Positions 1-64,000 of a stretch of 64,000 nt of DNA are shown one piece after another (positions within the stretch are counted from its first letter, which is position 1; each line of letters opens with the position of its first letter). The notes under the pieces were generated by a model. The model saw only the letters and a list, made by a program, of their open reading frames with translations. It had not been told where the DNA came from and did no database searches. This DNA is from Dehalococcoidia bacterium (lineage in GTDB: Bacteria; Chloroflexota; Dehalococcoidia; Lucifugimonadales; Lucifugimonadaceae). Both the position numbers and the translations under genes were made by a program. Location of the stretch: contig JASLLE010000007.1 of assembly GCA_030747175.1 (NCBI GenBank), forward strand, positions 1-64,000, read 5' to 3'.

Positions 1-275
1 GCCACCGTGAAGGTGTAAGCGTCGGCGTGTTCCGGGTCCGCCCGATAGAACGCGCAGAAGGTGCAGTAGGCATCGCAGACGTTCGTGTAATTCAGGTTGG
101 TGTCGACGACGAAGGTCACGCGCCTCTCCGGGTTGTGCCGGTAGCGCAACTGTTGCGCCAGCGGCGCGAGGTCAAGCAGATCGGCTTCGGTCAGGAGAAA
201 GAGCGCCTCTTCCGGGTCGATTCGCTCGCCGGCACTCACCTTCCGGCGGATGTTCAACAGCACCGTGTTCCTCAA
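1..275 (-). CDS. mqnC: Dehypoxanthine futalosine cyclase MqnC (5' part only)
   Basis: N-terminal part of a radical SAM enzyme; the rest lies beyond the left edge. Translating the complement gives an opening AGERIDPEEAL, a RYRHNPERRVTF stretch and then NVCDAYCTFCAFYR, which holds the CxxxCxxC motif for the SAM-binding [4Fe-4S] cluster and the CAFYR sequence typical of MqnC. MqnC cyclises dehypoxanthine futalosine in the futalosine menaquinone pathway. The start is a TTG whose bases overlap the mqnA stop (TTGA at 272-275); an in-frame GTG at 263 is the alternative. It is the last visible gene of the leftward operon, directly after mqnA, which supports translational coupling. Family assignment is firm; the exact start is not. 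Confidence 0.85.
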   Translation of the reverse strand, partial: MRNTVLLNIRRKVSAGERIDPEEALFLLTEADLLDLAPLAQQLRYRHNPERRVTFVVDTNLNYTNVCDAYCTFCAFYRADPEHADAYTFTV

Positions 276-1084
276 TTTCTATCCGATGTCGCGGACGGAA
301 CGGCGGGCCGCCACTCCGGCATTCGTTCGTAGTAACTGCGGAAGAGCGCCAGCGACTCCCGTTCCCGTTCGCCCATCCGGTAGATGAACTGATCGAGGTA
401 GGAAATCGCCTCCTCCGGTTGCATATCGGCGGACTCCCAGCCCTCCGAAGTGATCGCTTCGACGTCAGCCAGCCCGCGGTCGAGGCCCTCCCCGAGCGAG
501 CGCTCAAAAGCGGCGAGCGCGTCCGGATCGGTGTCAGCGCGTGCCAGCCAGTGAGCGTAAACAAACGGCAGACCGGTGAACTCGTGCCAAACTTCGCCGA
601 GGTCATGGACGAATGGGTAGCCGTCTATTCCGCTGCGGTTCCGCAGGGCCTCGTCGCCGATCAGAAGAATTGCATCGTGCGGCTCATCCCGGGTTACGAG
701 GGCTTCCGGTTCAACCGCCCAGTGTTCCCGAAACAGCACACGTAATAGCTGGACGGTGGTCGCCGTTTGCTCCGTCACGCCGATTCGCGCTCCCTCCATC
801 TCCTCCGGCATCAACTTGCTGAACAGGAGAATGCTCACGGACATCTGCCGTGTGGCGACGCAGTAGCCCCCGATCGGCGTCAGTGACTCACCCATCCGGA
901 ACCATTCGGCCACCGGAAGCGGGCCGGCGTCGAGATCGCCGCGCTCTACGGCAAGCGCCATCTCGCGCGGCACGCAGACCTCCAGATGCGCGGCGTCGGA
1001 AGCCAGGCGCTTGTAGAAAACAGCCGAATTCAGGTACGGCATCAACCCGACTCGAAGTTTTCTGGGTCCGATATTTTCAGGCAT
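272..1084 (-). CDS. mqnA: Chorismate dehydratase MqnA
   Basis: 270 aa, the usual size for MqnA, the periplasmic-binding-protein-like enzyme that converts chorismate to 3-enolpyruvyl-benzoate, the first step of the futalosine route. The N-terminus LRVGLMPYLNSAVFYK matches the family opening (Gly-x-x-x-Tyr-x-Asn); the middle carries the ARIGVTEQTATT strand-loop and the C-terminal half the FVYAHWLAR segment seen in MqnA/MqnD relatives. The ATG overlaps the stop of mqnE (ATGA at 1083-1086) and its own stop overlaps the proposed mqnC start, so mqnE-mqnA-mqnC are tightly coupled. The chorismate substrate comes from the aro genes, which are represented further right in this window. Confidence 0.92.
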   Translation of the reverse strand: MPENIGPRKLRVGLMPYLNSAVFYKRLASDAAHLEVCVPREMALAVERGDLDAGPLPVAEWFRMGESLTPIGGYCVATRQMSVSILLFSKLMPEEMEGARIGVTEQTATTVQLLRVLFREHWAVEPEALVTRDEPHDAILLIGDEALRNRSGIDGYPFVHDLGEVWHEFTGLPFVYAHWLARADTDPDALAAFERSLGEGLDRGLADVEAITSEGWESADMQPEEAISYLDQFIYRMGERERESLALFRSYYERMPEWRPAVPSATSDRN

Positions 1085-2190
1085 CAGGAGTACACCTTGA
1101 TCTCGTTATAGAGGGCGTCGCGCTCGACCGGCGTCCGGCCTGTGGACGCGATCAATCGGGCCATGCGTTCGCGCGCCAGCCCGGCGGGAGAGTCGGCCTG
1201 CGCAGCGTGGGCGATGCGCTCTTTACCGATGGTGCCGTCCATGTCATCGGCGCCGAAGTGCAGCGCGAGCGCCGCCGTCGCCTCGCCGAGCATCACCCAG
1301 TACGATTTGATGTGCGGGATGTTGTCCAGCATCAGGCGGGCCACGGCGATCATCTTGAGATCGTCCATCGGGGGCGCGTGGCGCGGTACCAGCATCGTGC
1401 TGCCCACCTGGTATTCGAGCGGGATGAAAGCGAGAAAGTCGCCGGTGTCGTCCTGTATTTCCCGCAACCGGATCAGGTGATCGATCCGCTCTTCCATGGT
1501 CTCGATGTGGCCGTACAGGAGCGTGCCGTTGGACTTGATGCCCATCGCGTGCGCCGCGCGGTGGATCTGCGCCCACCTCTGGGCGTTCGCCTTGCCGGGC
1601 AGCAGTTCCCGGTGCACGCGCTCCGAGAACACCTCTGCGCCCCCCCCGGGCATCGACCTCAATCCGGCCTCTTTAAGACGGGCGAGCGACTCCTCCGGTT
1701 CGATCTTCCAGCGCCTGTGGAAGTAGTCGATCTCGGACGCCGTAAACCCCTTGATGTTCACGGTCGGATACGCGGCGTGGATGTCCCGGACCAGTTGTTC
1801 GTAATGCTCAAACGGCCAGTCCGGGTGATGCCCGCCCACGATGTGGACCTCGCCCATTTCAGGGTCGATCGAATCCAGGATTTCTTCGGTGGTCAGCTCG
1901 TACGCCTCTGCATCGCCCGGTTTCTTTGCGAAGTCACAGAAAGCACAACTCAAGACGCAGATATTGGTCGGATTGATGTGCCGGTTCAGGACGAAGTAGA
2001 CCTTGTTTCCCGACACGAGCCGCTTCCGGTAATCTCCCATCTTCCCGAGCGCCGGAAAGTCGTCGCTATAGAGCATCGTCACCCCGTCATCAAAGCCCAG
2101 ACGCTCCCCTGACCGGGCGTTCTCCCAGATCGGCGCAAGCGCCGGGTCGATGAACTGGATGCCGTTTGCTTCCAGCGTTTGTAGGGTCAA
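1084..2190 (-). CDS. mqnE: Aminodeoxyfutalosine synthase MqnE
   Basis: 368 aa radical SAM enzyme. The sequence NICVLSCAFCDFAK near residue 76 has the CxxxCxxC cluster motif and the CDFAK signature that distinguishes MqnE from MqnC (CAFYR). MqnE joins 3-enolpyruvyl-benzoate (the MqnA product) to SAM to make aminodeoxyfutalosine. Later MqnE-like features are the MPGGGAEVFS and LLYGHIET segments. The start is a TTG at 2190 preceded closely by AGGA; no better ATG is in frame. There are 52 nt between it and the upstream UbiD gene, and an ATGA overlap with mqnA downstream. The futalosine nucleosidase step is not encoded in the visible part. Confidence 0.92.
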   Translation of the reverse strand: MTLQTLEANGIQFIDPALAPIWENARSGERLGFDDGVTMLYSDDFPALGKMGDYRKRLVSGNKVYFVLNRHINPTNICVLSCAFCDFAKKPGDAEAYELTTEEILDSIDPEMGEVHIVGGHHPDWPFEHYEQLVRDIHAAYPTVNIKGFTASEIDYFHRRWKIEPEESLARLKEAGLRSMPGGGAEVFSERVHRELLPGKANAQRWAQIHRAAHAMGIKSNGTLLYGHIETMEERIDHLIRLREIQDDTGDFLAFIPLEYQVGSTMLVPRHAPPMDDLKMIAVARLMLDNIPHIKSYWVMLGEATAALALHFGADDMDGTIGKERIAHAAQADSPAGLARERMARLIASTGRTPVERDALYNEIKVYS

Positions 2191-2242
2191 TTTGTCCTGC
2201 TCTCATCTGTGCCTGGTCGCTACACCCTGCGGTTTTCGTATT

Positions 2243-4006
2243 TCAGCTGAAGTACTCGCCCCACCTGCGATCCACCTTCTGAATCACGCCCGGGTCCATT
2301 ACGAGCGGCCGCGGGTAGGTGGACTTGAGGGAGGCGTCTATCCCCATCACGCCGGAGTACGCGGGAACCGGCCCGCGTAGCTCTGCGCCCGTAAAAACGA
2401 TGTCCTGCGCCGGGTCGAACCGGGTGAAGAGACCCCACAGGACTGAGGTGTCGTCGTCGATATCGATATCCGGTGACACGACGGCGATCAGCTTGACCGG
2501 AGACAGGAGCGGCGACGCCACAAGCGCTTCAAGAGCGCGACGCGGCTCGTTCTCGACCTGGACCACCAGCAATGTCTGTTCGATAAACCGCGAACGCATC
2601 ACGCCCGGCGCTATCGCAGCCAGATCGCCCGGCAGCGGGACCGCCGTATCGGGCGATGCCCCCCGGCCTGTGGCGTCGATGATCAGCTTCCCACCGCCGA
2701 CAGGTGTCGTGGCGCCGCCCGTGAAGTCCAGCGTGTCGACCGGCGCCCGGGCGATCACCTGCACGTCCCTCTGAACGTCGAAATTACGGCGGATCGCCCC
2801 CACCACCCGGGCGAAGCTACGGACGTTCACATCCGGATCCACGAGTACGATCACTTTGCACAGGGCGAGTTGCCCCGTCCCGAGCAGGCCGAGCGCGGTC
2901 TTGAGCGGTTCCCGCTCGTAGCGCGTCTCCACCGAGACAACAAGCAGGTTGTGGAACCCCGCCTCGAAGTAGGCCCACAGGTCCGTGAGTTCCGGGTGGA
3001 TCAGTTTCGCAAGCGGCTTCAACACTTCCTGCGTGGCGTCGCCGATGAACTTGTCTTCCTGCGGCGGCCTTCCGACCACCGTCGCCGGGTACACCGGGTT
3101 GCGCCTGCGCGTGATCGCTATTACCTGGAAGATCGGGAACTCAGCGGGTTCGGAATAATGACCGAAATGGTCCCCGAACGGGCCTTCGACGCGCCGAACG
3201 TTGGGAGGTACAACGCCCTCCAGCACGAACTCCGCCTGCGCCGGCACCTGCATATCCAGGGTGGCCGCTCTGGTCATGGGCGTCCTCGCGTTTCGCAGGA
3301 ACCCGGCAAACGCCGCCTCGTCAAATCCCTCCGGAAGCGCGGCAACGGTCGCCAGCCACAGCGCCGGATCGCCGCCGATAGCCACCGCAACCTCCAGCGG
3401 ACGCCCGCGCCCTTCCGCCTGCCAGTGATGGACGCCACCGCCTCGCTCGATCTGGATGTGCATGCCAGTGGTCTGCCCGTCGTACACCTGCATCCGGTAC
3501 ATTCCGATGTTTCGGATTCCAGTTACCTGGTCGACGGTGTGCACGAGCGGAAGCGTGACGAAACGGCCGCCATCCCCGGGCCAGCACTTCAGGATCGGCA
3601 TAGTCCCGAGATCGGGATTCGACTCCACGACTTCCTGTACAGGCGCTTTACGCGATTTGCCAGGACGGAAGTTCATGAAACGTTTCGCCATTCCGCGATT
3701 ACGCCAGATCGCCTTGAAGGACGGCGGGTTCATGTCCCGCATGAAATGGAGAAGACGCTCGCCCAGCTCTTCCGGCTCTCCGCCGATCGCCATGTTGACG
3801 CGCCGGCGCGAGGACAGGACGTTGATCGCAACCGGGTAAGACGAGCCTTCGACGTTCTCGAACAACAGGGCCGGACCGCCTTCGAGCACGGATCGCGTGG
3901 CGATCTCGGTGATCTCAAGCTCTGGACTCACCGGCGCGGAGATACGGTGCAATTCGCCGTTTGCTTCCAGGTAGGCCAGGAACGACTGGAGGTCCGTGAA
4001 TGCCAT
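2243..4006 (-). CDS. UbiD-family decarboxylase, menaquinone pathway (MqnL-type)
   Basis: 587 aa from the ATG at 4006 (start MAFTDLQSFL). An upstream in-frame ATG at 4072 would overlap ubiX by 65 nt and adds no conserved sequence. UbiD enzymes use prenylated FMN for reversible decarboxylation; the conserved GPFGDHFGHYS loop lies mid-protein and the C-terminal DATGR and PLVMDPGV segments fit the family. Paired directly with ubiX (1-nt gap), which makes the cofactor, and within the mqn operon, it most likely decarboxylates 1,4-dihydroxy-6-naphthoate or its prenylated form. Assignment to this step rests on context; the family is clear. Confidence 0.88.
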   Translation of the reverse strand: MAFTDLQSFLAYLEANGELHRISAPVSPELEITEIATRSVLEGGPALLFENVEGSSYPVAINVLSSRRRVNMAIGGEPEELGERLLHFMRDMNPPSFKAIWRNRGMAKRFMNFRPGKSRKAPVQEVVESNPDLGTMPILKCWPGDGGRFVTLPLVHTVDQVTGIRNIGMYRMQVYDGQTTGMHIQIERGGGVHHWQAEGRGRPLEVAVAIGGDPALWLATVAALPEGFDEAAFAGFLRNARTPMTRAATLDMQVPAQAEFVLEGVVPPNVRRVEGPFGDHFGHYSEPAEFPIFQVIAITRRRNPVYPATVVGRPPQEDKFIGDATQEVLKPLAKLIHPELTDLWAYFEAGFHNLLVVSVETRYEREPLKTALGLLGTGQLALCKVIVLVDPDVNVRSFARVVGAIRRNFDVQRDVQVIARAPVDTLDFTGGATTPVGGGKLIIDATGRGASPDTAVPLPGDLAAIAPGVMRSRFIEQTLLVVQVENEPRRALEALVASPLLSPVKLIAVVSPDIDIDDDTSVLWGLFTRFDPAQDIVFTGAELRGPVPAYSGVMGIDASLKSTYPRPLVMDPGVIQKVDRRWGEYFS

Positions 4007-4007
4007 C

Positions 4008-4622
4008 TCAGTCCCCGGTCCCCCGCCATCGACGCAACAGGTCCGACTCCACCTCCAGGGTGTCGAGCACACGCCCGGCGATCATGTCTACGAGGTCGTC
4101 CACGCTCTCGGGCCGGTGGTAGAAGCCGGGCATGGCGGGCAACACGATCGCCCCCGCCTCGGTGACCGCGGTCATGTTGCGAAGATGGATCAGGCTTAGA
4201 GGGGTTTCTCGGGGCACGAGGATCAGCTTCCGCCGTTCCTTCAGCGCCACGTCCGCCGCCCGCTCAAGCAGGTTTGATGAGATCCCGGTGGATATCCGTG
4301 CCAGCGTTCCCATCGAACACGGCACAACGACCATGCCCGCGCATTCAGACGATCCGCTGGCGATCGCCGCTCCGACGTCCCGCTGATCGAAGAGTTCAAT
4401 CGAACCGGGCCCTGAATCCAGGCCGAGGCTATCCATGACGGTCCGGGTATCAGACGCCGGGTTCCCGGTCAGCGAGATACCCAACTCGATATCGATCACG
4501 CGCCTGCCGGCGTCCGTGATAACTATCTTGACGTCGTGGCCGGCTCGAACGAGCCCCTCGATCACCCGCCGGGTGTATGGAGCGCCGCTGCCGCCCGAGA
4601 TTCCAACGATGTAGTTCGCCAT
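4008..4622 (-). CDS. ubiX: Flavin prenyltransferase UbiX (MqnM-type)
   Basis: 204 aa, full length. It starts ANYIVGISGGSGAPYTRR, the standard UbiX nucleotide-binding opening, and carries the MVVPCSMGTLARI and LVPRETPLSLIHL stretches that form the FMN and dimethylallyl-phosphate sites. UbiX prenylates reduced FMN to supply the cofactor of UbiD decarboxylases. The ATG shares its terminal base region with the stop of the prenyltransferase gene at 4622, and the stop at 4008 is one base before the UbiD start, so the three are translated as a block. Confidence 0.95.
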   Translation of the reverse strand: MANYIVGISGGSGAPYTRRVIEGLVRAGHDVKIVITDAGRRVIDIELGISLTGNPASDTRTVMDSLGLDSGPGSIELFDQRDVGAAIASGSSECAGMVVVPCSMGTLARISTGISSNLLERAADVALKERRKLILVPRETPLSLIHLRNMTAVTEAGAIVLPAMPGFYHRPESVDDLVDMIAGRVLDTLEVESDLLRRWRGTGD

Positions 4623-5506
4623 CAGCTCACCAGCGTTCCGGCGATGACGAACACGGCGAATACAACAGCGATGATGCCGTTCATCGTGAAGAACGCAGCG
4701 CCCAGCTTTGAGAGATCGTTCGGCGAGATGAGCCTTTGCTCGTACGTGAGCAACGCCGCAGCAGCTCCGGTTCCGGCGAAATAGAGAGCGTGCGCATCAA
4801 GCAGCAGGCCGGCGATCACGAGGGCCGCCACGGTGACGAGATGGAATGAGCGAGATATCCAGAGGGCGGCACGGATACCGAAGCGAGCCGGGATGGAATT
4901 GAGACCCTGCGCGCGGTCAATCTCGATGTCCGCCGTGGCGTAAATGATGTCGAACCCGGCTACCCAGAACATTGCGCCAATACCCAGCCACGTTACGCCC
5001 CAGTTGAGGTCGCCGGTCAATGCGACCCACGTGGCCGGCGGGATGATGATGTATACGGCCCCCAGTGCCAGGTGGGCGAGCCACGTAAAGCGCTTCGTGT
5101 ACGGGTAGACCGTCAGCACGGCGATAACGACCGGGCTCAGATACCAGGCAAGCCGGTCGAGCTGCGACACGGCCAGAAGAAACGCCGCCAGCGCGACGCC
5201 CATGTAGACCCAGACCTGCCGCGACGTGATCAACCCCGCCGGGATCGCCCGGCTCGCTGTGCGCGGGTTGCGTGCGTCTATCCCGGCGTCGATGACCCTG
5301 TTCGCGCCCATGCCAAAGGTCCGCGCCCCCACCATCGCCACGGCCAGCCAGACCAGCGGCCGCCACTCCGGGAGCCCGTCTGTGACAAGAAACGCGGTGG
5401 CCGCGGCGAAAGGCAGCGCAAACACGGAGTGCTCAAACTTGATCGTCTCGGAGAACAGCATGATCCGGCCCCAGGCCGTCGTCGCCTGCGGAGTCGCACT
5501 AGCCAT
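4622..5506 (-). CDS. mqnP: UbiA-family prenyltransferase for menaquinone (MqnP-type)
   Basis: 294 aa from the ATG at 5506 (MASATPQATTAWGRIM); the longer frame to 5557 would run deep into the TetR gene. An integral membrane UbiA protein with about eight hydrophobic helices. Both Asp-rich Mg-diphosphate motifs are present: NRVIDAGIDARN and DIIYATADIEID. These enzymes attach a polyprenyl chain to an aromatic acid; among UbiD, UbiX and mqn genes the acceptor is probably 1,4-dihydroxy-6-naphthoate. The start overlaps the TetR stop by 8 nt. Substrate is inferred from neighbours. Confidence 0.9.
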   Translation of the reverse strand: MASATPQATTAWGRIMLFSETIKFEHSVFALPFAAATAFLVTDGLPEWRPLVWLAVAMVGARTFGMGANRVIDAGIDARNPRTASRAIPAGLITSRQVWVYMGVALAAFLLAVSQLDRLAWYLSPVVIAVLTVYPYTKRFTWLAHLALGAVYIIIPPATWVALTGDLNWGVTWLGIGAMFWVAGFDIIYATADIEIDRAQGLNSIPARFGIRAALWISRSFHLVTVAALVIAGLLLDAHALYFAGTGAAAALLTYEQRLISPNDLSKLGAAFFTMNGIIAVVFAVFVIAGTLVS

Positions 5507-6119
5507 CGGTGTTCTCCCGCTCTGGATCAGTGCCGGTATCAGGCCGCTCAAGTCCATCGACCAGCACGGTCCGGAGCACCGGAAGCGCCTCGGCCGGGGT
5601 CGGCGTTCCCCGGTACACCCAGTTCACGACTATCTCGTTGACGGCGCCGAGCCAGGCGCGGGCCACGACTTCCGTATTCGTCGGTGCGATCTCGCCCGCT
5701 TCGACCGCCCGGTCCAATCCGTCCCGGATCACTGCAGCGAAGCGTCCGAATGTCTCGACCCGTTTCTGCTCAAACGCCGAGCCCATCGAGTATCCCTGTA
5801 CGAGGAGAACCTTGGCCAGCCGGCGCCGACGGCCAAGCCGGGTCAGCACTTCGGATAGCGCCGCGTCCGCCCCGGCGAGGGGAGATTCGCAGGCCGCCGC
5901 CGCCTCTTCCGCACGGCGGGTAAGTCGGTCGGCCAGCCGGTCGATCACCGCAAAGAACAGGTCTTCTTTGCTCGGGAAGTGAAAGTAGAAGCCGCCCTTG
6001 GACAATGAGGTGCGGCCGGCGATATCGTCCACCAGCGTCTGGTGGTATCCCTGATCGGCGAACGCGTCCTCTGCAGCTTCAAGGATCCGTTCACGAGTCG
6101 TTTCACGCTGGGCGGGCAT
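5499..6119 (-). CDS. TetR/AcrR-family regulator heading the menaquinone operon
   Basis: 206 aa. The N-terminal helix-turn-helix is standard: RERILEAAEDAFADQGY, then the VDDIAGRTSLSKGGFYFHF recognition region and FPSKEDLF. The C-terminal half (about 60-190) is a helical ligand domain with no residues that reveal the ligand. It is the first gene of a leftward operon that continues through mqnP, ubiX, ubiD, mqnE, mqnA and mqnC, overlapping mqnP by 8 nt. A perfect palindrome lies 33 bp upstream of its ATG, so it probably represses itself and, by read-through, the quinone genes. The effector is unknown; an isoprenoid, quinone or acyl-CoA ligand would make sense but is a guess. Confidence 0.92.
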   Translation of the reverse strand: MPAQRETTRERILEAAEDAFADQGYHQTLVDDIAGRTSLSKGGFYFHFPSKEDLFFAVIDRLADRLTRRAEEAAAACESPLAGADAALSEVLTRLGRRRRLAKVLLVQGYSMGSAFEQKRVETFGRFAAVIRDGLDRAVEAGEIAPTNTEVVARAWLGAVNEIVVNWVYRGTPTPAEALPVLRTVLVDGLERPDTGTDPERENTDG

Positions 6120-6151
6120 CGGTACTCAAAAGAAGACGATCCGTGGTATCA

Positions 6152-6173
6152 ACCGACCGACTGGTCGGTCGGT
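6152..6173. promoter_or_regulatory. Palindromic TetR operator upstream of the menaquinone operon
   Basis: Two 10-bp arms, ACCGACCGAC and GTCGGTCGGT, are exact reverse complements separated by TG. The length and the ACCGAC...GTCGGT composition are typical of operators bound by two TetR-family dimers or one extended dimer. It sits 33-54 bp before the TetR start, where it would cover the promoter. No other copy was seen in the window. Confidence 0.8.
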
Positions 6174-6257
6174 CACGCCAAAGTTTAGACTGCGTTAATT
6201 ACGCGGTCAATGAATAATGCGTGAACACCTGGTTCCATCCTTGTGACATCGGCAGAA

Positions 6258-6394
6258 TCGCCCCCTCCTGATGTAGGAGAGGGTTCGGGGGTGGTTAACT
6301 ACCGCTACGACGCTCTTTGCGTCATTCCCGTGCATACGGGATCGACGCGAGTCGCGACCCACCTCCAACCTCCTCCCTCCCAGGGAGGAGGCTA
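6258..6394. repeat. Modular intergenic repeat, copy 1 (two blocks)
   Basis: The stretch contains two blocks that recur at 39365-39455. Block A (about 6258-6298) reads CCCCCTCCTGATGTAGG followed by GGTTCGGGGGTGGTTA. Block B (about 6343-6394) reads CGCGACCCACCTCC followed by the palindrome CTCCTCCCTCCCAGGGAGGA. Here the order is A then B; in the second copy it is B then A. No coding capacity. It fills the gap between the TetR operator and the GNAT gene. Confidence 0.7.
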
Positions 6395-6416
6395 ATACCC
6401 ATCCCCGGAGGCCAAT

Positions 6417-6839
6417 ATGACAGCAGACATCACAATCAGGCCGTGCCGGTTTGAAGACATCCCTGCCGTTCTCAAACTGTGGATAGACGCAGACACAGTG
6501 CCCGGGCCAACGGACCACGCGGCAGCGATCGAGCGACGGTTGCAACGCGACGGAGAGCTATTCGTACTCGCCGTTGACGGAGCGCGTATCGTCGGATCAC
6601 TCATGGGAGGCTGGAACGGCTGGCGTGGAGACATGGCCCGCCTGGCCGTGCACCCGGACTATCGTCGTAGGGGCATCGCGAGGCAACTCATAGCAGAGGT
6701 CGAAACTCGCCTCCGTGACCTTGGATGCAGTCGCATAACAAGCCTCGTATTCATCAACGAACCGGGCGCGCCTGAGTTGTGGTCAAACGCCGGTTACAAA
6801 CCAGACTCCGAGATAGGCCGCTACTACAGAGACCTGTAA
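6417..6839 (+). CDS. GNAT-family N-acetyltransferase
   Basis: 140 aa single GNAT domain. The acetyl-CoA pyrophosphate-binding motif A is clear: ARLAVHPDYRRRGIARQLI around residues 78-96 (RRRGIA is the Q/RxxGxA loop). The C-terminal FINEPGAPELWSNAGYKP is the motif B helix typical of RimI-like enzymes. The substrate cannot be told from sequence. It begins with ATG after the spacing GGAGGCCAAT. The gene stands alone between two repeat elements, with no operon partner. Confidence 0.88.
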   Translation: MTADITIRPCRFEDIPAVLKLWIDADTVPGPTDHAAAIERRLQRDGELFVLAVDGARIVGSLMGGWNGWRGDMARLAVHPDYRRRGIARQLIAEVETRLRDLGCSRITSLVFINEPGAPELWSNAGYKPDSEIGRYYRDL

Positions 6840-6844
6840 GGCTG

Positions 6845-6991
6845 GACGTAACGCCCTCTCCCAGCGGGAGAGGAAGAACCCCGATCAATTCGGGGTGAAG
6901 GTGAGGGAGAAGTCCTTCCCACCAAAACCGTATTCGTGAGCGAATCCTCTCCCCCACCCAACCCTCTCCCGCTGGGAGAGGGCGTTACGTC
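6845..6991. repeat. 147-bp element with perfect 29-bp terminal inverted repeats
   Basis: The left arm 6845-6873 and right arm 6963-6991 are exact reverse complements over 29 bp (ends GACGTAACGCCC... and ...GGGCGTTACGTC). Each arm itself contains the short palindrome CTCTCCC-AGC-GGGAGAG. The 89-bp interior includes another hairpin, CCCCGATCAATTCGGGG. It carries no ORF. It lies between the GNAT gene and the convergent mutL, so it could act as a terminator, but its size and sharp ends look like a MITE or REP-type element. No clear target-site duplication was seen. Confidence 0.75.
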
Positions 6992-7022
6992 AAGCCCATT
7001 CCCCCGTCGTCGCCATTCCCCG

Positions 7023-8879
7023 CTAACGCCGTCCGAAACCTCGTTCCAGGTCGGGCTGGCTCATGTGGATCATGGTTGGGCGTCCGTGCGGGCAGGTGTG
7101 CGGCTGATCCGCCTTCTCCAGGCTCCTCAGGAGCGCCCTGCCCTCGTCATCGGTAAGTCGCATTCCGGCCCTTACCGATGAATGGCAGGCCAGCGTTGCG
7201 ATCATCCTCTCGCGCCAGGCATCGTGACGCCCTCCGGACGCCACCTCGTCCAGCAGGCCCCGGAACGCGTCGCCCGCCGCCGATGTGCGGTCGGCGAGCA
7301 TGCGCGGGATCGCCCGGATCAGCGCCGTTCCCGGCCCGAACGGCTCGACGACGAATCCCATCCCTGCGATCAGATCGCTTTGATCCGCCAGTAGTTCTTC
7401 CTGCCTCGGTTCGAGCGCGACCGGCTCTGGCTCCAGCATCGTCTGCGCATCGGGAGCGCCGGTGTTGAGCGCCGTGGTTATCTCTTCAAACCGAACCCGC
7501 TCGTGCGCGGCGTGCTGGTCGATCAGGTACACGCCGTCCGGCCCTTCCGCCAGCAGATAGGTTTCCTGCGCCTGTCCGATCATCCTCAGGACCGGTAGAG
7601 TTTCGCGCTGCGTCTGCATTCCGGGGACCGACACATCGGGCGCTGGCTCGCTTTCGGCCGTGCTCGTGCTCGTTCCGATCGCCGAATCCACGCGATCCCC
7701 GGACACAGGCTCCCCTTCACGACGTGAAGGCCATAGTGGGTTCTGCTCAAGATCTGTTCTCGGCGCGCTCACCGCCGCCGGCCCCCCGGGACTACCGGCC
7801 GGTCCACGGGCCGATCCGCCGACGCCGGCAAAGGTGTGTGACGGAGATGTCGGCCGGAACGTCGGGACCGGCGCATTAGCGACCAACACGGCTCTGACCG
7901 CCCGTTGCACCTCTCCAAACACGAGGTCTTCCCGCAGGAACCGGACCTCTGTTTTTGCCGGGTGCACATTCACATCCACGTCATTCAATGGCGCCCTCAC
8001 CAGCACAACAGCGATGGGGTACCTCCGCTCGCCGAGGAACCCGTGATACGCCTGTTCGATTGCGTATGTAATACGTCTGCTCTGGACCCACCTGCCGTTG
8101 ATTCCGAGAGTTATGAATCCACGATTACCCCGGCTGACAGACGGCGCTCCGGTCAATCCACCAACGCTGAACGCCGGAGGCGCTCCATCGGAGAACGGTT
8201 CCGCTTCTGGAATTTCCAGCATCGCCTCCGCGATCCGCGCGCCGTACGTCCCGGCCACCGCTCCAGCGAGATCGCCTCCGCCGGGAGTTACCAACCGTTG
8301 ACGACCGTCCGCAGTCAGACGAAATGCAACATCGGATCGCACCAGCGCGTACGAGGTGACCAGCGACTGGATCCGGCCGAGCTCAGCCCCGGGAGAGCGC
8401 AGGAACTTCCGCCGGGCAGGGACGTTGGAGAACAATCCCCGTACGGCAACACTCGTCCCGGCGGGCACACCCGTCTTCCCGAACTCTTCCGCCTCGCCAA
8501 ATTCAAGCAACAGCCGTTCGCCGGAATCCTGGCCAGCTGTTCGGCTGGAAGCTTCGACACGCGAGACCGATGCGATGCTCGGCAACGCCTCGCCACGAAA
8601 TCCCAGTGTGGCGATGCCGAGGAGGTCGGACGTCTCATCAACCTTGCTCGTGGCGAAGCGCTGAAACGCCAGCTCCAGTTCGCCGGGCGCTATCCCGCCG
8701 CCGTCGTCGACAACCCGGATCAGTTCGGAGCCGCCGCCATCGACCTCGATATCGATACGCGTGGCCCCGGCGTCGAGCGCGTTTTCGACCAGTTCCTTAA
8801 CGACCGAGGCCGGCCGTTCGATCACCTCACCCGCGGCGATGCGGGCGGCGGTGGCATCGTCGAGCAGGCGGATCGGCAT
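7023..8879 (-). CDS. mutL: DNA mismatch repair protein MutL with endonuclease motif
   Basis: 618 aa. The N-terminal GHKL ATPase has all motifs: ERPASVVKELVENALDAG (residues about 20-37), DDGGGI, RFATSK and GFRGEAL. A variable linker of about 330-440 is rich in Pro, Ser and Gly. The C-terminal dimerisation domain has DQHAAHERVRFE, which fits the DQHA(x)2E(x)4E metal-binding endonuclease motif, plus ACHSSVRAG and CPHGRPT. It is therefore the nicking type of MutL found in bacteria without MutH, rather than the E. coli type. mutS is not in the window. Its ATG directly follows the stop of the HAD gene upstream. Confidence 0.96.
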   Translation of the reverse strand: MPIRLLDDATAARIAAGEVIERPASVVKELVENALDAGATRIDIEVDGGGSELIRVVDDGGGIAPGELELAFQRFATSKVDETSDLLGIATLGFRGEALPSIASVSRVEASSRTAGQDSGERLLLEFGEAEEFGKTGVPAGTSVAVRGLFSNVPARRKFLRSPGAELGRIQSLVTSYALVRSDVAFRLTADGRQRLVTPGGGDLAGAVAGTYGARIAEAMLEIPEAEPFSDGAPPAFSVGGLTGAPSVSRGNRGFITLGINGRWVQSRRITYAIEQAYHGFLGERRYPIAVVLVRAPLNDVDVNVHPAKTEVRFLREDLVFGEVQRAVRAVLVANAPVPTFRPTSPSHTFAGVGGSARGPAGSPGGPAAVSAPRTDLEQNPLWPSRREGEPVSGDRVDSAIGTSTSTAESEPAPDVSVPGMQTQRETLPVLRMIGQAQETYLLAEGPDGVYLIDQHAAHERVRFEEITTALNTGAPDAQTMLEPEPVALEPRQEELLADQSDLIAGMGFVVEPFGPGTALIRAIPRMLADRTSAAGDAFRGLLDEVASGGRHDAWRERMIATLACHSSVRAGMRLTDDEGRALLRSLEKADQPHTCPHGRPTMIHMSQPDLERGFGRR

Positions 8880-9311
8880 CTAACCGGCCCCGTTGCGCGG
8901 GCTGATAAACCGGGAGAACGACGAGGTTCCGGAGGAGGCGTAGTCGAGCAATGCGTTGGCCACATTGACCAGTTCCCTATCGTCGTCATCGGCAAAGAAA
9001 TAGGGCCGGACAATCACGCCCCCAAACTCGTGCACTATCTCTTCGTGATCGTCCACCACGAGGTCTGGCGAGACGGGCAGCGCCGCCCTTTCCACCGCGG
9101 CGCGGTAATCGGTGGTTGGCTTCTCGAAGTAGTCGGTGACCATCGGATCGATCCGATGCCGGGTCATCTCGTACTTTCGGATACCCACGCCGGACCAGAT
9201 GTACATCGCGTGCCCGGCATCTGTCACACGGCTGAACAGGGTTTCGGCGTGCGGGCGCAGCGCGCCGTTGGCAGAGATCAATGTGTAGTCGACGTCTATG
9301 AAGAAGTTCAA
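8880..9311 (-). CDS. Small HAD-like protein
   Basis: 143 aa. The N-terminus FFIDVDYTLIS matches HAD motif I (DxDxT/V), with both Asp residues. MYIWSGVG is in the place of motif II (Ser/Thr), Lys in YFEKP could be motif III, and LVVDDHEEIVHEF fits motif IV (DD). It lacks a large cap domain. A phosphatase activity is possible but the substrate is unknown. It ends immediately before the mutL start codon, so the two are likely cotranscribed, although no functional link is known. Confidence 0.7.
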   Translation of the reverse strand: MNFFIDVDYTLISANGALRPHAETLFSRVTDAGHAMYIWSGVGIRKYEMTRHRIDPMVTDYFEKPTTDYRAAVERAALPVSPDLVVDDHEEIVHEFGGVIVRPYFFADDDDRELVNVANALLDYASSGTSSFSRFISPRNGAG

Positions 9312-9449
9312 CGGGTAACTCGAAGAATGCCGGGCAGTGGAATAAGACGGCCCGAGTATAGCTATCGCCCGCCCGTTCCCGGCGCGCCATATATCCGAAG
9401 CCGGCGTTTCCCGGCCATCAACAGGGTCGGCACGCTGAACGTCCGGAAA

Positions 9450-10757
9450 TCAAAGACGTCGGATGTACCGGTCCACCACCAGGAACCATGCTCCGGTCAC
9501 CAGGAGGCCGGTACCCGCCACCACGGAAGCGACCCGAATGTCCCAAATGTCCGACAGTTGAGCGAATAAGACGATCCCTATGGGCATGAACCCGAAGTTC
9601 ATCATCCAGATGCCCGATATCCGCCCCCGGTACTCGTCGTCCACGACCTCCATCAAAAGGGCGTTGTTCAACGAACGTCGGCCGGCGTCGGCAAGTCCCA
9701 TGAAAAAAAGGAAGACGAAGGCGGAAGCGAGTATCGGCGCGACGCCGAGGCCGACCACGGCGACCCCGGACAAGAAAGTTGACGCTATTAGCCAGAGACC
9801 GCGATGCGCCCCGCGTCTCAACCCGGCGATGAAAAGCGATCCCAGAAACGCGCCGGCGCCGAAAACCGCCAGCAACCATCCAACCGTCTGCGGGCCGCCG
9901 GCCTCGATAGTCTTTCCAAACACGTCGTCCACGTATGCCGGCAAAAAGTTGCGTGCGGCGTTCGCGAACATCGTCGTCCCGAGAGCTATCAGCAGAAGCC
10001 CGATGACCGTCCGATTTCGGGCGGCGTAGCGCAACGCGTCGCTCAGATCCCCCAGGACGTTGCGACGCTTCCCGGCGGCGATCACTGACGGCAACATGGC
10101 GCTGAATATCAACGAGCTCGCGTTGAACAGCAAGATCGTGTCGTACGCGGCGGCCGGACCAGCCCATGCGTAAATCATGCCGCCAATGGCTGGCGCGCCG
10201 AGCGTCATCAGCGACATGCCCATGCCGTTCAGGGCGAGCGCGTTCGCCATCAGGTTGTCGCCCACGATTCCTGGAATAATCGATTGACGTGCGGGCATCA
10301 AGAACGCGAAAAGTGTGCCCTGGAAGATCGAGGCGATGAACAGGTACCAGATCGTGATCGTATCCGTGTAGATCGCGGTCGCGATCACGGCGGCGTTGGC
10401 GACCATGCCCAGCTGGCCGATCTGGATCATCCGTTTCCGGTCGATGCGATCCGCGACCACTCCGCCGAACATTCCGAAGATCAACATCGGCGGTGCAAAG
10501 CCGATCGAGATCATGCCCATCATCTGGTAGGAATGCGTCAGGTCCCATGCCAGGAGGCCACGAGCGACCATCTGCATGTTCATGCCGCCCATCATCAGCA
10601 GCATTGAGAGCCAGAGGGCCCGGAAGTGGGGATTGGACAGGGACTGGAACGTTCGACGCCAGTAACCGTCCGCCACGGTGACCTCAGGCGCTACGGCAGA
10701 GACGTCGGGCGCGACCGCGCCTGAGGTCACCGGGGCGTCCTGACGGTCAATGGCCAA
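9450..10757 (-). CDS. MFS transporter, EntS-like (tandem copy 1)
   Basis: 435 aa, about 12 hydrophobic segments after a 35-residue soluble N-terminus. The loop between helices 2 and 3 has GGVVADRIDRKRMI, the MFS motif A (GxxxDRxxRR type). The sequence SLSNPHFRALWLS and LMPARQSIIPGIVG are typical of the MFS_3/EntS exporter group. The start is a TTG at 10757. It is the last of three head-to-tail paralogs (9450-13626), all leftward with gaps of 60-64 bp. It is more divergent than the other two. Substrate unknown; drug, lipid or siderophore export are all possible. Confidence 0.88.
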   Translation of the reverse strand: MAIDRQDAPVTSGAVAPDVSAVAPEVTVADGYWRRTFQSLSNPHFRALWLSMLLMMGGMNMQMVARGLLAWDLTHSYQMMGMISIGFAPPMLIFGMFGGVVADRIDRKRMIQIGQLGMVANAAVIATAIYTDTITIWYLFIASIFQGTLFAFLMPARQSIIPGIVGDNLMANALALNGMGMSLMTLGAPAIGGMIYAWAGPAAAYDTILLFNASSLIFSAMLPSVIAAGKRRNVLGDLSDALRYAARNRTVIGLLLIALGTTMFANAARNFLPAYVDDVFGKTIEAGGPQTVGWLLAVFGAGAFLGSLFIAGLRRGAHRGLWLIASTFLSGVAVVGLGVAPILASAFVFLFFMGLADAGRRSLNNALLMEVVDDEYRGRISGIWMMNFGFMPIGIVLFAQLSDIWDIRVASVVAGTGLLVTGAWFLVVDRYIRRL

Positions 10758-10817
10758 ACGTTATCGCTCCTGCCGGTTTGTCTCAGTTAGGTCTATGGCC
10801 CTATCCGATCCCAGAGG

Positions 10818-12191
10818 TTAACCCAACCGCCTCAGGCCTCGCATAAACACCATAGACACCAGCCAGGAGCCTACTAGAAGAATACCGAGTCCCATCATGG
10901 AAGCCCGGGCGCCGTAAGCCTCCATGGCGATCCCGAGCGGCAGCATGCCGAGCGCCACGACCGAGAACGACATCATGAAGAGGCTGGCGACATGCGCGCG
11001 GTGATCGTCGTCGGTTAGTTCCATGGACAAAGCCTGGCCGAGTGCGAATCGGACCACTTCGGCGAACCCGACCGGGATCATAAGGATCAGGCCGATCCAG
11101 TAGATCGGAAGGCTGGCGAACAGGATGAATGCGACGCCCGAAATCAACGAACTCGCCAGGAGCACGAAACCACGCCTTTGTCCGCTACGCAGGTTTGCGA
11201 TGCCGAGAGCGCCAATTAATGATCCAACACCGACGACCGCGACGAGTATCCCGTTTTCGACTTTCGAAGCATCGAACATGTCGATCGCAATCGGCGGCAG
11301 CAACATCCGGAACGGCATGGTCAGCAGGGCTGCGAAACCGGAGAAGATCATCACCTGCAGGAGGGTCTTGCGTGAGGCGACGTGCCGGAATCCTTCGGTC
11401 CAACTTGCCAGGACAGATCTCCTTGGCGCGTTCGGGTCCGGTGGGAACTTCGAAATCAGCCCGGTCACGAGTACCGCCACGATATTCAAACCGGCCACCA
11501 CCAGGTAAACGCCCTCGGGACCGATCTTCCAGTACAACACGCCACCAATCGCCGGAGCCGCTATCGACGTGAGGCTCATCGCCGCGGCATTAAGCGACAT
11601 GGCGTTGGACATCAGTTCGTTGCCGACCATCTTGGGGATCATGACCTGGCGGACCGGCATCATGAACGAGAACAACCCGCCCTGCACTATCGACGCCACA
11701 AGCATGTACTGCCAGATGAGCGTATCGGTCAGGAGCAACACCGCGACGCTGCCCGCAAGGATTACCTGGCCTGCCTGTACCAGCTGGATCATCCGGCGCC
11801 CTTCCACGCGCATCGAAATGACCGGCGCCAGGACAGACCCGACGAGCATGGCCGGGCCGAATCCGACCCCGACGACTCCCGTCAACAGGAAGTTCTCGTC
11901 GGTGATATCGAATACGAGGACGCCCCGGGCGAAGAACTGCATCTGCGTGCCGCTCATGCCGGCCGTCATCCCAAGCCACAGGAAGAGGAATTGCCGAACT
12001 TTGAGTGATTCGAAGGTCCGGTCGAGGGCCTTCCTCAACCCCCCGGCAGATCCTCCGGCGCCGACAGAAGCACCGATACCAACCGGCGCGTTAGCGCCCA
12101 CTGGGGCTGGAGTCAGGGACCCGCGGTCGGGCGGCGAAGCATCGTCACCAGACGATCTCCCTTGCCCTGAATTCGGTTCGGAAGCGGCCAT
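10818..12191 (-). CDS. MFS transporter, EntS-like (tandem copy 2)
   Basis: 457 aa. A low-complexity N-terminal tail (about 55 residues, starting MAASEPNSGQGRSSGDDASP) precedes SLKVRQFLFLWLGMTAGMSG and some 12 membrane segments. It shares MPVRQVMIPKMVG and SMELTDDDHRAHVASL with copy 3, showing recent duplication; the tail is also conserved between copies 2 and 3. The motif A region is changed to SMRVEGRRMIQ and has lost the usual Asp-Arg pair. ATG start with a GAGGAAG ribosome-binding site. Substrate unknown. Confidence 0.88.
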   Translation of the reverse strand: MAASEPNSGQGRSSGDDASPPDRGSLTPAPVGANAPVGIGASVGAGGSAGGLRKALDRTFESLKVRQFLFLWLGMTAGMSGTQMQFFARGVLVFDITDENFLLTGVVGVGFGPAMLVGSVLAPVISMRVEGRRMIQLVQAGQVILAGSVAVLLLTDTLIWQYMLVASIVQGGLFSFMMPVRQVMIPKMVGNELMSNAMSLNAAAMSLTSIAAPAIGGVLYWKIGPEGVYLVVAGLNIVAVLVTGLISKFPPDPNAPRRSVLASWTEGFRHVASRKTLLQVMIFSGFAALLTMPFRMLLPPIAIDMFDASKVENGILVAVVGVGSLIGALGIANLRSGQRRGFVLLASSLISGVAFILFASLPIYWIGLILMIPVGFAEVVRFALGQALSMELTDDDHRAHVASLFMMSFSVVALGMLPLGIAMEAYGARASMMGLGILLVGSWLVSMVFMRGLRRLG

Positions 12192-12255
12192 TCTTCCTCG
12201 CAGCCAAGACTGATTAGTCCTTGCCTAGCCTACTCGATAGGCTCAGACAGGTATA

Positions 12256-13626
12256 TCAGCCCAGCTGGCGAAGCCGCTTCATCAGGCCGAGTGACAGCAC
12301 GCTGGTCGCCAACAAAATGATTCCCAGGCCGAACAATGTCCGTTCAGCGCCGAATAACTCCATCGCAACCGAAACGGGAAGAATACCGAGCGGCATGAGT
12401 CCAAAAGTCATCTGGAAAAGGCTCGCCACTCTCGCCCGGTGCTCGTCGTCGGTCAGTTCCATCGACAGAGCCTGCCCGAGAGCGAAACGGCCGGCTTCAC
12501 CGATTCCCATGAATATCATTACGAATATGCCGACCCAGTAGTACGGGAGGCCGGCAAACACGACAAGGCCGAACGCCGACACGAACGCCGAAGCCATCAG
12601 CACCATGCCGCGCCTCTGTCCCTGGCGGAGGGCGGCGATCGCAAGCGCTCCAATCAGCGATCCAACGCCCATAACGGCCACGAGCACGCCGGTCTTGAAC
12701 TCTGAAGCGTTGAAAACGTCGCTCGAGATCGCCGGAAGGAGCATCCTGAAGGGCATCGAAAGGATCGTCCCCAGCGCCACGAAGACGATCACCGACATCA
12801 ATGTCCGGTTGTGCCGCACATACGCGAATCCTTCGGCGGTGTTGGAGAGGATAGAGCGGCGCGGCACGTTCGAGTCCGGTGGAAACTTCGGCAAAATGCC
12901 GGTCAAACCGATCGCCGCCACGTTCAATCCGGCCACGATGAAGTACACGCCTTCGGCGCCGATAATCCCGTACAGGACCCCGCCGACCGCCGGCGCCGCC
13001 ATCGAGGTGAAGCTCATCGCCGCAGAGTTGAGGGACATGGCGTTGGACATGAGGTCTTTCCCGACGATCTTCGGGATGACCACCTGCCTGGCCGGCATCA
13101 TGAACGCGAAAACCCCGCCCTGGGCGATGGACGCTACCAGGATGTGCTGCCAGATGATCTGGTCGGTCAGGACCAGGGTTCCGATCGAGGTCGCGATCAC
13201 CACCTGGCCGAACTGGGTGGCCTGAATAATGGTGCGGCGCTCGATGCGCTCAGTGACCGTTCCGCTGATTACGGAGCCGATCAACATCGCGGGCGCGAAC
13301 CCGGCGCTAACGATTCCGGTCAGCGCGTACGAACCGGTAATTTCATAAATCAGGATGCCGCGAGCCAGCATCTGCATCTGCGTCCCGCTCATCCCGGTCA
13401 TCATGCTCAGCCACAGGTACAGGTAGTCCCGGTTGCCCAGTGATTCGAAGGTGCGGCCGAGCAGGCGGGATGCGCCACTTTTATGGGCCACAAGCACCGG
13501 CGCTGAGTTCACGCCGCCCGATGGCGACGTTCCGGAAGGAACAGGATTCAACGAGCCGCGGTCCGGTGGCCGGGCATCATCAGCGGACGACGTCCTTCGG
13601 CCTGGAGTCGGTTCGGAGGCAGCCAT
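12256..13626 (-). CDS. MFS transporter, EntS-like (tandem copy 3, operon head)
   Basis: 456 aa. The N-terminal tail MAASEPTPGRRTSSADDARP parallels that of copy 2. It is followed by SLGNRDYLYLWLSMMTGMSG and about 12 hydrophobic helices. Loop 2-3 reads TVTERIERRTII, and MPARQVVIPKIVG and SMELTDDEHRARVASL are shared with copy 2. It is the first gene of the three-MFS block, reading away from the PLP dehydratase gene across a 348-bp intergenic region. The tail is probably cytoplasmic and disordered. Function: proton-coupled export of an unknown compound. Confidence 0.88.
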   Translation of the reverse strand: MAASEPTPGRRTSSADDARPPDRGSLNPVPSGTSPSGGVNSAPVLVAHKSGASRLLGRTFESLGNRDYLYLWLSMMTGMSGTQMQMLARGILIYEITGSYALTGIVSAGFAPAMLIGSVISGTVTERIERRTIIQATQFGQVVIATSIGTLVLTDQIIWQHILVASIAQGGVFAFMMPARQVVIPKIVGKDLMSNAMSLNSAAMSFTSMAAPAVGGVLYGIIGAEGVYFIVAGLNVAAIGLTGILPKFPPDSNVPRRSILSNTAEGFAYVRHNRTLMSVIVFVALGTILSMPFRMLLPAISSDVFNASEFKTGVLVAVMGVGSLIGALAIAALRQGQRRGMVLMASAFVSAFGLVVFAGLPYYWVGIFVMIFMGIGEAGRFALGQALSMELTDDEHRARVASLFQMTFGLMPLGILPVSVAMELFGAERTLFGLGIILLATSVLSLGLMKRLRQLG

Positions 13627-13974
13627 TCATCCTCGTAACACGGATGGTCTCCGGTTCGCGCCTCGCCCCACATTTGGAGTCCGGCCGAACCGCCCGTGGA
13701 GGTTTGATGACACTGGCGCGGGCGGGAATGCAAATCGCCCCGCTCGTATCCGTAATACGACGTCGCGGGCGATGGAGATCACCATAAGTCCGAAGCCGAT
13801 TATATACCCGTCGGATTCCGAAACTTATGGGTGTCCGACCCCGGATTCGCTATGTAATACCCGTACATAGATACAATCTCCGGGCGAAACTTACCGGGCT
13901 CGATCCTCCGAGACGCTTACCCGTGTCAACGCCGCCTCGATCGGTCCCGCGTTCACCATGCCCGACTGCGTTCG
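13627..13974. other. Divergent intergenic region, MFS block / PLP dehydratase
   Basis: This 348-bp gap separates leftward and rightward genes, so both promoters should lie here. The stretch 13795-13880 is AT-richer than its surroundings and has short near-repeats (TATATACCCGTCGGA, TAATACCCGTACATAG). No convincing RNA gene, operator palindrome or short gene was found. Confidence 0.4.
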
Positions 13975-14961
13975 GTGTTCAGAAGGAAGCAATTGCTGCA
14001 ACCGCCAGACCTTCGTGACGTAATCGACGCCGCCCGCAGGATCGCGCCGTATATGCACCGGACCCCGCTCCGGCCATACCCGGCGCTGGGGCGTTTGATC
14101 GGGCTGGACACCGAGTTGTGGGTCAAACACGAGAACCACCAGGTCCTCGGTTCGTTCAAGCCAAGGGGCGGCATCAACCTTGTCTCGCAGCTTGAACCCG
14201 GGGAACTCGCCGGCGGCCTCGTCGCCGCCTCCACCGGAAACCACGGCCAATCAGTGGCTTTCGCCGGGAGAACCTTCGACACACCGGTGACGATAGTCGT
14301 GCCGAACGAGGCCAACCCGGGAAAACTCCAGTCGATGAAAGACCTTGGAGCGGAGGTTCTGCACCACGGCGAGCAGTTCGACGTATCCCACGACTTCTCG
14401 ATCCAACTCGCCGCCGACAAGGGAGCCCGGCACGTGCATTCCGCGAACGAGCCGGATCTGATCGCCGGGGTCGGAACCTACTCCCTGGAAATCTTCGAGG
14501 ACCTGTCGGATATCGACGTACTGATCGTCCCGGTGGGAGCAGGCAGTGGCGCATCGGGGGCGGCGATCGTCACCGCGGCGGTGTCTCCATCGACCGAGGT
14601 GATCGCTGTCCAGGCGGAGGCGGCGCAATCCGCATTTCTGTCCTGGGAGGGTGACACGCTGGTCGAGGCGCCTATGGGCACGGCGGCGGAGGGACTGGCG
14701 ACCGGGCATTCATACGAACTGCCGATCAGGATCTTGCGCGAGCACATCAAGACCTTCGCCCTGGTGTCGGAAGACGAGATCCGGAGGGCGATAGTCCACT
14801 ACCTGGAGCACGCCCGGTGTCTCGTGGAGGGCGCCGGAGCGGTGTCGCTTGCGGCGGCGATCAAACTGAAGGATCGACTGGCCGGGAAGCGGGTGGTCGT
14901 GGTCGTCAGCGGCGGCAATCTGTCGATGGCGCACCTGCGCGAGGCGCTTGCCAGCAACTGA
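13975..14961 (+). CDS. PLP-dependent threonine/serine dehydratase-family enzyme
   Basis: 328 aa fold-type II PLP enzyme. The cofactor lysine lies in GSFKPRGG (about residue 62), followed by ASTGNHGQS, which binds the substrate carboxylate. The phosphate-binding loop is VGAGSGASG rather than the common GGGGL. The C-terminal VVVVSGGNLS contains the Ser/Gly region that contacts the pyridine nitrogen. There is no ACT regulatory domain, so it is a catabolic or ectoine/hydroxy-amino-acid type dehydratase or racemase rather than biosynthetic IlvA. The start is GTG at 13975; a TTG at about 13990 is an alternative. It has no operon partner. Confidence 0.85.
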   Translation: MFRRKQLLQPPDLRDVIDAARRIAPYMHRTPLRPYPALGRLIGLDTELWVKHENHQVLGSFKPRGGINLVSQLEPGELAGGLVAASTGNHGQSVAFAGRTFDTPVTIVVPNEANPGKLQSMKDLGAEVLHHGEQFDVSHDFSIQLAADKGARHVHSANEPDLIAGVGTYSLEIFEDLSDIDVLIVPVGAGSGASGAAIVTAAVSPSTEVIAVQAEAAQSAFLSWEGDTLVEAPMGTAAEGLATGHSYELPIRILREHIKTFALVSEDEIRRAIVHYLEHARCLVEGAGAVSLAAAIKLKDRLAGKRVVVVVSGGNLSMAHLREALASN

Positions 14962-15343
14962 TCTGCAACTCGGCGTGTCGACCGTATCGGGACAGGGCTT
15001 GCTCCGCCCGAAGCCACCATCACGCTATCTCATCGCGTGCCCGGCAAACTTTCATGCTGATCCTTCCGTGGAAGGAGAAGTATCTCCCGGCCCTTAATCG
15101 GAGAGATTCACGTGGAGAACCTCAACAGACGCGCCGACCACACGCATCGTTCCGAAACAACGCAGGGGCGTATGGCAATGCGCCCGGGGCGTCGGCGACG
15201 GGACGGGAGACGTTCGCAGGCGTTCTTCGGATGTGACGGAGCACTCACCGGGAGATCCTTCGCCCCGCTCGCAGGATGACAACTTGAGGTGTGATGCGCT
15301 TCCCGGGGTCGTCGCAAACCGAGCGGGGTCAGTCCCTGCCCCT
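14962..15343. other. Intergenic region with one dispersed-repeat copy
   Basis: This 382-bp gap lies between two convergent genes. The only recognisable structure is at 15252-15280, GAGATCCTTCGCCCCGCTCG followed by CAGGATGAC, a diverged member of the dispersed repeat whose other copies are near 26.7, 32.2 and 39.3 kb. No gene or strong terminator hairpin was seen. Confidence 0.4.
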
Positions 15344-16117
15344 TTAGGTGTCGCCCGTGCGCTCGATATCCTCGTCCAACGCTTTGACTCGCAGGTAATC
15401 CTCACGGTACAGCGCGTATGCCCGCTCAAGGTAAAGCTGGGCAAGTCGACCGCCGGCCTCTGACTTGTCCAGGGCGGCGTCGATAAGAAGGTCGATATTC
15501 CGGTTCCCGGCGACGTGGATCGCGATGGCACGCATGTGCGCAGTCGCCTCCCCGGCGGTGTCATCGTCTCCGCCCTCAGCGGCGAACCTCAGGCGTCCCG
15601 TGAGCTTCGTCAACTCGCCAAGTTGGTCGGCCTCGCTCATCATGGCGTACACCACGTCATCGACCGTATACCGGGATGTTTCACCGGCCCCGGCGGAAAC
15701 AGGCGCATCGGCCGGCTCTCCAAGTTCGGGGCTGGACGGAGTACCGATCTGATACCGGTCCCCGTACTCGCTGAGAATCTCGCCAATGACGCCCATCATT
15801 TGCGCCGCGTCCGAGAGAGACCGGTTCCCCGCGAAGATCAGGTCATCGCCCCGCGCGTCTGCTATCGAGACAAGAAAGTCGTAGCTTTCCACCGGCTCCG
15901 GAGCGGGAGGAAAAGCGAATGCCGAGAGGTCGGCCTCGCCGCCCATCGGCAACTGCCCTGCCAGGAAAGGCGGAACGTACTTCTGCAGATCGACGCTAAC
16001 CGGCAGCAGGATCAGGTAAGTAGCCGCGATCTCATCCGGGTTCGCGGTGTCCCGGAAATACACCAGGGCGTGACCGCGTGGCGCGCTGGCATCTCCACGT
16101 TCGAAGGTTAGATCCAT
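15344..16117 (-). CDS. Conserved-looking protein of unknown function
   Basis: 257 aa, not recognised. It has no signal peptide and no membrane segment. The first half (1-115) alternates strands and helices, with LVYFRDTANPDEIAATYLIL and LVSIADARGDDLIFAGNR. A low-complexity linker of about 120-145 follows, and then an all-helical C-terminal region (about 150-257) rich in Glu, Ala and Leu. Codon use and composition match the neighbours. It diverges from pyrD across 189 bp. Its first half could be a small ligand-binding or regulatory domain, but no function can be assigned. Confidence 0.7.
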   Translation of the reverse strand: MDLTFERGDASAPRGHALVYFRDTANPDEIAATYLILLPVSVDLQKYVPPFLAGQLPMGGEADLSAFAFPPAPEPVESYDFLVSIADARGDDLIFAGNRSLSDAAQMMGVIGEILSEYGDRYQIGTPSSPELGEPADAPVSAGAGETSRYTVDDVVYAMMSEADQLGELTKLTGRLRFAAEGGDDDTAGEATAHMRAIAIHVAGNRNIDLLIDAALDKSEAGGRLAQLYLERAYALYREDYLRVKALDEDIERTGDT

Positions 16118-16306
16118 CGGCCGACGGCCTCGTGCCTCTCTGATTCTGTGAACATGGCGCCTCGATTCATTGACTGCCCATCACCACGAGCGTCCGGTCT
16201 GTATCGTATACCCACAGCGTTTCACTCACGAGTCCCGGGCGACCCCTGCGCGAGCAGGCGACCTCGTCTGTCCGGGCCGAAGACAAAGGACCGGATCCCG
16301 GACCAT

Positions 16307-17332
16307 ATGGGCCTGTACAGCGCACTCGCAAGACCCTTGCTCTTCCGATTCCAGCCGGAAACGGCGCACCGGTTTGGCGAATATGCACTTCGAGCATCAC
16401 CGCTCTGGTCTGCGCTGCGGCCGATGCTGTCCACCAGCGACAAAAGGCTTGAAACCACCGTCGCCGGGATCAAGTTCCCGAACCCGGTTGGGGTAGCGGC
16501 GGGTCTGGACAAGGACTGTCGCTTCCTGCCGGGACTTCTCGACATCGGGTTCGGATTCGCCACGGGCGGAACCGTCACACGCGACGCACGGCCCGGTAAC
16601 GCCCGGCCGCGCGTGATCCGCGAACCGGGTCAGCGCGCCCTCCTTAACGCCCTGGGATTCCTCGGCGAAGGACTGGACGCCGCAGAATCCCGGCTGCGAA
16701 AGCTTTCAGACGAGCAACGTAAACGGATTATGGTGAGCATCTCCGGGACCGAGGTCGATGACATCGCCGAGTGTCATCGCCGCCTTCAGCCTCTCGTGGC
16801 CGCTCTCGAGGTAAACGTATCCAGCCCGAACACCGCCGGGCTGCGAACGTTCCACCAGCCGGACAACCTGGGACGGCTCGTAACAGCACTGGTGGAGCAG
16901 CAGGACCGCCCTTTGTGCGTCAAGCTGCCGCCGTGGCGATCGGACGAGGAGCGGAACGAGATGATGCCGATGGCCCGCGCGTCGCTCGAGGCCGGCGCAG
17001 ACGGGCTGGTAATCGCCAACACGCGTCCAACCGAGGACGACCGGCTAGCCGTCGGACGCGGCGGCCTTTCCGGCGCGCCCCTGTTCGAAGACACGCTCCG
17101 AATGGTGGCCGATGCCCGGCAAGAGCTAGGGAGTGAATTTGCCCTGATCGCCTGCGGCGGAATCGGTGCCGCGGATCACGTGTGGCGGCTGCTGGAGGCC
17201 GGCGCATCGGCCATCCAGCTCTACACAGCCTTCATCTACGAAGGCCCCGGACTCCCGGGACGCGTTAACCGCGACCTGGTGAAGCGTATGGAATCAGCCG
17301 GACTTAATAGCTTGCCGTCGGGCGGCGGGTAG
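16307..17332 (+). CDS. pyrD: Dihydroorotate dehydrogenase (quinone), class 2
   Basis: 341 aa from the ATG at 16307 (MGLYSALARPLLFRFQPE). The frame is open further upstream to 16148, but that extra part has no homology. The N-terminal helical pair (1-40), which holds PLLFRFQPETAHRF, is the membrane-docking extension of class 2 enzymes. FPNPVGVAAGLDKDC, ALLNALGF and EVNVSSPNTAGL follow; the Ser after VNV is the class 2 catalytic base. The C-terminal ACGGIGAADH binds FMN phosphate. It oxidises dihydroorotate and passes electrons to the quinone pool, here presumably menaquinone made by the mqn operon. Confidence 0.94.
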   Translation: MGLYSALARPLLFRFQPETAHRFGEYALRASPLWSALRPMLSTSDKRLETTVAGIKFPNPVGVAAGLDKDCRFLPGLLDIGFGFATGGTVTRDARPGNARPRVIREPGQRALLNALGFLGEGLDAAESRLRKLSDEQRKRIMVSISGTEVDDIAECHRRLQPLVAALEVNVSSPNTAGLRTFHQPDNLGRLVTALVEQQDRPLCVKLPPWRSDEERNEMMPMARASLEAGADGLVIANTRPTEDDRLAVGRGGLSGAPLFEDTLRMVADARQELGSEFALIACGGIGAADHVWRLLEAGASAIQLYTAFIYEGPGLPGRVNRDLVKRMESAGLNSLPSGGG

Positions 17333-17452
17333 GCGCCGTCCGGTCCCCAGGATCAACGTTGCCGCATGAGTCGACCCTTCGAGAACCTCAGGGTATTTTC
17401 ACAAACGCGTCAGGCCCTTTCGTGGTTTCTTAAGCGCGTAGCCCCCGCCCCG

Positions 17453-18409
17453 CTACTCCGCTCGCGTCGCCAGGAGCGCCTCGATCTCTGCCCGCTTACC
17501 CATCGACTCCTGTGCTCCTTCGTTGGACACCGCCACCGCTCCGCTGGCCATTGCGAGCCACGCGGCATCCTGGATGCCCTTGCCCTCGTTCAGCCCCACG
17601 GCGAGACCGGCGTTGAAGGCGTCTCCTGCGGCTACAGTCGCCACCGGGGTCACGTTGAAGGGCGGGAAGTAACCCTCAAACTCCAGCGACGCCACGTAAG
17701 CGCCATCCTCGCCGAGTTTGACCACGGCGACCGGCGTACCCCGCTTTCGCAGTTCCAGCGCGGCTTTCTCGGCGGACATCACATCGCTCACGCTGATGCC
17801 GGTCAACGACTCCGCCTCGTGCTGATTCGGCGTGATCACATGCGCCAAACTCAAAAACTCTTCCGGCTGGGCCTCCCGCACCGGGGCCGGATCAAGCACG
17901 ACCGTCACCCCCGCTCCGCGTGCGGTCCGCATGCACTCAAGCGTTACGTCCATAGAGATCTCTTGCTGAACCAGCAACACCGACACGTCACGCACCATCC
18001 CGCTGAAGTCCTCCACCTGTTTCGGCCCGCAGGTCGCGTTCGCCCCGTAAACCGGCAGCACGTAGTTCTCGGCGGTCTCGTCGATGAAGATCAGCGCCAC
18101 CCCGGACGACTGCGAGGCGTCAACGCGCGTCAATCCGCAGTCGATCCCCTCCGCCTCCATGCTTCCCACAAGTTCCCGGCCGAATGGATCATCGCCGACC
18201 TGACCGATCATCACCGCCGTGCCCGGTTCACGGGCGAGTCGCGCTACTCCGACGGCCTGGTTGGCGCCCTTGCCACCGCCACCGGTCGAGAAACTGTTCC
18301 CCTCGAACGTTTCTCCCGGGTTCGGCAGGCGTTCTCCCTGGATGAACAGGTCCATGTTCAGACCGCCGACTATGGCGATTTTGCCTCCCGTTCTGGTTTC
18401 GAGCGTCAT
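17453..18409 (-). CDS. PfkB-family sugar kinase, ribokinase-like
   Basis: 318 aa. Both PfkB signatures are clear: STGGGGKGANQAV near residue 42 and the C-terminal VATVAAGDAFNAGLA, whose Asp is the catalytic base in the GAGD-type motif (here AAGD). GGLNMDLFI at the start is the substrate-binding strand. It resembles RbsK most, so phosphorylation of ribose or a related sugar is likely. It lies 49 bp downstream of a HAD phosphatase on the same strand, and both diverge from two enolase-superfamily dehydratases. This suggests a sugar or sugar-acid catabolic role. Confidence 0.88.
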   Translation of the reverse strand: MTLETRTGGKIAIVGGLNMDLFIQGERLPNPGETFEGNSFSTGGGGKGANQAVGVARLAREPGTAVMIGQVGDDPFGRELVGSMEAEGIDCGLTRVDASQSSGVALIFIDETAENYVLPVYGANATCGPKQVEDFSGMVRDVSVLLVQQEISMDVTLECMRTARGAGVTVVLDPAPVREAQPEEFLSLAHVITPNQHEAESLTGISVSDVMSAEKAALELRKRGTPVAVVKLGEDGAYVASLEFEGYFPPFNVTPVATVAAGDAFNAGLAVGLNEGKGIQDAAWLAMASGAVAVSNEGAQESMGKRAEIEALLATRAE

Positions 18410-18458
18410 CCAGGCCTCTTTCCCATCTCAACTGTCGTTCCGGTATCGATCCCCCGGG

Positions 18459-19331
18459 CTAACCCGAGAGCAGATTGCGGTCCAGTAACTCTTCCAGGGC
18501 CTGCGCCACGCCGTCCGCGTCCGGCCCCGGGATCAGAGTATCGGCTGATTTCACGGCGGCCGGGTGAGCGTCGCCGACCGCGATACCCAGGCCGGCCCAC
18601 CCCAGCATTTCGGCATCGCCGACGCCGTCTCCAAAGGCGACGACCTGCTCCGGCGTCGTGCCGAGTCCTTCCAGCACGATTTCCAGCGCCTTCAATTTGC
18701 CGGCATCCGGGCTGGCGACCTCACAGAAGTGCGGTAGTGAATGGGTGATAAGCGCGCGATCGCCAAAATGGCGCGTCAGACGCCGAACACGATCTCCGGT
18801 CGCTTCGGGTTCATCGACGGCCAGTATCAACGTCGGCCCGCCATCGGAAACATCCCTCAACGAGCCAACAACGCACAACTCTTGCTCCATCCGGCGCGCG
18901 TAACCGTCGGCCCACTCGGTCCTCTCTTCCACGTAGATCTGGTGGTCCAACAGCATGCTCAACTGGCCGCTTCCGCCGTTCAACATCCCGAGCGCTTCCC
19001 CGGCCAGTGACGCGTCCATGCGCGCGTGCCGCGCCACCTCGCCGGTGGAAGGGTCGGCGGTCACTGCTCCCTGGTAGCAGACGAGCGGCCCGTTGGTTTT
19101 GAGCGCCCGTGCAAAGCCGAGCGCCGAACCCAGAATACGTCCGGTAGCGATCAGCACCGTAGCCCCGGCGGCCTGGGTGGCAGCGACGGCTGCGCTCAGT
19201 CTCGGAGAAAGTGTCATATCAGGGCCAACGATCGTGCCGTCGATATCCAGGGCGACAACGCGAAAGCCCGGCCCGGCCCGGCCATCTTCCCGGGGTATCG
19301 CTTTCCCGCCGCTCAACTGAAGCGAGACCAT
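18459..19331 (-). CDS. Cof-type HAD hydrolase
   Basis: 290 aa from the ATG at 19331. A longer open frame to 19613 would run into the promoter and start of the divergent dehydratase and is not used. HAD motif I is VALDIDGTIVG, motif II is VLIATGR, motif III is the Lys in DAGKLKALE, and motif IV is AFGDGVGDAEML. The cap between residues 100 and 205 is of the C2 (Cof) type. Such enzymes dephosphorylate sugar phosphates or related compounds. It precedes the PfkB kinase gene by 49 bp. The exact substrate is unknown. Confidence 0.85.
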   Translation of the reverse strand: MVSLQLSGGKAIPREDGRAGPGFRVVALDIDGTIVGPDMTLSPRLSAAVAATQAAGATVLIATGRILGSALGFARALKTNGPLVCYQGAVTADPSTGEVARHARMDASLAGEALGMLNGGSGQLSMLLDHQIYVEERTEWADGYARRMEQELCVVGSLRDVSDGGPTLILAVDEPEATGDRVRRLTRHFGDRALITHSLPHFCEVASPDAGKLKALEIVLEGLGTTPEQVVAFGDGVGDAEMLGWAGLGIAVGDAHPAAVKSADTLIPGPDADGVAQALEELLDRNLLSG

Positions 19332-19532
19332 ATATGTACCGTGGTTAACCGCACACGCGCAGATCCCCGGAAATGTGAGCCACTGGTTGGTGAAGTTGAT
19401 CCCCGCTCGACGTATGAGTCGGAGTAATATCCGGCAGAATCTTACGCCCATACACCTGCCGGTCATCCCAACGGATGGGTAACCGGCGTGTCCCGGATAG
19501 CTGCAAACACTACCAGGACAGGAGAAACCGCC

Positions 19533-20612
19533 TTGAAGATCGCCTCCCACGAAGTGATCGTCGTCGACCTTCCGCTCGAACGCCCGTTCATGGGCCGGAC
19601 GACGTTTCCGCACATCATTTTGAAACTGCGGACCGACGACGGGATCGAAGGACTGGGCTGGGCCTTCGTCGGCGGCCCGATGGGCCCGGCGCTATCGAAG
19701 GCGCTCGACGGCATGGCAGAGATGCTGCACGGGGAAGACCCGATGATGCGCGAGCGCATCGATGCCCTCGTGGACGCCGCCACTTCATCCTCCGGGCCGG
19801 GCCTGTCCCATTACGTCCGGGCCGTCTTCAACTTCGCCGCCTGGGACATAACGGGAAAGGCCATGGGGCAACCCGTCTGGAAACTCCTCGGCGGCGCGCA
19901 CGCCGAATCCGTGACGACTTACGCCAGCGGCTGGCTGTGGCGGGACTATTCGCTGGACGACCTCGACAAGACAGCCGGGGAACTGGTGGAGCGTGGTTTC
20001 ACCTCCATGAAGTTCCGTTGCGGCGCAGAACCCCGTATGTCTGACGAGGCTGAGCGCGCACGCGTGATGCGTAACGCCGTCGGGGAAGACGTCACGATCA
20101 TGGTCGATATCAACCAGGGCTGGGACATCCCGCGGGCCATGGAAGGCGCACGCCACCTTGAGGCGCAAAACGTTTACTGGCTCGAAGATCCGATCGACTA
20201 CCGGGACGTCCGGGGCTACGCACAGCTCGTTAACGCCACCGACATCGCCATCACACACGGCGAGTACAACTATGGCTATGAACCGTTCGGCCCCATAGCA
20301 GACCACCGAGCCGCGGACATCTTCATGATCGACGCCCACCATGTCGGCGGGATCGACGCATGGAAGCGCGCCGCAGACATCGCCGCTGGCGCATTCCGTC
20401 CGGTGGTCACGCACCTGAGTCCGGAGATCGCCGTCCACCTGGCCGCCGGGATTTCCGGCGTGAAGACCGTAGAGTTCATGCCCTGGTCGTTCGGGCTCTG
20501 GGAGGAGCCGATGGATATCAACGCGGAGGGCGAGTTAATCGTGCCCCAGGGAGCGGGACTCGGCGTAGCGTTGAACGAAGATGTGGTGAAAGCTCACCTG
20601 ATCGACGCCTGA
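19533..20612 (+). CDS. Enolase-superfamily dehydratase, mandelate racemase subgroup (copy 1)
   Basis: 359 aa. The start is taken as TTG at 19533 (LKIASHEV), with AGGAG eight bases before it; the paralog begins the same way. It has an N-terminal capping domain (about 1-125) and a TIM barrel. The catalytic set falls in mandelate-racemase order: K160-x-R162, metal ligands D192, E218 and E244, and an acid/base dyad D267-H294 (THLSPE). The second Lys of the usual KxK is Arg. This arrangement supports abstraction of a proton alpha to a carboxylate, so acid-sugar dehydration or racemisation is expected. It is followed after 49 bp by its sister gene. Confidence 0.88.
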   Translation: MKIASHEVIVVDLPLERPFMGRTTFPHIILKLRTDDGIEGLGWAFVGGPMGPALSKALDGMAEMLHGEDPMMRERIDALVDAATSSSGPGLSHYVRAVFNFAAWDITGKAMGQPVWKLLGGAHAESVTTYASGWLWRDYSLDDLDKTAGELVERGFTSMKFRCGAEPRMSDEAERARVMRNAVGEDVTIMVDINQGWDIPRAMEGARHLEAQNVYWLEDPIDYRDVRGYAQLVNATDIAITHGEYNYGYEPFGPIADHRAADIFMIDAHHVGGIDAWKRAADIAAGAFRPVVTHLSPEIAVHLAAGISGVKTVEFMPWSFGLWEEPMDINAEGELIVPQGAGLGVALNEDVVKAHLIDA

Positions 20613-20661
20613 TCACCTTCCAACCGAAACAAACACGCTAAATGAACCGGAGAACCGTCCC

Positions 20662-21756
20662 TTGAAAATCGTCTCGCATGAAATCGCCTGGGTTGATGTC
20701 CCGCTCCCGCGTCCCTTTGTCTCCGGAACCGGATTCCGGACGTCGGAGATGCGGCACGTCGTGCTTAAACTCCGGACCGATGATGGTATCGAGGGACTCG
20801 GATGGGCGTTCGCCCACTCCCACACGATGCTGCCCGCGCTCGGCGCTGCCATCGACGATGTCGCCACGATGATCCGAGGCATGGATCCGATGATGCGAAA
20901 CGAGATCCAGAACCGCATCAGCCGCGCCACGCAGTGGACCGGCGGCGGATTCAACGAATGGGTGTCCGCGGTCATCAACTTCGCCCTTTACGACATCGCC
21001 GGCAAAGCCCTCAACACGCCGGTTTACAAGATCCTCGGCGGGATGCACACCGAGTCGGTCCCGACCTACGCCAGCCACAAACTCTGGCGTGACTGGTCGC
21101 TCGATGACCTCGCGATCGGCGCCGCAGAGGTGAAGGCGGACGGGTTCAAGATGCTGAAGTTCCGGGTGGGCGCTAACGACGCTGCGCTGGACGAACGTGA
21201 CCGGGCGAAGGCAGTGCGGGAAGCCGTCGGACCCGATTACCCGATCGCCGTGGACATCAACCAGGGCTGGGACGTGGCACGCACGATGGAGGTCGCGCCC
21301 TACCTGGAAGAGTTCCGCGTCCACTGGCTTGAGGACCCGATAAACAGGCACGACTTCGTCGGCTACCGGCACCTCGTCGACGCGCTCAACATCGCAATAA
21401 CGCACGGGGAGAACCTGTGGGATTGGCGGCTGTTCCTGGACGTCGTAAAGCAGGGCGCGGTGGATATCGCCATGATCGACGCCCACCACGTTGGCGGAAT
21501 CGACGGCTTCATCAAGGCCGCCGCCGTATGTGACGCCGCGTTCCGTCCCGTAGTCACCCACCTGTCTCCGGAGGTCGCGGTACACCTCGGGGCGTCCGTA
21601 CCCAACTGCACGCTTGTCGAGTACATGGACTGGTCCTTCGGACTGTTCGAGGACACCAGCCAGATAAACGCCGAGGGCCGGATGATCGTCCCGCAGGAAC
21701 CCGGATTCGGCGTGACCCTTAACGAAGAACTTCTCAAGCGGGGCATCAAGGATTAG
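20662..21756 (+). CDS. Enolase-superfamily dehydratase, mandelate racemase subgroup (copy 2)
   Basis: 364 aa, TTG start with GGAG nine bases upstream. It is clearly a paralog of the gene before it (shared DGIEGLGWAF, DINQGWD, MIDAHHVGGID, VVTHLSPE). Predicted active-site residues are K166-x-R168, D198, E224, E250, D273 and H300. The loop after the third metal ligand differs (HGENLWDW against HGEYNYGY in copy 1), as does the N-terminal 20s loop, the two places that set substrate specificity in this superfamily. The two enzymes therefore likely act on different acid sugars or opposite stereoisomers. It is followed by an MBL-fold hydrolase 71 bp later. Confidence 0.88.
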   Translation: MKIVSHEIAWVDVPLPRPFVSGTGFRTSEMRHVVLKLRTDDGIEGLGWAFAHSHTMLPALGAAIDDVATMIRGMDPMMRNEIQNRISRATQWTGGGFNEWVSAVINFALYDIAGKALNTPVYKILGGMHTESVPTYASHKLWRDWSLDDLAIGAAEVKADGFKMLKFRVGANDAALDERDRAKAVREAVGPDYPIAVDINQGWDVARTMEVAPYLEEFRVHWLEDPINRHDFVGYRHLVDALNIAITHGENLWDWRLFLDVVKQGAVDIAMIDAHHVGGIDGFIKAAAVCDAAFRPVVTHLSPEVAVHLGASVPNCTLVEYMDWSFGLFEDTSQINAEGRMIVPQEPGFGVTLNEELLKRGIKD

Positions 21757-21827
21757 CCGGCAACCACCTGGCTTGGCCCGGGCTAAACCCCGAATACTGG
21801 ACAATAATCACGCCCGGAGAATCCCAC

Positions 21828-22733
21828 ATGACAGTGACGCTTGACTGGTTTGGTTGCACGACCTACCGCCTCAACATCGACGGATTGGTCGTGTTCCTGG
21901 ACACCTTCATGGACCGGCTTTCGAGCGCGCCGGACAACGGCGCCACTTCCGCCGACATCAAGGAGGCCGATTTCGCACTTATCGGTCACAGCCACATGGA
22001 CCACATCGCCGGCGCTGACGTGATCGCAAAGAACACGGGTGCAAAGGTGATCGGGTCCTTTGAGACGGCTCGCGTCCTCAGGCGGGCCGGTGTGCCGAAA
22101 GAGCAGTTGCTTCCTTCTGCCGGTGGCGAGCTTCACCAGCTCAACGATGACGTGACGGTACGGGTCTTCCCGAGTCTTCACTCGTGCATCTGGTCAACCG
22201 CAGCGCCATCCGGCGTACTACTCGAAGGCGACATCGGCGTCTCCTACGGCGAGCGCGCCGCACGTCTGACCTCCCAGCGTGACGAAGGCCCATCCCTTCC
22301 CGCCGCACTCGCGGCCGAGCAAAAGGAACTCGATGCCCGGAGGATCGGCAGCGGCAACGACGGCGGAGCCCTGGACTACCTGATCGACACGCCGGACGGC
22401 ACGATCTTCTTCCAGAACAGCATGGGGTTCTGGAGCGGAATACTCGCCGGTATCCGGGCGGATGTAGCGATCATGGGTTGCGCCGGCCGCGGCAACATTG
22501 ATGGCGAGCCGATTCAGGGCTCGGTCGAGGAGTACGTGGCGATCGTAGCGAACACCGTTGCTCCAAAACAGTTGGTCCTCGGCCATCACGATAACTGGGC
22601 CGGTGATCCCGATGCGCCGGACCTGATGAATATCGAGCCGATCCGCGAAGAACTGGAACGATCTGTGCCTTTCGCCGAGATCATCGAGCCGGGCTACCAG
22701 GACGGTAGGGAGCTGCTCCCAGCCTCTGAGTAA
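21828..22733 (+). CDS. MBL-fold metallohydrolase
   Basis: 301 aa. The metal motif HxHxDH is present as GHSHMDHIAGAD near residue 64; a later His in SLHSC and the C-terminal GHHDNW give the remaining ligands. It starts TVTLDWFGCTTYRL, which is like UlaG or YycJ-type lactonases and hydrolases rather than class B beta-lactamases. There is no signal peptide, so it is cytoplasmic. Set between the dehydratases and an alpha/beta hydrolase, it may open a sugar-acid lactone, but this is only contextual. The start is the ATG at 21828. Confidence 0.82.
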   Translation: MTVTLDWFGCTTYRLNIDGLVVFLDTFMDRLSSAPDNGATSADIKEADFALIGHSHMDHIAGADVIAKNTGAKVIGSFETARVLRRAGVPKEQLLPSAGGELHQLNDDVTVRVFPSLHSCIWSTAAPSGVLLEGDIGVSYGERAARLTSQRDEGPSLPAALAAEQKELDARRIGSGNDGGALDYLIDTPDGTIFFQNSMGFWSGILAGIRADVAIMGCAGRGNIDGEPIQGSVEEYVAIVANTVAPKQLVLGHHDNWAGDPDAPDLMNIEPIREELERSVPFAEIIEPGYQDGRELLPASE

Positions 22734-22766
22734 GCGCGCCCGTAGCCCAGGATCCGGAGACGCCTC

Positions 22767-23567
22767 TTGCTGACGGAGAAATCACATCGGGTCGGCGATC
22801 TGACACTTGAGTACGTCGAGGCGGGTTCCGGCGATCCGCTGGTGCTCCTGCACGGATTCTCCGGCAACTGGCGCTCGTGGTCGCAGGAGATCGGCCTGCT
22901 GTCTCACCGCTGGCGGGTAATCGCGCCCGGTTCTCGGGGACACGGCGGCTCCTCGTCCGCTCCCGACGGTCAGTACGGCTACGACGTGCGGGTGGCAGAC
23001 GCTGCATCCTTCATAGCGGACGTCGCCGACGGGCCGGTTATCCTCGGCGGACACTCGATGGGTGGAGCGACCGCCATGGGAATCGCCGGGCTACACCCCG
23101 GGCTGGTGCGTGCCGTGGTCCTTGAAGACCCCCATGTGTCCGCCGGGTACGTCGAATGGGTCGATGAACTCAAGCGCCGCCGCGACCTGTTGAGGAGCAG
23201 GCCTACGTTCGCCGAACTGGCCACGGCAATTCAGACCGATAGCCCCGAAACGAACGCAGCCGCAACACGCTTGAGCACCGCCAAACAGACAGCGATGGAC
23301 CCGGAGGCGTACAACCCGTTCATCGAGGAATCGATGTTCGACGGGTTCGATCCCGACAGCGTACTGTCAGCTATCCGGTGTCCCGTTCTGCTGATGCAGG
23401 CCGAATTCAACCTCGGCGGCGTAGTAACCGATGACGCCGCAGCGCGGCTCCAGGACCTCATTCCAGACTGCACCCACGTCAAGTTCCCGGGCACTGGTCA
23501 CAACATCCACGAAGACGCTCCGATCGAGTTCCGCCGAACGCTTTTCGATTTCCTGGACACTATCTAA
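22767..23567 (+). CDS. Alpha/beta-hydrolase fold protein
   Basis: 266 aa. The oxyanion loop is VLLHGFSGNW, the nucleophile elbow is GGHSMGGAT (Ser about residue 100), the acid probably lies after QAEF, and the catalytic His is in GTGHNIHED. It starts with TTG at 22767, preceded by CCGGAGACGCCTC. It lies 33 bp after the MBL-fold gene, so both are probably in one operon with the two dehydratases. It could cleave an ester, lactone or C-C bond; homologs of this size include haloalkane dehalogenase-like and 3-oxoadipate enol-lactonase-like enzymes. Confidence 0.84.
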   Translation: MLTEKSHRVGDLTLEYVEAGSGDPLVLLHGFSGNWRSWSQEIGLLSHRWRVIAPGSRGHGGSSSAPDGQYGYDVRVADAASFIADVADGPVILGGHSMGGATAMGIAGLHPGLVRAVVLEDPHVSAGYVEWVDELKRRRDLLRSRPTFAELATAIQTDSPETNAAATRLSTAKQTAMDPEAYNPFIEESMFDGFDPDSVLSAIRCPVLLMQAEFNLGGVVTDDAAARLQDLIPDCTHVKFPGTGHNIHEDAPIEFRRTLFDFLDTI

Positions 23568-23619
23568 GCCAGCTACGAAACTTCCCCCCGTTATCACCGG
23601 AGAAGCGAGCACAGCAACG

Positions 23620-24171
23620 ATGTCTGACATAGTCGTCGATCCTGACATCTCACTGCGTCCGTACACACCGGAACATGCAGAGCTGCTTTCCCCCCTGCTG
23701 GAAGCCAACCGCGCATACCTGGAACCGTGGGTCCGTCTGCCCGGACTCGTCGCCGATGTTGAATCGTACAGAAACGTCCTCTCGGAACTCCAGGAACGTC
23801 AAAGTCGGGGAGAGGTCGGCGGTGGATCAATCGTCTACCGCGGAGAACTCGTCGGTGACGTCAATTTCGATGGCGGGTTCTGGGCGTCAACCGGACACGC
23901 CGTGGGTATCTCTTACTGGATCACCGAGAAGTTTCAAGGGCGTGGCATCGTGACACGGGCGTGCGAACGCGTGGTGACTCTCGCGTTTGAGACGCCCGGG
24001 ATCGCTAAGGTCGAGTTGTCGGCGGCGGCGCACAACAAACGAAGCCGTCGGATCATCGAGCGTCTCGGATTCCGTCTCGATGGAGTCCTCCGCAGCGAGT
24101 TGAAACGCCGGGATGATCTCCACGACCTCGCGGTGTACTCAATGCTCCGCCCTGAATGGCTCGCGCGGTAA
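23620..24171 (+). CDS. GNAT acetyltransferase, RimJ/RimL type
   Basis: 183 aa from the ATG at 23620 (MSDIVVDPDISLRPYTPEH). The open frame extends upstream inside the hydrolase gene, but that is a shadow. SYWITEKFQGRGIVTRAC is motif A, with the Q/RxxGxx loop; NKRSRRIIERLGFRLDGVLRSE is the motif B helix typical of ribosomal-protein or amino-acid N-acetyltransferases. ATG lies 53 bp after the hydrolase stop. The substrate is unknown. Confidence 0.88.
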   Translation: MSDIVVDPDISLRPYTPEHAELLSPLLEANRAYLEPWVRLPGLVADVESYRNVLSELQERQSRGEVGGGSIVYRGELVGDVNFDGGFWASTGHAVGISYWITEKFQGRGIVTRACERVVTLAFETPGIAKVELSAAAHNKRSRRIIERLGFRLDGVLRSELKRRDDLHDLAVYSMLRPEWLAR

Positions 24172-24234
24172 CCACCCCGCCGCGGCGATATCAGGCGGGC
24201 ACACACCTGCCACACCCCGCAGGACCGATACAGC

Positions 24235-25308
24235 TCATTCGTCCTCAGCGTCGCCTTCGCTATCGTCGCCCGGGACCTTCCACTTCGTCACGGCGATCCG
24301 GTGGTCGGGATCGGCGAGGTATCTGGCGAGATTGTCTGGGCGATACGCCATTTCGGGCGCTTTGAATTTGGCGTCGATGCCCGGGTGCACCGCCTCGGTC
24401 CCCCCGGAAGCATCGCCGAGTATGCGGTGGTACCCCCTCGTGAACTTGAAAAGACCCTTCTTCGAATCATGTGGCCCGCTCAAATGGTCAACGTGAATGA
24501 TGCTTTCGACGTACTCTTCGTCGAACGCCAGCCCACAGCCCTCGGCTTTCTCTTTCATCCAGTCGAAGGCCATGTCCGATAGCCCGGCCCGGTAATACCC
24601 GCCGCCCACGTCCGAGTGCGCGCCGGCAAACCAGACCTGCTCGACCACCTGGCCTTCCTTCTTTTTCGCCATCCAGAGACTTGGCTTAAACGACCCTCGC
24701 TTTTCGTCGATCGCCAGTGCGTGAAACCCGTTCTTAACGCCCCTGCTCAATTCCACGTCGTGAAAGCCATGTTTGCGCCGCGTGAGCCAGCGGAGCCCGC
24801 CGAGTGGAATGCCGAGGGCGCCGACCGTGTCCCAGACGCCGACGAAATGGATGTCGATTTCGCGTGCGTGCCGGTTCCGAAAGGCCCGCGCCTCGCTCGA
24901 CTCTGGCCCGGCGTCTTTTCGCCGGTAAAGCGCGAAAGCATTTTGAAACTCATCGACTTGCGTCTTGTGCAGCAGCCCAACATTCCGAATAAGGCCGGCC
25001 AGACTGCGCGCGGTGTACGCGCCCCGGCTGAACCCGAACAGGAACACGTCGTCGCCGGGCTCGTAGTTGTGAATCAGAAAACGGTAGGCATCTTCGATGT
25101 TCTTCACGAGCCCCATGCCCAGCGCCCCCCCGGTGTAGCGATCGAGCCAGGGACCGGTGCCGACTCCCAGGTCGTAAAAAACGATCTGCGAAGTGCCGTC
25201 GGATGACACCGGCGTGATCGAACGAGCCAGCTTGACGACGTTGGTGGGGTTGCTTCTATCCGGCGTGTTCCAGGTGCCGTCGCAGCAAATGACGATTCTT
25301 CGTGTCAT
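24235..25308 (-). CDS. DUF2235 alpha/beta-hydrolase protein
   Basis: 357 aa from the ATG at 25308, preceded by GGAGG at the right distance. It starts TRRIVICCDGTWNTP, the DUF2235 opening, and contains FLFGFSRGAYTAR, the GxSxG nucleophile elbow. GVWDTVGALG and FAGAHSDVGGGY follow. DUF2235 includes Tle1-type phospholipase effectors of type VI secretion, but no secretion genes, immunity gene or signal peptide are nearby. A stand-alone cytoplasmic esterase or lipase is more likely here. It converges with the GNAT gene and diverges from the third enolase-superfamily gene. Confidence 0.85.
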   Translation of the reverse strand: MTRRIVICCDGTWNTPDRSNPTNVVKLARSITPVSSDGTSQIVFYDLGVGTGPWLDRYTGGALGMGLVKNIEDAYRFLIHNYEPGDDVFLFGFSRGAYTARSLAGLIRNVGLLHKTQVDEFQNAFALYRRKDAGPESSEARAFRNRHAREIDIHFVGVWDTVGALGIPLGGLRWLTRRKHGFHDVELSRGVKNGFHALAIDEKRGSFKPSLWMAKKKEGQVVEQVWFAGAHSDVGGGYYRAGLSDMAFDWMKEKAEGCGLAFDEEYVESIIHVDHLSGPHDSKKGLFKFTRGYHRILGDASGGTEAVHPGIDAKFKAPEMAYRPDNLARYLADPDHRIAVTKWKVPGDDSEGDAEDE

Positions 25309-25538
25309 CGCAAATCCTCCCTGCAATAAATGCATGCTCCGTGAACACGACGGCGCACGTCAAACGGCAAGTCAGGCGATCTCCCGGTACCTGGCACCCG
25401 TCTTAACGCCAAATCCTCACGCCGAAACCCCGGCCCGATAGCTTGCTTTCGCTCGAAATACGCCCCATCCTGCGCATCGTCGATGCAGACCGCACTCTGA
25501 CAACCCGGGACGCGACAGGCAGAAAGCAGGAACCTTCC

Positions 25539-26729
25539 ATGAAGATCACGGACGTCAAAACATGGGCCGTCGCCAACCCTCCGCCCCATTTCGGCGGTCC
25601 CTTCTGGGTCTTCGTCAAGCTGACCACCGACAACGGAATCGTCGGATATGGCGAGGCGTACGGCGTGCCATTCGCGCCCACCAAAGTCTGCGGCCTGATC
25701 GAAGACGTCGCTGAGCGCTACCTCGTCGGGAACAGCCCGTTCGAGATCGAGCGCATGTGGCGTTCCATCTACGGCAGCGGCTTCAACCAGCATCCGGAGT
25801 TCACGGTCGGCGGAATCCTGAGCGCGCTTGAGATCGCCTCGTGGGACATCGTCGGCAAGGCGTTGGATCAGCCCGTCTATAACCTGCTCGGCGGCAAGTT
25901 CAACGAGCGGCTCCGGTCCTACACGTACCTGTACCCGGATACTTCTGATCCCGACCACATGGCGGTCACCAACATCCACGGCGATCCCGATGTCGCGCCA
26001 AAACGTGCCGAGCATTACATGAAGATGGGATTCACCGCAGTCGGATACGACCCCGTGATGCCGATGGGCGACCCGAGACAACTTTCGCTCGAACAGCTCA
26101 GCAACGCAGAACTCGTCACGAAGAACCTGCGCGAAGTCGTGGGCGATAAGGTTGATCTGCTGGTCAAGACGCACGGCCAGATGGTTACATCAAGCGCGAT
26201 CCGGCTCGCCAAACGGCTGGAGAAGTACGACCCGCTCTGGTTCGAGGAGCCGGTCCCGCCGGAGAACCGGGACGAAATGGCGCGCGTCGCCCGCATGACG
26301 ACGATCCCGGTCGCAACCGGTGAGCGACTTGTCACCAAGTACGACTTCTGGGACCTGCTCAGCAAGCAGGGCGCAGCCATCCTGCAACCGGCGCTCGCCC
26401 GCGTCGGCGGGATCATGGAGGCGAAAAAGATCGCCGGCATGGCGGAAGCCAGCTACGTCCAGATGGCCCCGCACCTGTACACGGGACCGATCGAGGCAGC
26501 GGCGAACATCCAGGTCGCCACATGCAGCCCCAACTTCTTGATACAGGAAAGCATTCAGAACTTCACTGGCTTTTTCGCCGATGTGCTGAAAAAGCCGATC
26601 CAGTGGGAAGAGGGATACATCATCCCGCCGACCGACCCCGGCATCGGCTACGAGCTGGACGAGGCGGTCGTCGAAGCGAACCTGTACACGGGCGACGGCG
26701 TGTTCCCGCCGATGGGGCCGAGGGAGTAA
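25539..26729 (+). CDS. Enolase-superfamily protein, galactonate-dehydratase-like, altered metal site
   Basis: 396 aa from the ATG at 25539 (MKITDVKTWAV). The N-terminal cap has ALEIASWDIVGKALDQPVYN, and the barrel carries THGQM, WFEEPVPPENRD, TGERL and APHLYTGPI. Against D-galactonate dehydratase the catalytic positions keep a constant offset: H212, E237 or E236, E262 and H312 are present, but the first metal ligand, normally Asp, is K210 (codon AAG at 26166). The protein is full length and shows no frameshift. It may be a subgroup with a different metal site or a non-dehydratase function. It is about 3.8 kb from the other two family members and not closely related to them. Confidence 0.8.
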   Translation: MKITDVKTWAVANPPPHFGGPFWVFVKLTTDNGIVGYGEAYGVPFAPTKVCGLIEDVAERYLVGNSPFEIERMWRSIYGSGFNQHPEFTVGGILSALEIASWDIVGKALDQPVYNLLGGKFNERLRSYTYLYPDTSDPDHMAVTNIHGDPDVAPKRAEHYMKMGFTAVGYDPVMPMGDPRQLSLEQLSNAELVTKNLREVVGDKVDLLVKTHGQMVTSSAIRLAKRLEKYDPLWFEEPVPPENRDEMARVARMTTIPVATGERLVTKYDFWDLLSKQGAAILQPALARVGGIMEAKKIAGMAEASYVQMAPHLYTGPIEAAANIQVATCSPNFLIQESIQNFTGFFADVLKKPIQWEEGYIIPPTDPGIGYELDEAVVEANLYTGDGVFPPMGPRE

Positions 26730-27037
26730 AGGACCGCAAAAAGACCTCGACTTTGTTCGGGATGACATTTCAACGGCTACTGACGCCGCTGACGCTGAGA
26801 TTTGCGGCGTAACGCTCTCCGTCATCCCGAGCAAAACCGAGGGACCTGCACCGCGCGGGTTGCTGTACATGAAAGGCTGTTCGGGTCCCAAACCCGCTCG
26901 CACGGACGGCTGTCGTCCCGGTTTCCTGTTTGGGCAGGAGATCACCCGTCTGGTAAAGGTCCCTCGTCCTTCCGGGCCCTGAAGGATCGGGATGACGTAT
27001 CTGGTGATCCCGGGGCGAAAGGGTGCGCCCCCTGGCC
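26730..27037. repeat. Intergenic cluster of dispersed-repeat copies
   Basis: This 308-bp gap holds three copies of one repeat unit: 26741-26766 (CCTCGACTTTGTTCGGGATGAC), 26821-26848 in reverse orientation (GTCATCCCGAGCAAAACCGA then GGGACCT), and 26955-26996 (AAGGTCCCTCGTCC to CGGGATGAC). The first two face each other and could fold into a hairpin with a 50-nt loop. No gene is visible. It lies between a rightward gene and a convergent MFS gene. Confidence 0.65.
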
Positions 27038-28333
27038 CTAGTCCCCGCCCGGGCTCTCCGCCATCCGCCGGAGATCGGCGCTGTTCATGGCCCGTAACCG
27101 GCTGTCGATCCGCATCGAATCGGCGCGCCGCAGAATCGGGAATCTCAGCGTTGCCGCGAGCATCACCGTCACTCCCATGAGCCCGGTGATCATGACCGCA
27201 GTTTGCGGGTCGAGCATACCGGCCATGATTCCGACGTTGATCTGTCCTACCGGTCCCGCGCCTATAAACACCGCCACGGCGCCCATCACTCGTCCGCGCA
27301 TCTCTGGCGACGCAGCGGACGCCATGATCGTGCTCTGCATCGTGCCGAACGCAGACATGCCGAACCCTCCAGCAAACACGATCCCGAAGCTGACCCAGTA
27401 CCAGGAAGACTGCGAAAACAGCAGTATCCCGACCAGGAACAGTAACGAGCCATACAAATAGATGCGCGTGTAATGCCGCGGCAGAGCGAACAAAGCGATC
27501 AGTGTCGCTCCGAGCACCGAACCGAGACCTTCCACCGAATTCAGAAGCCCGATCAGCACGTCTCCTGCCCCGAGCGTCTCACGGGCGATGATCGGCTGCT
27601 GGCTCATGTACGGGAAGGCGAACACGTTCATGAGCAGGGTCACGACCAGCGTCCCGACCATAAGGCGGCTGGCTCGTATGTACCGGACACCCTCCGCCAG
27701 GTCCGTGAACACTCCTGCGCCGGCGCCGGTCGCGGCCGGACGCTCGTATCGAAGCGTGGTGGCCACCAGTGCCGCCAGCAGGAACAGGACAACACCAGTC
27801 ACGTAAGCGCCTTCCGGCCCGACCGTCGCCATGAATACGCCGCCGGCGAACGGGCCAATGATCCTGCTCAGCGCGTTCGTCGCGGAGTCCAGGCTCATCG
27901 CCCGGCCAAGCCGCTCGGGATGCACGAGTTCGCCGATCAGCGTCCGTCTCACCGGAAACTCTGAAGCCCACACGATCCCGGACAGGAAGGTCGCAACGGC
28001 CAGTTGCCAGTACACAAGCACGTCCGCGATCAGCAGCACCGCCATGCTGGCCGCTATCACCGCCTGGGTGAAAAGACCGAGCACGAGGAAGTATTTCCGG
28101 TTGACGCGATCGGCGACGATTCCGAGGCCGATTCCAAAGAGCATTGGCGCCATGCGGAAGAAAAAGGTCAACGACACCAGGAACGGCGAGCCGGTCATGT
28201 TCAATGCGACCAGCGCCAGGACAAGTGTGTCCAGCCAGCGCATCGTTCCGCCGAACGCGCCTATCGCCCACAACCGCCTGAATTCCGGATTCTTGAAGAT
28301 CGGCGTCGGCGGTCTGGACACCCGGGTCCGCAC
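27038..28333 (-). CDS. MFS transporter
   Basis: About 431 aa if started at the GTG at 28333; another GTG is at 28321, and the frame is open to 28519 inside the upstream gene. About 12 hydrophobic helices begin at PEFRRLWAIGAFGG. Loop 2-3 is IVADRVNRKYFLV, the MFS motif A with the DRxxR core, and EFPVRRTLIGELV matches the motif of the other three exporters in the window. It is a more distant member of the same MFS_3 group. The upstream gene stops at 28416, 82 bp before the chosen start. Substrate unknown. Confidence 0.82.
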   Translation of the reverse strand: MRTRVSRPPTPIFKNPEFRRLWAIGAFGGTMRWLDTLVLALVALNMTGSPFLVSLTFFFRMAPMLFGIGLGIVADRVNRKYFLVLGLFTQAVIAASMAVLLIADVLVYWQLAVATFLSGIVWASEFPVRRTLIGELVHPERLGRAMSLDSATNALSRIIGPFAGGVFMATVGPEGAYVTGVVLFLLAALVATTLRYERPAATGAGAGVFTDLAEGVRYIRASRLMVGTLVVTLLMNVFAFPYMSQQPIIARETLGAGDVLIGLLNSVEGLGSVLGATLIALFALPRHYTRIYLYGSLLFLVGILLFSQSSWYWVSFGIVFAGGFGMSAFGTMQSTIMASAASPEMRGRVMGAVAVFIGAGPVGQINVGIMAGMLDPQTAVMITGLMGVTVMLAATLRFPILRRADSMRIDSRLRAMNSADLRRMAESPGGD

Positions 28334-28415
28334 CGGTCCGAAGTCGGACGAAGTTCGAGGTGAATCTGCGCCGGTGGAGGCTATGACAGCGCCCCCGTTG
28401 CGGACACTGGTCGGA

Positions 28416-29138
28416 TCAAGCCGGGCTCGCTTCTGCTGCGTTATCGCCTTCCCATATGCCGCGTCGTTCGTTTCGAGCCGCGTTCTCGGCGGCCAGCAAC
28501 ATCGAGTTGTGACGGCCATTGGACTGATCGGGCTGGTACCTGGCCAGGCCGCTGGCGAGCAGGGCGGCGTTGATCATGATGTTGTCCACGTACACGTATC
28601 GGAGCAAGCGCCCTTCTTCGTCCCGATCATCTCCATCGCGTTCCAGGGTCACGATCTGGCCGTCCACCCAGCTTCTGTTAGTGATCTGAGAGGTCAGGTA
28701 GAAAGACTCACCCTGCACCCCGACCGAGACACCGATGTAACGCACCGTCTCGGTCTCGCCGGCGACCGTCACCACGATCGTGTTGCCATCCAGCACCTGC
28801 AGAACCTCCGCCGATAGGAAGGCGCTCTCGGGAACACCGTCGCCCCGCGAAAAAGCCAGCGGGCCGACGAGCGATAGCAGTAGTCCCAGCGCAGCGAGCA
28901 CCAGCAAGACGGCCCCGGCACTCCGGAGCCACCGACCGCCCTCCCCTCCATTGCCGTCGTCGAACGCGTCCCGCTCCGAACGCGCTATGTCGTCAGCAGA
29001 TGGTCCCGGGTACTCGAATTCGGGCTCGGGTTCGTATTCGCCGGAGTTCCTAACATCATCGGGCGCGAGTATCTCGACGAACTCGGAATCGGGTTCTTCG
29101 TGGTCGTGATCGTCGGGTCCGTCGTGTCGGTAAACCAT
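28416..29138 (-). CDS. Membrane-anchored SNase-like protein
   Basis: 240 aa. An acidic soluble N-terminus of about 70 residues (rich in Asp, Glu and Pro) is followed by one membrane helix, SAGAVLLVLAALGLLLSLVG (about 73-92). The outer C-terminal domain resembles staphylococcal nuclease: VLQVLDGNTIVV, TVRYIGVSV, EGRLLRYVYVDN, INAALLASGLARY and NERRGIW. The DGNT Asp and the second Arg region are kept, but the DTPE loop that carries the catalytic Glu is replaced by SVGVQGE. The nuclease activity may thus be lost or changed. It has no signal cleavage site. It sits upstream of the MFS gene. Confidence 0.75.
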   Translation of the reverse strand: MVYRHDGPDDHDHEEPDSEFVEILAPDDVRNSGEYEPEPEFEYPGPSADDIARSERDAFDDGNGGEGGRWLRSAGAVLLVLAALGLLLSLVGPLAFSRGDGVPESAFLSAEVLQVLDGNTIVVTVAGETETVRYIGVSVGVQGESFYLTSQITNRSWVDGQIVTLERDGDDRDEEGRLLRYVYVDNIMINAALLASGLARYQPDQSNGRHNSMLLAAENAARNERRGIWEGDNAAEASPA

Positions 29139-29552
29139 GCTTGAACGCGGGATGCAGCCCTCAACCAGGCGCGTCCGCTACAACACATTCTGGCTGTGAT
29201 CGCTCGCATATGAAAGGCGCACGCGCTCCGTGTGTAGATCAAGCTGGATACCGCAACAGGAATCTCGCAGACGTGATCGGGGCGAGAACAGGCTCACCCG
29301 CAGGCATCGCCAGCAGCGGCAAAACAACCTCCAAACCCGGCCATCCCAAACGTAACGCGTTGACTGCCCGGGGCGCCGGACGTAACATTTAAGGCTAGAT
29401 CCACGCTGTGATGGCGTTCGCCTCGCTTACCGAGAGCGCTAACGCAGCCGGTGAATCAGCGGACTTTGAGGAAAGTTGCTGCTGTCACTCCCGGCAAGGA
29501 TCGCCCGGGCCCGGTGACAGTTGCACACACAACGCACCGGAGGGATTACCGG
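29139..29552. promoter_or_regulatory. Leader and promoter region of threonine synthase
   Basis: The 414-bp gap between divergent genes must hold both promoters. Near its right end, CTGTCAC (29482-29488) and GTGACAG (29514-29520) can form a 7-bp stem around a GC-rich loop, just before the strong ribosome-binding site GGAGGG at 29539-29544. This could be a leader structure, but it does not match a riboswitch class that I can recognise. Nothing else was found between 29139 and 29480. Confidence 0.35.
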
Positions 29553-30824
29553 GTGGCATACGCCTCTGCTCTACATTGCCGGGAATGCGGCAACGAGTAC
29601 CCGATCGCACCTATCCACGTATGTGAATGGTGTTTCGGGCCTCTCGAAATCACGTACGACTACGACGCAATCGCCGGCGCTATCAGCCGCGAGAAAATCA
29701 AAGACGGCCCGCTCACGATGTGGAGGTACGCAGACCTCCTTCCCGTGAGCAGCGACAACGCCGTCGACATCGGCACAGGCATGACGCCGCTGCTCAGGGC
29801 AGACAATCTGGGCCGTGAGCTTGGCATCGACGAACTCTGGATCAAGAACGACGCCGTCAACCCGACCTACTCGTTCAAGGACCGCGTCGTCTCCATCGCC
29901 GCGACCAAAGCCCTTGAGTTTGGCTTCGACACACTGGCCTGCGCCTCCACCGGAAACCTGGCCGGCGCTGTCGCAGCGCACGGCGCGAAAGCCAACATGC
30001 GCACGCTCGTTTTCATTCCGAGCGACCTCGAAGTCGGCAAGGTGATCGGCGCAGCGATATACGGGCCGACCGTAGTCGCGGTGGACGGCAACTATGACGA
30101 TGTGAACAGGCTGTGCAGCGAGCTGGCCGACGCCAACGAAAGCTGGGCCTTCGTCAACATCAACATGCGACCCTACTACTCCGAGGGCTCAAAAACCCTC
30201 GGGTACGAGGTGGTCGAGCAGCTCGGCTGGAAGGCCCCGGATCACGCCGTGGTGCCGATCGCATCCGGTTCCCTGTTCACCAAGATCTGGAAGGGCATGA
30301 ACGAGTTCGCAAAACTCGGGCTGATCGACGACGTACGCACCAAGATGCACGGAGCACAGGCGGACGGCTGTTCACCGGTTGCGCAGGCATTCGCAGACGA
30401 CCAGCTTCACGTGAGGCCCGTAGTTCCTGACACGGTTGCGAAGTCGCTGGCCATCGGCAACCCGGCCGACGCTTACTACACGCTCAAGATCACGCAGGAG
30501 GCCGAGGGCTCGACCGTCGGCTCCACTCCGGATCCCGAGATCATCGAGGGCATCAAGTTGCTCGCGCAGACCGAGGGCATCTTTACGGAGACGGCCGGCG
30601 GGGTCGTGATCTCTAACCTGAAGAAACTTGCCGAGGCGGGTCGTTTCCAGAAGGGCGAGTCCGTGGTGGCGTTCATCACCGGTAACGGCCTCAAGACCAT
30701 CGAGGCGGTTCAGCATGAGGCCAACCCGGTCAACATCAAGGCGACCGTATCGTCCTTCGAGGAGGCGGTCCCTGTTGATTCGAAAGGGGATCAACAGGTT
30801 GGCAGCAAGGCCACATCGTCTTAG
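29553..30824 (+). CDS. thrC: Threonine synthase
   Basis: 423 aa from the GTG at 29553 (VAYASALHCRECG), chosen because GGAGGG lies eight bases upstream and the zinc ribbon follows at once; GTGs at 29514 and 29451 are alternatives. The ribbon has CREC near residue 9 and CEWC near residue 25. The PLP enzyme core has YSFKDRVV (Schiff-base Lys), CASTGNLAGAVAA and a late ETAGGV. It turns O-phosphohomoserine into threonine. The downstream NIL and MoaD/ThiS-like genes link it to sulfur amino-acid metabolism instead of a standard thr operon, so a sulfhydrylase-like role on phosphohomoserine is also worth considering. Confidence 0.9.
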   Translation: MAYASALHCRECGNEYPIAPIHVCEWCFGPLEITYDYDAIAGAISREKIKDGPLTMWRYADLLPVSSDNAVDIGTGMTPLLRADNLGRELGIDELWIKNDAVNPTYSFKDRVVSIAATKALEFGFDTLACASTGNLAGAVAAHGAKANMRTLVFIPSDLEVGKVIGAAIYGPTVVAVDGNYDDVNRLCSELADANESWAFVNINMRPYYSEGSKTLGYEVVEQLGWKAPDHAVVPIASGSLFTKIWKGMNEFAKLGLIDDVRTKMHGAQADGCSPVAQAFADDQLHVRPVVPDTVAKSLAIGNPADAYYTLKITQEAEGSTVGSTPDPEIIEGIKLLAQTEGIFTETAGGVVISNLKKLAEAGRFQKGESVVAFITGNGLKTIEAVQHEANPVNIKATVSSFEEAVPVDSKGDQQVGSKATSS

Positions 30825-30891
30825 CATTTCCACTCGGATTGATCCGACGGCGCTTTGCCGCCGGATCACCCGACAGGGGAGTTGAAGGCAC

Positions 30892-31134
30892 GTGGCCATC
30901 CGAAGAGTCCGATTAACTTTCGAGGGCGATCAGATTACGGAACCGGTGATCTACCAGCTCGGCAGGGATTTTGAAATTGTCACCAACATCCGCCGGGCCG
31001 AGGTCCACGCGGATGTCGGATGGGTGATCCTGGAGCTGGACGGAGCGGAGGCGGAGATAGACATGGCGCTGGCCTGGGCGTCCGGAAAAGGCGTGCGGGT
31101 CGATCCCATAGCGGGGGACGTGATCGAAGGCTAA
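30892..31134 (+). CDS. NIL-domain protein
   Basis: 80 aa, GTG start after GGGGAGTTGAAGGCAC. The whole protein is a NIL domain (ferredoxin-like fold): RRVRLTFEGDQITEPVIYQL, then NIRRAEVHADVGWVILELDG and the C-terminal helix. NIL domains occur at the end of the methionine importer ATPase MetN and in stand-alone proteins near homocysteine-forming genes. It contains no Cys and no ferredoxin cluster. It lies 67 bp after threonine synthase and before a sulfur-carrier-like gene, which suggests a part in sulfur transfer or in sensing methionine-pathway metabolites. Confidence 0.88.
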   Translation: MAIRRVRLTFEGDQITEPVIYQLGRDFEIVTNIRRAEVHADVGWVILELDGAEAEIDMALAWASGKGVRVDPIAGDVIEG

Positions 31135-31326
31135 AGCCCGGAAGCGGCTCTTAACGGTTAATATCTGTCGGGCATCACCGGCATCAAATAATTCACGAGT
31201 CCGGCAACCCGACGATGGCCGGCTCAAGACCTCAACGCACTCGACCACCGGTCCGGGATGAGATCCGGGACACGGAACCGATAACAGACCCAGACACGAA
31301 CCCAGACACAAACAGGGAAAATTGAT

Positions 31327-31605
31327 ATGGCAGTAATGGTCCGAATTCCGACTCCCCTCCGCCGGTTGACCGGCAACGCCGATCGCGTCGAGGTCGAGGC
31401 CGACACGCTACAGGCGGTAGTCGACGCCCTGGACGATACCCACGCCGGGATCAAGGCCCGCATCTGCGGCGAAGACGGCGAGATCCGGCACTTCGTGAAC
31501 GTCTACGTGAACGGTGAAGATGTGCGCTACCTGGACGGCCTGGCTACCCCGACGAAGAGCGGCGACGAGATCAGCATCGTCCCCGCAGTAGCCGGCGGAC
31601 GTTAA
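31327..31605 (+). CDS. MoaD/ThiS-family sulfur carrier-like protein ending GGR
   Basis: 92 aa beta-grasp protein. VMVRIPTPLRRLTGN, LQAVVDAL, NVYVNGEDV and DEISIVPAVAGG follow the MoaD/ThiS pattern. The C-terminus is Gly-Gly-Arg: one residue follows the diglycine that must be terminal for adenylation and thiocarboxylation. CysO- and HcyS-type carriers in other bacteria also need or lack such trimming. In this gene order (threonine synthase, NIL, MoaD) it probably delivers sulfide for cysteine or homocysteine. A second MoaD/ThiS homolog, ending GG, lies in the tungsten region. A terminator follows 27 bp downstream. Confidence 0.88.
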   Translation: MAVMVRIPTPLRRLTGNADRVEVEADTLQAVVDALDDTHAGIKARICGEDGEIRHFVNVYVNGEDVRYLDGLATPTKSGDEISIVPAVAGGR

Positions 31606-31632
31606 ACACCAACCGGTCGCTTATCGCAAATG

Positions 31633-31664
31633 AAACAGGGGCGTCCCGTAGGACGCCCCTGTTT
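31633..31664 (+). terminator. Rho-independent terminator after the thrC-NIL-MoaD operon
   Basis: A 14-bp perfect stem, AAACAGGGGCGTCC paired with GGACGCCCCTGTTT, encloses the tetraloop CGTA. A T-rich tail (TTTTC) follows. It lies 27 bp past the stop codon at 31605. Confidence 0.88.
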
Positions 31665-31782
31665 TCGTATGTGGCCGCTGACGTCGCCCGGGTTCAAGAG
31701 TGAGCAGGTAAAATCCCTCCGGATCGAGATATTCCTCGACACTGTCGGCGGATCGAGGCCGTAGCCTCACCGGGAGGACGAC

Positions 31783-32016
31783 ATGACCCCGAGGGAACGA
31801 CGAGAAAGGGCGAGTCGCAACGCCCGACGAGGCCCGATTTACGAAGGCATCGGATTTGGCGTGATCGTCCTGGTAGCCGCGCTCATCGCCGGTCCGACCG
31901 GCATCCTGTTCATGCTCGTCGCCGGCGCGGTGCTACTCGTTACGGGGCTGGTGGCCGGCATCGCTCTGGGACCTGCAAAGAAGCCGGGTGGCCGGGGCGA
32001 CCTTCCCCCGACGTAA
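31783..32016 (+). CDS. Small two-helix membrane protein of unknown function
   Basis: 77 aa. A basic N-terminus (MTPRERRERASRNARRGP) is followed by two hydrophobic helices, GFGVIVLVAALIAGP (about 26-40) and ILFMLVAGAVLLVTGLVAGI (about 42-61), and a short Pro/Gly-rich tail. The positive-inside rule puts both ends in the cytoplasm. The ribosome-binding site GGGAGGACGAC before the ATG supports translation. No family was recognised. It stands alone after a terminator. Confidence 0.65.
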   Translation: MTPRERRERASRNARRGPIYEGIGFGVIVLVAALIAGPTGILFMLVAGAVLLVTGLVAGIALGPAKKPGGRGDLPPT

Positions 32017-32059
32017 GACCTGGACCGCGACGCTGTTCATACCTCAACGCTCCGGGGAC

Positions 32060-32214
32060 ACGCACAGCATCCTGAGGCTCCACGCGAGTGTCCTGAGGCT
32101 CTCGAAGGACCGCCTCTCGCGGCCCACTCTCGAATGCAGAGCGGCGTTGCGCCTTCGCTGCTTCATGTAAATAGGGTCGCGCGGTAAAGGTCCCTCGGCT
32201 ACACTCGGGATGAC
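32060..32214. repeat. Dispersed repeat elements between small genes
   Basis: Two repeat types are seen. Near 32068-32110 there are two tandem units, ATCCTGAGGCTCCACGCGAG and TGTCCTGAGGCTCTCGAAGG, of a CCTGAGG..TCGAAGGA type. At 32185-32214, TAAAGGTCCCTCGGCTACAC followed by TCGGGATGAC is a copy of the repeat also found near 15.3, 26.8 and 39.3 kb. No gene is present. Confidence 0.6.
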
Positions 32215-32232
32215 GTCAGGGCTTACGCCTAC

Positions 32233-32484
32233 CTAACGCAGCCGTCCGCCTATTCGGCGTCCGATCTTGTACGGGAAGATGAAGAACCCGAAAAATCGGC
32301 GGACCAGGTAGCCGAAGACCTCGGTGAATTCCCGGGACATCGTCCCGGCCGGCGGCAGGGCGCCGCCTTCGCCGCCAGAGAACGCCACCACTTTGGTGGT
32401 ATCGGTCCTCGTTGCGGGATCAGTTCCGGCTCTGCGCTCCGTGTCACGGATGTATTCGCTGTCGTCCGTCGGTCTCGTCGACAT
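32233..32484 (-). CDS. Small protein of unknown function, last gene of the aro operon
   Basis: 83 aa. A polar, acidic N-terminus (about 1-45) leads into the C-terminal segment REFTEVFGYLVRRFFGFFIF (about 51-70), which is strongly aromatic and amphipathic, and a basic end KIGRRIGGRLR. It could bind the membrane surface. GGGAGG lies six bases before the ATG, which supports translation. It follows aroB after 36 bp on the same strand. No family was recognised and no link to shikimate metabolism is evident. Confidence 0.6.
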   Translation of the reverse strand: MSTRPTDDSEYIRDTERRAGTDPATRTDTTKVVAFSGGEGGALPPAGTMSREFTEVFGYLVRRFFGFFIFPYKIGRRIGGRLR

Positions 32485-32520
32485 AGCGGACCTCCCATGG
32501 GCAGCCAGTGTTCCTGCGCC

Positions 32521-33630
32521 CTACCCTACCAGCGATGCGATCGCAGAGCGAACCAGTTCGTCCGGCACGTCGCGTCGAGTCGACGACTGGCCCGATCCCT
32601 CAAGCACGACCCACCTGATCGCTCCGCCGGCCGATTTCTTGTCGGACTTGGTCGCTTCAAACACGGCGTCCACGTCCATCCCGGGGGCGGAGGTCGGAAG
32701 GTTGTATCGCTCAAGCACTGCGCGTTGACGATCGATCAACTCGTCCGATATCAGCCCGAGTTCACGGCAAATCTGGGCCGCGCCCATCATCCCGACGCTC
32801 ACAGCCTCGCCATGCAGGAACTGCCCGTACTCGCTCACCGCTTCAAGGGCGTGACCGATCGTGTGTCCGTAGTTCAACAACACGCGCGTATCGCCCGTCT
32901 CAAACTCGTCTGCTGAGACCACCTCCGCCTTGATCGCCACGCTGCGCCGGATCACTTCAACCGAAAGCTCGTCTTCCAGGCCGATCAGGCGATCCGACTC
33001 CGTCTCAAACGTATTGAGCAGGTCCGCATCGAGGATCAGCCCGTGCTTGATCGCCTCTGCCCACCCCGCCGCCATCTCCCGGTCCGGCAGCGTTTTCAGC
33101 GTGTCGATATCGGCCAACACCAGCTTCGGCTGATGAAACGCGCCGACAAGGTTCTTGCCCTCGGGCAGGTTCACCGCCACCTTGCCCCCGAGCGATGCGT
33201 CCACCATCGACGCCAGCGTTGTCGGCACCTGGATGAAGGGCACTCCGCGCCGGTAGGTCGCAGCGGCAAATCCGGCTGCGTCCCCCATCACGCCGCCGCC
33301 GAGCGCCAGCACCACGTCCTGCCGTTCGGCCCGCAGCCGAGCCAGCCAGCCGTAAATATCTCGAATCTTGTCCAGGTTTTTCGTGGTTTCCCCGGATTGG
33401 AGGACAAGGACATGCGTTTCGAAACCGGCAGACTCCATCGACTCCTGCACCGGGCGGACACACGATCGGAAAACGGCCTCGTCTGCGATCAGAAACGCTT
33501 TCCCGTGCAGACCGGCGTTACGCGCCTCATCGCCGAGATGCTCGATAAGCCCGCGTCCCACCAGCGCCCGGTAATCACCCTGTGATGTGCGGACCACCGC
33601 TGCGATGTTTGATTCCGGTGCACCGGTCAC
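32521..33630 (-). CDS. aroB: 3-dehydroquinate synthase
   Basis: 369 aa, full length. The NAD-binding region has LQSGETTKNLDKI and ALGGGVMGDAAGFAAA; RGVPFIQVPTTLASMVDAS and GGKVAVN follow. Zn-binding residues appear in GWAEAIKHGLI (Glu), NYGHTIGHALE (His) and HGEAVSVGM (His). It cyclises DAHP to 3-dehydroquinate in the shikimate pathway. Its start coincides with the last base of aroK's stop region (33630), so aroC-aroK-aroB form a coupled leftward operon. The pathway supplies chorismate for MqnA as well as aromatic amino acids. Confidence 0.96.
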   Translation of the reverse strand: MTGAPESNIAAVVRTSQGDYRALVGRGLIEHLGDEARNAGLHGKAFLIADEAVFRSCVRPVQESMESAGFETHVLVLQSGETTKNLDKIRDIYGWLARLRAERQDVVLALGGGVMGDAAGFAAATYRRGVPFIQVPTTLASMVDASLGGKVAVNLPEGKNLVGAFHQPKLVLADIDTLKTLPDREMAAGWAEAIKHGLILDADLLNTFETESDRLIGLEDELSVEVIRRSVAIKAEVVSADEFETGDTRVLLNYGHTIGHALEAVSEYGQFLHGEAVSVGMMGAAQICRELGLISDELIDRQRAVLERYNLPTSAPGMDVDAVFEATKSDKKSAGGAIRWVVLEGSGQSSTRRDVPDELVRSAIASLVG

Positions 33631-34313
33631 TATTCCGCCTCCGAATTGTCGGTTCTCGAACGAATCAGAGCCACGATCTCCGCGGCAACATCGGGCGGCT
33701 CGCGCCCCTCCGTGTCGATCGCCACGTCCGCAGCCGACGCATAGGCATCTTCGCGCTCGTCAAGGAGTTGCCGAACGCGCTCGATAGCGGTCTCTTCGGC
33801 CTCCGAGCCGGCAAGCATCGGTCGTACCGCTGCCTGACGGCCAGATCGTCTATTCCGGCGCGAGCTTGGCCGGTTGATCCGACCGTGGATCGTCTCCGCC
33901 GATGCCATCAGCCGAATAGTGAGGCCCGACGCCGCCATCACTTCACGGTTTCGCACATCCACGGGGACTCCCCCGCCGGTGGAAACCACCCTCCGTCCCG
34001 GTTCGCCCGATATCTCGCGCAATACTTCACGCTCGATGCGCCGGAACGCATCTTCGCCGTCATCTTCAAATATCTCTGATATCTGTTTGCCCGCCCGTCT
34101 CACTATGAGCCGGTCCATATCGACGAAGGCCGCGCCCAGGGATTGAGCAGCCAGTCGCCCGCTGTGAGACTTTCCCGTGGCGGAAAAGCCGATCAAGTAG
34201 ATCTTGTCCCTGGCGTTGGCCGGGGCTCCGTCCCCAATCGGGCCAGGGGAATCGGAGGAATCGGGGGAATCAGGCGATGCCAACTCAATCCGCCTGCCCA
34301 CTCGGCTGGCCAA
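33630..34313 (-). CDS. aroK: Shikimate kinase
   Basis: 227 aa, longer than the usual 170-180. The Walker A loop is LIGFSATGKSHSG (residues about 40-52); FVDMDRLI has the Mg and shikimate Asp residues; VSTGGGVPV is the GGG shikimate loop; the lid Arg lies in RPML. The first 35 residues are an extra Ser/Pro/Asp-rich tail (SPDSPDSSDSPGP) coded by a short degenerate repeat. The start at 34313 overlaps the end of aroC by 29 bp. A later start nearer NARDKIYLIG would give a normal-length enzyme, so the tail may not be translated. Confidence 0.9.
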   Translation of the reverse strand: MASRVGRRIELASPDSPDSSDSPGPIGDGAPANARDKIYLIGFSATGKSHSGRLAAQSLGAAFVDMDRLIVRRAGKQISEIFEDDGEDAFRRIEREVLREISGEPGRRVVSTGGGVPVDVRNREVMAASGLTIRLMASAETIHGRINRPSSRRNRRSGRQAAVRPMLAGSEAEETAIERVRQLLDEREDAYASAADVAIDTEGREPPDVAAEIVALIRSRTDNSEAE

Positions 34314-35475
34314 ACTCCTGGTGACTTGCGACGTACCCGTCCAGGTTGCGACGCGATTCGCTAATGTGGTCGCCCCCGAACTTCTCCAGGGCGGCCAGCG
34401 CGAGCACCTGCGCCATCATCGCTTCACCGATCACGCACGCCGGTGGCACCTGGCATACATCGCTACGGTGGTACGGCGCTTCGATCACCTCGCCGGTATT
34501 GATGTCCACGGACGGAAGCGGCTCCGTCATCGTGGCGATCGGCTTGATGGCGACCTGTACGACGATAGGACTTCCGTTCGACATGCCGCCCTCTATGCCG
34601 CCCGCCTCGTTACTGGTCTGTCGGAAGCGTCGCGGATCGTCCGGCGCCGGCACGACCACGTCCTGCACCTCACGGCCGGGTCGTTGCGTGTTGGCGAAGC
34701 CACGACCGATTTCCACGCCCTTGACTGCGTTAATGCTCATCATCGCCTGAGCCAGCATGCCGTCCAGTTTCCGGTCCCACTGTATGTGACTGCCAAGCCC
34801 TACCGGCACGCCTTCAGCCACTACCTGGAACACGCCGCCTATCGTCGTCCTGTCGGCCTTTGATGCGTCGATAGCAGCCCTGAAGGCATCGGCCGTCTCC
34901 TGGTCGTCCGTCCGAACGTCGCACTCCTCGACGGCGTCCCAGTCGATCTCGGTCGTTGCTGTATCGGGAGCGCTGATCGTGCCGACGCTCACGGCCCGGC
35001 TGTGTATCACGATCCCGAGTTCCTCAAGAAAGGCGCGTGCAACCGCGCCTGCGGCGACCCGCGCCGCCGTCTCACGCGCCGAAGCCCGTTCAAGCACGTT
35101 CCGCATGTCATGCGCCATGTACTTGAGCGCGCCCGGGAAGTCCGCATGGCCGGGGACGACACGCGTGTTCTCTTTGCGATCGACCGCCGGCCCGACAGGC
35201 CCGACGTCCATCGCGCCCTGCCAGTTGGCGAAGTCCTTGTTCTCGATTGTCATCCCTATCGGAGACCCGAGCGTTTCACCGTGCCGCACGCCGCTCCGGA
35301 TCGCGGCGAAGTCGGTCTCGATCTTCATCCGACCGCCGCGGCCGTAACCCCGCTGGCGTCGCGCGAGTTGTTTCGCGATGTACTCCTCGGTGAGCGGAAC
35401 GCCCGCCGGAACACCCTCGACGATGATGGTCAACCCGGGGCCATGCGACTCACCGGATGTAAGAAATCGGAACAT
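34285..35475 (-). CDS. aroC: Chorismate synthase
   Basis: 396 aa, within the family range. The N-terminal FRFLTSGESHGPGL is the first signature, with the FMN-site His. RRQRGYGRGGRM is followed by GSPIGMTIEN, HADFPGALKYM, SARETAARVAAGAVA and, near the C-terminus, RRFRQTSNEAGGIEGGMSNG. It converts EPSP to chorismate, using reduced FMN as catalyst. It is the first gene of the aro operon and lies 358 bp from the divergent acyl-CoA carboxylase gene. The ribosome-binding site GGTGAC is weak. Confidence 0.96.
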   Translation of the reverse strand: MFRFLTSGESHGPGLTIIVEGVPAGVPLTEEYIAKQLARRQRGYGRGGRMKIETDFAAIRSGVRHGETLGSPIGMTIENKDFANWQGAMDVGPVGPAVDRKENTRVVPGHADFPGALKYMAHDMRNVLERASARETAARVAAGAVARAFLEELGIVIHSRAVSVGTISAPDTATTEIDWDAVEECDVRTDDQETADAFRAAIDASKADRTTIGGVFQVVAEGVPVGLGSHIQWDRKLDGMLAQAMMSINAVKGVEIGRGFANTQRPGREVQDVVVPAPDDPRRFRQTSNEAGGIEGGMSNGSPIVVQVAIKPIATMTEPLPSVDINTGEVIEAPYHRSDVCQVPPACVIGEAMMAQVLALAALEKFGGDHISESRRNLDGYVASHQEFGQPSGQAD

Positions 35476-35833
35476 TTGTCACCAGATGGTTCTCTGGGCC
35501 AGTTTCATGGAGATTTGCTGCGCCAGCCCGCCACGCGCAACACGTCCGGGAACGCCGGACTATTCTATTGCAGCCGCCAGGCATATCCCTTCGTCGATCT
35601 CTGGGTCGAAGGTGGATGTGTTTCCCCGGCATGTACCATCTGGTGGATCCACGCGAGGTCACCCTCCGGCAGGCGTGCTCCAGGGGTCATCACGGCCCGA
35701 ACCGGATTAACATGGCGTCCGTTTCCACGCATGTCCCCGCCCCGAGTCGCAATCTGAATTACACTCGGCGCCGATAAACGATCCCCGTGCCAGAAGGTCC
35801 CAGGAACGTCCCGGAGCGCAACAGGAGGAATCG
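35476..35833. other. Divergent intergenic region, aroC / acyl-CoA carboxylase
   Basis: 358 bp that must hold the promoters of both the aro operon and the carboxylase. CACCAGATGGT at 35480-35490 and its exact reverse complement ACCATCTGGTG at 35634-35644 frame a 143-bp interval. The first lies just 5 bp before the aroC start, so it could be in the aroC leader. No gene was recognised inside. A GGAG ribosome-binding site sits before the carboxylase ATG. Confidence 0.4.
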
Positions 35834-38800
35834 ATGGCCCTGTCCAGGCTGCTCGTGGCGAATCGTGGTGAGATCGCTATACGCATCATGCGGGCCGCAG
35901 CCGATCTCGGAATATCGACCGTCGCGGTCTACCCGCAGGACGATTCCGAGTCGCTGCACGCTTACAAGGCCGGTGAGACGGTGGTCCTCCCGGGCAACGG
36001 GGCGCGTGCCTACCTTGACATAGAGCAGGTCGTGGAGGCTGCCAGACAGGCCGGGGCCGACGCCGTTCACCCGGGATACGGATTCCTGGCCGAGAACGCC
36101 AACTTCGCCCGCGCGCTGGAGGAGGCCGGGATCACGTTCGTCGGACCGACAGCAGAGACGCTGGAAATGTTTGGCGACAAGATCCGTGCGCGTGATCTCG
36201 CGGCGGAGAACCACGTCCCGGTACTGCCGGGAACAAACAAACCTGTTTCCGTTGACGACGCGCGCGCATTTTTTGAATCGCTGACCCCTGGACAGGCGAT
36301 GATCCTCAAGGCCGTTGGCGGCGGCGGCGGCAGGGGCACACGGGCCGTCATCTCGACGGACAACCTCGCAGAGACGTTTGATCAATGTTCGGGTGAGGCG
36401 CTCGTCTCTTTCGGTAACGGTGATCTCTACGTGGAGCAGTTCATCCCGCGCGCACGGCACATCGAGGTACAGGTGCTGGGCGACGGCAGCGGCGACGTGG
36501 TTCATATGTGGGAACGCGAGTGCAGCATCCAGCGTCGATTCCAGAAAATCGTCGAGATCGCACCTGCGCCCGGTCTTCCGGGGGGACTTCGCACGCGGAT
36601 CATCGAAGCCGCAACCCGGCTCGCATCGGCGGTCAATTACCGCAGCCTGGGGACGTTCGAGTTCCTGGTGGACGCTGACCGGTGGAGCGACGATGCGCCC
36701 TTCTATTTCATGGAGGTCAACGCCAGGCTCCAGGTCGAGCACACCGTGACGGAAGCGGTAACGGGCATCGACCTCGTGGAGTCGCAGCTTAAGATCGCTG
36801 AACCCCGGCGCATCGCCGATCTTGGGCTCGAACAGGCGTCTATCCCGGATCCACGCGGGTTCGCCATCCAGACTCGCGTCAACATGGAAACGATCGCCCC
36901 GGACGGACAGACATTGCCCTCGGGCGGGACGCTGACATCATTTGATCCCCCGTCAGGTCCGGGTATCAGGACCGACACGTACGGTTACACGGGCTACACA
37001 TCCAATCCGTCGTACGACTCCCTCATCGCCAAATTGATCACACACTCCACTTCACCGGATTTCTCCGACGCTGTGCGAAAGACGTACCGCGCGCTGTCAG
37101 AGTTTCGGATCGAAGGCGTGCCCACCAACCTGGGGTTTTTGCAGACTCTTTTGCAGCACGACGACTTCATCGGGTTGAACTTCCACACCCGGTTTATCGA
37201 GGAGAAAGCCGCCGAGCTGGCCTCTCCTAACGGCACAGCGCACCCGCGGCTGTATGCCGAGCCGACGATGGCGGTCGCGAGCGCAGCGGATCTGGGTGGA
37301 TACGCCGGAGCGCAGATAGACACGTCAGATCCGCTCGCGCTCTTCAACCACGACCGCGATATCAAGTCCGCACAAGCGCCCCTCGCGCAGACAGACGATA
37401 GCGGGCCTGATCTGACCGGGCCCGACGGTTCGGTCGGCTTTCCCGCACCGATCCAGGGCACGATCGTCTCGATCCACGTGTCAGAGGGTGACGAGGTGAA
37501 ACGCGGCGATCAGCTGGTCGTCATCGAGTCCATGAAACTGTTCCATGAGATCAAGGCGGAGCAGTCCGGGGTGATCCGCAGGGTCACCATGGCCGAGGGC
37601 GATACGGTCCGCCAGGGCTACCCGCTGGTGTTTGTGGAGCTGTCTGGTGACGCGAGCGATGAGGGGGACAGCAGGGACGCGATAGACCCGGATTACATCC
37701 GTCCCGACCTGGAACTGCTGTACGAGCGCAAGGCGTACACGCTGGACGAGAACCGCCCGGACGCGGTCGAACGACGTCGACGCTTCGGGTACCGGACCGC
37801 ACGCGAGAACATCGAAGACCTGGTCGATGACGGGACCTTTGTCGAGTTTGGCACCATCGTAGTAGCCGCCCAGCGAGCGCGCCGGACAGAGGAATGGCTC
37901 CGTGAGAAAACCCCGGCCGACGGCATGGTGCTGGGACTGGCCCACGTCAACGGCCACCTGTTTCCGGAGACGCGGTCGCGGGTGATAGCGATGTCCTACG
38001 ACTACACCGTCTTCGCCGGTACACAGGGCACCCGCAACCATTACAAGCAGGACCGCATATTTGACCTTGCGCAGCGGCACCAGATACCCGTCATCGCGTT
38101 TATGGAAGGCGGAGGCGGACGGCCGGGCGACACGGATGGCAAGGGCGGCGTCGCCATGGACACCAAGACCTTCACGGACTGGGCGAAGCTCAGTGGACTG
38201 GTGCCACTGGTCGGCATCACCAACGGGCGCTGTTTTGCCGGCAACACCGTGCTGCTCGCCTGTTGCGACGTGATTATCGCTACCGAGGGCTCCACCGTTG
38301 GCATGGGCGGCCCGGCTATGATCGAGGGCGGCGGCGTCGGCATCTACACGCCGGAAGAGGTCGGGCCGATGTCGTTCCAGGTTCCGAACGGCGTCATCGA
38401 CATCCTCGTCAAGGACGAGGCCGAGGCCGTCACAACGGCCCAGAAGTACGTGTCGTATTTCCAGGGTCCCGTGGACGACTGGGAGGCCAACGACCAGCGC
38501 CGCCTGAGGCACGTCGTCCCGGAAGACCGGGTGATCTCTTACGACATGCGCGAGGCCATCGAGATCATCGCCGACAGGGACTCCGTGCTCGAGATCCGAA
38601 AAGCGTTCGGTATTGGCATCATCACGGCCTTCATCCGTGTCGAAGGCAAGCCGATGGGGCTCATCGCCAACAATCCGCATCACCTCGGCGGCGCCGTGGA
38701 CAGCGATGCGGCCGACAAAGGAGCTAGATTCCTCCAGCTATGTGACGCCTTCGACCTGCCCGTCGTAAGCCTCATGGACTGCCCCGGCATCATGGTCGGT

Positions 38801-39253
38801 CCGGAGGTAGAGCGAACTGCGCTCGTTCGCCACGCGGCCCGCCTGTTCAACACCGGGGCCAACATGTCCGTCCCGATGTTCGGACTCATCCTCCGCAAGG
38901 CTTACGGCCTCGGTGTGCAGGCCATGTGCGGCGGAAGTTCGATGTTCCCGACCTTCATGGCGGCATGGCCCACGGCGGAATTCGCCGGCATGAACATAGA
39001 GGGCATGGTCAAGCTCGGCTACCGCCAGGAGCTGGCCGATATCGAGGATGCGGAAGAGCGGATCAAGTTCTACGACGATATGGTCGCCGAACGCTACGAA
39101 AAGGCCAAGGCGATCTACGCCGGGACCTTCTTCGGCATCGACGACGTGATCGACCCGGCGGAGTCACGCCGCTGGATCGTCGCCGGGATGGCGGCGCAAC
39201 CGCCCGTGGAGCCGCGCAAGGGCAAGAAGAAGGCCTACATCGACACCTGGTAA
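35834..39253 (+). CDS. Single-chain biotin-dependent acyl-CoA carboxylase (BC-BCCP-CT)
   Basis: 1139 aa joining three parts usually on separate chains. Biotin carboxylase (about 1-450): LLVANRGEIAIRIMRAA, ATP-grasp loop AVGGGGGRG, MEVNARLQVEH. Biotin carrier (about 535-605): VIESMKLFHEIKAE, with K568 as biotin site and SMKL instead of the common AMKM. Carboxyltransferase (about 615-1139): YDYTVFAGTQGTRN, FMEGGGGRPGD, GMGGPAMIEGGG, and the C-terminal IANNPHHLGGAVD and MDCPGIMVG. It carboxylates an acyl-CoA with bicarbonate and ATP. Acetyl-, propionyl- or longer acyl-CoA cannot be told apart here; single-chain long-chain acyl-CoA carboxylases of actinobacteria share the layout. A CoA-transferase gene lies downstream on the other strand. 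Confidence 0.92.
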   Translation: MALSRLLVANRGEIAIRIMRAAADLGISTVAVYPQDDSESLHAYKAGETVVLPGNGARAYLDIEQVVEAARQAGADAVHPGYGFLAENANFARALEEAGITFVGPTAETLEMFGDKIRARDLAAENHVPVLPGTNKPVSVDDARAFFESLTPGQAMILKAVGGGGGRGTRAVISTDNLAETFDQCSGEALVSFGNGDLYVEQFIPRARHIEVQVLGDGSGDVVHMWERECSIQRRFQKIVEIAPAPGLPGGLRTRIIEAATRLASAVNYRSLGTFEFLVDADRWSDDAPFYFMEVNARLQVEHTVTEAVTGIDLVESQLKIAEPRRIADLGLEQASIPDPRGFAIQTRVNMETIAPDGQTLPSGGTLTSFDPPSGPGIRTDTYGYTGYTSNPSYDSLIAKLITHSTSPDFSDAVRKTYRALSEFRIEGVPTNLGFLQTLLQHDDFIGLNFHTRFIEEKAAELASPNGTAHPRLYAEPTMAVASAADLGGYAGAQIDTSDPLALFNHDRDIKSAQAPLAQTDDSGPDLTGPDGSVGFPAPIQGTIVSIHVSEGDEVKRGDQLVVIESMKLFHEIKAEQSGVIRRVTMAEGDTVRQGYPLVFVELSGDASDEGDSRDAIDPDYIRPDLELLYERKAYTLDENRPDAVERRRRFGYRTARENIEDLVDDGTFVEFGTIVVAAQRARRTEEWLREKTPADGMVLGLAHVNGHLFPETRSRVIAMSYDYTVFAGTQGTRNHYKQDRIFDLAQRHQIPVIAFMEGGGGRPGDTDGKGGVAMDTKTFTDWAKLSGLVPLVGITNGRCFAGNTVLLACCDVIIATEGSTVGMGGPAMIEGGGVGIYTPEEVGPMSFQVPNGVIDILVKDEAEAVTTAQKYVSYFQGPVDDWEANDQRRLRHVVPEDRVISYDMREAIEIIADRDSVLEIRKAFGIGIITAFIRVEGKPMGLIANNPHHLGGAVDSDAADKGARFLQLCDAFDLPVVSLMDCPGIMVGPEVERTALVRHAARLFNTGANMSVPMFGLILRKAYGLGVQAMCGGSSMFPTFMAAWPTAEFAGMNIEGMVKLGYRQELADIEDAEERIKFYDDMVAERYEKAKAIYAGTFFGIDDVIDPAESRRWIVAGMAAQPPVEPRKGKKKAYIDTW

Positions 39254-39301
39254 GGCCTGGGCCCTATCAGGCGGCTGTTCTGGGTCCGGAGGGCGTTTCA
39301 G

Positions 39302-39455
39302 GTCATCCCGAGCGTAGTCGAGGGATCTTCACCGAAACGCCGACCGAGGATCAACGCGTTGTCACCTCAACGCGACCCACTTCCGGCCTCCTCCCTCCCA
39401 GGGAGGAGGCTATCTATCGCCCCCTCCTAATGTAGGGAAGGTTCGGGGGTGGTTA
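39302..39455. repeat. Compound intergenic repeat (two families)
   Basis: 39302-39330 is GTCATCCCGAGCGTAGTCGA followed by GGGATCTTC, a clean copy of the dispersed unit seen near 26.8 and 32.2 kb. 39365-39455 repeats the two blocks at 6258-6394 in swapped order: CGCGACCCACTTCCGG with CTCCTCCCTCCCAGGGAGGA (about 39387-39412), then CCCCCTCCTAATGTAGGG with GGTTCGGGGGTGGTTAG. It lies between two convergent genes and has no coding capacity. Confidence 0.72.
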
Positions 39456-39471
39456 GTCCCGACAAACAGTC

Positions 39472-41949
39472 CTAGAACGTCCGGTCAGGCTCCTCGCCGA
39501 TGATGCGTTCCGCCTCCAGGTGGTTTAGCTGCTCGTCGCTCACGTCCAGCAATCCCGCCAACACCTCTCGGGAGTGCTCGCCAAGCGTCGGCGCCGGAGA
39601 GTCGATCTTGAACGGCCCATCGCCCGTCCGGTACGGCGTGATCGGGTGGGGAATCAAGCCCGCGTACTCCCGTTCCATCCACTGCCAGTAACCGCGCTCC
39701 TCGAACGCGGGATGGGTCAGGAGGTCTGGCGATCCGAGAACGGGAGCCGCCGGGATTCCGAGGTTCTGTAACTGTTCAGATATCGCATCGCGTTCACGTG
39801 TCCCCGTCCATGCGGCGATCTTTTCGTCGATCAGGTCATGCTGCGCCCAGCGCGCGGCCAGCGTGGCAAACCGGGCACTCTTGAGATCCTCGTCGCCGGT
39901 CAGCTTCGTAAATCGTGACCACGCCTCGTCGCTGTCGATCGTCAGCGTGAGCCACATTTCGTCGCCCGCGCAGGGGTAGACGCCCCGGGGGGCGAGGCCC
40001 GGGTCACGGCTTCCGTAGCGAGCCGGAGTCTTGTCCAACAGCACCTGCGAGGCGACGCCGTGAAGCGCCAGCGATGTACTGGCCTCAACATGGGATATGT
40101 CCAGGTGCTGTCCTTTTCCAGTACGTTGGGCGTGCAGGATGGCGATCAGCACGCCGGCCAGCCCATGTAACCCCGCCACCGGATCTCCCAGAGCCACATG
40201 CGTCATGGAGGGCGGATCTTCCGGCCGACCCTGGAGGTGCGGCAATCCGGACGCCTGTTCCACGGTCGAGCCGTACGCCCGGAAAAAATGCCACGGCCCG
40301 CCTGCGCCAAAAGGCGGCATGGACAGCATCACCAGTTGAGGGTTTGCTTTTCGGAGCACCGGCTCGTCCAGCTCAAGCTTGGGCAGCACTCCGGCGGAGT
40401 AGTTCTGTATAACCACGTCGGAGATCGAAACCAGTTCCTTCAGGAGTTCCTTACCGCGGGGATCGACGAGATTCAGCGTCACGCCCCGCTTGTTGCGATT
40501 CATGATGTTAAAGTTCGGGGCCTTCTCGTACAGGCGTTGGGCGACCCGCTCCGGAGACACGTCCCAGTCCCGCCACCAATCGAAATATTGCCGCGACTCC
40601 ACCTTGATGACCTCGGCCCCCGCATCGCCGAGGTTTCGCGCGCAGAGTGGACCAGCCCAACCCATTGAGAGGTCTATCACCCTCAGACCTCGCAGCAGGT
40701 CTGGCCGCAGCGTCGGCTCTCGCACCGGGTTGGGTTTTGCCGATCGGGCCGACACTCCCTTGCTCATGGTGGGATGAGAACTGGCGGACCCTATCGGCCG
40801 ATGCTCGCCAAGCTTTGCGACGTGTCCGTCTTTGCGCGCAGGCGTGTTGTGCAATCTGAACGGCTGGCCGGGGACTTCCAATTTCCGGCCTCCCGGAAGC
40901 GTGACCTCCCTGAAGGCGTCCACGGCGCGCAATTGGGCGCTGCTGAACAGGTCCTCCATCGTTGGAACCAGGGCCAGCGGCACGCGCAGCCTCTGGCCTT
41001 CATAGAACCAGTACTCGGCTGATTTCTTTTTCAGCGCGGGAACGAGAACGTCATCGATCCGTTGTGCGCCCATGATGCGATTCGCGGCGACATCAAACTC
41101 CGGAATTGCCGAGAGTTCTTCCACGTCAACCAGCGTGCAAAAGGCGTGCCACTGCGCCGGTGTCAATGCCGTTACGCCGAGCCAGCCCTCACTTGTCTCG
41201 TATATAGACGCCGGGTATGTCGGATAGAAGCGGTTGATCCCCAGGCGGTTCGGCCGGTCAGGAAGCGTGCCGGGCGGGTTCATCGCTATGCCGGCGCCCG
41301 TCGATTCTTTGAACGCCATCGCCGTTTCGAAGAGCGACAGGTCGATATGGGCGGCTTCGGTTCGACCTCCGAGCACGCTGGAAATGAGGTGGACCGCCGT
41401 AGCGGAGAACCCGTTCACCCCTCCCAGGATCTGGACCGGGTATCCGCTCATGAGGAGCGGCGGGCCTTCCGTCGGGCCGAAGTTGATTACCTGGCTGATC
41501 ATCGATAAGACGCTCTGGTCGTTGCCGGGCTTTCCCGCCATCGGGCCGGTCTGGCCCCACCACGTGAGCGAGGTCAGGATCACGTTGGGAGCGACAGCCT
41601 TGAGCGCCTCGAACCCGATTCCAAGCTCGTCCAACGTTCCCGGTTTCTCCGATTCGAGCACCACGTCAGCAGTCTTGACCCACTCAAGTAGCTCGGCGTG
41701 CCGGACCGGATCGCTGATATCGAGCGCCAGCGACTCCTTGTTCGGGCTGAGAAGAGCGTGGAGCCCGCTGTTGTCGGGAGCTTCCAGTGCCGGATCGAAC
41801 GGTGCCAGCGCCCGGGTCGAATGTCCGTCAGTCGGGTTTTCGACGTTGATGACACGAGCGCCAAAGTCCGAAAAGACCCTCGCACACGATGCGGTCGCTA
41901 TGGAGCCCGAGAGGTCGAGGACGGTGTATTCAGACAGTGGAAAAGTCAT
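39472..41949 (-). CDS. Tandem-domain CaiB/BaiF (class III) CoA-transferase
   Basis: 825 aa from the ATG at 41949 (MTFPLSEYTVLDLSG); the longer frame to 42036 has no family sequence. Two class III CoA-transferase domains are fused. Domain 1 spans about 1-385, starting YTVLDLSGSIATASCARVFS with the GKPGNDQSVLSM segment. Domain 2 spans about 420-825, starting GLRVIDLSMGWAGPLCARNLGDAGAEV (opening residues). In class III enzymes a single Asp carries the acyl-CoA intermediate; the Asp of GND in domain 1 could serve, while domain 2 has YGSTVEQASG. Such enzymes move CoA between carboxylic acids. The acceptor is unknown. It faces the acyl-CoA carboxylase gene. Confidence 0.88.
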   Translation of the reverse strand: MTFPLSEYTVLDLSGSIATASCARVFSDFGARVINVENPTDGHSTRALAPFDPALEAPDNSGLHALLSPNKESLALDISDPVRHAELLEWVKTADVVLESEKPGTLDELGIGFEALKAVAPNVILTSLTWWGQTGPMAGKPGNDQSVLSMISQVINFGPTEGPPLLMSGYPVQILGGVNGFSATAVHLISSVLGGRTEAAHIDLSLFETAMAFKESTGAGIAMNPPGTLPDRPNRLGINRFYPTYPASIYETSEGWLGVTALTPAQWHAFCTLVDVEELSAIPEFDVAANRIMGAQRIDDVLVPALKKKSAEYWFYEGQRLRVPLALVPTMEDLFSSAQLRAVDAFREVTLPGGRKLEVPGQPFRLHNTPARKDGHVAKLGEHRPIGSASSHPTMSKGVSARSAKPNPVREPTLRPDLLRGLRVIDLSMGWAGPLCARNLGDAGAEVIKVESRQYFDWWRDWDVSPERVAQRLYEKAPNFNIMNRNKRGVTLNLVDPRGKELLKELVSISDVVIQNYSAGVLPKLELDEPVLRKANPQLVMLSMPPFGAGGPWHFFRAYGSTVEQASGLPHLQGRPEDPPSMTHVALGDPVAGLHGLAGVLIAILHAQRTGKGQHLDISHVEASTSLALHGVASQVLLDKTPARYGSRDPGLAPRGVYPCAGDEMWLTLTIDSDEAWSRFTKLTGDEDLKSARFATLAARWAQHDLIDEKIAAWTGTRERDAISEQLQNLGIPAAPVLGSPDLLTHPAFEERGYWQWMEREYAGLIPHPITPYRTGDGPFKIDSPAPTLGEHSREVLAGLLDVSDEQLNHLEAERIIGEEPDRTF

Positions 41950-42399
41950 ATTGTTCGTCGGAAAGCGTTGCCGTCTACGTAGTGAGCGGTGGATCGAGCG
42001 CAGCCTATACGAACTCTGACCCTTTCTGGCAGCCAATCTGGCGCGTCACATCCGCCGATTGCGCAATCCCTTCTCCCGTCGCGCCCGTCAAACGACCGGA
42101 GAACTGGCGGCTCAATGCCACGGTCACAGGATCGTCTCCCGACAGAGCAGATGCCATACGCCATCTGGTTCGTAGCGCCTCTTGTCACCCTGCTGTGTCA
42201 GACCGATTTTGGCGTTTCCGCCGGTGTCACGGCATTCGGTCTCGCGCGACGGACATACAGACCTCACATTAGTGATCCGGAACGTCATGCGCCGTTCACG
42301 ATTCCCGGCCTAGCTTCATGGTGGCGTTCCGCGCTCTGCGGGTGCGCTGTGACCACCTGGTCGAGCAATGCGTGCCCAACGCTAACTGGAGAAATCGAA
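41950..42399. other. Intergenic region before the sensor kinase
   Basis: 450 bp between the divergent CoA-transferase and histidine kinase genes. The kinase reading frame remains open upstream to 41989, but that stretch has no recognisable domain and a Cys/Trp/Arg-rich composition unlike the protein. No RNA gene, repeat or clear operator was seen. Promoters for both genes are expected here. Confidence 0.4.
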
Positions 42400-44337
42400 T
42401 TGCTGCGTCTCGGGCTCCAGAAACGGATCATGCTGTACGTGGCGATCGGGCTCGTCGGGATGTTCGCCGCCGTGTACTGGCTTGGTACGCGAACGATCGA
42501 GACGGCGACCGAAGCGGCGTTTGAAGAGCGACTCGCCATCGCAGAGACGGTAGCCGGCGCTCTAAGCAACGAGTTCGATCACGCCATCCAAGACGCTGTT
42601 GAAGAGACGGAATCACTGAACGGCGACGTATCTCTGGCGGATGCCACCGAAGCAGTGCAAGCCGCTTATGAACACCTGTCCGAGACCGATAATTTTTCGT
42701 TCTTTGATATCGCTGGCGTGTACATCTCGAGCTATTCAGGCGTGACGGCATTTGCCGGTCCAGAACAGGCAACGAGCCGTGCCGAACGCCTTCTACCGGA
42801 GGTCATCACGGTTGCGGCGGGCGGCAATTCCGGACTGCGGATTTTCTGGGATGACGCCAGTGACCGGGGCGGTCTGGCCACACTATCGATGCCCCTCGTT
42901 TCCCTTGACGGGGCGCGCTGGGGCCGGGTCGAGGTAGATACCGTGGCGGTGTCTTCGAGCGGTCCATTCGTTCCGTATGGACACCTGACGCTTTCTTCCG
43001 GTCCCGATGATCCCCGCCCGGACCTCCCGAGCGTTGCCGAATACCGGCTTGAGGTGATCTCCCCAACCGGCAGGACGCTTCTCACCGCGGGCTCCGACGC
43101 ACCGCTCGGCGAGAAGAGCCTGCACTTCGAGGCGTTGTCCGAGATGCTCTCCCGTAACACGGGTGGAGTGATGGTTCATCGAAATCCGGGCGGAGGGCTG
43201 CGAGACCATGTGATGGCCGCCGTGCCAGTACCTCGTTCCGATCTACTGCTGGTCCTTCTTCAGGACAAAGACGTTGCGCTGGCGCTGGCCACCGATTTCC
43301 GGACGAAGCTGACGCTCTATGCAGGGATTGGGATGATGGCGGCGCTGCTGGTCGCATGGTTCACGACCCGTCACGTTGTGCGCTCCGCAGAAGAGTTAAC
43401 GGTGGCCGCAAAGCGCATGGCGGCCGGGGACCTCGAATCGCCGATACGCACCCACGCCCAGGACGAGATCGGGGAGTTATCAGAGAGTATCGAGTCGATG
43501 CGGCAACAGCTCTCCAGCGCCAGCGCTGAAAGGGAGACCGCCCGGCGGGAGCTTGAGGTGCGTGTAGTGGAACGAACGCGCCAGCTCCGCGAGGCTTTGC
43601 GACAGGCAATCTCGGGCCAGGAGGGGGAGAGGCAACGACTGGCGCGCGATCTGCACGACGAAGTGGCGCAGGAGCTGATCATCCTGGCGCGCGGGATCGA
43701 CGGCGTCCGTCTCCGGGCATCGGATCAAAACGAGGAAGATCTGGCCGAACTGGAGCATATGGAGGAGCTGGCTCGATCGACACTGGACACCGTCCGTCGA
43801 TTTTCCCGGAACCTTCGTCCATCCGTGCTGGATGACCTGGGACTGGTCCCGGCGCTCCGCTGGATCGGCGCCGATACCAGCGATCGGACAGGGGTGGATG
43901 TAAAGGTCACGGAAGACGAAGATGTGCCGGACCTGGACCCTGACACGGCACTCGCATTATTCCGGATCGCACAGGAATCCGTGCACAATATCGAACGGCA
44001 CGCCGAGGCGACGAGCATAAGTATTATCGTCGGCGGCGGAGACGGCCGGGCCACGCTTGCGGTAACGGACAACGGCCGGGGATTTGACGTTTCCGGACGG
44101 CGTGACGAACTTGAACGCGGCGGTCATCTCGGAATCCTGGGGATGACGGAACGCGCTGAACTCGTCGGCGGCAGGCTGGTCATCACCAGCCATGCGGGAC
44201 AGGGGACGACCGTGAAGGCGACGGTGCCACCTGCGCCGGTCTCCGGTGGTGATCCCGTTGCGGTGGATCTGTCTTCAGTCGTCCGAGATATCGACAACCC
44301 CGCGTCGGACGGCGGCCACGACGGCCTCGGTGCGTGA
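42400..44337 (+). CDS. Membrane sensor histidine kinase, NarX/DesK type (HisKA_3)
   Basis: 645 aa from the TTG at 42400, which has GGAG eight bases upstream and begins just before the first membrane helix (MLYVAIGLVGMFAAVYWLG). A 270-residue outer sensor domain follows, of unrecognised family; then a second helix (about 303-322, LTLYAGIGMMAALLVAW), a HAMP linker (about 325-375), a coiled coil, and a HisKA_3 dimerisation domain with the phospho-acceptor H419 in RDLHDEVAQE. The ATPase has VHNIERHAEAT, DNGRGFD and GHLGILGMTERA. Its end overlaps the convergent response regulator by 63 bp. It likely controls the adjacent electron-transfer operon. Confidence 0.9.
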   Translation: MLRLGLQKRIMLYVAIGLVGMFAAVYWLGTRTIETATEAAFEERLAIAETVAGALSNEFDHAIQDAVEETESLNGDVSLADATEAVQAAYEHLSETDNFSFFDIAGVYISSYSGVTAFAGPEQATSRAERLLPEVITVAAGGNSGLRIFWDDASDRGGLATLSMPLVSLDGARWGRVEVDTVAVSSSGPFVPYGHLTLSSGPDDPRPDLPSVAEYRLEVISPTGRTLLTAGSDAPLGEKSLHFEALSEMLSRNTGGVMVHRNPGGGLRDHVMAAVPVPRSDLLLVLLQDKDVALALATDFRTKLTLYAGIGMMAALLVAWFTTRHVVRSAEELTVAAKRMAAGDLESPIRTHAQDEIGELSESIESMRQQLSSASAERETARRELEVRVVERTRQLREALRQAISGQEGERQRLARDLHDEVAQELIILARGIDGVRLRASDQNEEDLAELEHMEELARSTLDTVRRFSRNLRPSVLDDLGLVPALRWIGADTSDRTGVDVKVTEDEDVPDLDPDTALALFRIAQESVHNIERHAEATSISIIVGGGDGRATLAVTDNGRGFDVSGRRDELERGGHLGILGMTERAELVGGRLVITSHAGQGTTVKATVPPAPVSGGDPVAVDLSSVVRDIDNPASDGGHDGLGA

Positions 44338-44952
44338 ACTCACCCTCAACTTTGCGAATATATTCCGCATGTGCGTCTGAACCGTCCGAGGACTCAGACC
44401 CAGTTTGTCCCCGATCAGCGCGTTCGTGAATCCATGTGCCGCCTGGGTTAATACCTCGGTCTCTCGTTCGCTGAGGTATTCGACATCGAGTGACTCACCC
44501 GGAGCAGAGGCTGGCTGGCCTGAAATGCGCGCCATGAGTTTCCTCATCACCGTGGGGTGCAATACAGGCTCTCCAGCGTGGACGGCGCGCACCGCTCGCA
44601 CGACCTCCTCCGCCGGTACGTCCTTCAAGAGGTAACCGGCGGCGCCGGCGTCAACGAACGCGAACACGTACTCATCGTCTTCGTACGCGGTGAGCACGAG
44701 CACATTGATGTCCGGCCAGCGTTTCTTGATCTCCCGGGTTGCCTCGATGCCGTTCATCTCGGGCATCCCGATATCCATGATCGCCACGTCAGGGTGCTCC
44801 CGGCCAGCGATCTCTATCGCTTCTACTCCGGTCGCGGCTTCTCCAACAACTTCGAAATCGATTTCGCGCTCCAGGAGATTACGCGTGCCCTCTCGGACTA
44901 CTGCGTGATCCTCAGCCAGCACGATTCGGATTGTCGACATTTCCTGCGTCAC
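44275..44952 (-). CDS. NarL/FixJ-family response regulator
   Basis: 225 aa. The receiver domain has the acidic pair in VLAEDHAVVREG, phospho-acceptor D60 in IMDIGMPEMNG, Thr in VLTAYED and Lys in LLKDVP. The C-terminal LuxR-type helix-turn-helix has LSERETEVLTQAAHG, GLSPRTVQTHMRNIF. It should be the partner of the kinase that converges on it; the two 3' ends overlap by 63 bp, an unusual layout since such pairs normally share a strand. It diverges from the Tat-ferredoxin/NrfD operon over 231 bp, so the promoter of that operon is a likely target. Start is GTG at 44952 or ATG at 44940. Confidence 0.92.
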   Translation of the reverse strand: MTQEMSTIRIVLAEDHAVVREGTRNLLEREIDFEVVGEAATGVEAIEIAGREHPDVAIMDIGMPEMNGIEATREIKKRWPDINVLVLTAYEDDEYVFAFVDAGAAGYLLKDVPAEEVVRAVRAVHAGEPVLHPTVMRKLMARISGQPASAPGESLDVEYLSERETEVLTQAAHGFTNALIGDKLGLSPRTVQTHMRNIFAKLRVSSRTEAVVAAVRRGVVDISDD

Positions 44953-45183
44953 CTCGCCGGGATTGTAGCCGCCAGTTCCACATAAGGCGCATTACTTTCC
45001 GATTGCAAGCGCCATTCCAGCGATCGCACTACGCATTTCGCGGTACGCCGTTCTGCCCCCTCACACTGCGCAGGCGCGCCGGTTGGCGGAAGACGGCCCT
45101 CCGGGAGGGTCATAGCTTGTTTATAACGCATGTTTTTTGGAGATCGTGCGCGCCATCAATGAGGAGCATCTCAAGGTCTCAAG

Positions 45184-46158
45184 ATGGATAGGGAAGAGAA
45201 CCTGAAAAAGTGGCATGTAAGCCGCCGGCGGTTCCTTCAAATGGCCGGCGCCCTCGGTGCGACCGCTATGGCCGGCGTCGCCCTGCCATCCGCGCTACGC
45301 GACGGGTCCGGCGTGTCTGTAGCCGGCGAAGACCAGCTGGGCCCCGGGGAAGCCGCGGCACAACGTCGATTGCGCAAGTGGATGATGATCATCGACTTGC
45401 GAGCGTGCGACGGTTGCCAGTCTCAGGATTCCCCTCCGAAGTGCTCCGAGGCCTGCATAGCAGGCCACTTTGTGCCGGAGCCGATGCAGTGGATCGAAGT
45501 GTACGAGCACGAATTGAGCTCCGAGGCCGAGCTCCGTCCTGACGAACAGCCTGACCTGCCCATCAACGGCACTCGTTTTATGCCCACCCCCTGCATGCAG
45601 TGCCAGAACCCTCCATGCGTAAACGTCTGTCCCGTGGGAGCGACGTGGTCTACGCCTGAGGGACCGGTGTTGATCGATCAGGACCGGTGCATCGGCTGCC
45701 GCATGTGCATGGCCGCCTGTCCCTACGAACGCCGCTTCTTCACATGGGGCGAGCCGCCGATTCCACCCGAGTCCCTCTTCGTGGAGCGCAGCCCGGAGCA
45801 CCAGGTGCCTCTCAAAAAGGGCGTCGTCGCCAAATGCGACTTCTGCCCGGAAATGGCGCGTTCCGGACGACTCCCCTTCTGCGCCCAGGCCTGTCCCCAG
45901 AACGCCATTTACTACGGCGATCTTGAGGAAGACATAGCCACCAACGGGGACCAGGTCGTCAAGGTGAGTGATTTCCTGGCGGAAAACTCCGCCTTCCGTC
46001 ACAAGGACGAGCTGGGAACTCGGCCACGGGTCTACTACGTCCCCGGCCACGGCGAGCTTGCAGGTCGTAAGCCGACCGATCACGGTCTCCAGGAAGTCAG
46101 CTGGGATTACCAGAGCATCAGGAAAGGATCCAAATCGTGGAAGCGCTCGGGCACGTAA
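45184..46158 (+). CDS. Tat-exported four-cluster ferredoxin subunit (DsrO/TtrB/HmcB-like)
   Basis: 324 aa. A twin-arginine signal, VSRRRFLQMAGALG (residues 12-25), directs it to the outer face of the membrane. The mature part has four Cys groups of the polyferredoxin type: CDGC..KCSEAC, CMQCQNPPCVNVCP, CIGCRMCMAACP and CDFC..FCAQACP, enough for four [4Fe-4S] clusters. Such subunits pass electrons between an NrfD membrane partner and a catalytic or cytochrome protein. Here the NrfD gene overlaps by 22 bp. No molybdopterin catalytic subunit accompanies it, so the closest analogues are DsrO-DsrP-type modules. ATG start with GAGGAG and AAGG upstream. Confidence 0.92.
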   Translation: MDREENLKKWHVSRRRFLQMAGALGATAMAGVALPSALRDGSGVSVAGEDQLGPGEAAAQRRLRKWMMIIDLRACDGCQSQDSPPKCSEACIAGHFVPEPMQWIEVYEHELSSEAELRPDEQPDLPINGTRFMPTPCMQCQNPPCVNVCPVGATWSTPEGPVLIDQDRCIGCRMCMAACPYERRFFTWGEPPIPPESLFVERSPEHQVPLKKGVVAKCDFCPEMARSGRLPFCAQACPQNAIYYGDLEEDIATNGDQVVKVSDFLAENSAFRHKDELGTRPRVYYVPGHGELAGRKPTDHGLQEVSWDYQSIRKGSKSWKRSGT

Positions 46159-47534
46159 GCGCCAGCGAAGCGCGACTCCAAGAGCGGGTAGAAGCCCCTC
46201 TGCTGGGCACCAGCCGTGCGTTCTGGATCTGGGTTGCGGTTCTCCTGGTGGCGATCGCCTGGGGAGGTGTCGCCTACTTCTTGCAGGCGCGTGACGGCCT
46301 GTACGTGACCGGGATGCGCGACCGGATCATGTGGGGCCTCTACATCGCGCTGTTCGTCTTCTTCATCGGGGCGAGCATGGCCGGGACCTTCGTATCGGCG
46401 CTTCTCAGGCTGACCCGGGCCACCTGGCGCGCACCGATAATCCGCGGCGCGGAAATCATGACCGTGGCGGCGTTGATAACGGCCTCACTGTTCGTGCTTT
46501 TCGACATCGGCCGCCCGGACAGGCTGCACCACTTCCTGCTTTATGGCCGCTGGGAATCACCACTGATCTGGGACGTCTACGGCCTCGCCACCTACATGGC
46601 GGGCAGCATGCTCTACCTGTACCTGGCGATGATCCCGGACCTGGCGTTCGTGAGCGATCGGCTCGGGGACGGTTTCGGGACCATCAAACGCGGCTACTAC
46701 CGCCTGCTCTCCATCGCGTGGGCCGATAGCGACGAGCAGCGGGCGACTCTGCATCGCGCCATCGTGGTGATGACGATCGCGATGGTTCCGGTGGCCGTCA
46801 TGATGCACACGGTCACGTCATGGATATTTGGCATGACGCTGCGCGAGCCGTGGAACAGCGCCATGTTCGGCATCTTCTTTGTGGCCGGAGCCATCTATTC
46901 CGGCATCGGGCTGATCGTGATCCTCATGGCGGTGATGCGGCGCGCGTACCGCCTTGAAGAGTTCATCACGGACCGTCACTTCCTCTACCTCGGCTACATG
47001 CTCGCCGCTTTCGCCGTGATCATGGTGTTCTTCAACGTCAGCGAATTCGTGACCCTCGGTTACAAGCTCTCGGCGGACGCCACGTTCAACCTGAACCAGA
47101 TGGTCAGCGGCGACCTTGCCCCGGTGTTCTGGACATACGTGTGGGCGGGACTGGCGCTGCCCATCCTCGTCATCCTCATCCCGTACACCCGTAACCTGAA
47201 GGGCATCCTCGTTGCCGCGATCGCGGCCAACGTAGGAATGTTCCTGGAGCGCTACTTCATCGTCGTTGGCGGGCTTCGTGTTCCTCTCAACCCGTATGAA
47301 CCGGCGACTTACACGCCCTCGTGGGTTGAATGGTCCCTGATGGCCGGCGGCGTCGCCATCTTCCTGTTGCTGGTGACGGTGCTCTTGAAACTCCTGCCGG
47401 TCGTCGCGCTCTGGGAGATGCACGAAGAGGCGTTCGCGAGCGGGCCCGCCACGAGCCCCGGGGGATATGCCGATCCCTCCGAAACGTTCGCGGGCGTTGC
47501 CGATCCTGGGATCGTCGCGGGGGCGAGGTCATGA
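46137..47534 (+). CDS. NrfD/PsrC-family membrane quinone-interacting subunit
   Basis: 465 aa, GTG start at 46137 inside the ferredoxin gene. About ten hydrophobic helices, beginning FWIWVAVLLVAIAWGGVAYF (about 29-48). IALFVFFIGASMAG and DIGRPDRLHHFLLYG are typical NrfD elements; the Asp and His near helix 3 are candidate proton or quinone residues. A long C-terminal tail (about 430-465) is rich in Gly and Pro. NrfD subunits exchange electrons with menaquinol or menaquinone, the quinone made by the operon at the left end of the window. Its stop overlaps the next ATG (ATGA). Confidence 0.92.
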   Translation: MEALGHVSASEARLQERVEAPLLGTSRAFWIWVAVLLVAIAWGGVAYFLQARDGLYVTGMRDRIMWGLYIALFVFFIGASMAGTFVSALLRLTRATWRAPIIRGAEIMTVAALITASLFVLFDIGRPDRLHHFLLYGRWESPLIWDVYGLATYMAGSMLYLYLAMIPDLAFVSDRLGDGFGTIKRGYYRLLSIAWADSDEQRATLHRAIVVMTIAMVPVAVMMHTVTSWIFGMTLREPWNSAMFGIFFVAGAIYSGIGLIVILMAVMRRAYRLEEFITDRHFLYLGYMLAAFAVIMVFFNVSEFVTLGYKLSADATFNLNQMVSGDLAPVFWTYVWAGLALPILVILIPYTRNLKGILVAAIAANVGMFLERYFIVVGGLRVPLNPYEPATYTPSWVEWSLMAGGVAIFLLLVTVLLKLLPVVALWEMHEEAFASGPATSPGGYADPSETFAGVADPGIVAGARS

Positions 47535-48145
47535 CTCGTCCGGGATCCGGGTTCCTCATCGGTATGGTGGTCGCGTCAGGCCTGCTCTGGTCGGGGTTGA
47601 TGACCGCCGCCGCAGATCAGCCAGAGCCGCAGGTGGTTCTCGGTTTTCAGCCGGAGGTTGAAGCCGGGGGAACGATCGCCATATCCGCGTACCTTGTGGA
47701 TCCGGCGGGCAACCCCGTCGTCGGCGAAGAAATCGCCTTCGCAATCGCATCATCTTTCCTGAACGTCGATGGACAGATGGAGATCGGCAGCGCGACCACT
47801 GATCTGGATGGACTCGCCCTGCTGCCGTATGCGCCGCGGATCGAAGGCGATCGCGTAATACGGGCGCAATTCACCGGCAACGATGTGTTCGCGTCCGCCG
47901 AGGCAAGCGAAACGCTGCTCGTAACGCCGGGTCTCCGGCTGCATGAAGAGTTCAGCCCTCTGAGGACCCCCGGCGCCAACATCTGGATGGCCGCGGGCGT
48001 GCTGATCGTCGTGTGGGGTGTCTTCCTGTTCATCTGCGCACTGATCTGGCGGATCGCTTTTCTTGGCGTTAATGGGGGAGTCGGTGAGGGAGTCAGCAGT
48101 GGCACGCCTCACGTCGTGACCGGGGCCGAGGCGTCCGATGACTGA
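47531..48145 (+). CDS. Membrane-anchored Ig-like domain protein in the NrfD operon
   Basis: 204 aa from the ATG at 47531, which overlaps the NrfD stop. A signal peptide ([20 protein letters not shown], about 8-27) is followed by an all-beta region of about 35-140 ([34 protein letters not shown]), which looks like a bacterial Ig-like or carboxypeptidase-regulatory-type fold. A C-terminal helix, [19 protein letters not shown] (about 153-171), holds it in the membrane. There is no Cys or heme motif. It may be a structural subunit that docks the cytochromes. The stop overlaps the next gene by 8 bp. Confidence 0.75.
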
Positions 48146-49073
48146 GAAACGCAAATTCGGACGGTCTGCATTCGTAACGCCTGTCGCCCTCTCCGGCGGG
48201 ATCGCCGCGGTGGCACTGGTACTCATCTTCCAGATCACACTTCGGCCGTGGGCGGGCGCAGACAGTGGTACCGACACGCACCTGAACATGAGCGACCCGA
48301 TGTCCGACTACACCAGGAGTGAGCTGGCGGTCGTCGGCGCTCCGGAGATCGCCCCGATCGGCTGGGTACGGTCCGGGGACGGACAAGAGTCCGATGATAC
48401 GGGCCTGACCGGCTACGTCGCGTACGGCTGTGCAAGCTGTCACGGCCTGGCAGGCGAAGGCACAGCATCCGGGCCGCCGGTTGTCGGCAGTAGCCTTCGC
48501 CGGACCGGCACCCTGTCCCGTAAAGGCCCGGGGGGAATGCCCGTATATGACGACGTGCATCTCGTTGACGCAGACCTGGACGCCATCGCCGCGTACATAA
48601 CGGGCCTCCCGGAGATCCCGGAGGTGGCTGATCCAGTACCCCAACCCGCAGCGACTCCGTTCCCGACCGCGACGCCCCTGCCGACGGCCACGCCGGTCCC
48701 AACTCCAACTCCTCAGCCAACACCCACTCCCCTGCCGCCGGACGCGCCCACACCCACGCCCGGACCCACGTCTACGCCCGCGCCCGCGCCCACACCAGAG
48801 CCCACTCCCGATCCGGGCCTTGTCGCCGCAGCACGTCAGCTTTACATCGACGTCGGCTGCGACCTCTGCCACGGGGTTGGAGCCGAAGGTGGGGACGACG
48901 GACCGGCTATCGAGGACGCGACGGCGAAGGAGATAGAGGACAGCGTCCGAGACCCGCAGCGCGATCCCGACTCCATCTACCCGAAAGGCATGACGGAATA
49001 CCTGCTGACCGACCTGTCCGAGGCCGAACTGATCGACATCATTTTCTACCTGAGGAACCTCCCCGGAGAGTAA
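48138..49073 (+). CDS. Membrane-bound diheme cytochrome c with Pro/Thr linker
   Basis: 311 aa. An N-terminal membrane helix, [20 protein letters not shown] (about 14-33), is not followed by a clear cleavage site, so it is probably an anchor. Heme-binding motif 1 is CASCH (C98, C101, H102), with a downstream GGMPVYDD whose Met could be the sixth ligand. A long, proline-rich linker (about 165-230) of repeated PTPTP units separates it from motif 2, CDLCH (C241, C244, H245), with a Met in PKGMTEY. The two domains are homologous small class I cytochromes. It most likely takes electrons from the ferredoxin/NrfD pair. It ends 2 bp before the next gene. Confidence 0.9.
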
Positions 49074-49075
49074 GC

Positions 49076-50125
49076 ATGAGGCGAGTAGTCAGAGAGAAAT
49101 CAGCTTCCGGACGGACATGGTTGTTCGCCGTCGGTTCCACGTCGGCGCTGATCCTTTTCTTCGCATGGGCATGCACCGGAGAGATCGGGGCCGACGGTTC
49201 AGCCGGACCGATCGGGCCAGCCGGACGACCGGGGCTTACGGGCGATGCCGGCCCACAGGGGGAGTCTGGTCAGCAGGGCGAGACGGGGGCCGACGGGCTT
49301 CCTGGCATAGCCGGACCACCCGGGGCGACGGGAGCAGATGGGATGGACGGGATCCCGGGGGCGCAGGGTCCGGCCGGTGACGCGCCTTCGGACGACATGC
49401 TCGTGGCACTCATAACCGCCGCTCTGGCCGAGTTCGATTTCGCCGGCGGGCCTGTATCCGGCGATTCGGTCCTGGGCGGAAAACTGTTCGACAACTGGCC
49501 GAAGGTCACCGGCGTGACACCGGACGGCGAGCACGGACTGTGGTCCCTGCAATCCACAAACACCCGGACCGGTGAAGCGACATGGCGCTGCAAAGAGTGC
49601 CACGGATGGGACTACAAAGGCGCCGGGGGCGCGTACTCAACCGGGTCTCACTTCACGGGTTTCCTTGGTCTGCTGAAAGCGGGCCGCCTGCTCTCGCAAA
49701 GCCAGATCGTCGAGGTGTTGCACGGCGGTCTTGACGCCCGACATGACTTCACCGAGCTACTGACCGATGAACAGATCACCTCGCTGGCCGCGTTTGTAAA
49801 GACGGAGATCATCAACGAGGCCGAGGTCATCGATTACGACACTCTCACGCCGAGAAACGACTGGGACTTTGACGCAGGGAGATTGCTGTACGCCCGGACC
49901 TGCAGCGCCTGTCACGGAGTCGACGGCAAAACGGTCAACCTGGGCTCCCAGGACAGTCCTGTCTACATCGGCGGACTGGCCAGCGACAACCCGTGGGAAT
50001 TCCTCCACAAGGTCCGCTTCGGGCAACCGGGCACACCGTCTATGCCGGCCGTTGAGGAACGCGGTTGGACTATCGAAGACGCGATCGCGCTGCTCGGCTA
50101 CTCACAGTCGCTTTCGAGTGAATAA
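49076..50125 (+). CDS. Collagen-like diheme cytochrome c, lipoprotein-like (paralog A)
   Basis: 349 aa. A hydrophobic N-terminus ends FFAWACTG, a near-lipobox with Cys33. Directly after it residues 35-103 are 23 uninterrupted Gly-X-Y triplets ([16 protein letters not shown] at the start), the sequence rule of a collagen triple helix. Then come two heme-binding domains: CKECH (C172, C175, H176) and CSACH (C276, C279, H280). Anchored to the membrane by lipid and trimerised by the collagen part, it could hold six hemes on a rod-like stalk. It follows the Pro/Thr-linked cytochrome by 2 bp. A 167-bp gap with a small hairpin (CCCGGA-CCGAT-TCCGGG, 50162-50178) separates it from paralog B. Confidence 0.9.
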
Positions 50126-50292
50126 CTCATGTCTCTTCTACGACATATACATCTTGTAACTCCCGGACCGATTCCGGGGTCGAGGGAAGTTCGATCGTGC
50201 ACGGGCACCGCCCGGCACGAGCAACTGCGCGCCGGCGAACCGGCGCGGAACGGCTGCCGCGGAAATGCCTCCAAGAAAGGAGTGGGTGGTCG

Positions 50293-51387
50293 ATGACCAG
50301 AAAGATTTGGCTTGCAGTCGCAGGAGCGGCTGTACTAGCAGTGATTGGCGTTGCCTGTGCGGGCGATGATGGGGCGGATGGGGTGCCGGGCGCAACCGGT
50401 CCCGCAGGCGCACAGGGCGACACGGGGCCGGCAGGCGCCAAGGGTGATACCGGAGACGCAGGAGCGAAAGGCGATACCGGGGCGACGGGCGCACAGGGTG
50501 AAACCGGCGCCGCAGGAGCCACGGGCGCGGCCGGAGCCACCGGCGCAACGGGCGAGGCCGGAGCCGACGGGGCAACCGGAGCGGCCGGGGCAGACGGCCT
50601 CGACTGGCCGGGGCTTATCCCGGCTGCGTACAACGACGCAGACCCGATCGCCGGCGGCGCGGCTTATGCAAAGTGGTGGAAAACTGACGGAGGTGGGACC
50701 GGCATACAGCCAACCGGACCGGCGGCGGATTTCATGCGTTGCAAGTCGTGCCACGCATGGGACGGCAACGGAAATCGCTCGTCTTACGCCAACCGCACCG
50801 GACAGAGCAGCGGCAAAGCCACGCGTCCAGACGTGTCCTCCGTGGACCTGCGCGCGGCTGCGCTGAGCGAGACCCCGAGCGAGTTGTTTGACCTGATCAT
50901 GCGCCCGGCCGGACGCCCGTTGCTCCAGGAAAGCAACGCGCACCCGAACTACAGCGCAGAAGGAGGACTAACGGACGACCAGGCATGGAACATAGTCAAG
51001 TTCATGAAGGAAGGGTGGATGGAGCCGACCGCGCTCTATGACCTCACCGTCACCGGCGAGCAGATGTCGTGGGACTACTCCACTACTCCGCGTACGCTAA
51101 TCACCCCAACGCTGACCTACTCGAATGTGGGCGCAAAGGGTGACGCCGTCAACGGCGCAGCCGTGTACACGCAGGCTTGTTTCGAGTGCCACGGCGTGGA
51201 TGGGACCGAAATCGACATCGGAGGCCGATCGCTGGGCCAGTTCATTCGGGAGAAGCCGCACGAGGCCTGGTTCAAGGCCAAGTTCGGCGAACCCGGAAAG
51301 ATGGACCCGGCGATGGTTACCGTGCTGAGTGACATGCAAGACCTGTATGCAGCACTCGCAGACGTAACCAACTTCCCGGACCCGTAG
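50293..51387 (+). CDS. Collagen-like diheme cytochrome c, lipoprotein (paralog B)
   Basis: 364 aa from the ATG at 50293, with GGAG upstream. The signal peptide [17 protein letters not shown] ends at Cys22 in a plausible lipobox. Residues 24-104 are 27 uninterrupted Gly-X-Y triplets of low proline and high Ala/Thr/Asp content ([16 protein letters not shown]). Two heme domains follow: CKSCH (C150, C153, H154) and CFECH (C296, C299, H300). The second domain is homologous to that of paralog A (CHGVDG, then FGEPGKMDP against [10 protein letters not shown]). The low Pro content and charged Lys-Gly-Asp triplets are typical of bacterial collagen, which lacks hydroxyproline. It could form homotrimers or mixed trimers with paralog A. 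Confidence 0.9.
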
Positions 51388-51429
51388 GCGGGAGATCCGG
51401 GCAGCCTTGAGTGCCCGGAACGCCTGTGT

Positions 51430-51461
51430 CCGCCCCGCCGTGATCTTTCACGGCGGGGCGG
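51430..51461 (+). terminator. Strong GC hairpin after the cytochrome operon
   Basis: CCGCCCCGCCGTGA pairs perfectly with TCACGGCGGGGCGG over 14 bp with a TCTT loop. It lies 42 bp after the stop of the last cytochrome gene and 110 bp before hemA. There is no T-run behind it, so it may act with Rho or protect the 3' end. Confidence 0.65.
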
Positions 51462-51571
51462 CACGCACGCTCAAGAGTCGACTGCCGGACCGCGCGTCAA
51501 AAACACTCGTGCCGGTCCGAGCTCGGGATCGCCAGATAACTGGAAATGTTGAGAACTACAGGAGCGGGCAG

Positions 51572-52921
51572 ATGATCGCTTCAATGAGAACCGCGGCCAG
51601 AGAGCCTGTTCACGCGATCGGGCGAAACGGCGAACCTCCAATCGATCGCGGATTCGAGCACGAGGTTCTCATAATGGCGGGGATCAGTCATCAAACTGCC
51701 AGCGGAACGTCTCTTGAGACGGTGGCGGTGGCGGGGGACGAACACGGCTCGGTTCTCCGGCGGTTACGACAACGGTTCGGAAACGGTGTGCTCCTGTCGA
51801 CGTGCAACAGGACGGAACTTTACGCGACAACGCGCGAGCCGGAATCCGCGATTCCCGAGCTGCGAGAAATCCTGCACGCGCTCGGGTGTCGGGGCGAAGG
51901 GGTTTCGGATCCCGATATTGACCAACAGATCTACGTGTTTCGCGGGATCGAGGCGGTGAACCATCTCTTCTCGGTCGCGTCCGGCCTGGACTCGGTGATC
52001 CTCGGCGAAACTCAAATCGCCCATCAGGTCGCCCGAGCTATCGAAATGGCGGTCGAAAATGACACCGCCTCCCAGGCCGCTATTGATATATTTGACCGGG
52101 CGATTCGGACCACGCGAAGGGTCAGGGGCGAAACGACGCTGAATCGAGGCAGAGCGACAACAGACTCGATAGCGGTCGACCTCCTGGCCGAACATCGAAA
52201 CGGATTTGACGGCGCGAGCGCGCTGGTTGTCGGGGCCGGAGAGATGGGAAGATCGGTCGCTCACAGGCTTCGGCGGGCAGGCGTGAGCGAACTCAAAATT
52301 GTGTCGAGGACGTATTCTCGTGCCAGGACACTGGCAACCGAAACGGAATCCATCGCGATTCCGTTCGACCGGCTCACTGACGGTCTAAACAGCTCGGACG
52401 TATGGGTGACATGCACATCATCCGCCGGAGCGCTGATCGATGCGGCAGCCATAAGACAGGCCGCTGATCACATGCAGGACCGCCGCATCGTCGTCGCCGA
52501 TCTCGCGCTGCCGGCGGACCTCGACAAAGATGCTGCTTCCGAGGATGTGATTGATTACATCGACCTCCAGGATATCGGGCGGGCCGGAGCGCGGAGACGT
52601 CACGCCTTACGCGCTCAAGCGAACAAGGCTCGAGAGATCGTCGACTCCGAAATAGCGAAAGCCATCATGAACGCGGAAGCCCGGCATTCGTTACCCACGG
52701 TAAAGGCCCTGGGCAAGAAGGCCGAAGCCATCAGGCAAAGCGAGGTCCGGAAGGCGATCCGCATGTTGGGCTGGAGCAGCGGATCAAACGCGGAGTCCGT
52801 GGTTGAAGCGATGTCGCAGTCGATCGTGAAGAAACTGATTGCTCGTCCTATTTCGTCCGCGCGAGAAGACGAAAACAGCGCGAACACCGTGTCAAAAGTT
52901 TTCGGGATGGATGGGATCTAA
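51572..52921 (+). CDS. hemA: Glutamyl-tRNA reductase
   Basis: 449 aa from the ATG at 51572, with AGGAG upstream; the frame is open to 51407 but without homology. It has ImAGISHQTA (residues about 35-44), the nucleophile Cys in LLSTCNRTELY, and GLDSVILGETQIAHQV of the catalytic domain. The NADPH domain has ALVVGAGEMGRSVAHRL, and the C-terminus is the helical dimerisation region. It reduces glutamyl-tRNA to glutamate-1-semialdehyde, the first committed step of heme synthesis. The first 30 residues are extra and divergent. It follows an operon of cytochromes that carry six heme sites in total, so the position may reflect heme demand. Confidence 0.94.
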   Translation: MIASMRTAAREPVHAIGRNGEPPIDRGFEHEVLIMAGISHQTASGTSLETVAVAGDEHGSVLRRLRQRFGNGVLLSTCNRTELYATTREPESAIPELREILHALGCRGEGVSDPDIDQQIYVFRGIEAVNHLFSVASGLDSVILGETQIAHQVARAIEMAVENDTASQAAIDIFDRAIRTTRRVRGETTLNRGRATTDSIAVDLLAEHRNGFDGASALVVGAGEMGRSVAHRLRRAGVSELKIVSRTYSRARTLATETESIAIPFDRLTDGLNSSDVWVTCTSSAGALIDAAAIRQAADHMQDRRIVVADLALPADLDKDAASEDVIDYIDLQDIGRAGARRRHALRAQANKAREIVDSEIAKAIMNAEARHSLPTVKALGKKAEAIRQSEVRKAIRMLGWSSGSNAESVVEAMSQSIVKKLIARPISSAREDENSANTVSKVFGMDGI

Positions 52922-53291
52922 CGTGGACGGGATCACCCGAGGGATTCACTGGATGGGATCTGTCGGATCTTGATGCCGGGTTGCCCGAGGCGCCAGGTAA
53001 AGGAAGATCATCGGTCCGTAGCGCGCTTGTGATGTACCTCCTCGGGAGGTCGCGACAGGTACCCGCAGAATCAGACACCGTTTTGCCGGCGCACACGGCG
53101 GGGGCGGACTTTCGACTGTAGGCGGGGACCAAGTGTCACCGGCGAAGCCAGGCTGAAATAGCGCATGCGGAAGCGCCCGATCCGGGATTTGCCCCCGGTC
53201 CCCACGATTGCACCGGGAAGTCCACGGCGTTCAGCGCTATCAGCACGAATTCCTCACGCGTTCCTCATACGCTCAATGTCACACTTGTCAC
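52922..53291. other. Intergenic region before the GntR/tup operon
   Basis: 370 bp between hemA and the GntR gene. A short hairpin, ACCTCC-TCG-GGAGGT, lies at 53036-53050. The stretch just before the GntR ATG (53262-53291) is AT-richer and reads TCACACTTGTCACATG. No molybdenum/tungsten-cofactor riboswitch, tRNA or gene could be recognised. The promoter of the tungsten-uptake operon probably lies here. Confidence 0.35.
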
Positions 53292-53726
53292 ATGACGAAT
53301 CGAACAGGCATCGAGTGGCTGAGCCTGAACACGGCCTCTTCGACGCCCCTTCACCGGCAGATCGATGAAGGGGTCAAGATCGCCATCGCCATGAACCGGC
53401 TTCGCGCTGGCGACAGGCTGCCGACCGTTCGCGGGCTGGCCGACCATATGGGAATCCACCCCAACACCGTGTCCCGCGCCTACTCCGGCCTCGTGAGAGA
53501 CGGCGTGCTGGTCGCACAACCCGGCAGGGGTACGTTCGTTCCATCGGAGGTCGATGACCTCGGCGCAGAGCGGCAGGTGCGACTTGACTCCATCATCACC
53601 AGGAGCCTGGTTCGTGCCCTGAGCCTCGGCTTCCCGCTGGAACAGATCGAGGCGAGTTTCACGAGGGAAGTAGCCGGGTTCCGGGAAGACATCGAGGATC
53701 CGGTGAAACGAGGCATCCGATCGTAA
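53292..53726 (+). CDS. GntR-family regulator, YtrA subfamily
   Basis: 144 aa from the ATG at 53292. The winged helix-turn-helix is clear: PLHRQIDEGVKIAIAMNRL, GDRLPTVRGLADHMG, HPNTVSRAYSGLVRDG and the wing QPGRGTFV. The C-terminal part (about 85-144) is a short helical dimer region with no ligand domain, as in YtrA-type regulators. These usually control adjacent ABC transporters. Here tupA follows 38 bp later, so regulation of tungstate uptake is likely; a metal-oxyanion-binding domain is not evident in it. Confidence 0.88.
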   Translation: MTNRTGIEWLSLNTASSTPLHRQIDEGVKIAIAMNRLRAGDRLPTVRGLADHMGIHPNTVSRAYSGLVRDGVLVAQPGRGTFVPSEVDDLGAERQVRLDSIITRSLVRALSLGFPLEQIEASFTREVAGFREDIEDPVKRGIRS

Positions 53727-53764
53727 GCGATCGAACGTCGACGGCATGCTTTGCATATGGTCCG

Positions 53765-54622
53765 ATGCTGCGGGGTGTGACGATCAGGCGCTGGCTGGCA
53801 TTTATCGCCCTGGTCGCCCTCGCCGGTGGGGTTGTCGGGTGCGGAAATACACGGGATACGAACGTGATCCTCGCGACGACCACGAGCACCTTCGACACCG
53901 GTCTGCTCGATGTACTGATTCCCGAATTCGAAAAGGAAAGTGGATATAACGTGAAACCGATCGCCGTCGGGACCGGCAAGGCCCTCGCCATGGGCGAGCG
54001 CGGCGAAGCAGATGTCCTGCTGGTCCACGCGCCCGCGGCCGAGGCCGAGTTACTGGCAAGCGGCGCCGCATTAGACCGGAAACCGGTCATGCACAACTTT
54101 TTTGTGCTAGTCGGTCCTCAGGCCGATCCCGCCCGGGTTATGGCCACCTCTTCTGTGGGGAATGCCATGGCGTCCATCGAAAGGGCGGGCTCCGATTTCA
54201 TGTCGAGGGGAGACGATTCAGGCACCCACAAGATGGAGATGAGCCTGTGGGATCTTGCCGGGGTAGCGCCCGGTGGACACTGGTACCAGGAGACGGGCCA
54301 GGGGATGGGCGCAACGCTTCAGATAGCGTCCCAGAAATCAGCGTACACGCTCTCCGACCGCGCCACGTACATCGCGCTGAGCAACGTCCTTGACCTGGGA
54401 ATCGTTTCCGGGTCAGACGGCGACCTGCTGAACACCTATTCCGTTCTTCAGTTGAACGGCGATCGATTCTCCGGTCTGAACGTTGACGGCGGAAGAGCGT
54501 TCGCTGAGTTCCTGCTGTCCATGGAAACCCAGGCGACGATCCGTGACTTTGGTATCGACAGTTACGGCGAACCGTTATTCATCCCCGGGCCCGCTAGCGG
54601 GCCGGGTGAGCCGGCCAGTTAA
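53765..54622 (+). CDS. tupA: Tungstate ABC transporter substrate-binding lipoprotein
   Basis: 285 aa. The signal peptide WLAFIALVALAGGVVGC ends in a lipobox with Cys at about 26. The mature protein starts NVILATTTSTFDTGLLDVL; the TTTS motif binds the oxyanion in the TupA group and separates it from ModA. ADVLLVHAPAAE, RGDDSGTHKMEMSLW and ALSNVLDLGIV follow the TupA pattern. It binds tungstate outside the membrane for uptake. Its stop abuts the tupB ATG without a gap. Confidence 0.94.
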   Translation: MLRGVTIRRWLAFIALVALAGGVVGCGNTRDTNVILATTTSTFDTGLLDVLIPEFEKESGYNVKPIAVGTGKALAMGERGEADVLLVHAPAAEAELLASGAALDRKPVMHNFFVLVGPQADPARVMATSSVGNAMASIERAGSDFMSRGDDSGTHKMEMSLWDLAGVAPGGHWYQETGQGMGATLQIASQKSAYTLSDRATYIALSNVLDLGIVSGSDGDLLNTYSVLQLNGDRFSGLNVDGGRAFAEFLLSMETQATIRDFGIDSYGEPLFIPGPASGPGEPAS

Positions 54623-55321
54623 ATGGAGTTGATCTGGGACGGCATCGTAGAGGCGGTCAGGCTCATCTTTGGCGGCGACAAAGAGGTCGCCGAAATAGTG
54701 TTCCTCACGCTTCGCGTGTCTGGGGCAGCCACCGTCCTCGCCACGCTCATCGGAGTACCGATCGGCGCCGCGCTGGGCGTCTGGCAATTCAGGGGCCGGG
54801 GCGTCTTGATCAGCATCGTCAACACCGGGATGGGGGCGCCGCCGGTCGTCGTGGGACTCGTCGTGATGATCATGCTCTGGCGCACGGGCATCCTGGGCGG
54901 GCTGAACATCCTCTACACACCGTGGGCGATGGTGTTCGCCCAGGCCCTGATCGCTCTGCCAATAGTCATCGGCTTTTCGATGGCGGCGATCGCAGGGATC
55001 GACCCCGCGTTCCGGCAGCAGATGCTGGCGCTTGGAGCGTCGAGATCACAGGCGCTATACCTGATGGTCCTCGAAGCGAGGCTCGCGATCCTGGCCGCTG
55101 TGATGGCCGGATTTGGCGCCGTCATATCGGAAGTTGGCGCCGTGATGATGGTGGGCGGCAACATCAAGGGCGAGACCAGGGTCCTGACCACGGCCACGGT
55201 GCTCGAATCCAACCGCGGCGAGTTCGGTACGGCCATCGCGCTCGGCGCCATACTCCTGACGCTCGCGTTCCTGGTCATAGCCACGTTAACCATCCTCCAA
55301 CAGAGGGCCAGGATCAGATGA
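54623..55321 (+). CDS. tupB: Tungstate ABC transporter permease
   Basis: 232 aa with about five membrane helices. The coupling (EAA) loop is ALGASRSQALYLMVLEARLAI (first 20 residues shown partly), where Gly and Ala contact the ATPase. GAVISEVGAVMMVGGNIKG is a conserved TupB segment. It forms the tungstate channel with TupA and TupC. It begins directly after tupA and overlaps tupC by 4 bp (ATGA at 55318-55321). Confidence 0.93.
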   Translation: MELIWDGIVEAVRLIFGGDKEVAEIVFLTLRVSGAATVLATLIGVPIGAALGVWQFRGRGVLISIVNTGMGAPPVVVGLVVMIMLWRTGILGGLNILYTPWAMVFAQALIALPIVIGFSMAAIAGIDPAFRQQMLALGASRSQALYLMVLEARLAILAAVMAGFGAVISEVGAVMMVGGNIKGETRVLTTATVLESNRGEFGTAIALGAILLTLAFLVIATLTILQQRARIR

Positions 55322-56415
55322 CCGAGTCGCACGCGATCGAACTCATTGACGTCAGAGTCTGGAAGAACCGGCGGCTGATTCTCGACGTGCCGTCGCTGAA
55401 ACTACCCACTCACGAGACGTTTTCGGTGATAGGGCCGAACGGCGCCGGGAAGACAACGCTGCTACGTATCATTTCGTTGCTTGACCGCCCGGGGGAAGGG
55501 CAGGTTCTTCACGCCGGGCAGAGAATCAGCTCGGGCCGCGAAACTCTCCGGCGGCGACGTCGCCTGGCCATGGTGATGCAGCAGCCTGCTCTTCGTAATT
55601 CGAGCGTCTGGGAGAACGTATTGACCGGGCATCGATTCCGGCACACTCCGAAGGACATCGCATCCCGCAAGGTAGGAGAGTGGCTTGAGCGGCTGGGGAT
55701 CAGCCACCTCTCAGATCGAAATGCCCGGCGGCTCTCGGGCGGAGAGGCACAGCGCGTAAACATGGCGCGGGGGCTCGTACTTGAGCCAGATCTTTTGTTG
55801 TTGGACGAGCCGTTCAACGGACTCGATCAGCCAACGAGACTGGCGCTGATGGACGACCTGTGGCGAATATTGCAAGAGATTCGCACATCCACGGTCCTCG
55901 TTACTCATGACCGGGGAGAGGCACAGGCGCTGAGCAGCTCGGTAGCGGTCATGCTCGACGGGAAGGTAGAGCAGATCGGAGACCCGGACCAGGTGTTTAC
56001 CGCGCCCCGCACCGAGGAGATAGCGAGCTTCGTCGGTGTCGAAAACGTGCTCGCCGCAAAGGTGATCGAATCGAACAACGGGTTGACCACGGCGAGCGTC
56101 GGAGAGGGCCTCGTCTCGCTGGCCGGCGAGTACCCCACCGGCGAAGATCTAGTGCTCGGAATCAGCCCGGAGGCGGTGGTGATAGAGGATCCCTCCGATC
56201 TCGGCGCGACAACCAGCGTCCGCAATCGCATTCCCGGGAGCGTGAGCCGTTTGTTTGAGATGGGAGCGCAGGCCCGCGTAGTGGTTGAATGTGGGTTCCC
56301 ACTCGTCAGCCTGGTACCGGGCAGCTCGGTAGTCGATCTGAGGCTGTCGCCGGGCGCTCAAGTCGTGGCGTCGTTCAAGGCCAGCGCCGTGCACGTCATA
56401 CGGAGTGGGCGATAA
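55318..56415 (+). CDS. tupC: Tungstate ABC transporter ATP-binding protein
   Basis: 365 aa from the ATG at 55318. Walker A is VIGPNGAGKTTLL, the Q-loop is VMQQPAL, the ABC signature is ARRLSGGEAQRVN, Walker B is LLLLDEPFNGL, and the switch His lies in VTHDRGE. After the ATPase (about 1-230), a C-terminal domain of about 235-365 resembles the TOBE-like regulatory region of ModC-type ATPases, with VLGISPEAVVIED. That domain may bind oxyanion and inhibit uptake when tungstate is plentiful. TupC in some genera lacks it. Confidence 0.92.
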   Translation: MTESHAIELIDVRVWKNRRLILDVPSLKLPTHETFSVIGPNGAGKTTLLRIISLLDRPGEGQVLHAGQRISSGRETLRRRRRLAMVMQQPALRNSSVWENVLTGHRFRHTPKDIASRKVGEWLERLGISHLSDRNARRLSGGEAQRVNMARGLVLEPDLLLLDEPFNGLDQPTRLALMDDLWRILQEIRTSTVLVTHDRGEAQALSSSVAVMLDGKVEQIGDPDQVFTAPRTEEIASFVGVENVLAAKVIESNNGLTTASVGEGLVSLAGEYPTGEDLVLGISPEAVVIEDPSDLGATTSVRNRIPGSVSRLFEMGAQARVVVECGFPLVSLVPGSSVVDLRLSPGAQVVASFKASAVHVIRSGR

Positions 56416-56525
56416 CCTCATCCAGATGCATTTAGCGAAACCATCAATCCAATAATCGCCCCGGACATGCCCCTTTCACCCCGTTATCTGTCGGTCGATT
56501 GCCCGTCGAACAGAGGAGAAGATCG

Positions 56526-57842
56526 ATGACCGCCCATACTCATCATGATGATCATGTCCACGCTGATGAGGACGACATGATCAGCATCGAGGAGGCCCTT
56601 GAGAGGGTGTTGTCCTACACCTCTGTTCTTCCCGGCGAGAGCCGCCCTTTACTTGAATCGCTGGGGGGCGTTCTCGCAGAAGACATCATCGCCGGGTTCG
56701 ATATTCCGCCCTTGCCCAATTCGGGCATGGACGGGTATGCGGTACATGCCGATGACGTGGCTGGCGCCACCGAAGCGACGCCGATCGAGTTGCCGGTTCT
56801 TGGTGAAGTCGCGGCTGGCGCGGTCCCCTCAGCCCCTCTGGCGCCGGGTGGCGCGATCCGGATCATGACCGGCGCGCCCGTCCCCGCCGGGTCTGGAGCA
56901 GTCGTGCCGTTCGAGGATACGGATGAGATGGAACGGCGGTCGGCGGGAGACGATCTCAAAAAGATAAATGTGCGCAGGGCGCCCAGGCCCGGAGCGAATA
57001 TCAGGCTCGCGGGTGAAGACATCGGCGCCGGGTCAAAGGTCCTGAGCCGGGGCATGACCCTGCGTCCGTGTGACATCGGGCTGGCGGCGTCACTGGGGCT
57101 CACGCACCTGCCCCTTATCAGAAAGCCGGTCGTGGCGATCATCTCGACGGGCGACGAGATCATGGAACCCGGGGAGGAACGCAGGCCCGGGGCAATCTAC
57201 AACTCCAACGCGTACACGATCGCCAGCTTCGTCGCTCGCCACGGGGGCACGCCGCGTATCATCGGTACGGCACGCGACACGGAGGCATCCCTGAATGAAA
57301 TGCTGGATCGCGCGATGGAAGCCGATCTCGTGCTGACGTCGGCCGGCGTATCGCGCGGCGACTACGACGTGGTCAAGGACGTGCTGGCGTCACGCGGACA
57401 CATCGTAAACAGGTCGGTCCGTATCAAGCCGGCGCGGCCGCTGGCGTTCGGGGCGCTGAAAACGGCCGATGGCCGGGATATTCCGCACATCGGCCTGCCC
57501 GGCAACCCTGTCGCCGTCGTGGTGGCGTTCGAGGTTTTCGCGCGGCCCGCCATCCTCGCGATGGCGGGACACACGTCATTGGAGAAGCCCGTCGTGGAGG
57601 CGGTGCTTGAGGATCCGATCAGGAATCCCGATCACCGCAGGGTGTTCGCCCGCGTGGAGGTCTATATCGACCGCGAAACCGGCGACTACCGGGCCAGGCT
57701 CAGTGGCAGCCAGGGATCCGGGGTTCTTACCGCCGCGGCCGCGGCAAACGGACTGGCCATTTGCCCCGAGGACAGTGACGGCCTGAAACCGGGAGATGTG
57801 GCGACCGTACAGATGCTGGACTGGTCCGAGCAGATGCTGTGA
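56526..57842 (+). CDS. moeA: Molybdopterin/tungstopterin molybdenumtransferase MoeA, His-rich N-terminus
   Basis: 438 aa from the ATG at 56526, with GAGGAG at good spacing. The conserved core has PPLPNSGMDGYAVHADD, RIMTGAPVPAGS, ISTGDEI, TSAGVSRGDYDVV and HIGLPGNPVAVVV. It inserts the metal oxyanion into adenylylated pterin. The first 17 residues (HTHHDDHVHADEDD) hold five His and five Asp, a probable metal-binding tail not usual in MoeA. An in-frame ATG at 56577 (MISIEEALERVL) would remove it. Placed after tupABC and facing the AOR operon, it probably serves tungsten cofactor assembly. Confidence 0.92.
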   Translation: MTAHTHHDDHVHADEDDMISIEEALERVLSYTSVLPGESRPLLESLGGVLAEDIIAGFDIPPLPNSGMDGYAVHADDVAGATEATPIELPVLGEVAAGAVPSAPLAPGGAIRIMTGAPVPAGSGAVVPFEDTDEMERRSAGDDLKKINVRRAPRPGANIRLAGEDIGAGSKVLSRGMTLRPCDIGLAASLGLTHLPLIRKPVVAIISTGDEIMEPGEERRPGAIYNSNAYTIASFVARHGGTPRIIGTARDTEASLNEMLDRAMEADLVLTSAGVSRGDYDVVKDVLASRGHIVNRSVRIKPARPLAFGALKTADGRDIPHIGLPGNPVAVVVAFEVFARPAILAMAGHTSLEKPVVEAVLEDPIRNPDHRRVFARVEVYIDRETGDYRARLSGSQGSGVLTAAAAANGLAICPEDSDGLKPGDVATVQMLDWSEQML

Positions 57843-57867
57843 AGGCTCAATATCCGGACCGGAACAG

Positions 57868-57903
57868 AAAGGGCCCGATCACTCCACCGTGATCGGGCCC
57901 TTT
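57868..57903. terminator. Bidirectional terminator between moeA and the AOR operon
   Basis: AAAGGGCCCGATCAC and GTGATCGGGCCCTTT form a perfect 15-bp stem with a 6-nt loop (TCCACC). The A-run and T-run at its ends allow termination in both directions. It separates the convergent moeA (stop at 57842) and aor (stop at 57923) genes. Confidence 0.92.
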
Positions 57904-57922
57904 CATTAGAACGCTGCGCGTT

Positions 57923-59818
57923 TTACGCGACCGGCGTCGGAAGTTCCTCCGCCGCCCACGAGATGCCGAGTTCGGCGAGTTTGACCTCCGTCGGCACGCC
58001 CGTCTGAGGGTCCCAACCCATCATGGTGTACATGTTGTGGATGGCCTTATCCATCTCGTCTTTGTTTATGCCGCCGCCTGACAGGCCGCCGGTCTCGGTC
58101 CCGTTAAAGAACCGCTTCGGCAACTCATCCCGGGTGGCGTCGATGCCTTCCCGCAGGTTGAATATGCGGCCCAGCGTGGCGATGCGTTCGCCCAGTTGCT
58201 GCGCCTCATGGCCGGTGTAGGACCACCCTGTCGCCGCCGAGATGATCTCGATAAGCTGCGAGAACCTCCACGGGACGAAGTTGCAGGCGATCACCGAGTC
58301 CTTGAACAGGTTGTTCGTGTGTACAGCCCTCTGGTTGGCGACCTTGTCCAGGCCGAGATCGTCCGCCGCCAACGGAACCGTCGCCCCCATGCCTTTCATG
58401 TGCTCAAACCCGGCTCCCCACTGGGTCGCCGCGGTGTCGTGCAAGCCGGCGCAGTGGTCAGCGCCCACGGCCTCCATTGAGTAAATGATGCCAAGTCCCT
58501 GCTTCACCCTCGGGTCGTGCATCGGGAGTTCGAGACCCTTCACCTGCATGGCGAACTCTTCGGCGCCCTGCCCGATGATCTCCGCTGCTTTCCTCGTGCC
58601 CTCGGCAAGGGTTGCGCCGATACCTTCACGTTTCGCGATCAGTTCGATCGTCTGTATCAGGGCTTCGGCGTTCCCAAACCTGAGGTCAATGCCTCCCGTG
58701 TCTTCGAGGGTCAGGATCTCGTTCTCAAAGCACTCCATCCCGAACGCTATGGTGACGCCGAGGGATATGGAGTCCAGTGAGTACAGGTTGGCGAGCTCAT
58801 TGGCCTTGATGACGGCGGCAAGGTCATCCACGCCACAGGTGGAGCCAAGCGAGCCAAGAGCTTCGTACTCCGGGCCGCCGTTGCGCTTGTCGACGTTCCA
58901 GGGTTCGGCGATCTCCACCGTCTTCTTGCACCTGATGGCGCAAGCGGCGCAGCCTTCCATCCCGGTTCCGTAGACCTCCATCGTGGTGGTCGCTGTGATC
59001 GCCTCGGTGTTCGGGAAGTCGTTCTTCCCGAAGTTGTGAGAGGGCTGGTTGCCCACCGCATTACCGGAGATCATCATCGAGTGCTCGCCCGTGCCCACCT
59101 CGCTCATGGACGGGTTAAACAACGAGACTTCCATGAAGCCCTGGTTCATGGTCAGGGTCAGTTCACGGATCTTCGCCGGGTCAGCGACCTTCGGGTTCGT
59201 GCGACCACGAGCAGCGATCGCCTTGAGGTTCTTGGATCCCATCACGGCGCCGAGTCCGCCGCGTCCCGCGGCGTCTTTGAGGTCGTTGATCACACACGCG
59301 TACCGGACCTGGTTCTCGCCGCCGGCGCCGATGGCCGCGGTGCGGATGTTCCTTATGCCGGTCTCTTCGGTGATCGTGTCATGCGTGTCCATGACCGTCT
59401 TGCCCCAGAGATGCCCGGCGTCCTTTATCTCCACACCGTCGTTCGTCATCAAGAGGTAGACGGGAGAATCGGCTTTGCCTTCGAAGATGATGGCGTCGTA
59501 ACCGGTCTTCTTGATCTCCATCGGAACGAATCCGCCGACCTCGGACTTGGCGAAGCCGCCAGTCAGCGGAGATTTCGCTCCGATACAGGCACGCGTTGCG
59601 CCGGGCATCGCGAGGCCGCCCATCGGGCCAAGGGCGTAAATGAGTTTGTTCTCGGGCGAGAGCGCGTCGATGCCCTGTGGGACTTCCTTCAGGAGGAAGT
59701 AGGAGACGAATCCGGCGCCACCCAGGTACATCCGGTAGAACTCTTCGTCGGGCTCGTCCACCGTTATCTTTCGTTCTGTGAGGTCAACCCTCAGGATCTT
59801 TCCGGCAACTCCGAGCAA
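57923..59818 (-). CDS. Tungsten aldehyde:ferredoxin oxidoreductase (AOR family, copy 1)
   Basis: 631 aa. AOR N-terminal domain: GKILRVDLTERKITVDEP, YLGGAGFVSYFLLKE, GATRACIGAKSPLTGGF, and AAGRGGLGAVMGSKNLKAI, which binds the tungstopterin. The [4Fe-4S] cluster ligands are C290, C293, C297 (CAACAIRC) and C512 (VIACNF). It oxidises an aldehyde to a carboxylic acid and reduces ferredoxin, or the reverse. The start is TTG at 59818 with GGAGA before it. It is the last gene of the leftward aor-moaD-aor operon. The specific substrate is unknown; the subfamily is not one of the sequenced archaeal FOR or GAPOR types as far as I can judge. Confidence 0.92.
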   Translation of the reverse strand: MLGVAGKILRVDLTERKITVDEPDEEFYRMYLGGAGFVSYFLLKEVPQGIDALSPENKLIYALGPMGGLAMPGATRACIGAKSPLTGGFAKSEVGGFVPMEIKKTGYDAIIFEGKADSPVYLLMTNDGVEIKDAGHLWGKTVMDTHDTITEETGIRNIRTAAIGAGGENQVRYACVINDLKDAAGRGGLGAVMGSKNLKAIAARGRTNPKVADPAKIRELTLTMNQGFMEVSLFNPSMSEVGTGEHSMMISGNAVGNQPSHNFGKNDFPNTEAITATTTMEVYGTGMEGCAACAIRCKKTVEIAEPWNVDKRNGGPEYEALGSLGSTCGVDDLAAVIKANELANLYSLDSISLGVTIAFGMECFENEILTLEDTGGIDLRFGNAEALIQTIELIAKREGIGATLAEGTRKAAEIIGQGAEEFAMQVKGLELPMHDPRVKQGLGIIYSMEAVGADHCAGLHDTAATQWGAGFEHMKGMGATVPLAADDLGLDKVANQRAVHTNNLFKDSVIACNFVPWRFSQLIEIISAATGWSYTGHEAQQLGERIATLGRIFNLREGIDATRDELPKRFFNGTETGGLSGGGINKDEMDKAIHNMYTMMGWDPQTGVPTEVKLAELGISWAAEELPTPVA

Positions 59819-59851
59819 TGCATTCTCCTTAGTTCAATGTCGTCGTGTTTG

Positions 59852-60085
59852 TCATCCACCTGCGATCGGGGAAAAGACCAGCAGGTCATCCCCGTCCGAA
59901 ACTTCCGCGTCTTTATAAACCAGTTGGCCCCCGATACTGGCGTTCCACTGGGCTTCCGAATCAATGCCGATCAGGGCGAGCGCGTCGGCGACCGTTGAGC
60001 CATCCGGCAGGGTCACCTCAACACTTTTGCTGTCGCCCTCCAGATGGCGACGGAGCGGGCCTATGGGTCGAATTGTTATTTTCAT
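59852..60085 (-). CDS. MoaD/ThiS-like sulfur carrier between two AOR genes
   Basis: 77 aa beta-grasp protein: MKITIRPIGPLRRHLEGDS, VADALALIGID, GDDLLVFSPIAGG. It ends in the free diglycine required for thiocarboxylation. Such carriers give the dithiolene sulfur of pterin cofactors. Its place between two AOR genes (33 and 74 bp gaps) suggests a MoaD dedicated to tungstopterin made for these enzymes, or a small bound subunit. moaA, moaC and moaE are not in the window. Confidence 0.9.
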   Translation of the reverse strand: MKITIRPIGPLRRHLEGDSKSVEVTLPDGSTVADALALIGIDSEAQWNASIGGQLVYKDAEVSDGDDLLVFSPIAGG

Positions 60086-60159
60086 ATGACCGCTACTGTA
60101 AATCAGAGTGGTCGTATGCGAAACCTCGGGCAGGCCATACCCGGTTTAGTTACCCCCGA

Positions 60160-61995
60160 TTACGCCGCCCCGACTGTCTGTTTCAGGCCAAGCGCCTCCA
60201 ACTTTGAGTCGCTCGGGCGCGTCGTCACCGGATCCCAGTCCAACGCACGCAGGTAATCCGATACGAGGGCGTCATCGTCGATGGTCACGCCCTCGTTAGG
60301 TCCTTCCGTCTGCGGTGTCTTGCCGAGAGCGCGCGGGTTGAAATCCATTTCGAGGGGATTCATTCCTTCGCGCAGATTGAACATGTGGCGCAACGTGCCA
60401 ATTCGCTCTCCGGCGAGTTCCAGTTCCTCCCCGGTGTACTTCGCGCCCGTTATCGTCTCAAGGAACTCCGTCACAAAGCTCACGTTGTACGAGTTAAAGC
60501 CAAATAGACAGATGCCGGTGGTGTTTGCCACATGCACCCAGGCCGCCGCCTTTATCTGCAACTCGCCAAATCCCTCGGCGGAGTACTTGTCCGGACGGGT
60601 GTCTTCCATCACGCCATCGCCCATGATCCATCCGACACCGCCCTGTGTATGACGGCCCGGGGTCGCGTCCATTCGGTAGCTGACCGATAGCGACGGAATA
60701 AACTTGGGATCGTGCGCCGGCAACTCCTGTCCACCGGCGTGGACGGCGAACTCTTCAGCGCCCTGGCCCAATTTTTCGGCGGCGGATTTCACGCCGTCCG
60801 CCAGGATCTCGCCGATGCCCTCGCGCCTGGCGATCAGGTCCACCAGAGACGTCACCGCTTCTCCGTCACCCCAGTTAAGTTCGAATCCAACGTCATCCAG
60901 GCCGATGATCTCATTCTGGTACGACTCGACGGCGAATGAGACAGCAGAGCCGGCCGAGATCGTGTCCAGCCCGGCAGCATTACAGATGTCATTAAACCGG
61001 ATGATCGACTCCAGGTCGTCGTTCAGGACGTTGGTGCCGGCCATCGTGAGGGTCTCGTATTCGGGCTTGTGCGATTCCTTCGCCCGGCCCGGACCCGCTT
61101 TCATATGTCCGCCGCATGCGATCGTGCATCGCCAGCAGCCGTAACGTTTGGCCTGTTCCGAAACGACCTCATCGCCGCCGATATTCTGGACCGTCGGGAA
61201 ATCGACCGAGCTGCCTCCCCAGTTCTTGACCGGAGAGTCACCCACGGCGACCAGGCCCTCGGTAATTCCAGCCGTTCCATATTCGTGGAACAGGTCCCCA
61301 CCCTCGTTGAGCCGCGGAATCCACCGCCGCCGCATAAGCGTCGCCTCTTTTGCGTCGTGCATCGGGACCTTGATTGTGCCCCGGGCCACGATCGCCTTGA
61401 GCTTCTTGGACCCCATCACAGCGCCCAGCCCGGACCGGCCGGCCGCACGGCCTTTGTCGTTCATCACACAGGAAATCAGCGACTGCATCTCGCCGGCGGG
61501 GCCAATGCAGGACACCCGTGTGTGCCGTCTCCCGTACTCCGCGCGAAGCAGGTCGTCGGTGATCTGTGTGTCCTTGCCCCACAGGTGTTCGGCGTCCTGT
61601 AGAGACGCTTTGCCTTCATCCAGCAGCAGATAGACCGGTTTCTCGGATATGCCGGTGAAGAAAACGAAGTCGTAACCGGCAAACTTCATGTACGGACCGA
61701 AGTCACCCCCGGAACTGGCGTCGCCCCACGTACCGGTCAAAGGCGACTTGCCGACCACCGTGTACCGACCGCTGGTCAGGGCCGGTGTCCCCGTCAGCGG
61801 GCCGCTCGTAAACCCGAGCATGGCGTCCGGGCCAAGCGGGTCAACACCCGGCTTCATCCGGTCATACAGGACTTTGACGCCGACTCCGTAACCGCCGAGA
61901 TAATCCCGTGCGAGACTTTCGTCAGTCGTCTCTTCGGTCAGCGATCCGTTCGCCAGATCGACGAAAAGAGTTCGGCCCATAAATCCATTTGACAT
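60160..61995 (-). CDS. Tungsten aldehyde:ferredoxin oxidoreductase (AOR family, copy 2)
   Basis: 611 aa. FMGRTLFVDLANGSLTEE, YLGGYGVGVKVLYDR, KSPLTGTWGDASSGG and AAGRSGLGAVMGSKKLKAI follow the AOR N-terminal pattern. The [4Fe-4S] ligands are C287, C290, C294 (CWRCTIAC) and C496 (GICLFGFN). It differs from copy 1 in the pocket regions (HTQGGVGW in place of HCAGLHDT), so the substrates should differ. The TTGCTC... of copy 1 contrasts with an ATG start here. It is the first gene of the aor-moaD-aor operon. Physiological direction, aldehyde oxidation or acid reduction, cannot be told. Confidence 0.92.
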   Translation of the reverse strand: MSNGFMGRTLFVDLANGSLTEETTDESLARDYLGGYGVGVKVLYDRMKPGVDPLGPDAMLGFTSGPLTGTPALTSGRYTVVGKSPLTGTWGDASSGGDFGPYMKFAGYDFVFFTGISEKPVYLLLDEGKASLQDAEHLWGKDTQITDDLLRAEYGRRHTRVSCIGPAGEMQSLISCVMNDKGRAAGRSGLGAVMGSKKLKAIVARGTIKVPMHDAKEATLMRRRWIPRLNEGGDLFHEYGTAGITEGLVAVGDSPVKNWGGSSVDFPTVQNIGGDEVVSEQAKRYGCWRCTIACGGHMKAGPGRAKESHKPEYETLTMAGTNVLNDDLESIIRFNDICNAAGLDTISAGSAVSFAVESYQNEIIGLDDVGFELNWGDGEAVTSLVDLIARREGIGEILADGVKSAAEKLGQGAEEFAVHAGGQELPAHDPKFIPSLSVSYRMDATPGRHTQGGVGWIMGDGVMEDTRPDKYSAEGFGELQIKAAAWVHVANTTGICLFGFNSYNVSFVTEFLETITGAKYTGEELELAGERIGTLRHMFNLREGMNPLEMDFNPRALGKTPQTEGPNEGVTIDDDALVSDYLRALDWDPVTTRPSDSKLEALGLKQTVGAA

Positions 61996-62293
61996 AAAAT
62001 TCTCCGTTCCCGGCGCCTTCTCGACAGGGGCATGAAGTGTCTACTAGCGACATCGTAGTGATCACGTCGCCCCGGGGCGTGAGGATTTCGTGAACCTCGA
62101 TGTGCGGCGAAGCTAGTTTCGGCGATCACCCAAAGCGAAATAGCAGGGACGCGGCCGGTTGACGCCATCGGAAATGGCAGGATCCATCATCCCCATCCAC
62201 GAGCGACATCTCGACCGCTTTTTCAAGACGCCCGTACACCGCTGTTCCGGGTTTCACCCGCAACCGGCGCGCCGACCTGGCCATCGCATCGTC
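61996..62293. other. Upstream region of the AOR operon
   Basis: 298 bp with the AOR operon reading left and a methyltransferase gene ending at its right edge. The operon promoter must lie here. No palindromic operator or riboswitch was recognised, and no gene. Confidence 0.35.
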
Positions 62294-62950
62294 TCAATCG
62301 TGGAAGCTTCTCGCCTGTATTCCGGGAAGTGTGACCGTCTCCGGTGCCAGCCCCCAGTCCTTCAGCAGGTGCTCGAATTCCCGTGCGTTTGGCGCGACGA
62401 TCCGGTCTTCGCCGTGTACGGGTAACCAGAGTGGATGGTAGTAACTACCCGGTGGCGACAGGCCCAGCACCACCACGACAGCATCCCTGGCGGTCGCCAC
62501 CGCGCGCCGGACATACGGCGTAACGGGCGCAACGCCGTAAAGCAGATGCGACATCAGCACTACATCGGCCGGCTCCTGATCCGCGTCTTCCCACCGGACC
62601 GACTTGATGTCGATATTCTGGACTCCTCGCCGGGCGATCTGATGACGCAACTCCATCGCCATCGCCGGGGACGGCTCAACCGCTACCACCCTCTTGCATA
62701 TTCGCGAAATCGGAACAGACAGGCGTCCGGCCCCGGCCCCTATGTCCAGGAGCACCGAATCCGGGCGCAACACGGAACGCAGATACGCAACCACCGGATC
62801 ATCCGGCTCACCCTCGGGAGCGGGCAGAAAACTGGAGGTCAGGCCGCGCCAGGGATCCGGCCTGCCTTCGTCCAGGAACACTCGCCGGTGCTGCATTCGA
62901 GAGAGTTCTACTTGCGCGTCCCAACGTCGGGCCAGGGCGGTCAACGGCAT
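62294..62950 (-). CDS. Class I SAM-dependent methyltransferase
   Basis: 218 aa. Motif I is SVLLDIGAGAGRLSVPIS (about residues 65-82), the acidic end of strand 2 is VVAVEPSP, and motif post-II is VRWEDADQEPADVVLMSHLL. The N-terminal 60 residues, with RRWDAQVELSR, form a short lid. Its substrate is unknown; the sequence lacks the signs of a DNA, RNA or UbiE/MenG methyltransferase that I would recognise. It lies between the AOR operon and the third AOR gene. Confidence 0.82.
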   Translation of the reverse strand: MPLTALARRWDAQVELSRMQHRRVFLDEGRPDPWRGLTSSFLPAPEGEPDDPVVAYLRSVLRPDSVLLDIGAGAGRLSVPISRICKRVVAVEPSPAMAMELRHQIARRGVQNIDIKSVRWEDADQEPADVVLMSHLLYGVAPVTPYVRRAVATARDAVVVVLGLSPPGSYYHPLWLPVHGEDRIVAPNAREFEHLLKDWGLAPETVTLPGIQARSFHD

Positions 62951-63353
62951 GGCCCGTTATCTCTCGGGGCGGGCGCGCTACCCTGCCCGCGCTGACGCTG
63001 CATCCTCACTTCACTCACAGAAGCGCCCGCGCTGCGTTGTTACATGGATCGCCGAAACACCTTCCCGGCAGGGATACCGATCAGGCGTTCGTCGGCGTTG
63101 AAACTTCAAGCAGATCGTGACGGGCCAGCACTCCCACGGCTTCGATGCCGTTAGCCATTACGACTTGGCTCATGTAGCTTCCCAGCATAACGCGCTGAAC
63201 CGGTCGTATTGGCCGCGATTGGCCCGGTAAGCGAACCCGCACAGTCCTGAGCGCGGGTGGCGCTGCGCCCCCGCGCTCACCATCGTCCTGCCCCCTCCCA
63301 TACACTGGCGTTCTCACCTTCCCGGGCAAGAACTTGGACAAGGAGCGAACGAT
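62951..63353. other. Intergenic region before the third AOR gene
   Basis: 403 bp between divergent genes. Apart from a short open frame at 63081-63188 (separate entry), nothing was recognised. AAGGAG lies eight bases before the AOR start at 63354. A promoter for the AOR gene is expected between 63190 and 63330. Confidence 0.4.
63081..63188 (-). pseudogene. Possible remnant of a CBS-domain protein
   Basis: A 35-codon frame ends ...QVVMANGIEAVGVLARHDLL and a few more residues. The pattern small-hydrophobic strand, Gly, then VGVxxRHDLL is the closing half of a CBS domain. The upstream part of the domain is missing in all frames. It could be a relic of a CBS gene or chance similarity. Confidence is low. 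Confidence 0.25.
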
Positions 63354-64000
63354 TTGGCCATCGGTGGCGGGTATCGGCCCCACATCCTGCGCGTCGACCT
63401 GGAGCAGGGGAGTATCGATCGACAACCACTGCCGGACGAAGCGATTCTGCGCAGGTACGTCGGCGGCACAGGTCTGGGGCTGTATTTCCTGTTGAAAAAC
63501 GCCCCGCCACAGGCAGCCGCGACCGATCCCGATGCTCCACTTATCTTCGCGGTAGGACCGCTGACGGGGACCCCCGCGGTTAACTCTACGGACTGGACTA
63601 CCGTCTGCTTCAACCTCCTCGTCCCTTATTCGGTCGGGATTGGTCACGGACACGGGTTCTTCGGCGCATACCTGAAGCTTGCCGGGCACGAGGGCATCTA
63701 CCTGACCGGGGTGTCGGAGCGACCATGCTACCTGTGGATCGACGATGGCCATGTGGAACTCCGGGACGCGGGCCATCTCTGGGGGCTCGACACGAGAGAA
63801 ACCGAGCGCCGTCTCAAGATCGAGCTGGGCGATGAGACAAACATCAGTGTCGCCTGCATTGGTCCCGCGGGTGAGGCGCAACTCCCCGGAGCGATGGTGA
63901 AGGCGGATCGCAACCACGGCTCCGGCAAGGGCAGCCCGGGTGCCGTGATGGGGAGCAAGAATCTAAAGGCGATCGCCGTTCACGGGACCGGCGTCGTACC
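63354..64000 (+). CDS. AOR-family oxidoreductase (copy 3, truncated by window edge)
   Basis: First 215 codons of a third AOR; the rest is beyond 64000. Start is TTG at 63354 with AAGGAG upstream. The translation reads PHILRVDLEQGSIDRQPLPD, RRYVGGTGLGLYFLLKN, FAVGPLTGTPAVNSTDWTTV, GFFGAYLKLAGHEGIYLTG, CYLWIDDGHVELRDAGHLWG and SPGAVMGSKNLKAIAVHG. These match the tungstopterin-binding N-terminal domain. KSPLTG, normally present between strands, is replaced by VCFNLLVPYSVG, and AAGRGGLG by NHGSGKGSPG, so the pterin environment is divergent. The cluster Cys residues are outside the window. Confidence 0.87.
   Translation, partial: MAIGGGYRPHILRVDLEQGSIDRQPLPDEAILRRYVGGTGLGLYFLLKNAPPQAAATDPDAPLIFAVGPLTGTPAVNSTDWTTVCFNLLVPYSVGIGHGHGFFGAYLKLAGHEGIYLTGVSERPCYLWIDDGHVELRDAGHLWGLDTRETERRLKIELGDETNISVACIGPAGEAQLPGAMVKADRNHGSGKGSPGAVMGSKNLKAIAVHGTGVV

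Follow-up and report, generated by a model that had tools for sequence, protein, structure and literature searches.

The last two genes of an FeS/NrfD operon from a marine Dehalococcoidia bacterium, which we call A and B, encode lipoprotein-like diheme cytochromes c whose heads stand on uninterrupted collagen Gly-X-Y stalks. Related bacteria mount cytochromes of the mineral-respiring OmcA/MtrC family on such stalks too, and these layouts suggest how electrons might leave through a cell's protein coat. Dehalococcoidia thus use the collagen stalk under no fewer than two kinds of cytochrome head. The parts are all of known kinds; the novelty lies in how they are combined, in the reuse of the arrangement with a second type of head and in the envelope around it, and here bacterial collagen would have a role beyond the adhesion and spore-coat uses usually described for it. 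In this paper, we have tried to ask what these stalks are for, starting from one window (by which we mean the whole 64,000-nucleotide stretch of DNA that was analyzed) and working outward to the relatives of the two proteins and of their operon.

Two cytochromes and their operon

Gene A (49076..50125, + strand, 349 aa) and gene B (50293..51387, + strand, 364 aa) are recognized from their reading frames and Pfam matches, B's length and residue numbers being counted from the ATG at 50293, 5' of which stands a Shine-Dalgarno-like aaggag. Both proteins begin with an export signal that ends in Cys (Cys33 in A and Cys22 in B); A's lipobox is weak (FAWAC, with Trp at -2) and B's reads GVAC, against good ones such as LLLAGC in relatives, and the source genome encodes LspA. 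The stalks follow, with 23 triplets in A (residues 35-103; 49178..49384, +) and 27 in B (residues 24-104; 50362..50604, +), whereas 20,000 shuffles of each protein never gave a run of every-third glycine longer than 8. Pfam Collagen (PF01391) scores 38 bits in A and 53 bits in B against a cut-off of 27.2, and with such long uninterrupted Gly-X-Y runs, both count as collagen-like proteins. Cytochrome_CBB3 (PF13442) and Cytochrom_C (PF00034) are above their Pfam cut-offs in each, and both are cytochromes c of class I type, with ligand conservation checked in A. On re-reading, an initial annotation proved exactly right on the frames, their coordinates, the triplet counts and the presence of two CxxCH motifs in each protein.

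The heme motifs of A are CKECH at residue 172 (49589..49603, +) and CSACH at residue 276 (49901..49915, +); those of B, read from the sequence, are CKSCH at residue 150 (50740..50754, +) and CFECH at residue 296 (51178..51192, +). All of the heme Cys and His residues are invariant in the 37 aligned rows of A-type heads, and so, in 37 of 37 aligned heads, are a His for heme 1 and a Met for heme 2—His223 and Met323 in A, the likely distal ligands—which makes bis-His ligation likely for heme 1 of A and His/Met ligation likely for heme 2. A's head is 44-50% identical to homologues from other genomes and B's is 58% identical to its homologue in genome G235; judged by such conservation, the two frames are conserved coding sequence. 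(A Pro/Ala-rich antisense ORF at 50127-50633 on the - strand opposes B's collagen repeat; it mirrors the repeat and is unlikely to be a gene.)

What precedes A and B is a same-strand run of genes that overlap or abut as far as A, with B following after 167 bases. It opens with an FeS subunit, a DsrO/NrfC-type 4Fe-4S ferredoxin with a TAT-like signal (45184..46158, +; Fer4_11, 65 bits), and continues with an NrfD-type integral membrane quinone-binding subunit (46137..47534, +; PF03916, 147 bits), a membrane protein with a C-terminal TM segment and a weak bacterial Ig-like (Big) domain (47531..48145, +; Big_1/Big_3_5 below cut-off) and a diheme cytochrome c with an N-terminal anchor (48138..49073, +; Cytochrome_CBB3, 55.6 bits), which we call cytPT for the 57-residue Pro/Thr-rich linker that separates its two hemes. 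No molybdopterin catalytic subunit is found in the run from FeS to B. Upstream lie a sensor histidine kinase (41989..44337, +; HAMP and HisKA_3 by Pfam), possibly a regulator, and a convergent response regulator read from the sequence as NarL-like by eye (44275..44952, -); homologues of the kinase (E 1e-106 to 1e-118) occur near A or the operon at three other loci (L078, L087 and L091). Downstream, at 53765-56415, 56499-57842 and 57923-61995 of the window, are tungstate, molybdopterin-type and AOR genes: a TupA-like tungstate transporter, what looks by eye like a molybdopterin molybdotransferase gene, and two or more genes for aldehyde ferredoxin oxidoreductase. We considered a functional tie between these and the operon and dropped it, an AOR homologue being present at only 3 of 79 loci. 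Elsewhere, the source genome has, by eye from gene sizes and order, an NrfD cluster like that of alternative complex III (ACIII) and a Psr-like one that includes a large subunit of catalytic type, together with two COX1 genes (heme-copper oxidases) and cytochrome c assembly proteins. With those clusters and oxidases present, the A/B operon would be an additional route.

Relatives of the heads and distribution of the stalk

Since a query with the whole of B returned mainly other collagen proteins, we searched with the heads without their stalks. A's head belongs to a broad, apparently unnamed family: the search gave at least 567 relatives, of which the 80 best-matching fall at 79 loci. Among those best 80 of at least 567, the hosts are mostly Chloroflexota; the others include Rokubacteria, Methylomirabilota, Deltaproteobacteria, Thermus, Acidimicrobiia, Gemmatimonadota and Nitrospirota, along with two MAGs labelled Thaumarchaeota or Nitrososphaerota. 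A scan of viral contigs found no relative of the A head. In many Anaerolineae (L100, L101, L105, L109, L110 and others), the A head occurs in four-heme proteins of ~500 aa, apparently by duplication, with Pro/Thr-rich lipoprotein spacers. B is certain only in the source genome and G235, and A stands without B at nearly all loci; with stalks of unequal length as well, an obligate A/B heterotrimer is unlikely.

The initial annotation proposed looking for conservation of the neighboring NrfD operon across related genomes, and it is conserved. The order FeS-NrfD-Big-cytPT-A is kept in G018, G235 and G238 and at loci L081, L090, L114 and L124, and the operon with a stalked A is found also at L087 and L089; a Big-protein homologue lies between NrfD and the cytochrome in most related operons. 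The operon with a stalked A is also carried by Ca. Lucifugimonas marina JH1073 (CP046147.1; locus L093, which is G018), a SAR202 strain that is in culture and completely sequenced, and so the idea is directly testable. A-type cytochromes are scattered within the GTDB family, where 6 of 76 genomes encode one, all six with a collagen stalk. The FeS-NrfD core is wider than A: FeS matches with E <= 1e-80 occur in 34 of 393 genomes of the class, and the FeS genes there are mostly followed by NrfD and the Big protein, usually without A.

Between anchor and head, the relatives of A differ. That part is collagen in 24 of 80 rows and Pro/Thr-rich, Pro/Ala-rich, short or absent in the rest, and the triplet count, for whose conservation the initial annotation proposed to look, runs from 7 to 28. 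The expectation that homologues should keep the repeat holds for the close relatives in Dehalococcoidia, nearly all of which are collagen-stalked, but not further out, where most distant homologues have no Gly-X-Y repeat. In nearly all of the stalked bacterial proteins, a Cys stands one to two residues ahead of the first Gly. Of 63 complete Chloroflexota rows, 23 have collagen (as does one archaeal MAG) and 51 a loose lipobox; none of the 11 diderm rows has either (Fisher p 0.014 for collagen and 3e-7 for the lipobox), with a still looser lipobox pattern matching two Rokubacteria as well. These rows are phylogenetically non-independent, and the diderm/monoderm contrast is confounded by phylogeny. 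Lipoprotein-like collagen-stalked cytochromes, then, are real and conserved, and they occur in monoderm lineages. A tree of 75 heads, weakly supported at several forks and with a long branch leading to the window's own row, shows four changes of the collagen state. The stalk appears in one group of 20 Dehalococcoidia rows (the window's among them), with the stalk of L075 shrunk to three triplets, in three rows from Anaerolineales and relatives and in the archaeal MAG. This last, labelled Thaumarchaeota, encodes an A-type diheme cytochrome with 28 collagen triplets (L108:9584-10642, +) in which an N-terminal TM segment replaces the lipobox; a binning error is possible.

The stalk is not confined to A-type heads. 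At least eight Dehalococcoidia genomes have collagen-stalked decaheme cytochromes of the OmcA/MtrC family, with 6-24 triplets: 24 at L067, 17 and 19 at L203, 18 at each of L207 and L212, 15 at L206, 15 and 14 at L208, 9 at L204 and 6 at each of L213 and L214. The three that were scored reach 430, 472 and 438 bits with TIGR03507 (cut-off 209.3). Other decahemes of the class have a plain membrane anchor instead, and the predicted stalk is thus common on them without being obligatory. The decaheme at L067 (4397-7417, -) has a C-terminal cupin-domain extension and adjoins an A-type cytochrome. Hexaheme cytochromes with 9-triplet collagen stalks are encoded at L168:1333-2379 and L169:1297-2379, in two single-contig genomes of the class of 1.7-1.8 Mb.

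In the wider order, the same start of Cys plus collagen is found on many heads, including SBP_bac_5 (substrate-binding), Cache-domain, PhoX-like phosphatase and unnamed families. Three non-redox examples (L008, L026 and L031) yield a Pfam set of SBP_bac_5, PhoX and Cache, one protein each, which protein bears which head having been read by eye. The source genome's own third collagen lipoprotein (L001:1147-1932, -, contig C154) has no heme and ends in a small domain that sister genomes share (L017, L020 and L025). Across the clade, the stalk is, by all of these layouts, a general surface spacer of lipoproteins, the cytochromes included. The initial annotation had called the stalked layout a plausible way to carry electrons; since the same spacer stands on non-redox heads too, the stalk marks surface display without by itself implying electron export.

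The envelope and a possible route for electrons

What, then, would such a spacer have to cross? Cultured SAR202 bacteria are monoderm, encode no peptidoglycan synthesis and have an S-layer-like layer (PMC10444878). Loss of the peptidoglycan genes goes back to the ancestor of those Dehalococcoidia orders among which the marine radiation falls; Tepidiforma has kept peptidoglycan, with a 40 nm periplasm below its S-layer (PMC10284905). With such relatives, A and B more probably have an S-layer to cross than a thick wall. The earlier proposal of a route through a monoderm cell wall therefore keeps its monoderm half, and "through the cell wall" is best read as the space beneath the S-layer. The collagen triple helix rises 0.286 nm per residue, at which the stalks, if triple-helical, would measure 19.7 nm in A and 23.2 nm in B. 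The stability of a B helix is uncertain, with little proline (three residues) and few basic residues (two, against 12 acidic ones); Thr fills 10 of the 27 Y positions, and there are two KGD motifs. A low-Pro bacterial collagen, Scl2.28, melts at 35.6 C (PMC8968730), and for B, melting near 36 C would suffice in a cool ocean.

The explanation that we prefer, and to which we give an even chance, is that the operon is a quinol:cytochrome c module and that the stalked A and B are outward carriers whose heads stand near the S-layer, away from the membrane. The sequence itself gives the layout, the operon, the conservation, the lipobox pattern, the ligand candidates and the decaheme stalks; we infer the triple helix, the trimer, the direction of flow, the acceptor and the position in the envelope. 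Menaquinol would be oxidized at NrfD, and its electrons would go by way of the FeS protein to cytPT, which is anchored in the membrane and carries its second heme domain on the Pro/Thr arm, and on to the heads of A and B. Collagen rods, anchored by lipid and probably homotrimeric, would keep those heads ~20-23 nm away from the membrane and within or close to the S-layer, in a cell with no outer membrane and, like its cultured relatives, presumably no peptidoglycan. From the heads, the electrons would pass to an acceptor at or outside the coat, with B joining A as an outer carrier in a few genomes and reverse flow from an external donor possible. The weak step is the relay: a stalk of ~20 nm is far past electron tunnelling range, so that something must move, and the relay that we draw is hypothetical. 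The spacing between the hemes of cytPT does rise with the number of triplets in A (Pearson 0.96, n = 8 operons; 0.98 on n = 5 collapsed groups of relatives; 0.86 without L081). Some control lengths also correlate (0.89 for the cytPT tail and 0.73 for the Big protein), and the match of arm to stalk is therefore a lead only, which shared ancestry could explain.

Physiology, for its part, does not call for an extracellular acceptor: Lucifugimonas and other SAR202 isolates are described as aerobic (PMC10444878), and the source genome has no PF22113 (OmcA/MtrC) match. Might A and B, then, be ordinary lipoprotein cytochromes of an aerobic chain, which serve a heme-copper oxidase with electrons drawn from the NrfD module, with collagen a mere spacer? 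Aerobic relatives, two COX1 genes, the many non-redox collagen-stalked lipoproteins of the order and a head that resembles the diheme subunits CcoP and QcrC all fit this, and still we think it rather unlikely: a rigid 20 nm rod would keep the head distant from a membrane oxidase, an ACIII-like cluster is already in the genome and no oxidase gene lies within or adjoining the operon.

NrfD-type modules can run in either direction, as general knowledge has it, and the likely bis-His and His/Met hemes would make a low- and high-potential pair usable both ways. Extracellular oxidation of an external donor, or a surface enzyme, could in principle feed the heads and, through NrfD, menaquinone. No oxidoreductase head is fused to the operon's proteins or conserved beside the operon, the nearby AOR genes are not conserved neighbors (3 of 79 loci), and we regard this inward flow as improbable. 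Slightly more improbable to us is that the stalk serves mainly as an adhesin or as a tether to the S-layer, its lattice or other surfaces, the hemes being there for stress protection or sensing. Known bacterial collagens are often adhesins (PMC8968730; PMC10987987), and a stalked Cache-domain protein occurs in the same order; the linkage to FeS/NrfD and the strict conservation of both hemes and of their ligand candidates argue otherwise.

We also offer, as a doubtful but possible reading, that a collagen-based electron conduit evolved in the peptidoglycan-free, S-layered Chloroflexota. Were that true, lipid-anchored triple helices would raise cytochromes with two to ten hemes, as trimers, to S-layer height, and the NrfD quinol module would feed them through cytPT, whose Pro/Thr arm would match the stalk in reach.

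Known systems compared

The initial annotation knew of no described family with this layout. In the open literature that we searched, in which subscription journals were mostly uncovered, no paper joins collagen with multiheme or decaheme cytochromes and none relevant treats collagen-like lipoproteins in Chloroflexi; the layout is absent there, although homologues do exist in other genomes. The nearest functional parallel is PgcA of Geobacter, a lipoprotein with PTx repeats between its hemes and a role in reducing Fe(III) oxides (PMC5732950). PgcA of Geobacter sulfurreducens has a lipoprotein signal where A and B have a lipoprotein-like one, shares with them repetitive proline-type spacers and few c-type hemes, and acts, as we propose for them, outside the cell membrane. 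Compared by layout only, A and B are not of PgcA type: its PTx/APAx spacer lies between hemes, has no Gly-X-Y and belongs to a diderm host, whereas theirs is Gly-X-Y and N-terminal to both hemes. Within the A-head family, PT/AP spacers like those of PgcA replace collagen in some members. The surface cytochromes of the OmcA/MtrC family (TIGR03507), several of which share the collagen stalk in Dehalococcoidia, are decahemes; A and B, class I-type cytochromes with two hemes each and no TIGR03507 or PF22113 match, stand outside that family.

Among quinone modules, the operon's NrfD is nearest by sequence to ActC of alternative complex III (the closest solved chains being its ActC/NrfD, E 2e-48). 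Of the ActA-ActF set, the operon has only this ActC-like NrfD and, as a separate protein, the FeS subunit, with neither the pentaheme ActA nor an ActB catalytic-type subunit. The FeS and NrfD pair also resembles DsrO/DsrP among the DsrMKJOP/Qrc proteins (DsrO, DsrP, QrcC and QrcD), but it scores under the NCBIfam cut-offs (155 of 200 bits for DsrO and 130 of 350 for DsrP), and no DsrMK or triheme DsrJ is in the operon or adjoining it.

Bacterial collagens such as Scl, Lcl and BclA share with A and B the uninterrupted Gly-X-Y rod and globular head; they have no heme and use other anchors, and the NCBIfam Scl and Lcl matches to A and B are confined to the repeat and far under cut-off. ANME archaea have multiheme cytochromes with S-layer domains, which are proposed to carry electrons through a protein S-layer (PMC9012536). 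This is the task that we propose for A and B, although the ANME proteins are giant, archaeal, bear an S-layer domain and have no collagen. Surface multiheme cytochromes in Gram-positive thermophiles are one described answer to the crossing of an S-layer in cells without an outer membrane. Beside these and the giant S-layer-fused cytochromes of ANME, the collagen rod would be a different solution.
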